The notes below the pieces were generated by a model. It was not told where the DNA came from and did not search any database. It saw only the letters and a list, made by a program, of their open reading frames with translations. Position numbers and translations under genes: made by a program. Positions 1 through 64,000 of a stretch of DNA of 64,000 nucleotides are shown in pieces. Position 1 is the stretch's first letter. The number at the start of each line of letters is the position of its first letter. Source of the DNA: Acholoe squamosa (taxonomy: Eukaryota; Annelida; Polychaeta; Phyllodocida; Polynoidae); the NCBI GenBank assembly GCA_949317995.1, contig OX439037.1:50874080-50938079 (forward strand), written 5' to 3'.

Positions 1-1432
1 CTTACGTCGTCAATAACCATTGGTACTGCATACTTGTATTTCTCATATAGTTGATGGGAGATACTAGTATAACTTAAAGTAACTCCATGAAAAATGATCA
101 TGTACCCGCTATCTGAATAGACGACAAAAATATCTACCAAAATCCAAACAGTAACCCTATTTCCTAAATGGTTTATATTGTTATGGTGAAAGCTTTGATA
201 CAAGAGTGTTCAATTGGCCTTCGCTGTTTGTCGTGATTTTAAATGAAGTATCAGCTCGAGGTGATGGACTGATTCTGCAGTTATCCGTGAAATAGAAAAT
301 GTCAGAGACTTCTTTCTTCTAGTACTCTTATTTCAGCCTAGAGAATAACAGTGTGTCATTCAAACAAAACCCCGCCTCAATAGAAAATGCATCAGTTCAG
401 GTGATCATGTTTAACGTTTTTAATATCAAGTGTATTGAAGAGTGTCGTTCTTAAACGCATTGAACACTATTTAGAAAGAGGAGAAAGAAAGATGAGAAAA
501 TAGATACTAGGACAAATGAAAATATGTAAAATCTTTTCTTTTTTTCCCCCAAATAGTCAGCATCTAGCATCCTCGTGCCCACCTTCAGTAGGATTTCTTT
601 TCTTATGAAAAACTCAATGAATCCAAAACACTTTTTTTCCCCTTTTACAAACATCAAGTATCTCTTTTTTTCTGTGAAAGAAGTATCATTGTAAAAAAGA
701 GAGCGAGTAAATATTCCATTCAACTAAATGAGTTAAGTCATTGCGTTTGGCAAAGATTACACCCCCCCCCCCCCCAAAAAAAAAAAAAAAAAAAAAAAAA
801 ACTTTTGAAATTGAATAAATAATAATGATCATTCCCTTGTCAATTGGAAATGATAATTGCATTATTGTCTCAAAAAACCAATATGAATTTTTATGTGCTA
901 AGGAACCAAACTCTTCAATGGTATCAGCAATGTCAATTGAATTGTCTTCAATTTTCCTTCGTGTTTATAGTAAGCCTCGTCAAGGGAGGAATAATAAAGA
1001 AGTTATTCAATTGTATGATCATTCAAACCAGAACATCTGTTTTGTAACAGCTTGTATCCCTAGCATTTCGCATGTGAATTCGGACATCAAAGTGTTGCCT
1101 GTCAAATAATTTTGTACATATCTTGTTGTATCTGTATATAAAAATAATTTTGTGAACAGTTTTGTTAGGCATGTTACTGTAATAGTGCTCCATTATAGAA
1201 TGGGTCTTCCAGGTAGTTACCTTATTTTATTACGAAATATCGTTACTTCATAGGAACCCATTGCAAATTTCAGAGATGTGAAAAAAAAATTACTGGTATA
1301 TCTTCTTGACGCCTCTGGTAGGTGGAGCATCGCTGAACCCAAGGACCCCGCTACAACATGAATTGGGCTTAGAATAAAAAGACTGTTGCTTTTCTGTAAT
1401 AAAGTCTTAAGTTTTATTCTGTACTGACATGT
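1..1432. other. No gene supported; AT-rich flank
   Basis: I see no coding region, RNA gene or complete repeat here. Short open frames, for example 825-1109 on the plus strand, have low-complexity, unstructured translations with no recognisable motif. A C-run followed immediately by an A-run lies around 763-801 and may mark an old insertion end, but no target duplication is visible. Confidence 0.5.
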
Positions 1433-1657
1433 GAACAAGAGAGCGTTTATTTTAAAACAGTTGAGTCGAGAGTATGTCTTGGAGAGACAGAAAGGAAACG
1501 AGGCAAGGGTACAGAACCTAGGCTAGATGACTTGCCCATGACTTTCCCACTATGTCATTAAGGACACATTTAGCTGCTTGATTGTCTTCCTCCCCCTCCC
1601 AACACAACTACCAGCACAGCTCTGAGTATTGAGGCATGCCTGAGTACCCCCTACCCG

Positions 1658-1765
1658 ACCAGGTGTCCCGACCAGGTGACCCGACCAAGTGACCCGACCA
1701 AGTGTCCCGACCAGGTGTCCCGACCAGTCCCATAGTCCCATCCATCCATCCATCCATCCATTGAC
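1658..1765. repeat. 13-bp minisatellite plus (ATCC)n
   Basis: About six or seven imperfect copies of a 13-bp unit (consensus GTGTCCCGACCAG, with GTG/GTGA variants) run to about 1735 and are followed by a short (ATCC) run. The array sits at the same internal position as the 2.4-kb minisatellite of the paralogous repeat at 39.3-42.9 kb. Confidence 0.85.
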
Positions 1766-1832
1766 AGTCATTGTTGATCCTACAATTAACATCACAGACA
1801 GTGTAGCCAAGGTGATGTGACCTTGTTACAAT

Positions 1833-2069
1833 TACCGTAAACTCCCGCGTATAAGACGCCACCTCTACGCCAAACAAAATGCTGGGGAGTCTTATAGCTT
1901 TCACTCAAGTTGGGGGTGCGTCTTATACGAGGGGTAATTTTTCTATAGAAATGTACTAATCTTACAAATATCAGCATTAAAATGTGCGTCTTATACGCGA
2001 AATTGCATGTGCTAACTTTAGGGTGCGTCTTATACGCGCAGCGCGTCTTATACGCGGGAGATTACGGTA
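1833..2069. mobile_element. MITE M1, copy 1 (complete, about 237 bp)
   Basis: The element starts TACCGTAAACTCCCGCG and ends with the near-complementary CGCGGGAGATTACGGTA, so it has long terminal inverted repeats bounded by TA. The motif TATAAGACGC and its complement recur inside. A TA boundary with such ends fits a non-autonomous Tc1/mariner/pogo-type element; this is inferred because no transposase is present. Related copies lie at 31414-32286, 34914-36471, 38793-39062 and 60134-60284. Confidence 0.8.
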
Positions 2070-3113
2070 CTTGTTACATTTCCTTCCTTTCCCATGGGAA
2101 ATGATTGGAAGCCAATTCTCTTAAAGGGCCCAGCTATCTCACTACTGACACTTACCATAGAGAAGCCTACTAGGCTCCTCTATGTACTCACCTAGATTCA
2201 CCTTCAATGCAAGACTAATGTTTTGTCTATGAGAGAATCTTGGAATTAAACCTATCAATAAACCAAATTGGAAGGCCTTCAAAATCAACTATATCAAAAG
2301 ATATTTGCCCAGATAACCATGGCTCGCACTGCCCCCATACCTACTCTATGCCCTCCTCTTCTAAAAAATCTGAAATCTGTCTATAAGTGGGGTTAAAGAC
2401 AGTTTGATTGCCCTTTTATTTAGGGTAAAAAGAGCCCTAAATCCCATGCATTTCTCCATAGGAATAAAAACCAACAGTAATTACCATGTCACAGCCATCA
2501 AAGTACACCTTAAATGTAAATTCTATTACATGGATAGCTTTGTCTTGCTTTTTGTCTCACTATATGGCTAATTTTTGGGGGTTCAGTTGTAAGAGAAATA
2601 GGGCTAAATGACAGATTTTGATGGTCTATGCAAAACCTTGCAATCTCAATATAAGCAAAGCATATCCCATGAAATGTTTTTTTTCATCATTTATCAAAAC
2701 ATTTTCATGTAAATAGAAATATGACTCATGGGGTCTTTGAAGGGTGTGATAGGGCATATATGCTGTGTAATAGAATAGTTTTTTGGTGGTGCATGTACTC
2801 TGCTAGAGGCCAAAATAACAATTGAAACTGGGTAATCATAAGAAACTCCGTCAAGGGCTAGTAGATAGGAGGTCAGGAAGGTGGTGTCAAAGGCCCTTGC
2901 CTCATTTAATTACTTCACTAAAAGATTGATCCGGTGGAAAGCTATCAGCAATAGGGGAGATTCACCAGAAGTTGGCCGCTCATGTACACATTTTATATGA
3001 GGGATATTCAAGTCTTAATTCCTCAGAGACTCCATGCCCCAGGGTTCACTGATGACAAAACATTTAGATAACATTTGAAATAAGGCCGCCTGCTGTACTT
3101 TATGAACAGATTT

Positions 3114-3262
3114 AAAGGGGCCCTGGTACCGTAATGCACGCCCGCATTAAAATGTCACTTGACCAATCAGGGCGCCGCGATTTTTCCGCTGGTCCCCGCA
3201 ATTTTATGATCGCTGTTTGAATCGGTACCCATGTTTTTAATTTGCAGTGTCAGGGCCCCTTT
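3114..3262. mobile_element. Short inverted-repeat element (149 bp)
   Basis: The ends AAAGGGGCCCTG and CAGGGCCCCTTT are complementary, and a second complementary pair (GGTACC / GGTACC) lies just inside. There is no coding capacity. It is probably a MITE; no target duplication could be assigned with confidence. Confidence 0.6.
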
Positions 3263-3315
3263 GATATAGTTTTCTGTGATATTTCAGTGTGAATTTGAAC
3301 AATTCAGAATATCTA

Positions 3316-3676
3316 ATTTTACCTCAAGTCGGCCAGAATGCACTTGAAGTCGGCCACCTTATTCCCTACCTTACAAGAGAGGCAAATCTATGGAGTTGCC
3401 GATAGCTCAGTGCTTCCATCTGACGAATTTTATAAGCACTATAATCAAACGGACTTCTCCTCCAACCAAACCAGAATAATATTGATGTGTTTCCAGGCAC
3501 GCTAGTTAATAGATCTCATGTTCAGAAAATATTGCAACAAAAATATTTTCTATTTACAATGAGAAATGTATACCCGCACAGAGAATAGTGGAGAAATACC
3601 CTATTTTAAGCAGTGGCCGACTTCAGGTAAAAGGTGTCTGACTTGGGGTTAAAGTGTGGACGACTTGAGGTGAAAT
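3316..3676. mobile_element. MITE with CTCAAGTCG ends (361 bp)
   Basis: The left end ATTTTACCTCAAGTCG and the right end CGACTTGAGGTGAAAT are inverted complements with one mismatch, flanked by TA. The motif GACTT-GGCC recurs within both halves. No open reading frame is present. A TA-target DNA transposon origin is an inference. Confidence 0.65.
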
Positions 3677-3773
3677 AGACACGTTATATAAATTCCTTGA
3701 AAAATGATCCATGGAAAAAACTTCTGTCAAAAATATCATAAATCATAGACTAGACATATCTATCTTTAGATAC

Positions 3774-4494
3774 TGGGCTGTGTGGGTTGTGTTTATGTGT
3801 ATATTAATGTAGTCTCATTTGTGTAGTTATTATCAGCTCACTCCACTGATCTCACGTATTGGGAAGACTAACTCTAGTGGTATGATGTTGGCCTAGCCCA
3901 TTCTTTTAACCAACACCAAGACGCCGATACAAGTCACCATTTATTGTTCACACAGTATTCACAGTTACAGTTGTTTGGTAATTCCATTCAGGTCTATACA
4001 GCTTCAACGACATCAGTCTATTCACACAAGCAGTTCATGTTCCAACAATCCAGTGCTTCTAGAGAGGTATAGGTGCCATAGAGATCCTGCTTAATCCGTT
4101 CTTACATTGGCTAAGTGTAATACTAGTTATTAAACAGCTTCATCCTCGTCTACTCCAGGAGTATGTGTTGCTTCCTCAACCGCTCTCACCATACTAACTC
4201 CTCACCTGTCTCTCACTAACCCATTACACCTCCCAGACGCCATGTACTTGGCTTACACGTATCTTTTCCCCCTACAGAATCCTCCTGACCAGATCTCGTC
4301 GACTCCATCGCCGTCTGCAGCATTCCACAGCTACCATAAACTCTAGCTACCATAAACCCTACACAGGACTCCTATAGCACTCTCTCATATAGCATACAAT
4401 AAATACATACATAACATAGCATACAATAAATACATACATAAGTGTACCCTGTTATACCCGTTCATTATAATTATTGGTTATTGATGACAAAACA
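3774..4494 (-). repeat. 3' LTR of the giant Ty3 element
   Basis: It is identical to 20605-21325 except for the two substitutions noted there. It starts TGGGCTGTGTGGG and ends GATGACAAAACA on the plus strand. The left target duplication ATAC (3770-3773) abuts it. Confidence 0.93.
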
Positions 4495-4513
4495 GGTGCG
4501 GGCGCTCCCCTCT
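4495..4513 (-). promoter_or_regulatory. Candidate polypurine tract
   Basis: On the minus strand the bases just before the 3' LTR include GAGGGGAG, although the last ten bases before the LTR are GC-rich and not purely purine. It is the best candidate for plus-strand priming of this element. Confidence 0.4.
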
Positions 4514-5396
4514 TGTGACGCGAGTCACACCAATTGTCAAGCATAAATTATGCTTGAATACACTTTATGTATTGTTTTGTCACTAATACCTGAGGTAATC
4601 ATCATTATACTTCCCTTATCATATTACACATTTCAATATGCATTTATGTACATACATATACACCACACTTATATAATACCATGCATTATTACTATATGTA
4701 TTTTCCACACTGCATTGATGACTTATTCTTAGCGCAAACTTGTCCTCTAACATATACTTTATTATTACAATTCTCTCATTCCTTAATCTCAATTTATTTT
4801 TTCTTTCCTTTGTTATTTATTTTACTCATTCACTCGCCTTTACTAAGCACTTTGTCCCATTCTATGTTTATATATTCTTTTTACTATCCTTACCCGGGCG
4901 TCGACACCATTTACACCCAATCAGGCCAATAAATCTCCTTACATCTGTCAACCCCTTGTTCCAAAACGTTCCCCTCTATCTACCCTTTGCCCCAAGCATC
5001 ACTCTAAAACACACTCTAACACGTCTTGGGTTACACCTAGCAACCTCCTACTTAACTCACGCGTGCACAGCTTGTCAATGAATATATACATCAGAAAAAA
5101 ATTTTTTTTTACTTGCCACATTACGTCGTAGTTAGTGTCTCATTAGTCGGCGTACATTCAAGTTACGATTTTCTCTTGACTATATTATCCCACTAATAAT
5201 ACATACTGGCACTATTTCCCAGACATTATAGCAATTTTATCTGTACATCGTCTTTGTATCGTCTACTCCATCTTTTCGTCTCACTCCAGCTGCACGATAT
5301 CTTTCTCCCCCCCTCTTGTCCTGACACACTCTATGTCAAGTCTCTACCATGATGGCATTTCTTTCATCACTTTCAGTCTTATTCATTTAGGTCCAC
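4514..5396. other. Non-coding 3' segment of the giant element
   Basis: It is T/C-rich on the plus strand (purine-rich in the sense of the element). The plus-strand open frames here (4550-5081) encode low-complexity hydrophobic strings typical of pyrimidine-rich DNA and are not supported as genes. Confidence 0.5.
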
Positions 5397-5852
5397 TTAC
5401 ACCGATGATGGTCCCGTCCTGGACTCTGGACTTCGCAGAGCCACATTCACCGATTCTTTATTACCCTTGTTTACTGAGTTTGAGACAGCCGTAGCCCCAT
5501 ATGTTTCTCCAGGTACTTCTGGTAACTGTCTTGATCTTCTTAACTGAGCCATCGCTCTGGCATGTCCCGTGTCAGATAACTGATGAGTATTAATCTCTCT
5601 GTTCCTTATTGGTGTCCAGCCCGCCGCTGATATCATAGGTATCTCTAGTGGTACACCTGTCGCCAGGCCCCCACTATACCTGATAAATCTTGTCATCACC
5701 GTAAATCCATAATCACCGTTCAGTATCCCTGCTAATTTCTTCGACACCTTCACAGTGGTTGGCAATGGCAATGGCACTGCGTTTTCCGCCGTTGCCATCT
5801 CAGTGGAATATAACACTCGACCCCACTGAACTGTAGCTATGTACTTGGGCAC
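5397..5852 (-). CDS. ORF overlapping the envelope tail
   Basis: A 151-codon frame overlaps the end of the anchor ORF by 16 bases in another frame and lacks an ATG at its beginning (GTG). The first internal ATG is at residue 19. The sequence is neither hydrophobic nor obviously repetitive and no motif is recognised. It may be a frameshifted cytoplasmic-tail extension or an accessory protein. Confidence 0.45.
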   Translation of the reverse strand: MPKYIATVQWGRVLYSTEMATAENAVPLPLPTTVKVSKKLAGILNGDYGFTVMTRFIRYSGGLATGVPLEIPMISAAGWTPIRNREINTHQLSDTGHARAMAQLRRSRQLPEVPGETYGATAVSNSVNKGNKESVNVALRSPESRTGPSSV

Positions 5853-6274
5853 GAGTAACTTATTGCTATATCTCTAATAAGAGCCTGTTCTGCTGGCCTC
5901 TGAAATACCTGGTCTAAAGGCATTAGACTCTCCCCCAATGGTATTATTTCCATAATTTCTTTAGTTGCCACCTGTAGATACAGTCCATCCACTGGTTGAA
6001 GCCTCTTCAGTTGTCGCACTTTCCTCACCAGCAACACTACTACTATTATCAGTACTATCAATATCAATGATAATATAGCTATCGTTGTTTTGTGTTCCGG
6101 ATCTTCCTCCACATAATCACCTCCGACATCTTCACCGTACTTTTCATAGTCCCAAGTTTCTAGACTCCTTATTCTCATAGGCATTCTTGCTAATATGTAT
6201 GCCATTAATAGCCTCTTTAAACAAAAGTATTGTACCACCATCATGGTCACAATAACCACCCCTGCAATCATAAC
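5837..6274 (-). CDS. env: Envelope fusion protein, membrane anchor part
   Basis: Beyond the MITE the minus strand is open again. Around 6080-6020 it encodes one strongly hydrophobic helix (AILSLILIVLIIVVVLLV) followed at once by basic residues (RKVRQLKRL), a classic single-pass anchor with a cytoplasmic tail. A short hydrophobic stretch also lies at its beginning (GVVIVTMMVV). The frame ends at 5837. Confidence 0.65.
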   Translation of the reverse strand, partial: VMIAGVVIVTMMVVQYFCLKRLLMAYILARMPMRIRSLETWDYEKYGEDVGGDYVEEDPEHKTTIAILSLILIVLIIVVVLLVRKVRQLKRLQPVDGLYLQVATKEIMEIIPLGESLMPLDQVFQRPAEQALIRDIAISYSCPST

Positions 6275-6738
6275 TTAGCTGGGGAGCCAGCCAGCTCAAA
6301 TATTGATATTTACAAAAGACCTGGTGTTGAAAGCAGCACAAGATATAAGACTTGGATCTGGGTAATTTGATGGTGCTGATTACAGATCTGAGGTGCGTAT
6401 CTTGATATCTAGGTCGGAACAAGGTCAAAATAAAGGTCAAAGTTCACCATACTATTTCAATGGGTCCAAATGAACTTGGGATACATATGAATGGGGAATC
6501 CATCGTGCACTAAGGACCTCTGGTGTTAATGGGTGGAACAAAGCTCTCTGTCTGTTCTATATTAAATACCAGATCGTGACCTTTGACCTTTAATTTGACC
6601 TTGTTCCGACCTAGATATTAAGATACGCACCTTAGATCCATAATCAGCACCATCAAATTACCCAGATTCAAGTCTTATATATTGTGCTGCTTTCAACACC
6701 AGGTAATCGACCTGATCCCAGACTGGCTCCCCAACTAA
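6275..6738. mobile_element. MITE inserted in the envelope gene (464 bp)
   Basis: The ends TTAGCTGGGGAGCCAG and CTGGCTCCCCAACTAA are near-complementary, and long internal arms (around 6310-6440 and 6575-6710) are also inverted copies, including AAAGCAGCACAA / TTGTGCTGCTTT and the GACCTTGTTCCGACCTAGAT tract. The target duplication is short and ambiguous (TA or TAA). It separates the envelope ectodomain from its transmembrane segment. Confidence 0.85.
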
Positions 6739-7759
6739 CTGGTGAATAATCCCATAATGATTCAGTGACAAAATGGCCTCCACCACTCATGCCATCCAGA
6801 TCGGGCAATGCTGATCCGTCTTCCATTGCACTCACCAAATTCTTAAGATTGACAGCTGCTGGTGACTGTTGTATTCTAGCTCTGTGTTTCATTTTGGTCT
6901 TCACTAACTTTGGCAACACTTCATCCTGCAGTACCTCTACAGTTTCACCATTTAGTACGGCCTTTATCCATGTTAATTTCTTAACACTATTCATTTGTAG
7001 TAAGTCATTATTTACAAAAGTCACATTATTTTCCATGTTCACATGACCACACCCTGCCAAACTGTAAGGCATCCATGCCCCGGCAGTCATAAACGCGCAG
7101 TCACACCCAATGTTTAGTATGGCGTAATGATGCATGTTCACCTTAACAGGTGGGCTTGATTGACACATTAATTGACCTTGTATGTCGGGCCCCGATACTA
7201 AAGTACGTCCTTTACCCAATGCTATCGCGAATGAAGGAAAGCTTGGTTGAACTATGTAGCTGATCTCACATGTTTCTGCTATGGCCGTCTTGTCATTTCG
7301 TATCAATGCCGCCATGCACCCTCGTTCAGCTATCTTCCTCATGTGTGGAATATCTGGACAGACTGCTATTGAGTTGCCATGGCAACGCGCCCAATTCACC
7401 ACCGGCTCCGATATATAATATCGCCCATTCTTAGATATGGCTACTTCTGATGGTAATCCTTCTATTCTCGTCCCGTCAGCTTCTTTGTTGGCCAGACATA
7501 CTGGCACCGGAAACACCTTTACAGAGTACACACAGAATATGTGTTCCTCTGACACCACAGGAATCCGTATCTGCATCTTCACACGACCCTGGTGCTGATA
7601 TACTCGTACCACACTATTATCATAGTAATATTCAGGATCAGTAAAAGCGACCCTAAATCGCGGGTATGTAGCCTTCAAATATACTTCAGTGTTGACTATA
7701 GCTTCCTTCAAATCTTCTCTAGTGACCAATTTTGATGATAGTTTTCTTCGTGATGCCAA
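6668..7759 (-). CDS. env: Envelope fusion protein, ectodomain part, cut by a MITE
   Basis: This frame of 363 codons abuts the previous stop, begins with TTG rather than ATG, and is Cys-containing (for example an NIGCDCAFM pattern), consistent with the distal ectodomain of an F-like glycoprotein. Its last about 22 codons read into the inserted MITE at 6275-6738, so its natural C-terminus is missing. The frame junction at about 7760 is either a one-step frameshift, a splice or an inactivating indel. Confidence 0.65.
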   Translation of the reverse strand: MASRRKLSSKLVTREDLKEAIVNTEVYLKATYPRFRVAFTDPEYYYDNSVVRVYQHQGRVKMQIRIPVVSEEHIFCVYSVKVFPVPVCLANKEADGTRIEGLPSEVAISKNGRYYISEPVVNWARCHGNSIAVCPDIPHMRKIAERGCMAALIRNDKTAIAETCEISYIVQPSFPSFAIALGKGRTLVSGPDIQGQLMCQSSPPVKVNMHHYAILNIGCDCAFMTAGAWMPYSLAGCGHVNMENNVTFVNNDLLQMNSVKKLTWIKAVLNGETVEVLQDEVLPKLVKTKMKHRARIQQSPAAVNLKNLVSAMEDGSALPDLDGMSGGGHFVTESLWDYSPVSWGASLGSGRLPGVESSTIYKT

Positions 7760-7761
7760 TC

Positions 7762-8592
7762 TTACTTAGCTGCCATATCCTTTATCTCAATGAGTTCATT
7801 TAATAAGTGTATAATATACCCCCACTTGACCCTCGTCAACAGGCTTTCATGGTTGTATACAATGGATAATTCATATAATGCCACACTGTGCATAGTTTGA
7901 GTTCTTTCCAGCAACTTCCGTCTCTTTAATGATACCTTGGCCATTTCATACAACTGTAATTGTCTATCCGCCAACTCTCCCACTTCCGCCATGACTTCCT
8001 CCAAGCCATTGCTAGCACTTGTTGCCAATGTTTTAATAACATCACGTATCTTATAATACAATGTCTTCAGTAGTTGAATATCTTTCTCATTCCTGGCTAC
8101 ATCATCAGCTCTCCCAGTGCCAAAAATATAGTACGACAACTCTCCTATAATATTCAGACCTGGTATACCGGCTCTCTTAGATCTTTTGACTTTTTGTTGT
8201 TCAGGTATGTTTTCCATCAGCTTTTCCACTTCCTCTTCTCTGGCTTGTATCAGTTTTCTAATAATTTGATTCAACCATTCCTCTTTCTGTTTGATATTGT
8301 CACAGGTATTTTCAAATAGTAATGTTCTGTTGTGATGTTGAATATCACACATAACCTGCATATTTTTCACACATTGCTCATAAATACTTTCCATTTCCGG
8401 TTCTGGTAACCTATCTGGTATCCCTAACACAAACACTTGCGACACATGATTGTGCTCAGCCGTAGAAATGCGTCTGCCAGGTTGCAAAATGACACCCAAT
8501 TCGGCTCTCTCTAAAGTCTCGAAAGTGTGCCTTCCAGCATCAACCACACCCCACAAGGAACATAAGACACATAGTATAGTTAGCCACGCCAT
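7762..8592 (-). CDS. env: Envelope fusion protein, N-terminal part (F-like)
   Basis: The first ATG of the open frame is at 8592 and begins a hydrophobic signal peptide (MAWLTILCVLCSLWGVVDAG). About residue 140 there is a furin-type site (KRSKR) followed by a glycine-rich hydrophobic fusion-peptide-like segment ending in an FGTG motif. This arrangement is typical of baculovirus F proteins and errantivirus envelopes. Downstream is heptad-like helical sequence. The frame ends at TAA 7764-7762, and the next part of the protein continues in another frame from 7759. The element is an endogenous retroelement copy and I only describe its broken state. Confidence 0.75.
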   Translation of the reverse strand: MAWLTILCVLCSLWGVVDAGRHTFETLERAELGVILQPGRRISTAEHNHVSQVFVLGIPDRLPEPEMESIYEQCVKNMQVMCDIQHHNRTLLFENTCDNIKQKEEWLNQIIRKLIQAREEEVEKLMENIPEQQKVKRSKRAGIPGLNIIGELSYYIFGTGRADDVARNEKDIQLLKTLYYKIRDVIKTLATSASNGLEEVMAEVGELADRQLQLYEMAKVSLKRRKLLERTQTMHSVALYELSIVYNHESLLTRVKWGYIIHLLNELIEIKDMAAK

Positions 8593-8700
8593 TTTCTTCT
8601 TATTATGGCTTCTGGTTACAGTTCGAGTTTGGTTACTACGGCTCCTAACTGATCGCTCCTGGAAGTTTTTATTGGTCTTGAACACTTAATAAGCCCTATC

Positions 8701-9001
8701 GTGTCAGATAGTTCACAAGTTCATGACCTTTTTACCCCTCCTTGTATATATTTTCCCGTCAACCTGAACACGTGCGCCTTCCCTTCCTGTCTATCTGTAC
8801 GTCGTTTCCATCTGATAACACCAATTTATTGGATTGGAGTCTTTGTTTCAGCGACTCCTCCTAATGTGCCCTCAATTTTTTTTACTATAGTTTTCACTAT
8901 ATTTTGTTTTTCTTTTTATTTCTATTCCCCACCCCCTTGGTTAGATACCTAGAATTAAATTCTCAGTCGATGCTTGACTTCCCTCTCCTTCGCACTACAA
9001 A
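8701..9001 (+). promoter_or_regulatory. Divergent region between env and the antisense gene
   Basis: No coding region is seen. The segment is T/C-rich on the plus strand, with a TATA-like CTATATTTTG near 8899 and a pyrimidine-rich stretch just ahead of the ATG at 9002. It is the natural location for a promoter of the plus-strand gene, since the envelope frame ends at 8685 on the other strand. Promoter activity is an inference. Confidence 0.35.
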
Positions 9002-10257
9002 ATGGCTAGCTACTCCAGCGTTTCCATCAATGGCGCATTAGTCTATCTCCCGGTGGATCGTCTCCAGCCCGGCTTTACCTATGTCGTTGGCTGTAGAGAC
9101 CTGTCATCTGTTGACACTAATGTCGTTCCGTGCATGTTAATATGTACTGGACCGCGAGGTGCTACATTGCCTTCACATACTCTCATCCGAGATCATCTAC
9201 GCTTGGCATGTCATATGACTGATATGACATTGCGAGTCATTCACTTGGATGGGATGCCTGATCCCAACTACCGCTTGCAGTCAACTGTCGCTGTTCCACC
9301 TATTCCTGCGCCTGTCTATCAGCCTGCTTATGTCAACATCACACCTCCCTCAGTCAACTTGACCACTCCATTCATGCCACCCTGGAATCCCACACAGATG
9401 TCGCCCCTGGTTGTGCGTCCCGTCTACAGCGCCATTGTACCTGCTACCTCTACCTCAAGTTCGCCGCCCACCTTCACTTCTGATGTAGTAACGACTTCCA
9501 CTACAACCCTTCCTCTACTTGTGGATACCTCCTACCAGTATCCTCTTCCTGCCGCCTTCGCTGTTCCTTCAACTCCTCGTCTACTACCACCCCGACATCA
9601 CTCTTCATATGTGGACTACAGCGTGCTTTCTCACACTCCTGCTGCTTCAGGTGTTTCGTCCTCTCATCACTCATTATTGCTAGCCACCACTACACCACTG
9701 ACGTCCAGAACAACTCTATCTTCCAATCCCATTTATTCCACCGCGACTTCTCACCACTTCTCCACCAGCACCACTACTTCCGGTTCACTTCCGGCTACTT
9801 CTTCACTATTGATGCCTCAACTTCCCATCCGGACCACTCCAGCTGCAGAAGCCCGCGTCACATAGGCTCCTAGATTTTCGCCTTCCAGCTTGCATACACC
9901 CGCGCTGGTCCTGACCTCCTCTACTTCCGGTCAGCTTATCTCGTCTTCCTCCACTTCAATCTCGGCAGCTTCACTTCCACTACTTCCAGTGATGTCGCCC
10001 TCTTTCTGGAGTACTCTGGCTTTCTCACCTGAACGTCCGCCCTTTTCACCTTTAACCTGTCACTCCAGCACCATGGCCTCTTCCTCACGGCTATCTCACA
10101 GTTCATCTATCATATCCCTCCTAACGTCTTCATCTGCTACCAGTGCACGACATCATCCATACCAGCCTCCTGCCAGACCACAAACCTCCCAGTCTTCTAA
10201 TCCTGGAGGTCCTGTCCTTCCTACCTTGAATTCTCCAGCTTCTACCCTCACGCAGAA
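9002..10257 (+). CDS. Antisense (plus-strand) gene inside the element, exon 1
   Basis: This frame runs opposite to gag-pol-env. The ATG at 9002 has a good context (CAAAATGG). The frame is open to 10261 except for one TAG at 9863-9865, and the segments on both sides are in the same frame and share the same composition. Residues 1-95 look globular; the rest is rich in Ser, Thr and Pro. A strong donor (GAA|GTAAGTAT) lies at 10257/10258, just before the frame would end. On the minus strand this region has no substantial ORF. No family is recognised; a transcriptional or glycosylated low-complexity protein are both possible. Confidence 0.6.
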
Positions 10258-10842
10258 GTAAGTATATTTCCCTAGTGATTCATACCTTGATTCCTAGAGA
10301 CGCTCACTTCGTTCTTGTAATAAGATACTATACACATATTTTCTTTTAATTTTAAAATATATGCATAAGCTGACTCTATAAAGTCGCTGAACTCCTCTGA
10401 TTTGTGAGTCGTGGCGATCACATTCACAGTCCCAGGTATATAACTGATCTCATTAACACACCCATATGGCTGAATTTTATGTGTCCTAGTACCTTCTTAA
10501 AAAAGAATTTCACTCACAGTTTTTGAATATATCTACAGCTATAGACACTGTATTTCATTTCTCAGAGTCTGGGTTTCTTCAATAATTAAACAATTATAGG
10601 CTCTGGTTCTTTAACAGAATGCCTTACTTCTGGACAAATATATCCTTTAAATTTAGGTCTCTTAATTATGGACCTTGTTACCGGAGTCATTCTATGTGTG
10701 GCGCGACTGTGGTCCTGCTGGTTCCGACTAGTGTTTCCATTCTCCCTTAGACAACTTATAAGGTGCCCCATAGTGGTTGCCTCCTGTATGTGATGCACTT
10801 CTCTCTCTTTTCTCATATACCTGCTTTATTTACTATCTTCAG

Positions 10843-10897
10843 TTCTTCTCCCACTTCATCTGCTGATGATGATGCCTCTACTCCTACTAGTCCTTAA
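10843..10897 (+). CDS. Antisense gene, exon 2 (predicted)
   Basis: A pyrimidine-rich acceptor (TTACTATCTTCAG) ends at 10842. Joining exon 1 (phase 2) to 10843 keeps the frame and yields another 17 codons of the same Ser/Pro/Thr/Asp-rich composition before a TAA at 10895-10897. The fit of phase, composition and stop supports the intron 10258-10842. A further donor-like CAG|GTATGT follows at about 10910 in the 3' untranslated part. Confidence 0.5.
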
Positions 10898-11470
10898 GAT
10901 CTTCACTTCAGGTATGTATTTCTAATATATTTTATATTGAATGCATCCTAAATGGATCCGACCCATTACAATTTTCTACAAACTGTGTTAGATGGCTAAG
11001 TCTTATCCATAGAGTAGGGTGTATCTGAGACTTAATATCTCTACCCTCTCTACAGTGGGCGATGACTCCTTTCCTTCAGTATATTATAACTGATCTCCAT
11101 TAATTCATCTCAACCGCTATGAACCTTCCGTTGTCTATGATCCAGGATTTTCCACTAGAACTCATGTTTATAGTCTATCTAAACTGTTGACTATGTTATA
11201 CTGCTGTTGTTATGTCCGCATCGCATGCTAGTTGTTCTGTCTTGTTAAACTTTTGAGTGCAGTCTGGGTCTGTCGTTCTCCGATGTCTGTATAGCTGGGG
11301 TTCCACTCCTACACTGCCAACATCCTTGCTTGCCATTGCATCTTATCTCTTTCTTTACCTGTGCATGTCTGCTCTCTCACCCCCCCCCCCTTTTTCACCT
11401 GTAGCTAGGCTATTTATATATATATGCATGTTTCAGTATCCAACGCTCCCCCCCCCTTTTTCGCACGTGT
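10898..11470. other. Non-coding segment of the giant element
   Basis: There is no convincing ORF on either strand. It contains C-runs at about 11380 and 11450 and acceptor-like CTCTCTACAG near 11053, which could belong to additional untranslated exons of the antisense transcript. Confidence 0.4.
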
Positions 11471-11860
11471 TCATTCTCCCGATGGCTCTGTTTCTGCGTC
11501 ATCATTCCCACACAATCTTTTCTGTCTCTTTCTTCCTATACCCCATTCTTTCCACACATCTGGGGTTGCAAATACTGCCATGGTTATTTGTTGTATTTTC
11601 CATGCAGTATTTTTACTTTCCTCAGGTAATTTTCTGACCCAAGTTTTCACTTCACCTTTCATGCCCCACAATAATAATGCCACATATTCCATTTCCCCTA
11701 GATCATATATTTTCTTAATTAGGTCCATGTCGTAGAAATATTCTTCTATCTTTTCTCCTGGTGCTCCTCTAAATGTAGGTGGTGTTATATTAATACCTGC
11801 CATTTTGTACATTTCTTTGACCAACCACAACGTTCCCCTAACAGGTATTGTATTCTGCAT
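11471..11860 (-). CDS. Second capsid-like (Gag CA) ORF downstream of pol
   Basis: It starts at ATG 11860 and encodes 129 residues. The pattern ITPPTFRGAPGEKIEEYF, then a helix ending LLLWGMKGEVKTWVRKLPE, resembles the Ty3/Arc-type capsid N-lobe and parallels the element's own Gag (PSFTGEPGEDYQRYF, then LKKGASKWMDGIPE). It is in the same frame as the preceding 160-codon ORF, separated by one TAA. It could be a duplicated capsid domain that alters particle assembly, or a relic of a second element. The similarity is by pattern only and should be tested by profile search. Confidence 0.6.
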   Translation of the reverse strand: MQNTIPVRGTLWLVKEMYKMAGINITPPTFRGAPGEKIEEYFYDMDLIKKIYDLGEMEYVALLLWGMKGEVKTWVRKLPEESKNTAWKIQQITMAVFATPDVWKEWGIGRKRQKRLCGNDDAETEPSGE

Positions 11861-11905
11861 TTGTACAGACCGTCTTTTCTCCCTATCAAATCGTATTCTT
11901 ACTAA

Positions 11906-12388
11906 TTATATTTCTCGAGGTTTCTCAGTTGCATCCTCTTCCTCCAGGGTCGTCTCATTGTCCATAGCCCTGGATGTTAATACTCCCTGGGTAATATGCT
12001 TTCCCTTTTGCTTTAGTTTAAACATTTCCCAAGTTTCATCTCTTTGTCTACACTGCCTGCATCGTTTCCCTCTACTAGTCTTGCGATGCCTCCTACACTT
12101 TCTCGAGAAAAAGAATGCATTAGTCACACTCCCTACTCCATATTTAAAGTGATGTTTGTTTACTTGTTCCCTCAAATACCTTGGCAATCTCGCGATGTCC
12201 AATTTCAATTTTGATATTTTCTGCATCACTATGTCCTGTAGCGTCGCCCCATTGTATCTAAATATCTTTGGCAATGAATATCCAAATCCATATATGGCAT
12301 CCAGCGCGTCTTCTACCTGTTGTCCTCTATATCTTCCTGCCTTCACTATAGATGGTGCTCTCTTCCCTGTATCCTCACTTGTGGACAT
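11906..12388 (-). CDS. Basic accessory ORF, TAATG-coupled to the finger ORF
   Basis: It starts at an ATG whose A is the last base of the preceding TAA stop, and encodes 160 residues. There is a basic Cys/Arg cluster (RKCRRHRKTSRGKRCRQCRQR) near residue 110 that could be a nuclear-localisation or RNA-binding patch. It ends at a TAA, after which the same frame stays open for 15 codons and runs into the capsid-like ORF at 11860. Function unknown. Confidence 0.6.
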   Translation of the reverse strand: MSTSEDTGKRAPSIVKAGRYRGQQVEDALDAIYGFGYSLPKIFRYNGATLQDIVMQKISKLKLDIARLPRYLREQVNKHHFKYGVGSVTNAFFFSRKCRRHRKTSRGKRCRQCRQRDETWEMFKLKQKGKHITQGVLTSRAMDNETTLEEEDATEKPREI

Positions 12389-13044
12389 TATATGAGATGT
12401 CTTATCCCATGCACCTGTTCCAGGTGTTTGGCCGCTCCTGCCGCTGTTGCTGTCGTTCTGCCGCAGATGTGACAGAGCCTTGATGTTATCTGCCGTCTAC
12501 TGTAATACTCCTCTATCAATATATCGTCCAACTTTACTGACGTGTCCAGCACAAATTCGTCATCTTTACTATAAAATATAGTTGGTTCGGTCTGTGTTGC
12601 TGTTTCGTTGGTCTGGACCTCTCTCTTAATTCTACCACCGGTGCTTTGTAGAGTGGCGTCTAACAGCCAGCTCCATTCATTTGGTCCCACAGTGATATCA
12701 CGTATGTCGTCCCATATATTCCCCTGTCTGTTTACCAGGACCTCGGCTTGAGCTGCTTCCACCACCTGTATTGGCTCTTGCGTTGAGCTTGGCTGGCCTG
12801 ACGTTGAAGTCGCACCAAATCCTTGATCTTTTGTTTCTGTTGTTGTTGAACTTGCTGCAGACACTGTGCTCCCTTCATTGTAAGTGCTATGGCAATAGTT
12901 ATCTTGAATCATCCACGTATTATAGTATTGTTGATATTGCTGTTCTCCAACACTACCGTACCAGCTATCTGCCATTCGTCCATCAACACCTGCTGTTGGC
13001 TGTGAGGTTTTATCTCGTCCCTCGTTGTGCGCGCACTGCCACAT
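12388..13044 (-). CDS. Accessory ORF with a C-terminal C2H2 finger
   Basis: It starts at a real ATG (13044) and encodes 218 residues. The N-terminal 90 residues are Gln/Ser/Tyr-rich and low complexity. The C-terminus contains C-x2-C-x12-H-x4-H (CHICGRTTATA... to HLEQVH), a C2H2-type zinc finger. The TAA stop overlaps the ATG of the next ORF in a TAATG arrangement, suggesting coupled translation. It lies downstream of pol, where complex retroviruses carry regulatory genes. A nucleic-acid-binding or regulatory role is an inference. Confidence 0.65.
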   Translation of the reverse strand: MWQCAHNEGRDKTSQPTAGVDGRMADSWYGSVGEQQYQQYYNTWMIQDNYCHSTYNEGSTVSAASSTTTETKDQGFGATSTSGQPSSTQEPIQVVEAAQAEVLVNRQGNIWDDIRDITVGPNEWSWLLDATLQSTGGRIKREVQTNETATQTEPTIFYSKDDEFVLDTSVKLDDILIEEYYSRRQITSRLCHICGRTTATAAGAAKHLEQVHGIRHLI

Positions 13045-13294
13045 CCTGATGCGTCTCCTCCTGCATATACCTGTTGCATTGGCCCCCCCCCCCTCTTTTC
13101 CTACCTTGCCCTACTTTTCCCCTTTCTTTGTGTATCGTCCTCCTTTCCGTCTACCTTCATGAGTCAGCTTGACCTGCTCCTCCGGGCGGCCCCTCCCCCT
13201 TCAGCACCTGCATCACCCCTCCATCCCCTCATAGCAACTCACGTCCATACTACAGGATTATCGCCCATCCTGTAGTATCCCGTCTAAGCTCACC

Positions 13295-13651
13295 CTACTC
13301 TCCATTGCTGGACAAGCTGAGCTCCTCTCTGCCCCTCCTGTTATGCTTAAAAATCGGCCCCTTTGGAATGATGTGTTCACTGCTAGATTCCTCACTCATA
13401 ATGGCCCCCGCAGCCAATTGCTCCTTCCTATCTCTCTGTCTCCTCCTTCTCTCAGCTCTATCCTCTCTTTCTTTTCTTCTCCGTCTTCTCTCTATCTCTT
13501 CTTTCTCTCTCTCTTCCTCCAACTGCCTCTTCACCTCAACATTCCTCACTCTACCCTTCTTTTTCTCTTCATTATCCTGTTTCCGGTCATTTTCGACCCT
13601 ACCAATGTCACTATCCTGTAACCCTTTCTTTTTACACCAATTATCGATCAC
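13295..13651 (-). CDS. Lys/Glu/Arg-rich ORF overlapping the pol stop
   Basis: This 118-codon frame overlaps the pol TGA by four bases and begins with GTG rather than ATG, so a frameshifted extension of Pol is as likely as an independent protein. The product is dominated by a highly charged E/K/R helix with RRRRRK and ERRRRQRDRKE clusters, suggestive of a coiled coil or nucleic-acid binding. No family is recognised. Confidence 0.5.
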   Translation of the reverse strand: MIDNWCKKKGLQDSDIGRVENDRKQDNEEKKKGRVRNVEVKRQLEEEREKEEIERRRRRKEREDRAERRRRQRDRKEQLAAGAIMSEESSSEHIIPKGPIFKHNRRGREELSLSSNGE

Positions 13652-16600
13652 AGTTCCTGTCTGTGCTTCTTCCGGCTAGCTTGCCGCACTATTCCACTTG
13701 CCTCATTGTCAATTTCCTGCATGGGCGCGCGCGGTCCAGCTCCGGCCACCCCTCCCTCTATCTCATGCGCACTTTTGTCGTCCTCTGACGTTTTCAATTC
13801 GTCCTCTCTATCAGCGCCCGCTAGCGCTTTATCCTCCAGACCAGATGAAGGATGTTCTGCCTCAGTCACCCCTTTAGGGTCCTCACGTTCTATGTCCTCC
13901 TTTTCCACCTCTGATTCCACTTCCGGTTTATCCACTTCCACCGTCCTCTCATCTTTGGCTACCCCTTTGTCATTTTCATCCTCCCCTTTGTATGCTCTCT
14001 TTAATTTATTCACATTTACTAAGTGAGGTATCTCCTTGCCTGTTTTCACTGCTCTCAGCCTCACCCTGTTATCCCCAACTACTTCTACTATCCTATGTGG
14101 CCCTGTGTACCTGCCAGCAAACTTCGATGTATTATTTACCGCGCATTTCGGATCATAATAATATACCCACTCCCCTTCTATAAAAGATACAGGCCGCGCC
14201 CGTCCATCCAGTCTGTGCCTGAGCTGCTCCTCATACCTAGCAGTATGAGCATTGGCCGCCTGCTGCAATAACTGTATACTATGGTTGGTCCTTATAAACC
14301 AATCCCTCTCAGATGGCACTTTAGGCATTGGCCTCTCTTCAGCAAAAGACATGGCCACCGGATCCCTCCCAAACTGCAATGTATATGGTGAAAACCCCGT
14401 CCTCATACTAATGTTGGAGCGCACCATCCATAATGCAATGGGTAACAGCTCTGGCCAGTGTTCATGGTCCTCGGTCACATAGCATCCTATCGTGTCCTCC
14501 AATGATTTATGCAATCTTTCAACCCTGGCATTTCCGGTTGGATTTCTGGATGACGTAAACCTCTGTTTGGTGGATAGCCTAGCCGTAACCTCACGAAAAA
14601 CCTGACCCATATATGTGGACCCTCTGTCGCTGCATAGCACTTCCACTTTGCCGTACCTACACACAATTTCCCGTAGAAACACCCCAGCTGCCGTGTGCGC
14701 AGTCGTGTCTTTAGTGCAAAATGCCTCTGGCCATCCTGTCAGAAGATCTATGAAGGTCATGATATATTTATAACCCTCCTTGGACCTACGTAACGGCCCA
14801 ACAAAATCTGTCTGTATCACCTGCCACGGATAATCCGGCGTATCCCATGACCTTGCCTTAGCCCTAAACTGAGGTGCTCTTTTTCTCAACGCGCACCTTT
14901 CACATAGCCTCACATACCTGGCTATGTCCACCATCATATTTTTCCAATAAAACCGAGCCTGTACTTTTGTATTCAGCGCCACTGTTCCCACATGTCCACC
15001 GCACATGATATCATCATGCATAAGATAGAGCACTCTGCTCACCATAGCCTTAGGTACCACTATTCTTGGGTTCAAGTCTGCTATAAGTCCACCTCTTTTC
15101 CTAGCTGGTTTTATATACTTGCATAATAATCCATCCTTCATACCCATGAAATCAGCATTATGTAAAATCCCTCGCGCCTTTTCCTCATCCACCAGCAATT
15201 CATCTCCCGCCAAATATCTCATCATCCCCCTGCAGAATCCATCCTTCCACTGTTCCCGAATGAAGGTTTCCCTATCCAATTCCTCCCCCTCAAGTTCCAT
15301 CATGAGTAACTCACAGCCCACCTCAGGCTCAAACTCCCCCGACTCCTCGCCAGGTGTATCCTGTCCCACTGCCAATGGCACTCTGGATATAAAATCCGGC
15401 AGGTAGTGAGTAGCTCCCGGCTCATACTTGATTTCATAGTCAAAGTCAGTCATAGCTAATCCCCATCTAGTCAGTCTCTTGGATGGAGCCTTACTGGCTT
15501 GCTGAAGCAAAGGTATTAATGGTTGATGATCCGTAATTATCGTGATCTTGGCTCCCGTCAGCATATCCTCAAATTTCTTCAATACTCGTATAACAGCTAG
15601 CCCTTCCTTCTCTGTTATAGTGTAGTTTCTTTCAGCCTTGGTAAATGTATACCCATAATATGTCACCGGTCTTAGCAATCCGTCCCTCTTCACACAGATG
15701 GCCGCTCCACACGCACCATCCGAAGCATCCGTTAGAATATAAAAGTGACCCCCGATCTCTGGATGTACCAATAATGGTGTGCTTGCTAATGCTGTTTGTA
15801 TTTTCTTAAATGACACCTCACACTCATCCGTCCACTTAAATGGCACCTTGATCTTTAACAAATTATTCAGAGGCATCGACAAAACAGCATAGTTAGGAAT
15901 AAAACTCCTATAATAATTACAAAGCCCCAGAAAGGATCTAGTTGTATGTTCATTATAAGGTCTCCCAAACTCTTGTACCTTTCTGACGACTTTAGACTGC
16001 ATCTGAACTCCTTCTGCATTAATAATGTGTCCCAAAAACTTAATTTCTGCTTTACCCCACTCACACTTTTCCGGCTTGACTGTTAAACCTGCTCTGCCCA
16101 AAGCTGCCAATACCCTGCCTACATTAGTAATGTGGCTGTTCACATCCGGGTCAAAAATAATGATATCGTCTAGGTAGGCCAGACAAGTACGTGGTATTAA
16201 TCCTCCTAGCGCTAATGACATAATCTTGGTAAACTGCCATGGACTTTGTTTCATACCAAACGGCATCCTCGTCCATTGCCAGACCCCCGAGGGTGACTCA
16301 AATGCTGAATATTGTCTGCTGTCATGATGTAAGTCGCACTGATGATACCCACTGAGCAAATCCATTGCCGTAAAGATTATAGGTTTTCTGTATGCCATAT
16401 ATAAAAACATGCTTCTGGCTGTGGGCATAGGATATGTATCATCCGCCGTAATAAGATTCAGCATGCGATAGTCTGTGCATAACCTAGCCTTTCCATCCTT
16501 CTTCTGCACCACCACCAACGGACTTCTCCAGACACTCTCACTGGGCTCAATAATTCCCAACTTCAATAATTCCCTCACCTGCTCATCAATAATGTCCATT

Positions 16601-17724
16601 TTCTGAGGAGAATACCTGTATGGTCGCGCCATACACGGACCTTTGGATTCATCGACCCTTATTTTCATTGGAGCTAATGAACAATGACCCAACTCTTTCA
16701 TAGAAAATGCTATAGTGTCCATGTTGACCACCAGCATCTCTCTGAATACCATCTGTTCCTCCAGTGTCATCATAGTGTCACCCAAATCTAGGTCCCTGAT
16801 CTTCTCAATTTTATCCAGCCTCTCCTGCTCACTTAAGGTAGAAACACCACTCCCACTACCACTGTTCCGAGGGTTCTGCCGTTCCTTCAACCCTCCTCGA
16901 GCATCTTGACCCTTCCCTCGCCGTTCTTCATCATATCGTGCCAAAATCCCACGAGCCTCATCCTTTTTATCCCTGCCAATGTCAGCTGTGTCAATTACCT
17001 CTAGCAAATTAAGTTCTGGTTCTTCTATTTCTTCTGCATATGCTATAACCTCAGTCGTATCCACATACACCTGCCTGTCTGAGAGATTAGCTATTCTCAT
17101 ATACCATTTCTTCCCCACATAGTTCACCGCACCATCCGCAGCTATCACCGCCAAATTAGATGGTCTCAGCAAGACCGTTCTTTTGGTCCTCTCAGCTGCA
17201 ACATCCCATCCTTTCACTGTCACCAATCTTTCTTCCCATGGGTCCAAAATCGCTGCTACTTCAATTGAGACCGGATCCTCAGTAAAGAGACGTACCTTTC
17301 CGTCTACAGCTACAATCTGTGCCCTTGCGTCAGTGAGAAAATTACGTCCCAGCACAATATCATAGGCCAGTGAGTCCACCACATTAAAATCATAATATAT
17401 ACAAGCACCGTCCATAAAACACTGTAGTCGCACCGTCTCATAAACCTGTAATGATGTCTTGTCCCCCAGACGCACTTTCCCCAATTGAGATGGTTGCCTG
17501 TCCCAAATTGCTCTCTCGCTTATACTACTTACAACTGTCCGCGCTATAAAACAATCAGACGCGCCCGTGTCCACTAAACATTTATATGTATTCCCATCGA
17601 TGGTACACTGAACCAACCATGGCGCTTTGTCTTTTGATCCCCTATCTCCCGACCCATTCCCTGATATTAAATTTAATTCTGGGGTAGGAATGAGCCGTTG
17701 TGCCCGTTTCCCGGCCTGCGTGCA
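13648..17724 (-). CDS. pol: Pol polyprotein: protease, reverse transcriptase, RNase H, integrase
   Basis: The frame is open from 17724, just after a TGA, and has no ATG near its start, so it is presumably translated as a Gag fusion. Domains in order: aspartic protease with DTGAS (about 17580-17560); reverse transcriptase with the YLDD active site (about 16175); RNase H with TDASDGA (about 15730) and TDHQPL; integrase with an HHCC zinc domain and a catalytic D-D-E core (D near 14810, D near 14630, E near 14515); a GPY/F-like module (YTGPHRIVEVV); and a long acidic tail. All catalytic residues I looked for are present. The domain order with integrase after RNase H places it with Ty3/mdg4 elements. 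Confidence 0.95.
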   Translation of the reverse strand, partial: CTQAGKRAQRLIPTPELNLISGNGSGDRGSKDKAPWLVQCTIDGNTYKCLVDTGASDCFIARTVVSSISERAIWDRQPSQLGKVRLGDKTSLQVYETVRLQCFMDGACIYYDFNVVDSLAYDIVLGRNFLTDARAQIVAVDGKVRLFTEDPVSIEVAAILDPWEERLVTVKGWDVAAERTKRTVLLRPSNLAVIAADGAVNYVGKKWYMRIANLSDRQVYVDTTEVIAYAEEIEEPELNLLEVIDTADIGRDKKDEARGILARYDEERRGKGQDARGGLKERQNPRNSGSGSGVSTLSEQERLDKIEKIRDLDLGDTMMTLEEQMVFREMLVVNMDTIAFSMKELGHCSLAPMKIRVDESKGPCMARPYRYSPQKMDIIDEQVRELLKLGIIEPSESVWRSPLVVVQKKDGKARLCTDYRMLNLITADDTYPMPTARSMFLYMAYRKPIIFTAMDLLSGYHQCDLHHDSRQYSAFESPSGVWQWTRMPFGMKQSPWQFTKIMSLALGGLIPRTCLAYLDDIIIFDPDVNSHITNVGRVLAALGRAGLTVKPEKCEWGKAEIKFLGHIINAEGVQMQSKVVRKVQEFGRPYNEHTTRSFLGLCNYYRSFIPNYAVLSMPLNNLLKIKVPFKWTDECEVSFKKIQTALASTPLLVHPEIGGHFYILTDASDGACGAAICVKRDGLLRPVTYYGYTFTKAERNYTITEKEGLAVIRVLKKFEDMLTGAKITIITDHQPLIPLLQQASKAPSKRLTRWGLAMTDFDYEIKYEPGATHYLPDFISRVPLAVGQDTPGEESGEFEPEVGCELLMMELEGEELDRETFIREQWKDGFCRGMMRYLAGDELLVDEEKARGILHNADFMGMKDGLLCKYIKPARKRGGLIADLNPRIVVPKAMVSRVLYLMHDDIMCGGHVGTVALNTKVQARFYWKNMMVDIARYVRLCERCALRKRAPQFRAKARSWDTPDYPWQVIQTDFVGPLRRSKEGYKYIMTFIDLLTGWPEAFCTKDTTAHTAAGVFLREIVCRYGKVEVLCSDRGSTYMGQVFREVTARLSTKQRFTSSRNPTGNARVERLHKSLEDTIGCYVTEDHEHWPELLPIALWMVRSNISMRTGFSPYTLQFGRDPVAMSFAEERPMPKVPSERDWFIRTNHSIQLLQQAANAHTARYEEQLRHRLDGRARPVSFIEGEWVYYYDPKCAVNNTSKFAGRYTGPHRIVEVVGDNRVRLRAVKTGKEIPHLVNVNKLKRAYKGEDENDKGVAKDERTVEVDKPEVESEVEKEDIEREDPKGVTEAEHPSSGLEDKALAGADREDELKTSEDDKSAHEIEGGVAGAGPRAPMQEIDNEASGIVRQASRKKHRQEL

Positions 17725-17870
17725 TCATTTCCCTGATCTCGTTGGTCCCTGTTCTGCTGAGGAGATGATAACTGATCCCTGTACTTCTTCAAAAACGTGC
17801 ACTCCTCCATAGAATGTGTGGTAGAATCATGAATCAAACAATAAGTCGCTCCTCCTCCCTTCTGACTCTC
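17673..17870 (-). CDS. Zinc-knuckle segment in a shifted frame between gag and pol
   Basis: On the minus strand a frame distinct from both gag and pol encodes a C-x2-H-x4-H-x4-C motif (codons at 17840 to 17799) followed by a Lys/Gln/Arg/Asn-rich stretch, ending at a TAA at 17675-17673. Similar CHHC knuckles are known between Gag and protease in some Ty3 elements. It overlaps the end of gag and the start of the open pol frame, so expressing the whole polyprotein requires two frame changes within about 200 bp. Sequencing or copying errors in the source element are the alternative. Confidence 0.65.
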   Translation of the reverse strand, partial: ESQKGGGATYCLIHDSTTHSMEECTFLKKYRDQLSSPQQNRDQRDQGNDARRPGNGHNGSFLPQN

Positions 17871-19803
17871 CCATCATCCTAGCATACTCCTGTGCTCTTC
17901 TCTGACCCTTATCATCCCCTTGTTGGCCTTGCCTGCTTCCTCCTGTGTATCTCTGTCCCTGAAACCTGTTATTGAAATATTGAGACGCGTTATACTGATT
18001 TCCACCGCGTCCCCCTTGATAATTCCATCCTCGGCCTCCACCGCCTGCACCAAACTGCCTGTTCTGACCATATGCTCCCATGCCAGTCCCTCTGCCCGCC
18101 GGCGCCTTATACTGCCCTTGTGAATTATCACCCCTTCCAGCATATTGTCCCTGTTGATTCTCCCGTCCATATTCCATCTCTCTGAGTCCCCTTCTATATT
18201 CCATAGTGCACATCTCCACCACCGCTTTAGTTTGTTCCCTAGCATATTCCTTAGGATCAAACTGATCTTCTCCACATGCTCCATCCCGAGCCCCTTCAGA
18301 CTCTAGCATGTGTAACTGCGCCACACCTTTGGAGGTCCTCCCTTTTTCCACATTCTCCCAATAAGACACCAGTCTGAGAGCCTCCTCAAAAGAATCAGCG
18401 TTGTGTTTCATCAGATCTTTATCAATGGGTGGAAGCAAACCCCCCACAAAGACTGACAGCTTGATGACATCAGGAATGTCCAACTCATCATATTCCTTTA
18501 TTTTCAATGCAAAGTCCCAAACCGACTGTCCCTTCTCCTGCTTCAGACAGTGCAAATCCCTATGTTTCTGCCACAGTGGTCTTTTGTCCTCAAAAACCCT
18601 TTTCACTATAGCCACCACTTTGTCCAAAGTATCCTTTTCCCCTTCTGGAATACCATCCATCCATTTCGATGCCCCTTTCTTCAGCCCCAACTTTGCATAT
18701 TCAAGATGCTGATCTGGAGACCATCCAATTAGCTTTTGCATTCCATTCAATTCCTTAAAATATCTCTGATAATCCTCCCCAGGTTCCCCCGTGAAGGATG
18801 GTAGCTTAACATTCAGACTGGGTGCCATGTCGTCGTCCTCAAAACCAACAATAGGTGCAATATCCCCGTCTACTTGTCCCTCTTCACCTTGGTCCACCAA
18901 TGAGCCCTCCTCACTATCGTCCCCTTGTATATCAGGCTTAACACCTCCAGCGATGGAGCCCTCGGCGGCTTCCCCCTGGGCCTCCCTTTCTTTCAGTCGT
19001 CTTCTTTCTTCGTCCGCCCTCTGAACGTACCAATCCTCCCAGTCACCTGAAACATCAGCCTGAAGATGACTATTTAGAACATTCTCTAAATGCCCCTCAT
19101 CTGTAGTACGACCCGTACTATTGCCTGAGCGGATTCTCTCAGTTACCTTTCTCCAATTTACTGTATCGCTCAAAAACCTCTCCCTGTGTGCCACGCGCTC
19201 CCGTTCTATCTCCTGCCTCCCGAGCAGCTCCTCCCTATCAATGGCCTGCCGATATATCCGTTCCCGTTCCAATATGGCCTTCCCTTTCTCTATGCTTTGT
19301 CGCACCCTAGTATTAGTGTTCTGCAGACCTGTTATAACGTCATCCACCCTTGTTTTACTCACAGACTCCCCTAGACGACTGCCAATCCCCTCACCTGTAC
19401 TGATTGGTGTATTACAGACTGGCCGATCCTGATCAGCTCGCACACCTTCACCCCGACCCACCAAGTCCTTGTCACTCAACTTCCTTCCGTCTTCAACAAT
19501 CACCACGAAACCGGAGGGCAATAATGGTGTAATTCCCCCTTGCAAATCACCTAATTGCTGACCACTATTTTCCAATCCTCTTCCCAGCGCCCCTTGTCTG
19601 ATGTCCACGTCTTGTCCTGACGCCACCACTCCCGTGGATGCCCCGTCTAATGGATTATTCTCCCGAGGTGCGTCCCCTTCATTCTCATGACCATCCTTTG
19701 TTCCATTCTCATCCACCCGTTCGTCCTCATTTATTGGCTCAATCAACCCCAATGACGTTGCTATTGCTTCAAAGTCCAAATCCACATCTCCAATATCCAC
19801 CAC
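17827..19803 (-). CDS. gag: Gag polyprotein (capsid domain, RGG-rich tail)
   Basis: The open frame is 658 codons. Its first codon is GTG, and it is in frame with the upstream ORF through one TGA. Residues about 1-300 are acidic with charged coiled-coil-like stretches (many E/R). Residues about 330-480 match the Ty3 capsid (retrotransposon gag) pattern: a PSFTGEPGEDYQRYF start, then a run of helices with W, L and KG.KW spacing. Residues about 560-645 are rich in Gly, Gln, Arg and Tyr, resembling RNA-binding RGG tails. The usual zinc knuckle is not in this frame; it lies immediately downstream in another frame (17799-17840). Confidence 0.88.
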   Translation of the reverse strand: MVDIGDVDLDFEAIATSLGLIEPINEDERVDENGTKDGHENEGDAPRENNPLDGASTGVVASGQDVDIRQGALGRGLENSGQQLGDLQGGITPLLPSGFVVIVEDGRKLSDKDLVGRGEGVRADQDRPVCNTPISTGEGIGSRLGESVSKTRVDDVITGLQNTNTRVRQSIEKGKAILERERIYRQAIDREELLGRQEIERERVAHRERFLSDTVNWRKVTERIRSGNSTGRTTDEGHLENVLNSHLQADVSGDWEDWYVQRADEERRRLKEREAQGEAAEGSIAGGVKPDIQGDDSEEGSLVDQGEEGQVDGDIAPIVGFEDDDMAPSLNVKLPSFTGEPGEDYQRYFKELNGMQKLIGWSPDQHLEYAKLGLKKGASKWMDGIPEGEKDTLDKVVAIVKRVFEDKRPLWQKHRDLHCLKQEKGQSVWDFALKIKEYDELDIPDVIKLSVFVGGLLPPIDKDLMKHNADSFEEALRLVSYWENVEKGRTSKGVAQLHMLESEGARDGACGEDQFDPKEYAREQTKAVVEMCTMEYRRGLREMEYGRENQQGQYAGRGDNSQGQYKAPAGRGTGMGAYGQNRQFGAGGGGRGWNYQGGRGGNQYNASQYFNNRFQGQRYTGGSRQGQQGDDKGQRRAQEYARMMGESEGRRSDLLFDS

Positions 19804-19827
19804 ATCCCCTTCAGATGCGCGTCTGAC

Positions 19828-20565
19828 TCATCCCTGGTCCGCTGGACCCTCAAACTCAAGGCACCTAGGAGTAGCCTTGCTAAAATTAATACTGGAGCTC
19901 CTAGTAATGGGCGTCGAAAAATACTTATAATTCACTAATCTGTCTCCTGTCGTCCACCCCTTGCAGAGATTATCAGGCCGTCCCCCTGTATCGGCACTTA
20001 CTGTGTGCTCCTGAACCGCCGCCTGCTGCCCATCACTAGAAATATCAGCCCTGGTCTCCGACTCTGCCGCAGATGACTGATGCTCGTTCTCCACTCCCAA
20101 TACTGAGAATGGTTCAGAGGTATTGTCCACTACCACCGACTCTGCTGGTTCAGAATCAGCCGCCGTAGACAATTGTAGGCTAGACGTCCCCCCAGACTTG
20201 GGATCCCTTTGAGACGATGCCCACTCCTCCCCTGACCGAGCCACAGGGAATCCAATCTCTCTAGACACCTCCTCTCCAGGTAATAGCACCACTTGTGACC
20301 TGGGTCCTAATTGTACATGCACATGTGTGTGATCCGATCTAAGAGTGACACGTGATTGATCAGTTCCCGCCTCACTCACTCCGGATCTTCCACCCTGTCC
20401 CTCTGCTACACCACTATGTGCTATTGCCGCATCCCCAGGCAATGTGCGCGCTGCAGGTATGATAGTATAGACTTCCACACCCTCACTACTGTCAGTGTGT
20501 GGCGATGCCGCTGAGTCACATCCAGCGTCTGAGCTGTTAGGTATCGGGTACGGCGAGCCGCTCAT
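19828..20565 (-). CDS. N-terminal ORF ahead of gag, same frame as gag
   Basis: The first ATG is at 20565, 26 bases beyond the primer-binding site, giving about 245 residues. The composition is Ser/Thr/Glu/Gly-rich and looks disordered; no domain is recognised. The frame ends at a TGA (19830-19828) and then continues open for eight codons into the gag frame, so the product is either a separate leader protein or the N-terminus of a longer Gag read through or interrupted at that stop. Because the LTRs are nearly identical, long-term decay is not the obvious explanation. The alternative is a simple nonsense mutation. Confidence 0.7.
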   Translation of the reverse strand: MSGSPYPIPNSSDAGCDSAASPHTDSSEGVEVYTIIPAARTLPGDAAIAHSGVAEGQGGRSGVSEAGTDQSRVTLRSDHTHVHVQLGPRSQVVLLPGEEVSREIGFPVARSGEEWASSQRDPKSGGTSSLQLSTAADSEPAESVVVDNTSEPFSVLGVENEHQSSAAESETRADISSDGQQAAVQEHTVSADTGGRPDNLCKGWTTGDRLVNYKYFSTPITRSSSINFSKATPRCLEFEGPADQG

Positions 20566-20590
20566 CAGTACAATGATAAGCCCAACCACT

Positions 20591-20602
20591 AATTCTCCAC
20601 CA
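20591..20602 (-). promoter_or_regulatory. Primer-binding site of the giant element
   Basis: Two bases after the 5' LTR the minus strand reads TGGTGGAGAATT. TGG followed by an acceptor-stem complement is the expected start of a tRNA primer-binding site. The first ten bases are the same as in the primer site of the miniature element at 31828-31841. I cannot name the primer tRNA. Confidence 0.7.
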
Positions 20603-20604
20603 TC

Positions 20605-21325
20605 TGGGCTGTGTGGGTTGTGTTTATGTGTATATTAATGTAGTCTCATTTGTGTAGTTATTATCAGCTCACTCCACTGATCTCACGTATTGGGAAGACT
20701 AACTCTAGTGGTATGATGTTGGCCTAGCCCATTCTTTTAACCAACACCAAGACGCCGATACAAGTCACCATTTATTGTTCACACAGTATTCACAGTTACA
20801 GTTGTTTGGTAATTCCATTCAGGTCTATACAGCTTCAACGACATCAGTCTATTCACACAAGCAGTTCATGTTCCAACAATCCAGTGCTTCTAGAGAGGTA
20901 TAGGTGCCATAGAGATCCTGCTTAATCCGTTCTTACATTGGCTAAGTGTAATACTAGTTATTAAACAGCTTCATCCTCGTCTACTCCAGGAGTATGTGTT
21001 GCTTCCTCAACCGCTCTCACCATACTAACTCCTCACCTGTCTCTCACTAACCCATTACACCTCCCAGACGCTATGTACTTGGCTTACACGTATCTTTTCC
21101 CCCTACAGAATCCTCCTGACCAGATCTCGTCGACTCCATCGCCGTCTGCAGCATTCCACAGCTACCATAAACTCTAGCTACCATAAACCCTACACAGGAC
21201 TCCTATAGCACTCTCTCATATAGCATACAATAAATACATACATAACATAACATACAATAAATACATACATAAGTGTACCCTGTTATACCCGTTCATTATA
21301 ATTATTGGTTATTGATGACAAAACA
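20605..21325 (-). repeat. 5' LTR of the giant Ty3 element
   Basis: Read on the minus strand it begins TGTTTTGTCATCAATAACC and ends CACACAGCCCA. It is the upstream LTR because the primer-binding site and gag lie directly on its lower-coordinate side. It differs from the other LTR at two positions that I found: T for C in CAGACG(C/T)CATG... near 21070, and A for G in the duplicated CATACAATAAATAC tract near 21249. Confidence 0.93.
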
Positions 21326-21329
21326 ATAC

Positions 21330-22061
21330 CTTACTTAACAATTGAGATGGAGGAAAACACGTGCAATCCCTTTTCAGAAATTCATATTTGTGGAGAAATA
21401 TTTCTATTGAGCGACCCAATACATGCCAAACAGGGGTAAAATCGTTAGGCCCTATATAGGCCTACAATATCACTAAGGTAATGTGTTAGCTTTAAAAGTT
21501 TGCATCCTAGTATCTAACTTTTTTCAATTCTATTCAAAAGTGAAATCTGAGTATTGCAAAATGTTTGTCATCGCAAGCTACCCCTAATGATAAGTTACAC
21601 AATGTGAAAACTCCTATTATTATGCCAGTCCAACCAATTTTTTGCCAGTCCCTGGACTAGCGAGTTGGTCCAGCCCCCCTCCCCCCCAAAAAAACACCCT
21701 TTTTCGATCCATTCCTGCCGCAAGTCTCATTTTTTCACCAGTTGTCCAAAAAACAGATGGTATAAGGTGGTAAAAGAGCGAAATCTAGACCCTAAACAGT
21801 GCATGGGGGAGGGGGGGATTGGCTGTGGTGTCAGTCCTGAGTGCTGTGCTGTGTTTTATCGCCTTTCTGTGTTTTATTCTGTGTTTGAATCTGTCTGTGC
21901 TGCTGTCACTGCCATACACCACCATGCAGTATGCATGGTCAGAGGGAATTGCCACGCAGTTTTCAAATATTCCCATTTTCCAGCCAGATTGCTGCCCGTT
22001 CGATCTAAATTTCAGACGCTTTTGGGAAGGTTTCGCTTGATTATATAGGAATTGAACTTAC
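21330..22061. other. No feature recognised
   Basis: I see no gene, RNA or repeat boundary. There is a C/A-rich tract near 21677-21695. The overlapping open frames at 21665-22048 are mutual shadows without motifs. Confidence 0.4.
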
Positions 22062-22440
22062 TGTCCCTCCCTACACTGTAAAAAATGTGTGTTGAAATTA
22101 CACTGCCCCTCCCTACACTGTAAAAAATGTGTGTAGAAATTACTGCCCCTCCCTACACTGTAAAAATGTGTTGGAATTACACTGCCCCTCCCTACACTGT
22201 AAAAAATGTGTTGAAATTATACTGCCCCTCCCTACACTGTAAACAATGTGTGTTGAAATTACACTGCCCCTCCCTACACTGTAAAAAATGTGTGTTGAAA
22301 TTATACTGCCCCTCACTACACTGTAAAAAAATGTGTTCAAATTATACTCCCCCTCACAACACTGTAAAAAGTGTGTTGAAATTACACTGCCCCTCCATAC
22401 ACTGTAAAAACATGTTGAACTTACTGTCCCTCCCTACACA
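22062..22440. repeat. About 41-bp tandem repeat, nine copies
   Basis: The unit contains ACTGCCCCTCCCTACACTG followed by TAAAAAATGTGTGTTGAAATT and is repeated about nine times with small length changes (38-42 bp). Open frames across it merely translate the repeat. Confidence 0.9.
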
Positions 22441-23139
22441 TGCTGACCTCACCCCAGCTGCAATTGTTTTTGCTTTTTAAGATAGTGCTATAGGTTGCTA
22501 TGGTTGCTGTAGAATCCCAGGGGAGGGGATGCATGTGGGGCAAGTCTTTTTACAGCTCCACCTGTTGGTGGAATTGTGTGGGAATAGACATGCCTAAGGC
22601 TACTGATATTTACTTAATTCAAGGGAAATGAAAAAAGATTTTCAAAGGAAGATACACATTTGCATTGATACCTGGACAGTATTTGGGAGATGATGCACAT
22701 ATGCATTGCAAATATATAGATGCACATGCTGTGACAAGGTTGGTACCTGTACATACATATGTAGGGGCCGGCATCGTTGTATATATATTAGTGCGGTTCA
22801 TCCGAGAGACGTGCTCGTGTGGTACTCGTTCCTTCTATGCCAACCAGGTGTCGCTTCGCGATACCCGTTTGGTACAAGAGGGGGCAGCACCATGCCTCGC
22901 GTCCAGCTTCTACTAAGAAGCCGGACGATCCGCAGAATGGGACTGGACCTGGTCCAGTCAAGACGTATACCTGGCACAGAAAGTATGTGAATAAAAGGCC
23001 TACCCGAGCGGTAGGGGTGATCTGGGGCTTTGTCCAACCCGAATCTCTCGTGTTGTGTTGGTACCTTTAGTGATAAGCGAGCCAACGAGCCACCCAACAT
23101 TTAAGTCGATACGAAAAATTTTTTTTTTTTTTTTTTGAC

Positions 23140-24768
23140 ATGGATCAAAATCTACCCAAGATACACAAAGGTAAGTATCCACCTCCAGGAAGACCAATTG
23201 TCTCTGCAAATGGTTCACCAACTGAGAAATCATCAGCCTATGTTGATGCTTATCTCAAACCCCTGGTACCCCTGATCAAATCATACCTACGAGATACCAG
23301 ACACTTGTTACAGATCCTCAAAAAATTGGGACCTGTTCCAGGTAACTCTCTATTGGGAACACTGGATGTTACATCGTTGTATACCAATATACCAAATAGA
23401 GAAGGCCATATCGCAGTGGGTAGACACTTGATCAAACACCGGAAGGTAAATGCTAATGAACCTTCTAATCAGAGCCTCTGTCATTTACTCTGGCAAGTTC
23501 TAACCATGAATAATTTCGACTTTGATGGTAAACATTACCTTCAAATCGCTGGCACAGCAATGGGAACTAGAGTGGCTCCCACCTATGCCAATATATTCAT
23601 GGGAGAGTTTGAAGAAAAATACGTCTACACCTACCCAAAACAACCTTTGTTGTGGCTCAGGTTCATTGACGATGTCTTCTTCCTCTGGACTCATGGGCTT
23701 GATGAATACCAAAGATTTCTCTCCCATCTGAATACGGTACACTCCAGTATCAAATTCACGGGCGAGATCTCTGAGACCTCTGTCAACTTTCTGGACACCA
23801 CCATAAGTGTACATCTGGAGGGTTTGAAAACAGACCTCTATATCAAACCCACTGACTCCAACAACTACCTGAGGTTTGACTCGGCCCACCCGAGACACTG
23901 CCTAAGAGGTATCCCATATGGACAATTCCTAAGGATACGGAGGATTTGTTCAAATGACTCAGACTTCATAAAACATAGTATTATGAAGGGACGTCATTTT
24001 GTGAGACGAGGGTATGACCCTTGTCTCATACAATCTGCCTTCATGAGAGCTTGGGGTCAATCCAGGGACCTCCTCCTGGAACCCAAGACTACCAAGAAGG
24101 AGAAACACACCCAAATCCTGATCACAACTTTCTCCCCCGGGACCCAGTGCCTGGGAGACATTGTGAAAAAGAATTGGGACTTGCTTATCAGGTCCTACCA
24201 CACTAGGAAAATCCATGCCAAGGGTTTCATGACCGTGTACAAGAAACCCAGAAACATTGGATCCTATGTTGTCCGTGCCAAGTTACCGGCCCCTCCCAAG
24301 GAGGCACCAATAACAAGTAGCAATATCTGCAAAACCAAAGGTTGTGGATACTGCACCCGGATGAACGTCTCTGGCCAGATTCTGTGTGACACAACGGGTC
24401 GCACATACTCAGCCAAGATGAATGTATGTTGTAAAAGTTCCAATGTCATCTACTCTTTGGGCTGCAAACGTTGTGGCAAAAAGTATGTAGGCCAGACAAA
24501 GGGACCATTAATGGACCGGATACGGACACATTTCTACAACATAAGGAACAATGTGGTGACGAGCATCGTTGGCTCCCACTTCAATATGGCCTTCCATAAG
24601 AAATTGGATGATGTGGAGCTTACCATTGTAGACTTCATACATGCTCACCCCGACAGTGACAAGGCCACCTACCTACGGAATCTCATAGAGTTCAATTGGA
24701 TTCAGAGACTCCATTCCAATGCCCCAACTGGGTTAAATATAGCTGATGCCCCCTTTGGTGCTGGCTGA
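23140..24768 (+). CDS. Penelope reverse transcriptase with GIY-YIG endonuclease
   Basis: 542 codons from ATG 23140, though upstream coding sequence is lost. The N-terminus contains the PKIHK motif of Penelope RTs. The RT core includes LDVTSLYTNIP, GTAMGTRVAPTYAN and the catalytic FIDDVFF box, followed by the thumb with SVNFLDTTI. The C-terminal third has a Cys-rich linker (CKTKGCGYCTR) and a GIY-YIG nuclease (VIYSLGC...KYVGQT...RIRTH, with a distal FNWIQRLHS). Domain content and order are diagnostic of endonuclease-bearing Penelope elements. The ORF is intact from this start and parallels PLE2 at 48827-50219. Confidence 0.93.
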   Translation: MDQNLPKIHKGKYPPPGRPIVSANGSPTEKSSAYVDAYLKPLVPLIKSYLRDTRHLLQILKKLGPVPGNSLLGTLDVTSLYTNIPNREGHIAVGRHLIKHRKVNANEPSNQSLCHLLWQVLTMNNFDFDGKHYLQIAGTAMGTRVAPTYANIFMGEFEEKYVYTYPKQPLLWLRFIDDVFFLWTHGLDEYQRFLSHLNTVHSSIKFTGEISETSVNFLDTTISVHLEGLKTDLYIKPTDSNNYLRFDSAHPRHCLRGIPYGQFLRIRRICSNDSDFIKHSIMKGRHFVRRGYDPCLIQSAFMRAWGQSRDLLLEPKTTKKEKHTQILITTFSPGTQCLGDIVKKNWDLLIRSYHTRKIHAKGFMTVYKKPRNIGSYVVRAKLPAPPKEAPITSSNICKTKGCGYCTRMNVSGQILCDTTGRTYSAKMNVCCKSSNVIYSLGCKRCGKKYVGQTKGPLMDRIRTHFYNIRNNVVTSIVGSHFNMAFHKKLDDVELTIVDFIHAHPDSDKATYLRNLIEFNWIQRLHSNAPTGLNIADAPFGAG

Positions 24769-25202
24769 AAAATTGGGTCTTGGTATCTACTCCATCCCTC
24801 GCATTTGAGGATTGGAGGGGGCCCCACCCCCAAATGCACACCTCAGATCCTGGACCTAGCCTCGTCAAAAATTTTTTTTATTAAATTTTTCTGGGGTCCG
24901 AGAAATTTGGTGGTGGTGCCACTCTAAAAAGTATAAATCCTTGATTTATATTTTTTTAACGCGGAACGCTGTAATATGGGACCTAGTCTCGTATTAAATA
25001 CTAAATTTGTTAAAATTTCTCTAATTTTACAAATACATGAGCCTCTATGACTCTAAAACAATAGTGATTTTGTCTATCATGGATAACATAACACTTTGAG
25101 CTACCGTTTTTCCTATGAAATAATAAGTAACTCAAACCTCCAGACCCCCTTGGGGCCTGGGACCACTCTAGGCAATACATTTTGTCTAATCCAGCACAAA
25201 CA

Positions 25203-25409
25203 GATGCCTGATGATTCCCCACAGGAAGAAACTGCTCATAAATGAGGCCTAGATACAGTATCCATGCCCCAATCCATGGTTACCAGTAACCATGGCAGCT
25301 GTAACCACCTCCCCTTGGAGAGGTGTACACAAATAAGTGTTGCCTAGCAACAGTGTTCCGTATGACGTCATGCCCCCTGGGGCAAACCGTCATTCTGAGT
25401 GGTCGCATC
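25203..25409 (+). ncRNA. Hammerhead ribozyme of PLE1 with long stem III loop
   Basis: Stem I is GATGC (25203-25207) with GCATC (25405-25409). The core CTGATGA is at 25208-25214; stem II TTCC/GGAA at 25215-25227 has a 5-nt loop; GAAA is at 25228-25231. Stem III, ACTGCTC (25231-25237) with GAGTGGT (25397-25403), is seven pairs including two G-U. The cleavage triplet GTC ends at 25404. The stem III loop is 159 nt and contains its own perfect hairpin (CCATGGTTAC-CA-GTAACCATGG). All invariant core bases are present. Confidence 0.85.
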
Positions 25410-25473
25410 GTGCAAGCAGGTCGCTTCTCCCTAGCATCGTCCGAAATTATTTAAGTCGATACGAACCACTACA

Positions 25474-25700
25474 CATACATACACACATATATAGGTTACA
25501 TACATACGTTACATAGATATGTTACATATGTACGTACGTTACATATACATATGTTACATACGTTAGTTAGTTATATATGTACATTACGTATGTTAGTTAA
25601 GTATGTACATTACGTATGTTAGTTATGTACGTTACATACGCTAGTTACGTATGTTACGTTACATACGTGTATGTATGTATAGGTATCAACCTATGCATAT
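25474..25700. repeat. TACGT/TACAT-rich simple repeat
   Basis: Degenerate tandem ACATAC / GTTACGTA / GTTAGTTA motifs cover the interval just beyond the solo LTR. There is no coding capacity. Confidence 0.7.
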
Positions 25701-26995
25701 ATCAAATGCATGCATACAGCATGATGCATGCAATATGTTTGATGTGTGCATGGGGAAACTGCAGAGGGGCAGGGGTGTCACCTCTTGGGTACTCCCACAC
25801 ATGCAATACATCAATTCAGCGTAGAATGTATGACGTCGATATACGGCGATCGGCATTCTAGCAGGCAAAAAATGCATGTATTTGACAGATAAAATTGATT
25901 TTTCTCAGTCCTGGTAGTAAAAAAATGTCTAGCTGTTTCTGTTAAAGTCTAATAGGTAGAATAAAACAGAAACACCACTTCATGGACATACTCGTAGCCA
26001 TATGTCCACTGTAGGCCCACAAGTGGCATGAATAAAAGCTCTTTTTCTTAGGAGATGGCCATATATTCACTCTACTAACAATTAAAAATTCCTCTCCTTT
26101 AAACCAACGAATGATTTAAAAAAATATATAATGACAGTAAAGAATCTTAAATTGCCCATACACGACCCTATTACCATGATCCTTAGCCTATTGTCACAAG
26201 TCACACATACAATTTTAAAATCTATGATTGAAATTTTTTAAATCACCGCCAAAACCTGGCGGTAATGACTCAGGGCGGACCCTGAGCCAACCAGGAATTC
26301 CTGGTAAACCAGGAAGTGGCATCTCTGGTGAATCTACCCTACAGCATCTCATACCTCAAGACACAGTGTCTTGGGTGTGATGTCATTTAATTTTTTTTTC
26401 ATCTCAAGTTGGATACTTTGACGAGGTTTGACACATGAAATTATAGTGATATTATTCAGATTAGGGAGACTACAGGGTATTGGACATAGCCTCTTCACGG
26501 CATCCGTACTGCATTAGGTGCCCCCTTGAATTATGCTCCAAAGTCAGGGGAAAACCTCAGGGAGCTGTCACAGTATCTCACGTATAAGACCCACCCCATG
26601 TACGAAGCGCCCGGAGTTCAACTACCGTAAATCCTGGTGTGTAAGCCGCAGCTTATAGACCATTTCAGACTCTTGGCTTATATGTCTTTCTCATATTTTT
26701 ATTGTACAATACAATAAAACGGAGCAAAAAAAAAAAAAAAAAATGGCAGGGCATATAGATTTGTTCTGCACAGCACTACTAGATAATATAGAGAGAAACA
26801 CACGTTTCCAGTGATATTGAATACAGGTTTGGACAATCGGTATATGTTATACTGAGTAATTCACTTCACTATCCTAGATTTATTCAATTTGATACATTCT
26901 GGAACTTATTCAATCATCCATCCATACCATACTCAGACTTGTACTTTGTAGACAATGATGCAGCCATTTACAACATTCAGTCACTTTATCCATGA
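25701..26995. other. TFIP11 downstream region with repeat fragments
   Basis: No gene is seen. A fragment of the ACCGTAAAT...TAAGCCGC inverted-repeat type lies around 26600-26720. On the minus strand an AATAAA (26884-26879) 112 bp past the TFIP11 stop is a plausible polyadenylation signal for that gene. Confidence 0.5.
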
Positions 26996-29900
26996 TCACC
27001 GTGCTCTATCTATTATAGTCTGTAGTGACACAGGGATCCATGTGCCGTTATCCTGTTGCATGAAGATGACACCGCGGTCCACGACAATGTGCAGACGCCC
27101 AAACTGGTACACTTGTTTGGCCTCAAATGTCTTCCCGACCAGTGGCACAAAGATGATATTTTGTTCCTCTGCCTGAAGACACAGAGACATAATGTTGTAT
27201 TAAACACTGTCTAAGGTGCAGCCTTACTCCAACATAAGATTTACAAAGGATCGCCACCTGCGTCTATACTGTTTACAGTAATGCCAGCTATTTACATCTC
27301 TAACTTCATACTTATCTCAATCCTTTCTCCATAAATGATAGATGCTTACCTTTTTCTCAATGAGTTCCTTGAAACTTGTTGGTACACTGGAGGCCGAGGT
27401 TAAGCTGCGAGCACCGTGCTGCAGCAAAAAGAGTGTTAAGAAAATTGTTATTTCTAAACAAAACAGATGACCTAAAGTATGGTACTCTTTCTTGGGGTAT
27501 TTCTTTAGTTCAACTCATAGCTAAAGCTAATTATCGGTAATCATTTTCGAGGAGCAAATACAGTTTATATATCATTTCATTTGTATGTTAACCAAGACAA
27601 CCAACTGCCACTTTCAGACAAACGTATGCTCAGCTTCTACTAACAGTTTCTTTTCATTCGTATTTGACAATCTTACAAGCTTATCACGCTAATATACGTG
27701 AAACCATACCTCAAACTAGATCCCTGACTACGATCGTTGACCCCTTTTACCTTGGTTAATATTTTTTGTCCTCTTTAATCATCCTTTACACTTACTTCAT
27801 AGTCCATTTTCATCTCTCCGGGTGGGGCAGGAGGAGAGGGTGCCGCGGGTGGCATCTGATAGGAATAACCTGGGGCGCTGGTGTAGTCGGAGCGACGCTC
27901 TGTTGATGCCAGATAAGCCATGTTCTCTCGCACACCCGGCTGTGCTAACCTGGGGTTACTTGCAGCCCGATTCATTGAGTCTAGTGCCCGGTTTAATTGT
28001 TCTAGAATAGGGAAAGGATAAGATAGTTTCAGTATTCAATCAATCAGGAATCCTTGATATCCGTTATGTGCAAATCTATTTGTCTATTTACCTTTGATAG
28101 GGGGTTGTGAGCGGAGTGTCTCTGGTATCATTGACTTCCAGCCCGTATACCATTTTGTTACTTCGTCATAGTTGGGGTTGGACACGAGCCAGGAGATGAG
28201 CACCTGGTGCCAGCGGGGGAAAAATGACTTCTCCAATATGGCCACCATAGCTGGCATGGGCAGCACGTCCAGCCACGCCATCACCCAATTCCACGCATCT
28301 AGTAAATAAACAAATTCCACCACTTAGACATTGCAATATAAACAGTCACAAAGTACAGTGTATCTTCTGACAAGACTGTATCACAATTTGGGATTTGTGA
28401 AGTATTACCACAGAGCAAAGTTCAGTCATACGAGATTCAAGAGCATGTAGGTAATGTTTTCTTTTAACAAAGGAAGATAAATTTCTCACCTAGGTGTTGC
28501 TGGTGTGGATTGATTACAAGTTCCTGCATACACAACGCTAGTTTGGGTGCTATGTTTTTAACAAGGAATGCATCTGTATGGCCTTGCTTGAAGACCTTGA
28601 GCCATGGCTGAAGAATCATCTTGGCTGACGGGTCTGACGGGTGCCAGTTGGTCAGTGCATTGGCCAGCTTATGTCGTATCGGGCCATACAAGGGCTCCAG
28701 ACGCTCACCTGAAACACCAACGAAAGTTATATTTTAGATGAGAAGTAAATTAGGTCATGGAAGTGTGCCTGTTTTCTGGCATTTTATTTTTCATCCAATT
28801 GACCATTTCGATTATTACCCCAAGATTCTTAACTTCAAAAGGAAGAGAACAGCTAGGACAAACCAAGAATCATGTGATTATGCAATTTACATATGTGAAT
28901 AAATGCTGAGATCTCTAGCATGATGCATATCAAGTGTCAAGAGGGCACTCTTCCCAACCCCCACCCCCTGCTTCAAACCCATCCAACTGCACCCAGACCA
29001 TGCTACACTGTTGTCCCACTGTAATCAGGACGCATGACTTTAGACCACCTACTTAATGTAAATAACACAAGAGCCCACTTACCCATTAAAGGTAGCCATG
29101 GATGGAGCCAGGCATGGATGGGCATAGTGTCCGTAAGTGGGTTCCATGCATCAACTTCCGTCTGTAGGCGCGGCAGGATCTGTTCCAGGATATTGAAGAA
29201 CATCCACGTTGGCAGCAGTGACACCCATGCCTCCAGCAGCTCCACCAGCGGGTCACAGTTTCGAACAGACCATTTTGCACTGAAGTAAGGAAGTTTTGAT
29301 ATTAGAAATAAAATGGTATTGTTTCAGTGATCGACTTCAAAGAATATTGAAATTAAATGGAGGCCTGGGTCTCATTTGATGATTCAACATGATACGTATA
29401 CTTTCAGAGCGAGTAGCGTGGATGGCTTACGGTGGCTTACTTACTTTATAGTGTTTCTGATGTGTGGCATCCAGATCTCCCAGAGCAGCCTTTCATATGG
29501 ATCTGTGTGCTGTCCATCTTCACCAGCGCCAAAGCTGCGGTTTGAGCCTTCCAGTATTTGTTTCCACTCTGTGAGTAGCGCTAAGCAGTACGAGGGCCGC
29601 CGTAGTGGTTCCCAATCTTCAATCTCCTTCTTTAATAGTGGGAAGACCAGAGCCAAGCCGAGAGTGGCTAAATCATATATCTTATATTCCTCAGCATAAT
29701 CATCTTGTAGGTGTTTGAAGAGGTTGGCACATTCCTCCAGTGTGAGTGGATTTGCCGCTGTGCTATTCATTCGACTCTCACATTCTTCTATGATTGACAT
29801 GATATTCCTTAGTTTTTTTAGCTGTTTTTCTTCATAGTCGCAAAGCTCATCTACCTTTTCGCTCTCATGTTGCAAGTTTACTACTAGGTCGGACTCGTAT

Positions 29901-32900
29901 TGTAACCTGTGTGACAAAGAAGCACATACTTTTTATACAGAAAACAAGAATAAGGGCAGCAGTAGTCACTTTTTTAAAGAGCATGTGGAAATCTGGACAG
30001 ACATATTCAAATCAATGCTGACAAAATATAACCGACAGTCCAAGAAATTCTAAGAGATGCTAGCAATTTAGTGTGAAGCTGCTACAATGTACTATCCACT
30101 GAAATAGCCTTTGTACCGACTTACAGAGTTAATAAAACCACACCGTAAACCTTGGGGGCAATGTATGATGGTAAGCGGGGGGGGGTCTGGTTCACGTATA
30201 AGCCGCAGCTTGCTCTTGTGACTTTATGGCCCCCTACCGTAGGGGACATGACATGGAGACATCACTGAATTTTAGCTATACATTACAAGCCAAGTAGACT
30301 TAATCAATTGATAAGTTCAGGAGTATCAGTAACTGCCCCTAAATGATGGGTTGAGACATTTTCCTTGTGTTATTCACACTATCATAAATTGACCTACTTT
30401 TTGTTGTTTTGTAAAATTTCGTCTTCAGCCATTTCTACAAGCAGATCCAAGTTGTGGAGTAGTTCCGGCATCTCAAACGCTCGCTTCCCCTGAGAGTCCT
30501 TCATGGCATCCATGATATCGTCCTCATCTGGTTTGTCATGTTTGTTACTGATGGCATGGTAGCCTGAGAGGATGCGCTTTTCTTTACCAGTCATATCAAT
30601 GACTTTCACCTTTGAAAGTTCACTCTGTACAACTGTCCGCTTCTTTCCACCAGTTGCAATAACTTCCTCAGCTGTCTTGTAGATATATTTGGGTTTTGCT
30701 TGCTTTCTGGCTTCAGCCTGGAATGATAACAAATAGATATCATTAGGATGAGTTATCTCCAATCTAATGAGAAAAGGATACAAGACATGAGGGAAAATAT
30801 GATTAAACCTTAGAGGAATAGATTGAGGCCAGAGGCCAAAGGGCAAGGCTTGCCTTGAAACTACACCAAAGTTGGAATACCGTATTCCTTCTAAAGAGTG
30901 CATATATGCGGTGAAAACTTAAATCACAAATTAATCATGAAGGTCAAGGCTAGGCCATAGGCCTATGGTGTCATTGACGTCTATGTTCTATGGCATCGTC
31001 TATACATGTACAGTTTACATTGATATTGACTCATCTTCCATTAAACTGTTAACCTTATATTACAGATGGTGTATTAATCGGAAAAAAACTTACTCCTCCT
31101 TTCTTCCACTGTTGTAGCTTTTCTTTGAACTGTTTCTCCTCCTCCTCATCTGAATCAGGCTTCACTGGAAAATCCTGCTTAGAACGATCTGTCCTCTCTG
31201 AGCCATAGAAGCCAATAGCAGCTCGGCCTTTACGTAGGTTAGCTTCAACTGGGGTGCTGATACCTTGTAGTGTCTTACCGATACCTGAACCCTCTTTGTA
31301 GCCCATCTGCATTACAAACAGCCAACAATGAACATAAAAGCATGTACAATATTTCCTAGTAGACTTACTAACATTTGTACTTCGTTCAATGAATTAGGTT
31401 CCTTATTCTGGGCTACCGTAAACTCCCGCGTGTAGAGGTCGGCGGAAAACGTCTTTGGAGAAACCGGGACTCGAACCCGGGACCCTCCAACTTCGAAGCG
31501 GAAGCTCTTCCTCTGAGCTACTTCCCCTGACCTGACGTTCTCTACCTTCCACCTACGCCTGGATCGGTGGGATACCGACAGGGGACATGTGACTACCCGG
31601 TGACCCGCCTCTGCAGGTCGGCCACCCTGGGCACGGGGACTCACATAGTCACGTTCCCCTACACAGCCCCCAACCAGCTTCGACCACCGAATTAACCAGC
31701 ACTGAGTCACACACAGGGAAGATGGGACCTGTGGGCACCCCAGCGCTAGCAGGTCGAAGCGCTTGCTGTATCACACCAACCCAGGAACCGAGTTCCGTAG
31801 GCCCCCCTCACGCGGGTCAGGACTACTCGGTTTCTCCACCAGTGTAGAGGTCGGCGGAAAACGTCTTTGGAGAAACCGGGACTCGAACCCGGGACCCTCC
31901 AACTTCGAAGCGGAAGCTCTTCTTCTGAGCTACTTCCCCTGACCTGACGTTCTCTACCTTCCACCTACGCCTGGATCGGTGTGATACCGACAGGTGACAT
32001 GTGACTACCCGGTGACCCGCCTCTGCAGGTCGGCCACCCTGGGCACGGGGACTCACAGTCACGTTCCCCTACACGCGTATAAGACGCGTCCTCTACGCCA
32101 AACAAAATGCTAGGGGGTCTTATAGCTTTCTCTCAAGTTGGGTGTGCGTCTTATACGAGGGGTAATTTTACTATAGAAATGTACTAATCAGCCTTAAAAT
32201 GTGCGTCTTGTACGCGAAAATGCATGTGCTGAGTTTGGGGTGCGTCTTATACGCGCAGCGCGTCTTCTACGCGGGAGTTTATGGTATTTAAAGTTATTAT
32301 ATCAGGAAACCATGCCAATTGGCATGCTGTATGTAGTGACTGTGAATGGATTCTAGCGGCCAGGGACTTACCTTCTCCATAAGCTTTTTTCCAATACCCT
32401 TGGTATGCATCTCCCAGCTACCGATACCAGTGCTGCCGCCAGCCTGCTGACTGTTAAATTACAAGTTGTTAAATGTTAGAGTATATATAAATATACTATT
32501 TCAGTTATGTTATCTTATCATTACAGTATAGTTGTTGGCAACAGTCTATCGGGCATATTTTCCAAATCCAAAAACCAGCCATCGCACATAGATACACACG
32601 TTGATCTAGTAGTATATGGATATGAGGAAAATCCTGTCATGAACTTACAATTGTGCTGTAGTTGGAAATCTTGTACTTAAGTTTATACCTAAGAATTTGG
32701 CGCTGCCGCCAAAGGGAAACCGTCCTGGGTTTTTGACAAATCAGCAGGGAGGCATTACTGTCTGTATACAGTCTGTAACATTCACAGAGGGAGGTACCCA
32801 TCATGGTACTGTGGTATGGTTATCACCTCCAGGTTATAGATATGTATATAGTACTCGAATACAAAGCTGCTCTTTTTGAAGACCTTGTTTGGTAAATTAT

Positions 32901-35900
32901 GTGGATGACTCAAAATGGGTGTGATCAGATGGTATCTGACTCTAATGTTATAGCACCATTCAAGGTCGATGACGACTTCCCAGTATGTAGTGGCGTGAAC
33001 TTCTTAGGCATAGAGATAAGCGGGTAGTAACCCTTTATCATTCGTCACTGTAGGGTAACATAGACATAAGCGGGTAGTAACCCTTTATCATTCGTCACTG
33101 TAGGGTAACATAGAGATACGCGGGTAGTAACCCTTTATTATTCATCACTGTAGGGTAACATAGAGATAAGCGGGTAGTAACCCTTTATCATTCATCACTG
33201 TAGGGTTACATAGAGATAAGCGGGTAGTAACCCTTTATCATTTGTCACTGTAGGGTAACATAGAGATAAGCGGGTAGTAACCCTTTATCATTGGTCACTG
33301 TAGGGTAAGATAGAGATAAGCGGGTAGTAACTCTTTTATTATTCGTCACTGTAGGTTAACATAGAGATAAGTGGGTAGTAACCCTTTAACATTCGTCACT
33401 GTAGGGTAACATAGAGATAAGCGGGTAGTAACCCTTTATCATTCGTCACTGTAGGGTAACAGAGATAAGTAACCCTTTATCATTCGTCACTGTAGGGTAA
33501 CAGAGATAAGTAACCCTTTATCATTCGTCACTGTAGGGTAACATGGACATAAGCGGTAGTAACCCTTTATCATTTGTCACTGTAGGGTAACATAGAGATA
33601 AGCGGGTAGTAACCCTTTATCATTCATCACTGTAGGGTTACATAGAGATAAGCGGGTAGTAACCCTTTATCATTTGTCACTGTAGGGTAACATAGAGATA
33701 AGCGGGTAGTAACCCTTTATCATTGGTCACTGTAGGGTAAGATAGAGATAAGTGGGTAGTAACCCTTTTATTATTCGTCACTGTAGGTTAACATAGAGAT
33801 AAGCGGGTAGTAACCCTTTATCATTCGTCACTGTAGGGTAACATAGAGATAAGCGGGTAGTAACCCTTTATCATTCGTCACTGTAGGGTAACATAGAGAT
33901 AAGCGGGTAGTAACCCTTTATCATTCGTCACTGTAGGGTAACAGATAAGTAACCCTTTATCATTCGTCACTGTAGGGTAACAGAGATAAGTAACCCTTTA
34001 TCATTCGTCACTGTAGGGTAACATGGACATAAGCGGGTAGTAACCCTTTATCATTCGTCAATGTAGGGTAACATAGAGATAAGCAGGTAGTAACCCTTTA
34101 TTATTCGTCACTGTAGGGTAACATCGAGATAAGCGGGTAGTATCCCTTTATCATTCATCACTGTAGGGTTACATAGAGATAAGAGGGTAGTAACCCTTTA
34201 TCATTTGTCACTGTACAGTAGGGTAAGATAGATATAAGCGGGTAGTAACCCTTTATCATTGGTCACTGTAGGGTAAGATAGAGATAAGCGGGTAGTAACC
34301 CTTTTATTATTCGTCACTATAGGGTAACATAGAGATAAGCGGGTAGTAACCCTTTATCATTCGTCACTGTAGGGTAATATAGAGATAAGCGGGTAGTAAC
34401 CCTTTATCATTCGTCACTGTAGGGTAACATAGAGATAAGCGGGTAGTAAACCTTTATCATTCATCACTGTAGGGTAACATGTGCATGTTATGGAGTGCTT
34501 ATTATCAGATGACAACGGTAGGGTGGTAAGGAGGCAAATTTTTCCTTTTTCTTGGTGTGGTGGGGGTGGCCAGAAATATTTTAACATGTTTAAGCAAAGA
34601 GGGCTCCAACTTACTGGAGAACTTACCCACTATGATGTCCCGGAAACTTTTTGAAAGCAGATCCTCGGAACTTCGGTCTGCCATACTTGGGTTGCTCCAG
34701 GGGAGCTGCTTCCTCATCCGAATCCTGTGATCAACACGGGGAAAAGATTAAAAATATCCTGTTATGTCTAAAGACAACTTCAAGTTGCAATGTCATTGAA
34801 GAATAGATACATCCATTTTAAGCCACTTTTTTTCTAAGGGTTAATTTCTACGCTTACCATAGTAATTTTACCTTCCATTCTGTAATAAATCAGAAAAGTA
34901 TAATACCGTAATCTCCCAAGTATAAGGCGCGTCTTATACGCGAATCAGATTGTGGGTGAGTCTTATACGTGGGAGGGTAATTGCCTTGAGTTTGGGGTGC
35001 GCCTTATACGCGGGGTACCTCCAGTTTTCGATCTGGTGAGTGACGAATTTTATCTCACCTCGTGCCTTCCTTGCGGCCGACACTCAAGGGTGAGAGGTCC
35101 CGCGGGTTGTATCCACACCGAAGTGAGATTACCCTTGTGGCGTTGCATGCCCGGACCCTAGTCTAATGGGGAGGGGGGATGATGGTGACCGCATCTATGG
35201 GAAGGTAGAAATCACGCCCCTACACATTTACCGAGGCAATGGTTCTTTAACATCCGTCACTACATAGGCATAGTGAGAGATGGACAGGCCTGTTTCAAGT
35301 TATTTGTCTGCCATGACCGCCGAGAGACTTTCCAGCACAGCCTAGCCAGAGCAGGGAGGAACTCAAACGACACCTTACGGCGACGTTTGGAACCACCACT
35401 AGGCCCCGGCCGGGCCGGGAACCGAACCCACGACCTTACGGCCTGTGAGCGGACGCGCTACCGGCTGCGCCACGCCTCCCGACACGATCTGGATCGATGT
35501 ACACAGAGTCATGTATTTTCTTTAACAAAAGAAAAGATGTAGTCTAACCCATGGTGCTCTATATACCCTTAAACTGCTGAATGAAGCATACCATTCTGCT
35601 CATCATAAAAGTTTTTTTTTTTTTTTTTTTTGCTCATCATAAAAGTGTTTGCAAATATGTGTACACCCCACTCACTGAGAACTTTATTAATTATATTATT
35701 GACCTTTTAATCAAGAGAATCCATGCAGCAGTATACTCAATACTCCTGCCATAGTGTGTGCTGCCACCTGGTGTAATTCTAGGAATCAGAACATTTCAGG
35801 GGTGAAATCTTAGCCTAAAGGCAGATTTCAGCCTTTTTAAGGCTCACCTGCAAAATAACATCACCCCAGCCTATTTAAGGCTCACCTGCAAAATAACATC

Positions 35901-37107
35901 ATCCCAAATTAACAAATTCTAATACCCCAAAGGTAATTTCTGGCCTCCCTGTAGGTTAGAAAGTGTAATGTTCAGGGGTGTGAAATAAGCTGAAGTGCAC
36001 TGAACAGCCTTGTAAAGATTTGTAAATAGCATCTTTACATTACATAACAGTTATTTGAATGATCAAATAGACAGAGTATAACATTTTCTTCCTAGAATTA
36101 CACCAGGTGGCAGCACACACTATGGCAGGATTATTGATTATAATGCTGCATGGCTTCATTCAGCAGTTTAAGGGCATATAGAGCACCATGGGTTAGACTA
36201 CACCTTTCTTTGGTTAAAGAAAATACATGATCAGTGTGGGTGTTGGGTACATGTTGAAACTGAATGTTCCTTGATACAACTTACGCTTACACTTTGGGGT
36301 GCGCCTTCTAAGGGAAACGCATCCCAGTAGTAAGGGGTGCGCCTTGTACCTGGAGTTATTCAAAAAACCTATTCAGAGTCAACATATGCGCCTTCTACAT
36401 GGACCTGCCTTCTCTGAGTTGTGGGTGCACCTTCTACGCGGGCTGCGCCTTCTACGCTAGAGATTACGGTATTCTGACAGTTCAGTTGTACCTCAGATTA
36501 CAGAGACCATCTTTGCTCCACCTCTGTAGCTTATTTCGTAGGTACGAAATGGGGCTGCTATGTTTGACTGAGACAATCTTAGAACAGCTTTGGACAAGGT
36601 GGAAAACCTTTAAACAACCAATTTTGTAGAAATCTATGAATTATTATTCGTACTCACGCTGATAGCATCAACGCCTTCTGCAGCCTTCTTCTCTAGTTTG
36701 TCGCCAACTTTTACCCCTCCACTCACAAAGTTGACAGGCGCTGTGTAGTCTTTGATTTTTGATTTGCGTCCACCCCCAAAGCTAGGGCGACCTTCATCGT
36801 CACTTTCATCATCTGCCCAGATCCCTACCAAACAATGTTCGAGAAATGTGGGTTAGGTAAGCAAAGAGTAAATATGCTTAGACAGAAATACGTGCTGTGG
36901 GCAGGAACTACTGACTTCTCTTTATTCAATAAACGTTTGGGCAACTGGTTTGAGAAGAAGTAAATTTGTACTGTTAACACCACTACAGAAAAGCTTACCG
37001 TATGTGGCCTGGTTTTTACTCTGTCTGAAGGTCCGTCTGAATGGGTTAAACTCATTTGTAAGGTCATCTTCTGTGACCTCAAACTTCTCTACCTCTGGTG
37101 AAGACAT
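26996..37107 (-). CDS. TFIP11: TFIP11 / STIP: G-patch spliceosome-disassembly factor (13 coding exons)
   Basis: Exons on the minus strand: 37107-36999, 36824-36658, 34724-34627, 32450-32372, 31306-31094, 30717-30398, 29906-29445, 29279-29083, 28708-28490, 28298-28092, 28001-27796, 27418-27350, 27172-26996. All have GT donors and AG acceptors; phases agree, and the sum is 2523 nt (840 residues plus stop). The order matches the vertebrate protein: acidic N-terminal TIP domain ([26 protein letters not shown]), G-patch (exons 4-5, [20 protein letters not shown]), coiled-coil middle ([16 protein letters not shown]), then the GC-rich-factor-like C-terminal domain ([44 protein letters not shown]) and the terminal [11 protein letters not shown]...[12 protein letters not shown] module. 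The family recruits the DHX15 helicase through its G-patch to dismantle the intron-lariat spliceosome in the nucleus. The ATG at 37107 is the first in frame; a 5' UTR intron is possible (acceptor-like ATTCCAG near 37157). Confidence 0.95.
31456..31527 (-). tRNA. tRNA-like gene inside TRIM LTR 1 (anticodon CGA by position)
   Basis: The sequence folds into a cloverleaf: acceptor GGGGAAG/TTTCTCC (seven pairs with two wobbles), D arm GCTC/GAGC with GG in the loop, anticodon arm TCCGC/TTGGA (one mismatch next to the loop), loop TT-CGA-AG, 5-nt variable region, and T arm CCGGG/CCCGG with TTCGAGT. The RNA polymerase III A box TAGCTCAGAGG (31510-31520) and a perfect B box GGTTCGAGTCC (31467-31477) are present, and a TTTT terminator follows at 31449-31446. 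CCA is not encoded. The CGA anticodon would imply Ser, but the short variable arm is not Ser-like, so identity is uncertain. Confidence 0.8.
31828..31841 (-). promoter_or_regulatory. TRIM primer-binding site matching its own LTR tRNA
   Basis: On the minus strand it reads TGGTGGAGAAACCG, one base after the 5' LTR. It is the exact complement of the last 14 nt of the tRNA encoded in the LTRs once a CCA tail is added (CGGTTTCTCC-A-CCA). The complement to the non-encoded CCA shows that it was copied from or selected for a mature tRNA. Confidence 0.85.
31868..31939 (-). tRNA. tRNA-like gene inside TRIM LTR 2
   Basis: Same cloverleaf as the copy at 31456-31527, with one change in the D loop (GG to AG) that removes one of the two conserved guanines. 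The B box and downstream TTTT are kept. On the minus strand this is the 5' LTR copy. Confidence 0.72.
33009..34477. repeat. 50-bp minisatellite with 480-bp higher-order repeat, TFIP11 intron 3
   Basis: About 30 copies of a 50-bp unit containing AGATAAGCGGGTAGTAACCC and ATTCGTCACTGTAGGGTAAC fill most of intron 3. Shortened 41-bp units occur as pairs at about 33460-33540 and 33940-34020, and the variant ACATGGACATAAG or ACATAGACATAAG recurs at about 33060, 33541 and 34021, giving a roughly 480-bp higher-order period in three copies. Confidence 0.92.
35037..35484 (-). mobile_element. tRNA-headed SINE (448 bp)
   Basis: The target duplication CGATCTGG flanks it (35029-35036 and 35485-35492). On the minus strand the head carries a tRNA-like A box (TGGCGCAGCCGGTAGCGC) and B box (GGTTCGGTTCC) near 35470-35410, followed by a body with a GATGTTAAAGAACC-type motif and an ATAAAATTCG tail region. 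The head is degenerate as a cloverleaf, so it is a SINE promoter rather than a tRNA gene. Confidence 0.75.
35509..36231. mobile_element. Asymmetric foldback element
   Basis: The right arm (36091-36231) is an inverted copy of two left-arm pieces (about 35509-35588 and 35735-35784), for example CCACCTGGTGTAATTCTAGG against CCTAGAATTACACCAGGTGG. About 140 extra bases, including a T-run, interrupt the left arm. No ORF. Confidence 0.75.
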
Positions 37108-37504
37108 GGCGACCACAGTTTGACTTTTTAATGCAGCTTTTGACTCTAGTCCGAACTGGAATTTGATGGAGACAGTGGATTACATTAAACTTTCTGGAAG
37201 ATTTACAAATTATTCGTATCAAAGATGATTCCTACCATAATAACCTAAGTATCCCAGTATTGCAAAACACCGGGTGTAGGGCGCACCCTGGGTTGAAGGA
37301 GGAGAGGACAACTAGCCATTGAATTTGAGGAGTTTCGCACGATTCTATAGTACAATGTACAAAATCCTCGCCTATAAGCCTTAATAGGCACGCCCAGATT
37401 TCAGGCAGGTTTTATCAAGTGCAACAAATAGGCCGAGGTTTACAAGTGTTGGTCAATCTTAAAGTAAATTATTTAGGAGTTGGCAGGCTGCGAAGCAGCC
37501 AGCG

Positions 37505-38268
37505 ATGTTGCTGTCAGTAGACCATTATAGGTATTGTACTTATCATATTTATTTTTCACCTTTGACTCTACCATGTAACCCAGTGTCAGAGTCTACCCAC
37601 AATCCAAGCCATACCCATAGACCAAAGGCTGGCGGTGTCAACTGCACTCAGTGACCCCGCCTCCTCCCACTGGAGGTTCCGCCCATTAATCACGAGCAGC
37701 TCACTGCATGCCAGGAATTCCTAGCAGCTATGTTTAGACCAACTCCTCCTGCTGGAGGACATGCCCATTAATCATGAGCAGCTCACTGCATGCCAGGAAT
37801 TCCTAGTAGCTATGTTTAGACCAACTGCTCCCGTTGGAGGACATGCCCATTAATCATGAGCAGCTCACAGCATACCGGGAATTCCCAACAGCTATATTTA
37901 GAACCATACTGAACTCTGTGACCCCCAGTGCTATGTTTAGGATCCACCTACACACCTGCACTCGAGTTCCCCAGTTACTATGTTTAGCTCACCTGATACT
38001 ATTTTTAGGATGAGCTGGGTGAGCAGCTCCTACTATAAATACCTGTAGGTGGAGCAGCTCACTCATCTTTCTACCTTCACACTTCATCTCTCACACACTC
38101 ACGTGAGACAAGAGCCCTCAGCTCAAGGGCTAGGCTTGGACACTGTTGGGCACCTTATACTGTATCACCATCTATACCTCGTGGACTTCAATGAATAAAG
38201 TGGATATCAAACTGGATCCCTGATTTGTCTGTATTCATCCTCATTCATCATTTACGGACTCGTTGACA
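37505..38268 (+). promoter_or_regulatory. LTR-like promoter unit with triplicated 87-bp U3 repeat
   Basis: Three tandem copies of an about 87-bp unit (37660-37900; contains CATTAATCATGAGCAGCTCA and CAGGAATTCCTAG) precede a TATA box TATAAATA (38034-38041), and AATAAA follows at 38194-38199. This is the layout of a retroviral-type U3-R-U5. The unit probably begins TGTTGCTGTCAG and ends TGACA, but I could not confirm a target duplication, so boundaries are provisional. Confidence 0.5.
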
Positions 38269-38792
38269 TTGCGTTAGACCAAGCAGGCCGATTCACCCAC
38301 CCCCCCTCCCCGAGCTCAAGAAAAATGGGGCTTGGACCATGGGGATAGGAGTGGCAACTCCTATCCATGGTCCTTGCCACATTTTTCTTGTTGTATGGAC
38401 AGTGTCCAGTAGACTGCTCCAGTGTGAAGCAATTACACTGTACTTCCACACTATACGAGGGCACAAATATCAAGATTTATTTTAATATTTTCAAGGATTG
38501 AGGAAGGCACGGCATAGTTGTGATGCCACATTGGCTTAAAAGATTAATAATTTATGTGTGTATCAGTACATCATGCCATCTCTAAAGGTGTCATATACCA
38601 GGGAGACGTCTATTAAACCCTAAGGGCCACAGAGTGTGTCAGTGCATCATGACGACCTTATGGCTTTGATGCCCATGTGTAGTTATATTTACTTATATGT
38701 AATGTTCCCTAAAGGGTTAATAATCACTGGTCACCTGACATACACCAGGGAGATGTCTATTAAACTTGAAGGGCCACAGAGTGTGTCAGTGC

Positions 38793-39062
38793 ATATAAGG
38801 CGCGTCTTATACGGGGGGTTTTAGTTCTCATTGGATCCACAAGGGGGACACCAAGACCTTTCTTTTGATATCTTACATGCCCCCTTGGTCAAAATAGGAC
38901 AAAATGGGGCCCAGGAGGGCCCAAGCTACCCATTGGTTTTTGAATTTTGAAAATTCATTCAGTAGAACCAAAGTTATGAATTTTTCATTTTTTTGAGAAT
39001 TTTCCAAAACTCTAGGTGCGCCTTATATGCGGGCTGCGCCTTATACGCGGGAGATTACGGTA
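38793..39062. mobile_element. M1-type element, copy 4 (left end truncated)
   Basis: It ends CGCGGGAGATTACGGTA at 39062 and starts with ATAAGGCGCGTCTTATACG, without the outer left terminus. Its inner part (AAAATAGGACAAAATGGGGC and following) is nearly identical to copy 5 at 60134-60284, defining a subfamily. Confidence 0.75.
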
Positions 39063-39326
39063 TGTATAGTTTTATGTGCATGTATGTAGACACCCAGCCT
39101 GTTAAAGGGTTAAGGATTACGGAAAGCTGTGGCAACATCAGACGCCAGCCTTTACTTGCATAGTGCTGTTTGATGTGAAAGGATTAAGGGTCTACTATAA
39201 GGAATTCTTACACTACTTTTCATTGACTTTAGGAGCAATGCTATAAATATGAATAATCAAGGGTTGAAGACCAGGGGCAAGTCAGAAAACGGGCTAGAAT
39301 TGTGGCGATCTGCCTCTGCTCGATGT

Positions 39327-42300
39327 AACAAGAAAGCGTTTAGTTTAAAACAGTTAAGTCTAGAGTATGTCTTGGAGAGACAGAAAGGAAACGAGGCAAG
39401 GGTACAGAGCCTAGGCTAGATGACTTGCCCATGACTATGTCATAAGGACACATGTACCTGCTTGATTGTCTTCCTCCCCCTCCCACCCACAACTACCAGC
39501 ACAGCTCTGATAGAGTAGTGAGACATGACTGAGTACCCCCCAACCCACCTAGTGGTGTGCCTATCTACCATCCCCTCTGCCTCCCACACCCACTGGTGAT
39601 TGTCTGGTGGTGTCACCACCTACCCTGCCTGCCCCTGCCTTTAGACCCAACTGCCTTAATTTGTCATCAATGTCATGTCATTAATGTCATCACCTCATGT
39701 CATTTTCCTATACCATCACCTCATGTAATCACCTCATGTCACACATGTCATCACCTAATGTCATCGGGATCACCTCACGTCATCACCCCATGTCATCCAT
39801 GTCATTACCTCATGTCATCCATGACATAACCTCATGTCATCATTCCATATCATCTCATGTCATTACCTTGTCATCACTTCATTTCATCACCTCATGTCAT
39901 TAATATCATCACCCCATTTCATCACCTCATGTCATTATACCATACCATCACCTCATGCCATCACCTCATGTCATCAATCAATGTCATCACCTCAGGTCAT
40001 TACCTCATGTCATCCATGTCATCATCTCTAGTCATCAATGTCATCATCTCTAATAATCCATGTCATCACCTCATGTCATTACATTGTCATCACCTCATGT
40101 CATTAATGTCATCACCTCATGTCATTACATTGTCATCACCTCATGTCATTAATGTCATCACCTCATGTCATTATCCATACCATCACCTCATGTCATTAAT
40201 GTCATCACCTCATGTCATTAATGTCATCATCCCATGTCATCATCTCTAGTCATCAATGTCATCAACTCTACTCATCCATGTCATCACCTCATGTCATTAC
40301 ATTGTCATCACCCATGTCATCATTTCATGTCATTAATGTCATCACCCCATGTCATTATCCATACCATCACTTCATGTCATCACCTCATGTCATCACATTG
40401 TCATCACCTCATGTCATTACATTGTCATAACCCATGTCATCATTTCATGTCATTAATGTCATCACTCCATGTCATTATCCATACCATCACTTCATGTCAT
40501 CACCTCTTGTCATCACCTTGTCATCACCTCATGTCATCCATTTCATCACCCCATGTCATTAATGTCATCACCTCATGTCATTAATGTCATCACCTCATGT
40601 CATTAATGTCATCACCCCATGTCATCATCTCTAGTCATCAATGTCATCATCTCTAGTCATCCATGTCATCACCTCATGTCATTACATTGTCATCACCCCA
40701 TGTCATCATTTCATGTCATTAATGTCATCACCCCATGTCATTATCCACACCATCACTTCATGTCATCACTTCATGTCATCACCTCATGTCATCACCTCAT
40801 GTTATTATCCATACCATCACCTCATGTCATCACCTCATGTCATTAATGGCATCACCCCATGTCATCATCTCTAGCCATCAATGTCATCATCTCTAGTCAT
40901 CCATATCATCACCTCATGTCATTACATTGTCATCATCCCATGTCATCACCTCATGTCATCAATGTCATCACCCCATGTCATTATCCATACCATCACATCA
41001 TGTCATCACCTCATGTCATCAATGTCATCACCCCATGTCATTATCCATAACATCACATCATGTCATCAATCAATGTCATCAATCAATGTCATCACCTCAT
41101 GTCATTACCTTGTCATCACCTCATGTTATTATCCATGCCATCACATCATGTCATCACCTCATGTCATCCATGTCATCACCCCATGTCATCACCCCATGTC
41201 ATTAATATCATCATCTCATGTCATTAATGTCATCACCCTGTCATCATCTCTAGTCATCCATGTCATCACCTCATGTCATTACATTGTCATCACCCCATGT
41301 CATCGTCTCATATCATTAATGTCATCACCCCATGTCATTATCCATACCATCACATCATGTCATCACCTCATGTCATCAATCAATGTCATCACCTCATGTC
41401 ATTACCTTGCCATCACCTCATGTTATTATCCATACCATCACATCATGTCATCACCCCATGTCATTAATATCATCTCATGTCATTAATGTCATCACCCTAT
41501 GTCATCATATCTAGTCATCCATGTCATCACCTCATGTTATTACTTGTCATCACCCCATGTCATCACCTCATGTCATTATCTATACCATCACCTCATGTCA
41601 TCAATCAATGTCATCACCTCATGTCATTATATTGTCATCACCTCATGTCATCCATTTCATCACCTCATGTCATCATCAATATCACCTCATGTCATCACCT
41701 CATGTCATTACTCTAGTCATCCATGTCATCACCTCATGTCATCACTTCATATTATCACCATCACATGTCATCATCTCTAGTCATCCATATCATCACGCCA
41801 TGTCATCACCCCATGTCATTCATGTCATCACATCATTTCATCAATCCATGTCATCATCTCATGTCAATATATTGTCATCACCCCATGTCATCATCTCCAT
41901 GTCATTATCCCATGTCATCACCTCCATGTCATTATCCCATACCATCACCTCATGTTGTCAATGTCATCACCTCATGTCATCCATGTCATCACCCTCTGTC
42001 ATCATCCCATATCATCACCTCATGTCATCATCTCTAGTCATCCATTTCATCACCCCATATCATCATCCCATGTCACACTTCCTGGTCACATCCTTCCATC
42101 TGCCAGGTGTTCATGGGAAAGATCAGAAGGACCTTGAGCTTTCCCACGGTGCTATTTCTCTTAAAGGAACTGCTGATACTTGTGATTGATGTGTGAGCCT
42201 GCAACAGTATGTGTCTGTATGGGGCCTAATGCTTTGTCTATGAGAGAATCTTGGAATTAAACCTATCAATAAACCAAATGGGAAGGCCTTCAAAATCAAC

Positions 42301-42925
42301 TATATCAAAAGATATTTGCCCAGATAACCATGGCACGCACTGCCCCCATACTTACTCTATGCCCTCCTCTTCTAAAAAATCTGAAATCTGTCTATAAGTG
42401 GGGTTAAAGACAGTTTGATTACCCTTTTATTTAGGGTAAAAAGAGCCCTAAATCCCATGCATTTCTCCATAGGAAAAAAAGACAACAGTAATTACCATGT
42501 CACAGCCATCAAAGTACACCTTAAATGTAAATTCTATTGCATGGATAGCTTTGTCTTACTTTTTGTCTCACTATATGACTAATTTTTGGGTGTTTAGTTG
42601 TAACCGAAATAGTGCTAAATGACAGGTTTTGATGGTCTATGCAAATTCTTGGAATCTCAATATAAGAAAATCATACCTCATGAAGTGTTTTTTTTTCATC
42701 ATTTATCATAAGATTTTCATGTAAATAGAAATATGACTCATGGGGTCTTTGAAGGGTGTGATAGGGCATATGCTGTGTAATGGAATATTTTTTTGGTGGT
42801 GCATGTAATCTGCTAGAAGCCAAAATAGCAATTGAAACTTGGTAATCATAAGAAACTCGGCTAAGGGCTAGTAAACAAGAGGTCAGAAAGGTGGTGTCAA
42901 AGGCCCTTGCCTCGTTTAATGATGC
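39327..42925. repeat. Dispersed repeat family R1, copy B, with expanded minisatellite core
   Basis: The left arm (39327-39543) and right arm (about 42080-42920) match copy A at 1433-2925. The core is a 2.4-kb minisatellite in place of copy A's short arrays. The small plus-strand ORFs inside are translations of the repeat. Confidence 0.82.
39657..42076. repeat. TCATCACCTCATG minisatellite (about 2.4 kb)
   Basis: Degenerate 13-16-bp units built from ATGTCATCACCTC / CATGTCATTA run for about 2420 bp without interruption, with local higher-order duplications. Several frames are open only because the unit lacks stops; the translations (MSSPHVITSCH repeats) are not proteins. Confidence 0.93.
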
Positions 42926-43355
42926 CACAGAGTGTTAGAATAGAGAAATTTTGGGACCCGGCATGAAAATCCACCACCCTCCCCTGTTGTTAAAAAATGA
43001 CCACTCTCTAATTGCCAGGTGGGGGGGGCTTGTTGAATTTTTGTGGACCGGCAAAGTTTTTCTGAGCCCCATCTCCCAACCGATATGATCAAAGTCATCA
43101 TGAAAATGCCCCCCGACCACCTGGCAATTAAAATCACTGGTCCAAAAAGCATGTCTTACCCTTGTGGTCCCTCATGAGTGCTACACTTACTGGGTACTTC
43201 AATTCACCATAATTATAATTGGCTAGAAATTCTAATAGGCTAACTTGTCTAAGCAAAGCACTGGAATGGATGTACCCAAAGATTGCTCTACAGTGTCTAT
43301 ACCTACTTGATTTAATCAATTCACATTAAATGCACCTTTCAATTATAATGGTTTG

Positions 43356-43695
43356 TGTTACCAGTTTGGAGGTTCAAGTCTCACTATCAGAAAGAAAGAC
43401 AAGGCAGTGATTCGAGTTTATGCCAACGGTTTTATTCACACAAGCGGCTACCTGGAAGGTGTTGGGGCAGCTATTCTATCTCCTACTAGTGTTCTGTACG
43501 GAGGCCTGAAGGGCCTCTGATGTAGCGACTGAGCCCAGGGTCTTATATATGTATCCCAGTGGTTGTCGCCAGATGTCCCATAGGTCCGGATCAGTGCTGC
43601 CACCTATGCGAAGCCTTAGGAACACCCAGCGACAGGACTCAGTTGCCACGCCAGACGACACCTCATAATAATACATGTACTGGTATACCTCTACA
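43356..43695 (-). mobile_element. LTR with adjacent polypurine tract (LTR-element 3' end)
   Basis: Read on the minus strand it begins TGTAGAGGTATACC, has a TATA-like ATATATAAG near 43545 and AATAAA near 43430. Immediately before it, the minus strand reads GTTTGGGGGAGTAG (43709-43696), a polypurine tract, so this is the 3' LTR of an otherwise missing element or a remnant kept with its PPT. The far boundary and TSD are uncertain. Confidence 0.55.
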
Positions 43696-43728
43696 CTACT
43701 CCCCCAAACAATAGGTAGGAGTTATAAC

Positions 43729-43731
<3 letters not shown>

Positions 43732-43798
<67 letters not shown>
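43732..43798. repeat. (TA)n microsatellite
   Basis: About 33 uninterrupted TA units. Confidence 0.97.
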
Positions 43799-43801
<3 letters not shown>

Positions 43802-44174
43802 TTATACATAGAGTCCTGAAAAGGACTATCAAGTTGTTGTTAATTAACAAACTTTGATTTATGACCTGCAAAAGTCCTGAAAAAGACTCGAAACGTAACA
43901 CTACTATATAATGACACTTTTTAACCTTTAGTTCTAAGTAGAACTGTTTGATTTGAAACCGTATTAATGAACCAATACACTCATAAACAAGAAATGCGGT
44001 TGTGACCGCGTAAAAAAACGCCTCCCGCCGTTAATGTCGCTATACCAGTGTTTGATGACATGTCTCATAAAAGCAGACATAAAGAAGATTTCACAATTAT
44101 CAATTTCTCTATTCAGTAATTTTGTATTGTGAGACCTCATCACATGGGGCAAATGCAATCATCATTGCACTCCC

Positions 44175-44206
44175 GTACCGCTTCGCGGTACCGCCGCTAT
44201 GCGGCG
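44175..44206. repeat. Two abutting perfect GC-rich hairpins
   Basis: GTACCGC-TTC-GCGGTAC (44175-44191) directly abuts CGCCGC-TAT-GCGGCG (44192-44206) in AT-rich surroundings. The adjacent GGGCAATTTTCATTTTAGGG is present as an inverted copy at about 48231-48256, where the hairpins are replaced by (AT)n. Confidence 0.85.
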
Positions 44207-44717
44207 TGGGCAATTTTCATTTTAGGGGTCTCAACTTTGAGGCAAATCAGATGCATCAGATGTAAGAACAACCTCTATTTGTTCCCTCATCCTAACATAA
44301 GTATCTGAGCTAGATTAATCGATTTTTGCATAATGGTTGAATATGACCAGAATATAACATGAATCATATGATGTAATACATAGGTTACACCATAAGTTTT
44401 CTCTGAGACATTTACTAAAGGTCTTTTAGGTGTAAGATCTGGCAAGGCCATTGTCCACAGCATTTTTTGAGCTATGTATTGCACCTTACAACGCAAGGTA
44501 ATAGGGAAAGCTCTTTGAAAATAAGAATGGACAAAGTGTTCATGAATATTGAACTAGACAGCAAATTTAATGAGAGCAGTTCAAATGGTAACCAGTTACC
44601 ATTATGGGGGGGGGGGGCCGTGGAATAAGAGAGCATAGAAAGTGGGGGGAAAAACAGGATTGCATCAGTCTGACCCTATTGAGTTATAAATACAGCCTTA
44701 ACATCAATCTACTCCTG

Positions 44718-44768
44718 TTTGTTTGTTTAGTTTTATGTCCGGGGGCCATCGAGGAACTCAGACATTCA
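44718..44768 (-). mobile_element. 51-bp SINE-tail insertion
   Basis: A 12-bp direct repeat AATCTACTCCTG (44706-44717 and 44769-44780) flanks only 51 bp beginning (TTTG)2-3 and containing TTTTATGTCCGGGGGCCATC. This resembles the 3' tail of a retroposon in minus orientation and is comparable to the insertion at 54282-54339. Confidence 0.7.
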
Positions 44769-44788
44769 AATCTACTCCTGTGGCATAC

Positions 44789-45146
44789 TAAGGCCGTTTT
44801 ATTCTAATAACTTGGATTACGGATCCGGCAATGAGATTTTAGGCAAAATAAAAAAAAAAGCATTCAGTGGTAAAAAATTCAAAAAAGCCCTTGGAGACCA
44901 GCAAATATCCATTATTGATCGACCTATCCGATATAAACTTGTCAAAAATGTACCTTTTGTTGGCTTAAAAGTTTGTTTGGTGTCCAAAAATGTGACATAT
45001 TAAGGCCCTTTTTTTCTTCTTTTTTTTTGCCCTGGCTGATTTTTTTTTTTTTACTCAGTTTTGGAACTTTTTTTTTTTTGGCCCTGACCGACCAAAATGA
45101 TGACTGAAAAAACCTGTAATCCAAGTTATTATAATAACATGGCCTA
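44789..45146. mobile_element. MITE with 32-bp inverted ends
   Basis: The ends AGGCCGTTTTATTCTAATAA... and the complement of ...TTATTATAATAACATGGCCT pair over about 32 bp including AACTTGGATTAC / GTAATCCAAGTT; TA flanks both. The interior has several T-runs and no gene. Confidence 0.75.
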
Positions 45147-45149
45147 AGG

Positions 45150-45190
45150 GTGTATTGCATCATCTACTGCTGTAGCATGATGCAATACAC
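45150..45190. repeat. 41-bp palindrome
   Basis: GTGTATTGCATCAT and ATGATGCAATACAC are perfect inverted copies separated by CTACTGCTGTAGC, which is itself nearly palindromic. It can form a hairpin or cruciform and directly abuts the MITE at 44789-45146. Confidence 0.8.
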
Positions 45191-45474
45191 CATTAGTGAG
45201 GTCTGGTGACAAGTAGGTAATTATAGTTGTATCTAGACCAATCAAACATCATTCATAGCTTTCCCTGGTCCTCAAGACCAAACCAGCCAATATTACTTCA
45301 CAGAAAATAGTTCTCTCAACTGTTATCTTCTGCTTTGATCACAAACACTTTAAATGTAAGTTCCTTCATTTCTATCAAAACCATACGTATTTCTAACATT
45401 CTATCAAATTCACTATCATATACATGACTTTTTGCTGTATCAAAAAGTAGACATGAAAGATTCATTCAGACCAC

Positions 45475-45755
45475 CATTCAGCCATATGAATCTATCACCA
45501 ACCTAATCTATGACCATATATGGATATTCCCAGAAGTAAACAACAATATGTTAATGTATGCTAAAGACCAACCTGCCTTACCATATAAGGAAACAGTCAA
45601 CAACTTGAAACATTCATTGATATCACCATTAATGCGTATGAATCTGTCAGAAATCTCATATATGACCATATATGGATAGTCACACAAGTTAATGTATGCT
45701 AGAGACCAGATGTCTACCCCCCTCCCAACCTGCCTTACCATATAAGGAAATGCAA
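45475..45755. repeat. Tandem duplication carrying four CArG-type boxes
   Basis: Two copies of an about 150-bp segment (sharing GACCATATATGGATA, TTAATGTATGCTA and CTGCCTTACCATATAAGG). Each copy holds CCATATATGG and CCATATAAGG, both exact CC(A/T)6GG matches, at 45514, 45581, 45666 and 45738. No adjacent gene is recognised. Confidence 0.75.
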
Positions 45756-47142
45756 CTCTGGTCTACTGCACTGATGTCATAGTACCAGGCCTAACTTTAT
45801 CAATCACATCAATTTTGACCCCAACCTTTTCCTCTTGCTTTTCTTATCATTTCTACATATATATCTAGCAAACACATTTTTAAAAAAAATCACTCAAAAT
45901 TTCATATCTTACAAGGCAAGTACAATTACTAGTCCCTGCAACAAACAATTTTATGGTGAGGTTGTAAAATCAAATACAAAAATGTAAATATCTCTGAAAC
46001 TATTCATACAAAAACATGAAATTTCTCAGACATACTGCTGATGGCATCTGAAATCCTAACATCTGACTTAAAATGACATTCTTACATGCAGTAACAAAAA
46101 AGTAGATTTAGTATAGAGCTCTATGGACAAATTGGACACCTTTTAGGGATGTCATTGACATCCAGTTTTTCCCGATGGCGATAATCGCGAATTTTGTTGC
46201 CGATATCGCAATTTATTGCGATATTTCAGTATATTTTGATAGGAGATAAGTGCAGACAAATGCTGGCATTTACAGGGGGCATCTGGCATTTAGGAGGGGG
46301 GTTATTAAGTCTCAACTGCTCAGATGTGAATTTCTTCATGGAAGCTTTCCCTTTACTTGGGGAATGTTTCGGGGGAATATTGTCCTTATTACACTTTATT
46401 ATTAAACTTATTCTGATAGAAAATAGTTTAATGAGATGCACAATCCATCTCAAAGATAGCAGGAGTGTAGCATATGCTTCTAAATCACAAAAATATGACT
46501 TTATTTTGCACAAGACTAAGGACTGATTATGCCAGCCTTTTCTCCTCTTGACCAAGGAATAACCCCAAACCCATTCTCTTTGTTTTTTTTGGTTATGATA
46601 GAATGGAAATAAAGGAAAAGTGCTTCTTAAACATGTATGGTTTTATATTACATTAAAGGTTCTGATGGGGGGGGGTGAAGATGTCAAGTTGAAATATTTT
46701 CAATAAAGATATATGGTTTTTTTTTAAGAATTTTTTAGCGTCCAATGGATTCCTTGCTGGGAAATTGAGGTGAGCGAACAAATTCTTTTTTTTTTTAATT
46801 TTGACAAACATCACAAAGAGAAAACTTGTAGAAACTGAAGCGAGCGAAATCCGTAGACAAGATTTTTTTCAAAGAAAAAAAAATTTGTATTTCCGAAAAT
46901 ATGGAGAGGGTGATCCTTAGACCAACTTATTTTTTTGGTGTGGCCTTAAGTCCAACATGGTCTTACCAGTAACTAGAAGGGAGGTATATCCTATCCTATA
47001 TGACTATATTTGCCCACACCTCATGTGACTTTACTAATGAAAATGTCATATATATAGGAAGTAGGTCATTAAATATCGATATAAGGGCAATGTCAATACG
47101 ATATTCAACATTGCAATGTTGCTGATATTCTGATATTGTGAG
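45756..47142. other. No gene recognised
   Basis: AT-rich sequence with T-runs at 46700-46940. The overlapping frames at 46194-46555 occur on both strands with no motif, and neither is supported. Confidence 0.4.
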
Positions 47143-47557
47143 TGTAGGGGTATGGTATTTACACTTTACGTTCATGTACCCGTGGGACTCAGACCTAGGT
47201 CTTCGGGTGTAGTGGGGGAATCCGGATGGCAGGTGGCAGCACCTGCCTCTGGGTTCGTATCCATTACACCAGGGGGCCTACCACTCGTCTGCCACACGTC
47301 ACGTGGCCGGTCTGAGTTTCGCGGGCTTTTCCCCTATATACGGCTGGTCCTACCCCCATGTTCTTCAGTAGTGGTTCTACCCACTGCTCAACCAGGTCGT
47401 TACCCGAAAGGGTAACCGAATGCCCTAGTAGCATGTAGTCCTCTGAGGCTTTGATCGTATGTAACATAAGCTTTGAAATAAAAGCTCGGTTGCCTACCCG
47501 GAAACTTTCTCTCTCTTCGTTATGATTTAATCTAACTTAACGAGACGAACCACTACA
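47143..47557 (+). mobile_element. Solo LTR (415 bp)
   Basis: It begins TGTAGGGGTATGG and ends GAACCACTACA, with AATAAA near 47477 about 80 bp before the end. It shares terminal motifs with the LTR at 22760. The expected 4-bp duplication is imperfect (TGAG / TGAA). No internal region is attached, so it is probably a product of LTR-LTR recombination. Confidence 0.6.
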
Positions 47558-48254
47558 TGAATATCGATGACATCCCTAACACCTTTAAAAAACTTCTACT
47601 TTTATATACTTTAATCATCAAATTTTAACAATTCACGAAAATTGTACATAAAAATGTTAAACCTTCTCACAGAACTCTCAGATTAGACACATTCCAATTA
47701 CTGCCTTCGCTATTCTGCTCAAACTTTTTCTTAATTTTTTGCCAAAACCCCAATGTAAAGAATGTGGGGCTGTTCTTTATGACGACATAGCTCCACAGCA
47801 GGGCACGGCCCCCCATAATTACTGGTGATTTTACAAGGAATTTACACTAATATTGAAGGAATTGTGGCCATGTTGCCGGATCTTACATTGCCCTAAATTT
47901 ATAGATACATGTGTTAATCCTCAAAAATCTTAATAAATGCTTTCAGCCCCATTTGATATATTTTGTATGTGTCATCTAACAGCCTAATATGATTAACTAA
48001 AACAAATACTGGGGTCTGAACTTGAGTGTGTATTGGTTTAAGGTAGATCAAACATGAAATTTGGGTGTGTGACATTGTGAAAAGTCAAATTTCTTTTAAG
48101 GATAAAATCACTAAAAATCATCCAAATCTGTAAATTAAAAAAAGCACATGTAGATCTCGATGTCTTCTGTATACCTATGACTTCTGACTTGGTTAATTTG
48201 ACATGAGGGACTTTCTAGAGCAGTGAAAGTTGAGACCCCTAAAATGAAAATTGC

Positions 48255-48256
<2 letters not shown>
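47558..48256. other. No gene; inverted partial copy of the 44.2-kb repeat at the end
   Basis: AT-rich sequence without coding signal. At 48226-48256 it reads AAAGTTGAGACCCCTAAAAT followed by GAAAATTGCCC, the reverse complement of 44206-44240. Confidence 0.5.

Positions 48257-48338
<82 letters not shown>
48257..48338. repeat. (AT)n microsatellite
   Basis: About 41 AT units, abutting the short repeat at 48226-48256. Confidence 0.97.
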
Positions 48339-48340
<2 letters not shown>

Positions 48341-48826
48341 ACTATCATTAGCACCAGGTCAATACCCTTATACAATACTATGTCATAAATTGAAAAATAT
48401 GACATCCTGGTGTGAATAAACTAGAACCATATACCTTATCAGATCCATCAAGCTTTTAGCTTTAAACTTGTAGACGTTTGTAGTGTCATATGACATTATA
48501 CATACAGTATGGATCTGATTATTATTGTCAACCCGTAAGGTCATGAATAATTAAACCTTATACAAATGCAAACTGGTTCTACTTAAAAGATAGTTATTAA
48601 TATAGTGATATGCTAAAGTAATTTAACATGATCATATGAATATATTATACAATTATTTACAAAGATAAGTCTTCATATGTTGTCCGGGTGCCGTCCTGAT
48701 GTAGAATAAAGATGTCCTTTGCTGCCAAACGTAATCCGAATGTGGTCAGCTAACCACGGGGTGGAAGTGCTAGTCTCTAGGTTTTATATTAATATAATAG
48801 CTTTTTTTTTTTTTTTTTTTTTTTTT

Positions 48827-50219
48827 ACTTAGACTTAGAGTCCCTACATCTAATGACCTCTCCAATGAAGACATATGCCGTCTATTGATCTTGGTCCTGA
48901 CCAAGAACAATTTTGACTTCAACGGTAAACATTACCTACAAGTCGGCGGCACGGCTATGGGCACTAGAGTAGCCCCCACCTATGCCAATCTCTTCATGGG
49001 AGACCTTGAAAACTGTCGGATTTACACCTATCCAAAACAACCCCTGGTTTGGTACAGGTTCATTGATGACATTTTCTTCATCTGGACCCATGGCAAGGAA
49101 GAACTCATTAAATTCCTTGACTATGTGAACACAGATGAGGTGAGTGAGACCATTAAATTCACCGCAGAAACCTCCACTGTGAGTGTCAACTTTCTAGACA
49201 CCATCGTGAAGACCAATGATGGGGGACCCCTCACCACTGAACTGTATGTCAAATCTACAGACGGTGGTAACTACCTCCATGCAGACTCTGCCCATCCCAG
49301 ACACTGCATCCTGGGCATCCCCTACGGGCAGTTCCTACGCATCCGCAGGATCTGCTCCGAGGATGATGACTTCATCAAACATTGTATTACCAAGGGAAAA
49401 TATTTTGTACGACGAGGTTACTCGCCCTGCTTTATCCAGAGCGCCTTCCATAAGGCACTACTGATTAAACGGGAGTCATTGCTCACCATCAACCCCAAGA
49501 TGAGTGAGGATGACATCCCCACTATCCTAATCAGCACCTACAACCCTGGCTTCAATGGCCTACGTAGAATTGTTGAAAAGAATTGGGATATTCTGGGCAA
49601 GTCGTGTAGCACCCGAGAAATACACCGCAAACGCCCCATCTTTGCCCACAGGAAACCCAAATCCATTAGGCAATCCCTGGTCCGTGCCAAACTGAGGCCC
49701 TTGTCAACCACCCCGACACCTCATACCCATCACTGCATTGCCCGCAGCACTTGCAGATATTGCACCCGTCTCAATACAGAGTGCAGGATCACTTGCACCG
49801 CCTCTGGCAGAACCTACATCAGTAAGTTCAATGTGAACTGTTGCAGTTCCAACCTGATCTACTGTCTACAGTGTAGAAAATGTGGGATCCAATATGTGGG
49901 ACAGACCCAGAGTGAATTGAAAGAACGGTTCAAAACCCATTTCGATAAAATCACTCACCCCGAGCGTGATTTGAAAACAAACACTAATGCCCGACAGTCT
50001 GGCTTCCATAGAGCCGACAGTGAAATTGGTGCCCATTTCAGGTCCGCAGGCCACAACGGCTTAGATGATGTGATGATCTACGTCGTTGACTTCATCTATG
50101 CCTCACCGCAGAGTGAAGCGGCCAAAAAACAAAGGAACCTATCTGAATTCAACTGGATTCAAAGGCTCCACACTACAGCCCCTGTAGGTTTGAATATCGG
50201 AGGCCCCAGCCTCAAATAA
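48827..50219 (+). CDS. Penelope RT/GIY-YIG protein, N-terminally truncated
   Basis: The frame is open from the T-run; there is no native start. It retains the later RT core (GTAMGTRVAPTYAN, FIDDIFF, SVNFLDTIV), the Cys-rich linker (CRYCTRLN) and the GIY-YIG nuclease (LIYCLQC...QYVGQT...RFKTH, then EFNWIQRLH). It is clearly homologous to PLE1 but diverged, including about 15 extra residues after the GIY-YIG motif. The palm region ahead of the GTAMGT motif is missing, so the protein cannot be active. Confidence 0.9.
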
Positions 50220-50640
50220 TCATCCTTAGGTTCGGGGGGGGGGGGGGGGGAGAGACTACACCCTAGTCACGTTACTAAAAAAAGCTTACTAAGCAAGTTG
50301 TAGTCTCTCCCCCATAATTTATATGCACTGGACCTACCCACCCCCGGGTTGAGCGCCAGCACATTGCCTGAGTAACCCTGAGTTACCTGTTATCCAAGAC
50401 ACCAGTATAATCTTTGAAACCTCCAGGAGCCCACGTGGGCGACTAGAGATTAATTTTTCCACTAACCCCCCCCCCAGTGGACCCACGGGACCTTTCTCTA
50501 AACAGTGTCACAACCCAAGTGTCACGCAGAGTCTAGGATTTATTTCCCCCCCCCCTCCCTAGGCCTACACAGGCCAGGGTACCGCCCACAGTCAATAAAT
50601 TTCAAATTATCCCAATTTTTAATTTACACTGTGATCAAGT

Positions 50641-50872
50641 GCAGCCTGATGAGTCCCATGGATGAAACCGCTCACTTTTGTAAACACCCAGATTTGCAAA
50701 CAAAACTGCACCAGATACTGTCAACACACTGAGTTGACAGCACCTGGCAACTGACAGTCACCAAGCAACCAACCACCATGGTTACTTGTGATGTCACTGG
50801 GAGTCTTGGATACCGGCACTGTGATGTCATAGAGAACGTTCTCCTTTGAACCTTCACAAAAGCGGTAGCTGC
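50641..50872 (+). ncRNA. Hammerhead ribozyme of PLE2 with long stem III loop
   Basis: Stem I GCAGC (50641-50645) pairs with GCTGC (50868-50872). The core CTGATGA is at 50646-50652, stem II GTCC-CAT-GGAT at 50653-50663, GAAA at 50664-50667. Stem III ACCGCT (50667-50672) pairs with AGCGGT (50861-50866); the cleavage triplet GTA ends at 50867. The stem III loop is about 188 nt and contains a hairpin CTGTCAAC/GTTGACAG. All three stems differ from PLE1 but remain paired. Confidence 0.85.
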
Positions 50873-50923
50873 CAACAAGGACGGATTGATATTTCGTTTC
50901 CACTACCTATATTAATATAATAG

Positions 50924-51314
50924 AACACTGATGTTGAATAAGGGCAGCTACCCTTAATCCTCTGGAAGTGCTAATGTCAGTAGTAGTAATCCGGATGGTG
51001 TGGATATATAACAAGGGTCAGCTAGCATGTGAAGCCTGAAGTGCTAGTTCATTCGGATCCTATGTGTATAATATAGTGCAGAAACTTGGAGGTGTGAAAC
51101 TTATATCCGTGAATGTAGGTATAAGAACAGACTTCAGCTATAGTAGTGTAACTGAATAAAAACGTATCCATCCGGATGTCAATCAGGAACTAGTAACTCA
51201 GGAACAGCACAACTGGGTACATCCACATCAGGCAGCATCAGAAACAGCATAAATATCTATTCGGATATAGTACAAGATAATCAGAAACAGGTACATCAGA
51301 ATATATTCGGTATG
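50924..51314. other. No gene; retroelement-like leader or LTR remnants
   Basis: Repeated GAACAGC/CAGAAAC and ATCCGGATG motifs and an AATAAA near 51155, but no boundary could be assigned. Confidence 0.35.
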
Positions 51315-53239
51315 TTATAGGGTGTGCCTTATAGCATAATACATCCTGATAAAGCTAGATCTGGTTATGAAGGATCCCGGAACACACTTAGTGGTTTTCT
51401 TAGCGTGTTTCCTCCTTAGAAGATCCAGGGCAGACTCAGGAGTACCGTCCCACTCATCTAAGTCCATCCCGAACACCTTCATGAACTTAGTGTTCAGGTT
51501 AGTTTTCCTTTGGATCTCCTCTTTTACAAGCTTCTCCAATATGTGTACGTCCATAGCTGCTCGTTCTTTAGCAGCCACGGCTTCTTCTTCCCGGGACTTA
51601 ACTTCAGTCCGGATCTGTGACTCTAGACGTTCCTATTCGGCAGCGCCTACCTTTTTGAAACATAGCAGAGTGTCATTCAGAAGACCCTGGTGCAATTCTG
51701 TGGCTCTCTGCTTAACACATTTTTCCCAGTGAGTATAGATGGCCTTCTGCACATCTGCTTCTCCCTGGCAAGATTTCTCGAACCAGATTTCAGGTTTTAA
51801 GGGTGATGTCATCAGCTGGTTTGACAGGAGTTGTGGGTTGTGCAACTTCCTGAGGGCTTGACCACCTGGCACTGTATTCATACCCTGCTGTGTTGGTACC
51901 ATAGGTACACAGTAGCTGGGTTGCAGGTTCTGTTTCAGACCCATGTTCAAATACATTTGTATCTGTTCAGGGGTCGCCATCGCGCTGTGGGAGGATCCGG
52001 CAGCAGCGGGTGTGGAGGTCTTCCTGGGTACAAGACAACCTTCTTTGTTGACAACCAATGTCTGACTCTCGGGTCCGGGAACCTGAGACATTGTCGGAAA
52101 GCTCTTATTATCAAGCTTTCCAGGTCCAGGCTTCTTGAAGACAAGTGAGCTCTGGTTCTGTTCGTGAGGGTGGCGCACCAGTGGAGATCTGGAATGCTCC
52201 TCTGACCGGGAGTATGATTTCTCCTGACCATTACCGGATTCACCACGGTTCTGCTATTTTCTGGCACGCTTTCCTTCTCTGCCAGATTCCTCGCATTGTT
52301 GCTATAGGCTCTCATGCATGCACAGTTTGCTCTTCCCTGGAGTCAGGACAATCTTAGCTTTTATTTTAGAGTCTTTCGACTTCCGAACTTCACAGAGGAC
52401 TTGGTTGCCGGGACGGACCTTAGACCAAGCCTCCGCATCTATACTGTCTAACTCTTTCATGAGATCCTGATGCAGCTCCATTATCCTATTACGAGCTGTC
52501 TCAAGACCTTCAGAGTGTGCTTTCTTCTGGTGTCTAGCCAGATCACTACGTCGGTTGTAGGTAACTTTCGTAGTACATTTCTTACCCTTCTTACCAACAG
52601 TCGGGTCACAAATGTAGACCGGATAATGGTGGAAGTGTACCTCTACCCGATGCCTCTGGAACAGGGCTGAAGTACTCCAGGTTCGGACCAACACATCACT
52701 AGCATCCTGGCTGAAGGAGAAGGGACACGACTTCTGCTTGTCGCCATACCTCTTCTCAAGTGCCCATCTAAGCTTTCGCCTCTGGGTATGAGTATAATAC
52801 CCTTCCGCATGGTTCAGCATAAGCCACATTTTCCTGTAGGCTTTACTCGCATTAGGATCCTTGTCTGAGAGATGCATCCAATCCTCATTATCTTATTCAC
52901 GGGTCCGGGACAGGCATACAGGGTAGAGCCATCCTTCTTTACACCATAGGCACAGTCCTGGAAGCACATAGGCACCCAGGTCTTAAAACCAGACTTGGCA
53001 TTCTTCCAGCACTCGGCTTCCGTCTGAGAAGATGGGGTGAGATCCTTATCATACTCGACCGAAAACTCGTCCTGAGACTCCTCACCTGATGAATCCACAT
53101 CCATGGTGTCATCTGGTTGACTACTAGTACTAGCGGTACTACTTTTCTGTTCAGCCATGACAGAATCCAAAAGGTGTTTCTTCCTACGCAGATCTCCTGT
53201 TCTTGGAAACCTGCCACTCTTCATCTTCACTAGACTCAT
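51315..53239 (-). pseudogene. Unassigned zinc-finger/coiled-coil gene, family Z, copy 1 (frame-broken)
   Basis: Consecutive minus-strand frames, 53239-52814, 52877-52302, 52178-51633 and 51578-51315, look like one gene split by frame changes and stops. The N-terminal part is acidic (MDVDSSGEESQDE). The middle has a C2H2-like finger with widely spaced cysteines (ICDPTVGKKGKKC then RRSDLARHQKKAH) followed by a helix. The next part contains GPGKLDNKSFP and ATPEQIQMYLNMGLKQ, and the end is charged and helical. The stretch from RRSDLARH to YLNMGL is homologous to the plus-strand ORF at 63283-64000. I do not recognise the family; a gene of a retroelement is likely from context. Confidence 0.6.
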
Positions 53240-53746
53240 CTAGTTCTCTAGCCTGAGCTTCAGATTTGGACTTCCTAGTTGGAGTGAAAGAAGCTGTTGT
53301 TGTGCCTCTTTCTTATGTTAGATGATAGAGAGTAAAGTCCTTAGTGGTGTCTTCAGCTGGCTTTATTGTAGAGGTATCACAGAGAGGTACAGTGTTGTTG
53401 GTGTCTTGTTCTGAACAGCTCTGCTGGAGGAGGGCAGCTCCTCCAGCATAACTATACCGTTAGTGCGTAGGCCTAGGGTATTTTAGGAACATACACGTAG
53501 GAGGGTTCCTCATGAGCTGCTCCCTCCAGCATCATCATCGATGACGTAGGTGGGAGACACTCAGAGGGTAGTCACCATCCATTAATACAATTGAACGGGA
53601 ATGTTACTAACACAAGAACTTCAGTGCAAAGCTATTACTATTGTAGGATAGTACAATATTGGTAGATATAGGACTTATTACAATCATAACAATTATAAAG
53701 GATAATGAGAAATAGGTATATGACAGGAGAGCCCTTATTCGAAGGA
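53240..53746. other. Possible LTR or UTR segment
   Basis: On the minus strand an AATAAA (53367-53362) lies about 125 bp ahead of the frame that opens at 53239, and inverted CTCCTGGAG-type motifs (TGCTGGAGG / CCTCCAGCA) occur at about 53410-53540. This could be a degenerate LTR for family Z but ends and duplication are not visible. Confidence 0.3.
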
Positions 53747-54281
53747 CTAGGGGGCATCCGGATCCGGAGGTGTGGCCGAAGCGGAACGAACATCGGACTT
53801 GGAGGTATCCAAGTCCCGGCGATCCAGCTTCAGGTCAGGTATGGGAGGAGCACTCATCTCTCTCAGTTTCCTGTCCATCTCAATAATATTCAACTGATGT
53901 TGAGCATCATCCTCAGCCTTCATCGACTGTTTACAATCATATGAATGGCTGCATGTCTGTCCAAAGTCAGGAGAGAAGAGCCCTACTAACTTTGGTGATT
54001 TCGGCTTTGACGTTGTAGTAGCCGTCATCCCACTTCTCGAAATCTGTGGCAGCGTTACGAAACTGACTCAGAATATAGAGGTCGTAATTGACAGTTCTCG
54101 GATGAGGATAGGTTTTGCCTCGGGAGTCCGAGACACAACCTACCCAATCAATGTTATCACGGGTAACATTTCACTTAGACCTATCCAGCTTAGGATAGAC
54201 CCCCAACCCTATGGCTCTGTTAGCAGAGTACACCGAGTCCCCGCTTGAAACAGGTCCAGTTTGTAAGTCACTCCAGTGGTG

Positions 54282-54339
54282 ATTGATTGATTGATTGATT
54301 TGTTTAACGTCCTAAGGCTGTAGGCCTCATGGGACTGCG
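54282..54339 (-). mobile_element. 58-bp SINE-tail insertion
   Basis: The direct repeat CTCCAGTGGTG (54271-54281, 54340-54350) flanks a (TGAT)n run and TGTTTAACGTCC-containing sequence. It interrupts a minus-strand coding frame. It is comparable in size and motif to 44718-44768. Confidence 0.75.
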
Positions 54340-54565
54340 CTCCAGTGGTGTCCTTTCGAGTTGATGTGGGTGCATCACATCCTCGATAGCATGGCATACC
54401 CGAGGGTCTAACTTGACTGGCTCCCCTTTGGAATCTACAACCTGTGCCTGTAGTTCAGGATGAACATACAGGTACCTTCCATCATAAAAGGCTGGAAAAG
54501 GAGTTTCCTCTATAGGGTCTTCCTCCATTTCCTGATGGTCTTTAGATCCGTCTACTTGTCCAGTG

Positions 54566-55722
54566 TCAGATGATATACTATGGAATAGAAATGAAGGTCA
54601 TGTGACCCTGGCTGCTTTCATAGATACAAAAAAGGCTTTCGATTGCGTTGATCACTTTATTTTGAAGAAAAAACTTGAAAAATATGGTATTAAAGGAAAA
54701 AATCTATTATTAATAAGTGAATACCTAAACGATAGAACACAAAAAGTCTTAGCAAATGGGTACGTATCAACTGGTTTAACTATAACATGTGGTGTACCAC
54801 AGGGTAGTATTTTAGGCCCTCTTCTTTTTTTAATATATATCAACGACATACATGTAGATAATAACAGTGTGAAGACATTATTGTATGCTGATGATACAGT
54901 TTTGTATGTAAGTGGGAACAATATACTAGAAGTGTCACCATACCTACAAGATGGTTTGTTATCTTATGCCCATTGGTCAGCAGCCAACAAATTAACAATG
55001 AATGAAAAAAAAAAAAATTAATGCTTTTTACAAGTGATCAGAAATATAAAAAACTTAAATTACAGGATATCCAAATTAAAGTAAATGGTGAACGCTTACA
55101 CTTTGTTCCTTCTTTCAAATATTTAGGTGTGACTTTAGACTATGATCTCAGTTTTAAACAACATATTTCAGAGATGATTAAGTCCATATCTTTTAAATCC
55201 TATCTATTATACAGAATAAAATCTTATGTGCCCACTAAATACATGCTACAAATTTATAAATCCTATATTATACCAGTAATTGATTACGCAGATGTATTAT
55301 ATCATAGATCAAACGATACTGTCTTGAACCTGATACAAACCATACAAAACAGATGTTTAAAGTATTGCTTAAAATTGCCTGTACTATCATCAACTGATTT
55401 TATCCATCAAGAAGCTGGTCTTCCCTATATTATAAATAGAAGATTACATCATTTGAGAATTTTAGCTTTCAAAAGAACTAAGACAAAGGAATTTTGTAAA
55501 CCACTTACGAGAAATACTAGATTACAGCAATATCCTGTACTAAAATATAATATCATAAATACAGCTGCTTACGAGAGATCGATTGAAGTTATGACAGCAC
55601 AATTATGGAATGAAATGGATATAACTTTAAAAGAAACTGAAATTTTGAAAGATTTCAAATGTAAAAGCAAACTGTTAATGGTCAAAACTATACCAGTAAA
55701 TGTAAGAAACATATATACTTAA
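54566..55722 (+). pseudogene. LINE reverse transcriptase fragment, frameshifted
   Basis: The first part (to 55021) has the RT motifs FIDTKKAFDCVDH, GVPQGSILGPLLFLIYINDI and YADDTVLY (catalytic YADD). A run of 13 A ends in a TAA and the thumb/C-terminal part resumes in another frame (55021-55722) with FKYLGVTLDYDLSFKQHI and IDYADVLY. This is the general pattern of Jockey/CR1/RTE-class RTs; I cannot decide the clade. The upstream endonuclease is lost and the A-run frameshift makes it inactive. Confidence 0.85.
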
Positions 55723-56215
55723 GGGTAGACTTGTGAAGCTGCCCTTGGGGCATATGTTTCTGTACTGTCAGATCTTGAAAGATTTCAAATGTAAGAGCAA
55801 GCTGTCTATGTTCAAAACTATACCAGTAAATGTTAGAAACTTATATATTTAAGGGTAGACTTGTGAAGCTGCCCTAAAAACATATGATTCTATGCTGTTA
55901 AATGAATGCTTGATGGTATTGATGTGAAATTTTGAAAGATTTCAAATATAAAAGCAAACTGTTCATGGTCAAAACTATACTGGTAAATGTAAGAAACATA
56001 TATACTTGAGGGTAGACTTGTGAAGCTGCCCTTGGGGCATATGTTTCTGTACTGTCAGATCTTGAAAGATTTCAAATGTAAGAGCAAGCTGTCTATGTTC
56101 AAAACTATACCAGCAAATGTTAGAAACTTATATATTTGGGGGTAGACTTGTGAAGCTGCCCTTAAAACATATGATTCTATGTTGTTAAATGAATGCTTGT
56201 TGGTATTGATGTGTT
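55641..56215. repeat. Alternating tandem repeat duplicating the LINE's ORF end
   Basis: Four copies of a 130-155-bp unit containing TTGAAAGATTTCAAATGTAA and GGGTAGACTTGTGAAGCTGCC lie in order A-B-A-B (starts about 55645, 55771, 55931, 56060). The first copy is the last 26 codons of the RT ORF itself, so the untranslated repeats are duplicates of coding sequence. Confidence 0.85.
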
Positions 56216-57070
56216 ATTTCATTGACCAATTTGTAAAAGAAGATACAAGTAATTCTGAAAAAGTTTTCAGGGATTTTCTATATTTGAGGTCCACCCTCTG
56301 ACTGTACATGTACATTTATTATATAGAGTGCGTACAACTGATAGTAATAGTCTATGATTTACAAAAATCTTCAAATAGAAATCTCCTCTGTCTCCAAATC
56401 ACATGTTATCATTTGATTAATTACTAATCAATTTTGATTATATTTTATCTAAAATACTAACAAGGGGGACTCATAACATCAGTTCCACTGAAGTGTCCTC
56501 CTAACTTATTTGGCACAGTACAAATGTATAAAACCCTGAGATGTTTGACTTTTCTAATATTGTGATAGAATACATATTTACAGCAATGTACTTACGTAAA
56601 TACACTTTAAAAAAACAAAAAAAAAAAAAAAACTGTGATACACTATTAATTAAATATTTATTGTAATTGTCATTATAAATGTATGGACCACCCGACAAAA
56701 TGTCGAAGAGAATTTATGTAATTTCATCACACCTGAACAAATGCCAAATAAAGTTAAATTGTTCCTAAAAAAATCCGGCAGCACCTTGCATCTCTCCACT
56801 GGGAAGTGTCACATTACTGCTGCTTTGTTGGGAAGTATCATTGGTTCCCTCATCTGGAAGTGGGGAAACCGGCTTCTCTGGTTCATTCAAGAAGAATGAT
56901 ACCAGCTTGTTCTCAAATGACTGATCGACATTTTCGTCCACCTCCATCAGGTCACTTTCCTCCTGTGTTACAGGTGACAATGCCTCCTGGTCCAGGAGGG
57001 CATCACGGCTCGGACTCAACGTATCCAGGTCACCAGATAGCTTGGCTGCAGAAACGGATTCCTCAGTCAT

Positions 57071-57512
57071 GACTGAAGGAACCTACAACGGGAGTCGATA
57101 CAACTCCTTTCCTGACTTCACGGCGTCAGGGGCCGACAAGGAACGGAGCCGCCTTCCTTAGCAGCAAATCAGATGGCGGACGAAAAAATGCGTCCGCCCC
57201 AACCGACTATTAAAAAACAATATGGCGACACACCAGGTTCCATGACGTCATTTCCATGCTCGCAAGTGGGGTCACGAGAGGTCAACCGAGACTGGACGCG
57301 ATGACATCACATGGCATAGCATGTGCTCATTGCGGAACATAAACAAACTGATTGTTTCAGGTAATTATCGCTCATGCTGTCGACTCGTCTAGGGATTTCT
57401 GTTGATATTATGGAAAGCTTAAGCTAATCCCCTGGAATATCCGTCCACAACCCACTGGTACATCGTACAGTGACGACAAATACGCCTCCTGGGTCAGTTG
57501 TTGTTTGTTCCT
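57071..57512. other. No feature assigned
   Basis: GC-richer stretch with CpGs; the sequence reads as possible leader to the frame at 57070 on the minus strand. No LTR boundary is visible. Confidence 0.3.
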
Positions 57513-58474
57513 CTACACGAATAAGACACCACACTCATTGTGTTTATAGGTTAGATCACAGCAGTCCTTTGGGCGAGACGAGGACTGTGGCGGACGACTA
57601 CCCCCTCTTTGGATAGTTCCTTTCTGGACCTGACAGTCTGAAGAGCCTTCTCTAGGGATCCTGTAGCCTTCAGAACCCCTTTCCTCTTCTTCTTGTCCTG
57701 CTGAGACTATTTTTACACCACGACGCTTAATCTGTATTAACGTTGGCGGTACTTGGTTTGACACCTTCCTAGGTCTGCCTCTCCCCCTTCTTGGTGTCGG
57801 GTTCTCCTCCTGGTTGGTGATTCGATTTAGATTCAGAATCTTGTCAAATCCTTCACCATACATTTCTGTGGAGGTCTCCCTCTCAGACCATTCTCTCAAT
57901 CTAGCAACATTGGACTTATAAAATCGTCCAAGGTCTGATCTGATGATAACTGTACAATCACTAATAACTTGAATGGACCATCTCAATTGGATGCTAATTT
58001 AATATGTCTGAGTAGTTCGTGTAACATCAACACTCTATCTCCGGTTTTGAATATCAAATCCACATTGTATCCCACTTTTTGCCAGTGGGCACTCTTTTCT
58101 AAATCAATCCGGACAGACTCATAAGCTTTCATGAATCTGTCTCGTAAGCATTCGATAAATACTACATGACAAGGTATTTCGGGATCCACTCCTACAACAC
58201 CGAATACCAGATCAGCAGGCATTATCAAATCCTCTCTGAATACTAATAAGTTGGGTGAACAATTAGTACTCGAATGCACCATGCTGTTATAAGCATGTGT
58301 CACGAAATGACACTGCTCATCCCAGTCATCCATATTTTCATTCACGGGTGACTTCAGAACCTGGATGAGAGTTCTATTGAATCTCTCCTGTCTGTGGTTC
58401 CAACACCACACCATACTGGGAGGCAAAATCCAACCCAAGTATCCCCTCATCTGATATATCTGCAACGGTGGCAC
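57513..58474 (-). pseudogene. pol: Integrase C-terminal fragment of a Ty3-type element
   Basis: The frame 58474-57983 carries the distal integrase core (QERFNRTLIQVLK, then HAYNSMVHSSTNCSPNLLVF) and continues in another frame (57986-57513) through the GPY/F-like region (YKSNVARLREW) to a tail with an AT-hook-like PRRGRGRPRK motif. Reverse transcriptase, RNase H and the N-terminal integrase are missing: the protease frame ends only about 50 bp upstream, indicating an internal deletion of roughly 3 kb. Confidence 0.8.
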
Positions 58475-58521
58475 TCATGACATAGTCATGTATTCCATCC
58501 ATTTACAACTTAACACAAGTT

Positions 58522-59004
58522 CTACCATACGTTTGCATTTCCCGATAAGAGAGTATCATGCACGTCTGGAATAAGATCATAGAACTTCTTGGAGATACAG
58601 GAGTGGCTAGCACCCGTATCAACAAGAAACTCAGCAGGTCTTCCGTTAACAGTAAGACAAACATACCACCGCCTCCCATTTAAAAGGGAAGGCGTGTCCG
58701 TGATAACAGGAATGACATTGTTCACACCAGGAGTCAATCCACATCCTTTTAAGAATTCCAGACAAGGATGACCCGGGGGTAGGTGGGCACTACCAACCCT
58801 GGCTAACTCATAGCCGCCTACCTCTTCACCGATATTGGGTTTCCCCTGTGCTTCTTGGGCACTTGGTATATCGGGCTCCCCAACCTTCCGGCTGCTTCCA
58901 ACCACACCGGTGTTAGGCGAATCTGTTACTACATGCAGACCTCTATCATGGATGCTGATATCATGGCAAGAATTGTCATCAGGATCCCCTTGCTTGCCCG
59001 TCAA
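58522..59004 (-). pseudogene. Aspartic protease of the deleted Ty3-type element
   Basis: The frame contains a typical retroviral protease core (FLVDTGASHSCISKKF) preceded by a Pro/Gly-rich linker. It lies 12 bp after the gag frame in another frame and is followed at once by the integrase remnant. Confidence 0.8.
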
Positions 59005-59015
59005 GGGACCCCTAT

Positions 59016-60065
59016 TTAGTTTTCCTTAGTGCTTACACCAGAAAAACTTCCCTGTGTTCTAGGCACAGGTTTCTCTGCTGTACATTCAGCAGCATAATGC
59101 CCTAAAGTTTGGCACTGGAAGCATCTTCTCTGAGATTTATCCACTCTCGGATGTCTCAGGGCTTCTGTTAACCTGGTAACCAGAGTCTCTACTAAATCTG
59201 TAGGTGCAACTGACGCTGCCACTGTTGGAGTAGTAGCTTTGGTTACGGATGGTCTACAAACTACAGGTTTAGAGATACCTGGCTTGTTCCTGTCTCTCGG
59301 ACCTATCTTTTGATACCGTTTCTGTCGGTAATACTTCCCAGCGATTTGGACTGCGCCAATATGTTCTCCATTTTCATCAGAGACATATTCATCATCAGAA
59401 TTGACATCCTGAAATTCAACAGGAGCTATCTGAAAAGGTTCAGCGAGCGTAGCAGATGCATCTGTATACTGCACTGGTGCTGCCCGCAAAGGATTATGGG
59501 CGAGACCTACTAATCTCTTCTTTCGATCATAGCTATCTATGGTGATGAAGAGATCACTAAAGGAGGTCTCATCCTTCCATGAGTCCCAAACTACCTGTCG
59601 GTGATCGTCATCCTGCAATCCTCCATAGAGTTGTGTGAATAATTCTTGCAAATAGCAATCATCGTCATGTGCCCGATTCGGACGATCTTTTGACAATAGA
59701 TCTCGCAATTCTAAACCAAAGACTTTATGGGATTCTTTTGGTTTCTGGGTTCTCTTTTTAAAAGTAACCCAAGGATCCTCTCTTATAATAAAGCCAAATA
59801 GGTATGCGGCACATTCAACCAGCTGGTTATATGTAACGTATATCCCATACGCTGCCCTCCATTGGTTCAGAGCCACTTTTCCACCTTTACTTAACCAACA
59901 GATTAGGTAGAGTAGACCTTCTTGAGTCCAACCAGTACAGTTGACCTCAATCACAAATGCTTGATACCTATCTTTCCATGGATCATACAGATCATAGGGA
60001 GGAGGTATTCTAGCCTGTCTGCGGGCAGGATTAGTGCATCCTCGAAGCCTGTCAGCTTCTCGCAT
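59016..60065 (-). CDS. gag: Gag capsid and zinc knuckle of the deleted Ty3-type element
   Basis: 349 codons are open. Residues about 15-200 have the capsid pattern (ARIPPPYDLYDPWKDRYQAF and several Trp-rich helices). A zinc knuckle C-x2-C-x4-H-x4-C (CFQCQTLGHYAAEC) lies near residue 318. The start codon is ATG at 60065, but the upstream gag sequence is cut off by a MITE at 60134-60284. Together with 60263-61412 it represents one original gag gene. Confidence 0.82.
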   Translation of the reverse strand: MREADRLRGCTNPARRQARIPPPYDLYDPWKDRYQAFVIEVNCTGWTQEGLLYLICWLSKGGKVALNQWRAAYGIYVTYNQLVECAAYLFGFIIREDPWVTFKKRTQKPKESHKVFGLELRDLLSKDRPNRAHDDDCYLQELFTQLYGGLQDDDHRQVVWDSWKDETSFSDLFITIDSYDRKKRLVGLAHNPLRAAPVQYTDASATLAEPFQIAPVEFQDVNSDDEYVSDENGEHIGAVQIAGKYYRQKRYQKIGPRDRNKPGISKPVVCRPSVTKATTPTVAASVAPTDLVETLVTRLTEALRHPRVDKSQRRCFQCQTLGHYAAECTAEKPVPRTQGSFSGVSTKEN

Positions 60066-60133
60066 GCTCTAGTCCATTATCTCCATGCCATCGGCACCAT
60101 TCCGGTAGCAGTCAATGCCCAAGTTTTGGATAC

Positions 60134-60284
60134 ATTGGTCAAAATAGGACAAAATGGGGCCCAGGAGGGCCCAAGGTGGCCCAAGCTACCCATAGGTTTT
60201 TGAATTTTGAAAATTCATTCAGTAGAACCAAAGTTAGGTGCGCCTTATACGCGGGCTGCGCCTTATACGCGGGAGATTACGGTA
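60134..60284. mobile_element. M1-type element, copy 5, inside gag
   Basis: It ends CGCGGGAGATTACGGTA and shares AAAATAGGACAAAATGGGGC and ATTCATTCAGTAGAACCAAA with copy 4 (38793-39062). It breaks the minus-strand gag between 60263 and 60065. Confidence 0.75.
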
Positions 60285-61412
60285 CTCTTTATAGCTGCAG
60301 GCATGGAAGTCCTACGATTAGGTCTCCTACCATTTCCTCCAGATCCGTGTCCACCCAGAACGCCTCCGGCATTGCCTCCTGGAGGTCCATTACCTCCTGC
60401 TCCTGGAGCACCCCCTGAGGATCCTCCAGTACCACCAGAGTCTCCTGCTGATCCACTAAGTACATTCCTTGGATTAGAACCATTTTGATTCTGTCCCTGG
60501 TTGGAACCACTCCCAAAATAGGAGAACCCCCTTCCTCCTGATCGAGGACCTCCATATTGAGCTCCAGAAAAATAATTATTCTGGCTATATTTGGAATATG
60601 TTCCTCTAGAACTTCCAGATGCTCCTGATCCATTGGATACAGGTGTCAGAATGTATGTATTCTGTGCTACATTTCCTCTCAATCCTGACATCGCCTGTGT
60701 TCCAGGTACCTGGGACAGGACAATAGGTTACTTACCTGATGTCAGTTGGGTCGGTACCGTGCCAGAAACTAATCCTGATACTGGTACATGATTCGGACCG
60801 AGATTAGGTAAAGGTATCCTCGGTCCAGCCAGAGTATTATGTCCGGGCTGAGTATATATAAGAGGGTGGTGTAAGCATACCTCTTACCGGTTCCGGCACC
60901 TGAGGTACAGGTGGTGGAGCCATACTTGGTGTAGTCAGTACTATGGGAGCACTGGTCTGAGGTGGATTAATTTTATGACTCAGATCAGGCACAGGTGGTG
61001 CTTGTCCTACCGGTGGATCCTGTCCTGGATTCACAGATAGTGGTGTACTACTTATAGGAGTATGGACAGCAGTGACAGTTGTAGTCAAACTGTCAGATCC
61101 TACCACTCCCCCAGAAACGGTGGCATCCGGTTTTGAATATACACTGGAGCTCATGTTTCTATCAGCACCTTCGGTTACAAATGGATTGTATCTGATAGGT
61201 GTACTAATCTGAGAAGTAATCTGAGTCACTCTTGACTGATCTCCATTTGTCAACATTGCGGAAACCACATTCGGGTCTATATTACCTATAGACTTTTGTG
61301 TGGCTTCTATATATCTATCTAGAGCTAAAGCAGTATTTTGCAAATCCTGTAGCTCTTTAATCAGCGATTCTCTGTCCTCCTCCAGTTGTTTATTATAAGC
61401 TATAATACCCAA
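60263..61412 (-). pseudogene. N-terminal gag sequence of the deleted Ty3-type element
   Basis: Frame 61412-60837 encodes a leading helix (KQLEEDRESLIKELQDLQ) then Pro/Ser/Thr-rich sequence, and frame 60691-60263 encodes a Gly/Ser/Asn-rich stretch that runs into the M1 element. About 145 bp between the two frames lacks an open frame. On the minus strand a TATA-like TTATAAATA near 61510 may be part of an upstream leader. Confidence 0.55.
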
Positions 61413-61749
61413 CCAGATTGTCTTATAGGGGCCAGCTCTGGCTGTGAGTCCATGGCGGTATGCTATCTGTCCCCATTCCTTTCTTTTCTCTTAGGACAGG
61501 TATTTATAAGCTGCTTGCCCAGCACAGCAGTGACCGCATCTATGGATGCCCGAATCTATGAGATGAATGACCGAATCTATGAGGAGGGGTGAGGGGGAAA
61601 ACCGCTATCGGGATTCATTCCCCTACTCTACTCGAAGGATAGCAAGTGTTCTTTTATTTGCCTGGTCCCATAGGCAGGGCCAGACAAGCCACAGCCTTTG
61701 ATCACTCAGACTTGGTTCACTGAGGGGGACTCCCATGGCAAAAGACAAG
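61413..61749. other. Junction between two eroded retroelements
   Basis: No coding region. It separates the gag start at 61412 from the zinc-knuckle end of the neighbouring element at about 61760. Confidence 0.4.
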
Positions 61750-62574
61750 CATGTAGACCCGCTTGAAGTGGCCCTCCTGGCCGCAGCCAAAGCATGCAGT
61801 ACTACTCTTCTTTTTCTTCCCCACAGATGCTGGCTCGTCTAGACTCTTCACCAGCTTATCCATGAGGTCCGCCATCGTGTCCATCCTATCTGTATTGGAC
61901 TATAAGTGCTCGTTGACGGATGCATCCGCCACCCTCACCTTGCGCTCTCCTGTTCAACCTTCAGGTAGGCCTCCGGTCCTACGGCTGTCATGGCTGCTGT
62001 CTGAAGGTCTTGAGGCTGTGACTGATACACCCATAAAGTCATATAGGGTGGCTCAGGTACAGCAGGAACTTATCTAGGGCAAGGGTGTTCATGAGGTCCT
62101 ACTGCAACACTTGTAGACCCTCCCCCGACTTCCTAGTTCTTGTTTGGAGGAACGCCTTGTCCTGATTCGTTGGTCCGCTGGCGTTCTCTCCGTCTTTACC
62201 TTCTTATCTAGCCCCCTTGTTTGCCGCAACAACTTCCACTCTTTTCCCGTCCACAATTCTACTCTATGATGGTCACCGTTTTGCTGTTGGAGACATGCCA
62301 CCCTTCCTTATCTCTTCCTTTGTATCTTTCCGCTTTGCCTCCTGATGACCCTCCTTGTCCATCTATACTAGTCCTCTTCATCTTCACCACCGGTTTCTAC
62401 CCCTGCCAGAGGGTCTTCATAACTAGGGCGTTCCGGGTTATTCTCGGCCACTCTCTCGCCCCCTTCGCGCCTGAACGTAATTTCCTCTTCCACGACCTCC
62501 AGAAGAGTGCCGTTTTCCCCAGGGGAGCCATCCTTCTTCAAATCTAAGTCCGGGTTATCCATTGACTTTGCCAT
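61750..62574 (-). pseudogene. Gag relic of a third LTR element
   Basis: ATG 62574 opens an acidic frame (68 codons) followed by further minus-strand frames with charged sequence, ending near 61780 in a degraded zinc knuckle: CFGCGQEGHFKR with the final Cys codon changed to Tyr. The preceding KKKKSSTA linker is typical. Several frame changes separate the pieces. Pol is absent. Confidence 0.65.
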
Positions 62575-62602
62575 CTTCTCCCATGTGAGTTCCGAAAGAA
62601 AA

Positions 62603-62616
62603 CACTGCTGTCACCA
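62603..62616 (-). promoter_or_regulatory. Primer-binding site of the third LTR element
   Basis: On the minus strand TGGTGACAGCAGTG starts one base after the LTR end (TACA at 62621-62618) and 29 bp ahead of the gag ATG. The position and TGG start are those of a tRNA primer site. The primer is not identified. Confidence 0.6.
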
Positions 62617-62617
62617 A

Positions 62618-63060
62618 TGTAGCATTTTCCTGTTATCACCCTAGGAGAAATGACCACGACTCCGTCAACTTGAATATCAACACTGTTTATTGCCTGGCTT
62701 TCTCTGCCACACCAGCTAATAGTCGGAGGCAAACCCAGCTATGTATCTCGGCCAGCACCAAACCCGAAGTGACTGTCGGAGAAAACATAGCTGCTATACA
62801 TAAGCTTACTGTTCTTTTGATGCTGGCACCACTTGGCAGGGTCCCAGCATCGGTGAACCATCTCCCCGGTCGCCAACTGGCGGGGTACCCGACCCTGACA
62901 TGACTCCGAGGCTCGTGGCATCCCCGCCCCCATGTCAGGATAGTTTCGTTTCCACCACCGCCCTCTCGGTCTATGCCACAATATATAGGGCCAAACTTTA
63001 AAAAATAGCAAACTAATGATTTTCGAATTTCTACTTTATATGTCAGTGGTAAACTGTGCA
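62618..63060 (-). repeat. 5' LTR of the third element (outer limit approximate)
   Basis: On the minus strand it contains a TATA box (CCTATATATTG, about 62988-62978) and AATAAA (62691-62686), and ends AAAATGCTACA just before the primer site. The outer end is not defined because the partner LTR is missing. Confidence 0.55.
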
Positions 63061-63282
63061 CTACATGAATGTAAAAACATTTATCCTGGCCTGAAAGCCA
63101 TGAGTTTCATCTTTCATTTGCTGCAAATATTGTGTAAATTGGATAATTTTTAGCTAAACTACACCAATTCTTAATGAAAATTCAGGAAAAAGTTTCAGGA
63201 TCCCAACTTGCTGCATCGAGCTATAGATTAGCCCTATCTGACCTTGAAATTTGACCAAGGTCAAAGTCATTTAAATCAGGGT

Positions 63283-64000
63283 GACTTATGCCGCCATGGG
63301 AAATCAACACATGGTGAAGGATTGAACAAAGCTCGTGACCAGGTCATGGCTTTGCATAAAGAACTCATGGCTGAGTTCCGTACAATGGACAATGAGCGTT
63401 GGGCTAACGTGAAACCGAGTGATGATCAATCATTCGGTGTCACTGACAAAACACACAGGAAGAAACTTGTGGCGGGGTTTGTTATCACCGAAGGATGGTG
63501 CAAACTAGATCTCCATGATGAAGAATGGAACGAGTGCTGTAACTCGGGAAAGAAGCCAGCTCAATCCAGCAGAAGCAGGAAAGAGTGTCGTAGGGAGGAA
63601 TCTCCTAAGCAACTGGATAGCACCCGTGGTCGAGGGGATCATTCCAGATCGCCCCTTGTCCATCATGATGCTGCTAGAGTATCAAATGAGCCAACCTTTA
63701 AACATCCGTCACAGGTGTTCAGAGGCCCGAGACACGAATCCGGCAGATTAAGTTCGTCTAGAGCTGCTGCCAAAGCTACACCTGGCAAGCTTGATCCCAA
63801 ACTGTTTCCTGGATTGGGAGGACATGGTCCCGAGAGTCAAGTCTTGATACCAGGGGAAAAGGGAAAACTGCGGAGGAAACCAGCTGCTGCAGCTGGTAGC
63901 TCGTCAGCCGGTGGTTCAATCCAACCTTTGACCACTGCCGAGCAGATTCAGCATTATTTGAAGCTGGGTCTGCAGGTTCACCTACCCCCAACTCCGGGTG
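63283..64000 (+). CDS. Family Z zinc-finger gene, copy 2, runs off the window
   Basis: The frame is open to the last base without a stop. The first ATG is at 63346, but similarity to copy 1 begins earlier (GDLCRHGKSTHGEGLNKARD against RSDLARHQKKAHSEGLETAR). It continues with a helix (QVMALHKELMAEF), a Ser/Arg-rich linker, TPGKLDPKLFPG and TTAEQIQHYLKLGLQ, matching GPGKLDNKSFP and ATPEQIQMYLNMGLK of the minus-strand copy at 51.3-53.2 kb. Preservation of the frame across 239 codons suggests a younger copy. The family is not recognised; the finger-like CRH...H suggests nucleic-acid binding. Confidence 0.65.

Follow-up and report, generated by a model that had tools for sequence, protein, structure and literature searches.

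Helenus-type TRIMs of Acholoe squamosa carry LTR tRNA sequences that covary with their primer-binding sites and probably supply their own reverse-transcription primer

In the usual view, LTR retroelements and retroviruses other than the self-primed ones rely on a tRNA of the host to prime reverse transcription. In elements of the Tf1 type, the element's own RNA folds back and its 5′ end serves as the primer. Mauriceville-type retroplasmids, which are mitochondrial and have neither LTRs nor annealing to a primer-binding site (PBS), possess a 3′ tRNA-like CCA end that is linked to reverse transcription. Helenus elements are TRIMs with tRNA-derived LTRs; the animal members have 4-bp target-site duplications (TSDs) and are likely mobilised by Gypsy, and tRNA primers were named for the groups described (Kojima 2024, PMC10886601). 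According to that paper, the PBS could not be found to be complementary to the LTR tRNA, and the tRNA does not contribute to initiation. A 2026 meeting report adds that Helenus employs small-RNA sequences for transcription (PMC12859917, cited in part). Cassandra and Ajax also hold a Pol III gene sequence within a TRIM LTR, in their case 5S rRNA; the Ajax PBS fits tRNA-Leu, and the sections of PMC10886601 used here describe neither element as having an LTR RNA that matches its PBS. TRIMs without a clear PBS are reported from bivalves in the cited portion of PMC6934838. None of the open-licence papers found by our searches describes, in its title or the opening of its abstract, an LTR element that is matched with a primer tRNA of its own.

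The window, as we call the whole stretch of 64,000 nucleotides of A. squamosa DNA that was analysed, contains a 643-bp TRIM (31431..32073, minus strand; family F1 below), whose limits follow from its sequence, repeats, LTR alignment, TSD and empty site. Repeat search and LTR alignment place the 5′ LTR (231 bp) at 31843..32073 (sense 32073->31843) and the 3′ LTR (233 bp) at 31431..31663 (sense 31663->31431). The LTRs have TG...CA ends, are 97.9% identical and enclose an internal region of 179 bp (31842->31664). CGCG TSDs are found on the left (31427..31430) and on the right (32074..32077). The insertion interrupts one terminal inverted repeat (TIR) of a MITE-like element (31414..32286, with TIR arms at 31414-31431 and 32269-32286 recognised as an inverted repeat); since the opposite arm, 32269-32286, is intact, the empty site is readable, and the size, ends and TSD given in the original prediction are all borne out. 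The MITE-like element itself contains repeated GCGTCTTATACGCG motifs, and the segment 1846-2072 is 87.7% like its part 32074-32289. Before the 3′ LTR, at the place of a polypurine tract, lies a G-rich stretch (31664..31675, minus strand) that is a weak candidate because it contains pyrimidines; the sequence is GGTTGGGGGCTG in the window TRIM, and other families have GGGAGGAG. Neither AATAAA nor TATA was found within the TRIM, and the list of open reading frames, which has a 150-aa floor, includes none for it.

With a length below 1000 bp, a tRNA in both LTRs, a PBS after the 5′ LTR and a CGCG TSD, the element is, judged from its sequence, a Helenus TRIM by definition. It shares with the described members a size mostly under 1 kb, an LTR tRNA with A and B boxes, a PBS, a 4-bp TSD and the occurrence of several families per genome (PMC10886601, in the part cited). 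Cassandra and retrozymes had originally been named as the closest parallels; Helenus is closer. At Rfam gathering scores, the window has only two tRNA matches and neither 5S rRNA nor hammerhead, so that the element differs from Cassandra and Ajax in the first respect and from retrozymes, with their LTR hammerhead, in the second. It also differs from Helenus as published, in the part cited here, in that the tail of the LTR tRNA complements the PBS and covaries with it in six families.

The tRNA-like sequences (minus strand) lie at 31868..31939 in the 5′ LTR and at 31456..31527 in the 3′ LTR. Both were called by ARAGORN and by Rfam RF00005, at 48.1 and 50.1 bits respectively against a gathering score of 29, in line with the tRNA sequence that had been predicted. 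Each LTR has a single B box, GGTTCGAGTCC, and a single Pol III terminator-like TTTT located 6 nt downstream of the tRNA (31858..31861, element position 213, and 31446..31449, element position 625; minus strand). These features had been anticipated for both LTRs, as had an A box; however, the A-box form TAGCTCAGAGG is present in the 3′ LTR only, with one change in the 5′ LTR (AGAAG). ARAGORN labelled both tRNAs 'Ser cga'. A normal serine tRNA was ruled out, as the long variable arm is missing, and G3:U70, A73 and the GGGGAAGTAGCTCAG start resemble tRNA-Ala according to what we take to be its identity rules. In the alignment of genomic elements described below (A1), 97.5% of cells are paired in the acceptor stem, 94.4% in the D stem, 95.1% in the T stem and 67.7% in the anticodon stem; one anticodon-stem pair is broken in 44 of the 45 distinct rows. 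The predicted anticodons vary between and within families (CGA, TGA, CAA, GAA, GCA, TTG and others). By these predicted pairings, the tRNA has retained the half on which 3′ processing and CCA addition depend and has lost the half that decodes. At least one LTR with a predicted tRNA was found in each of 40 loci, which, together with the broken anticodon pair and the varying anticodons, rules out the single capture of a decoding tRNA gene. Mismatch rates within families are low throughout the tRNA, a comparison that is weak taken alone.

The PBS, TGGTGGAGAAACCG, begins one base past the 5′ LTR (31828..31841, sense 31841->31828, minus strand) and is complementary at every position to CGGTTTCTCCA plus CCA, a 14/14 match to the 3′ end of the element's own tRNA. 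The CCA is absent from the DNA, while the 11 tail nucleotides are encoded and all agree. This is the only 14-mer match within the window, and the predicted 14-nt complementarity to a tRNA end with a non-encoded CCA therefore stands; over 18 nt, the agreement is 15/18. The first 10 nt of the PBS also occur at 20602(-) and 9767(-), the former being the PBS of a Gypsy element. The match exceeds what chance would give, because the 11 encoded letters are exact and because sister families have it too, with compensatory changes.

Of 2444 first-look candidates in the genome (1.48 Gb, 63 contigs), 40 were scored and yielded 44 matches; the 43 of these that are near full length form a copy set picked without regard to the PBS. 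The PBS type was that of the copy's own tRNA in 43/43: 28 copies combine an F1 tail with an F1-type PBS and 15 an F2 tail with an F2-type PBS, with none crossed. Apart from scattered changes, the tail and PBS are TTTCTCCA and TGGTGGAGAAACCG in F1 and TTTCCCTA and TGGTAGGGAAACCG in F2. The match to the own tail is 14/14 in 29 of the 43 copies (17 F1, 12 F2), and the PBS starts with TGG, the complement of CCA, in 42. TTTT follows the tRNA in 41 copies (both exceptions are in L028) as well as in all 48 of the LTR-pair elements considered below. TSDs were found for 26/43 copies, 25 of 4 bp and one of 5 bp, and the 17 TSD-less copies include tandem arrays with common LTRs. In these arrays (L028 and L042), the TRIM is repeated as LTR-internal-LTR-internal-LTR, with the LTRs common to neighbours.

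The pattern B-box...LTR-end...TGGT, with the F1 and F2 PBSs subtracted, has 214 matches in the genome versus 7 for a reversed control. More families were sought in a sample of 30 matches fetched from the 100 listed of these 214, plus 16 further stretches. The sample includes F3 (tail TGTTTCCA, PBS TGGTGGAAACACCG), F4 (tail CGAGACTA, PBS TGGTAGTCTCGCGG), F5 (tail TTGGGATA, PBS TGGTATCCCAACCG) and F6 (tail TGTCTCCA, PBS TGGTGGAGACACCG). F4 has a different tRNA body, predicted as Gln-TTG in several copies, and is based on partly decayed copies with own matches of 12-13/14; F6 is represented by two copies only, one of them discordant. F1, F2 and F3 have the LTR sequence around the tRNA in common, so their 3′ ends appear to have been altered in place together with the PBS. 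The 5′ strand of the acceptor stem differs among families (GGGGAAG, GGGGATG, GTCCCGA, GGTCTCG), and thus acceptor stem and PBS change jointly.

For quantification, 48 LTR-pair elements were kept. Each has LTRs of 100-320 bp, TG/CA ends and a total length of at most 900 bp, with TGG close to the end of the LTR and a B box located 5′ of the tail; they are hence a selected set, in which the tail end was placed by script where the PBS fit best. L005 and L008, which overlap L042, were removed before counting, as were internal matches shorter than 120 nt. In an earlier set of pattern rows, 15/34 matched at fewer than 12 of 14 positions; many of these look like decayed copies or like solo LTRs in which TGGT occurs by chance, and four (L080, L089, L091 and L094) each hold a separate element with 14/14. 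Among the 48 elements, a 4-bp TSD was found for 29 and a 5-bp TSD for one, and the script found none for 18.

The PBS was nearest to the type of the element's own tail in 46/48 elements (F1 21/22, F2 12/12, F3 6/6, F4 3/3, F5 3/3, F6 1/2), and the own match is complete (14/14) in 29, reaches 13 or more in 41 and 12 or more in 46. Own matches covered 643 of 672 letters, versus a mean of 540.3 and a maximum of 579 in 10,000 permutations. Among the six family types, as set from these copies, 8 of the 11 tail positions vary, and all of them form Watson-Crick pairs with the PBS. When tails are assigned to PBSs correctly the score is 84/84, and the runner-up of the 720 assignments has 82, so that the total score alone separates close families poorly. 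In A1 (48 rows, 45 distinct), 96.4% of the cells of the tail-PBS helix pair, 65 are double-change cells and 8 of the 11 encoded pairs are changed on both sides. The covariation was 0.437, versus 0.138 after shuffling and at most 0.166 for slid helices; since the rows are related and partly pattern-selected, these counts are not probabilities, and the independent changes are few, roughly one set per family. The covariation across copies that had been proposed as a check was thus found. On this comparison of sequences, the LTR tRNA and the PBS co-evolve and the matched Helenus variant is new. The self-matched tail and PBS contradict the conclusion stated for the Helenus group, and, if the LTR tRNA is the primer, the element offers a natural system in which primer-PBS co-evolution is visible.

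We consider it probable that this Helenus-type TRIM supplies its own reverse-transcription primer. The original prediction had suggested that the element may use a Pol III-type LTR promoter and supply, or at least derive from, its own primer; the concordance of all 43 copies and the covariation in six families favour this, with transcription and priming as its conditional steps, and on the copies looked at the suggestion withstood the refutation test set with it. Pol III would produce a pre-tRNA-like RNA from the LTR unit and terminate at TTTT. The 3′ end of this RNA would then be matured by RNase Z and the CCA-adding enzyme, a step for which the acceptor and T arms should be enough and decoding dispensable; the CCA-ended 3′ ends expected from LTR tRNAs are TTTCTCCACCA, TTTCCCTACCA, GAGACTACCA and GGGATACCA. 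The CCA end would anneal to the PBS on a read-through transcript serving as template, and the annealed tRNA would prime a Gypsy-type reverse transcriptase acting in trans. Plus-strand synthesis copies the primer 3′ end into the new PBS, and the PBS would therefore be rewritten in each round and tail and PBS would stay matched. In a single case inspected by eye (L109), 17 of 18 nt of the PBS agree with the element's own F4 tRNA before the family sequence resumes, which is consistent with copying of the primer over the customary 18 nt. Such a primer would be element-made, as in self-priming Tf1-type elements, and its tRNA-like CCA end would be tied to reverse transcription, as in Mauriceville-type retroplasmids. 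A primer gene beside the primed site would explain how a parasite of a parasite can avoid having to compete for the primers of the host.

It is unlikely, in our estimate, that the primers are instead ordinary host tRNAs, from which the LTR tRNAs were copied or on which they converged without ever priming. This possibility draws on host tRNA-Ala-AGC (120 pattern matches), whose 3′ end, CCCGGGTTCTCCA, fits the F1 PBS at 13/14 positions and at 16/18 over 18 nt (15/18 for the own tRNA), and on the Gypsy PBS in the window, which opens with the same 10 nt. In addition, tRNA primers are named for described Helenus groups in the cited part of PMC10886601. The F2 PBS, however, fits tRNA-Ala at only 11/14 positions where it is intact, with a predicted duplex of -14.6 kcal/mol versus -26.2 kcal/mol for its own tRNA (F1: -22.1 and -26.1 kcal/mol, respectively). 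Host tRNA-Ala as sole primer was thus rejected as insufficient, the PBSs of F4 and F5 diverging further by eye. The common LTR surroundings of F1-F3, with 3′ ends changed in place along with the PBS, also argue against host primers. A large tandem array of near-identical tRNA-Ala-AGC genes, ~290-810 bp apart, was noted on contig C12 (C12:51451347-51482602, L060-L072); it contains most of the tRNA-Ala-AGC matches among the 100 listed of 120.

Host genes were also searched for with a B box plus the tail of F2, F3, F4 or F5. The F2 search used the B box and the tail followed by C, G or T, with at least 8 encoded letters matched; a gene with another B box, or with the TRIM-like base after the tail (A for F2), would escape it. 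No host tRNA gene with the F2 3′ end was found among the 7 sites looked at of 8 in the genome: five derive from TRIMs (L122, L125, L126, L127 and a site within L039), and two have a common flank and no ARAGORN tRNA and resemble another repeat. The F3 tail has 37 genome sites, 21 with a TRIM-type trailer, 2 at junction sites (see below) and 14 of neither kind. Of the three F4-tail sites, one is in the 3′ LTR of L112, one is equally spaced in an apparent duplicate of L112 and the third was not attributed to a TRIM. The F5 tail has nine sites, no two with identical matched letters; one has a TRIM trailer and 8 were not attributed to TRIMs. Sites not attributed to TRIMs (F3 14/37, F5 8/9, F4 1/3, F2 1/8) are compatible with host genes as the source of primers. 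The search for a cognate host tRNA that had been called for was thus answered differently by family, with tRNA-Ala at 13/14 for F1 and none at 7 of the 8 sites for F2.

Self-priming has a further alternative, to which we assign a small probability, in which the tail and PBS pair as a hairpin in the element RNA (for packaging, as a dimer or as a Tf1-like fold-back) and the tRNA is a promoter only. The two are indeed 11-nt inverted repeats ~26-31 nt apart (trailers of 22-27), and LTR elements including Tf1 self-prime (PMC6934838, in the part cited). Yet the encoded hairpin comprises 11 pairs, whereas the PBS matches the unencoded CCA in 42/43 copies, and CCA is encoded at that place by none of the 48 trailers. 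This match points to a matured tRNA 3′ end and distinguishes the element from the Tf1 type. Moreover, the minimum-energy fold of element positions 135-250 leaves tail and PBS unpaired with each other. The tail is instead paired with the tRNA's anticodon side and the fold is not a cloverleaf, which also counts against the self-priming reading. In F1, the first 10 PBS letters pair in this fold with the trailer TTTTCCGCCG, a hairpin that could hide the PBS in the template RNA. This pairing (31828-31861 (-), element 213-246) may be a switch that conceals the T-run together with the PBS; judged by eye, it is not preserved in the F2 letters.

A few elements depart from concordance or match poorly. 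L106 matches its own tail at 10/14 positions and L101, with a decayed PBS, at 11/14; L114 combines an F6 tail with an F3-like PBS and has LTRs of 86% identity. L083 has an F1-type tail in the 5′ LTR, an F3 PBS and an F3-type 3′ LTR, and is therefore probably a recombinant. This mosaic, the tandem LTR arrays L028 and L042 and the 48 junction sites described next would suit the view that the match has no function and arose incidentally, through template switching or through recombination of LTRs between families. We hold this to be highly improbable: shuffled tails and PBSs would be expected, yet 46/48 elements are concordant, and the unencoded CCA is matched.

The junction pattern B box-N10-ACCA-N-TGTA, corresponding to tRNA tail, CCA and reversed LTR end, occurs at 48 genome sites and, as a reversed-pattern control, at none. 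Among the 13 sites with letters listed, the tails include those of F1 and F6 and new ones. L125, which is flanked by 4-bp ATCT TSDs, consists of LTR start, U3, tRNA, the tail CGGTTTCCCTA, CCA and C, and continues with a reversed LTR end and then a reversed LTR start. L126 consists of the internal region, 3′ LTR, tail, CCA, T and a reversed LTR end, followed by other sequence. Both are consistent with the trace expected of a cDNA still attached to an LTR tRNA that ends in CCA and carries U3. Because the tail is identical to the complement of the PBS, template switching within these 11 shared nucleotides would yield the same junction, which makes these sites consistent with such joining and not proof of it. 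A more tentative proposal, which we regard as possible and favour less than not, is that the genomic RNA ends in its own 3′ LTR tRNA through an RNase Z cut and CCA addition, with U3 attached, so that template and primer would be one RNA or a pair. L125 and L126 resemble genomic records of such an RNA, and the 48 sites fit its junction pattern. If true, an RNA ending in its own tRNA would define a class of LTR elements independent of host primer tRNAs. More tRNA tails were seen at junction sites, namely GATCCTA and the His-like CACGGCA (C1:21726546, C2:23596922, C2:70492802), hinting at additional self-matched families.

The window also contains a 17.5-kb autonomous Gypsy-type element (3774..21325, minus strand; TSD GTAT, PBS TGGTGGAGAATTAG) with LTR copies that are 99.7% identical and with reverse transcriptase, RNase H and integrase domains. 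It is a candidate, by sequence features, for the type of partner that would mobilise the TRIM. The first 10 nt of its PBS are those of the F1 TRIM PBS; this and the 4-bp length of its TSD are circumstantial likenesses. ARAGORN found no tRNA in it. Two of its ORFs (6668-8685) lie at the place of env, and the one that was scanned had no Pfam match. Two related reverse-transcriptase ORFs at 23140-24768 (+) and 48885-50219 (+) appear Penelope-like by eye, the first with a weak Pfam RVT_1 match. Finally, two long tandem-repeat arrays occupy 33009-34480 and 39661-42100.
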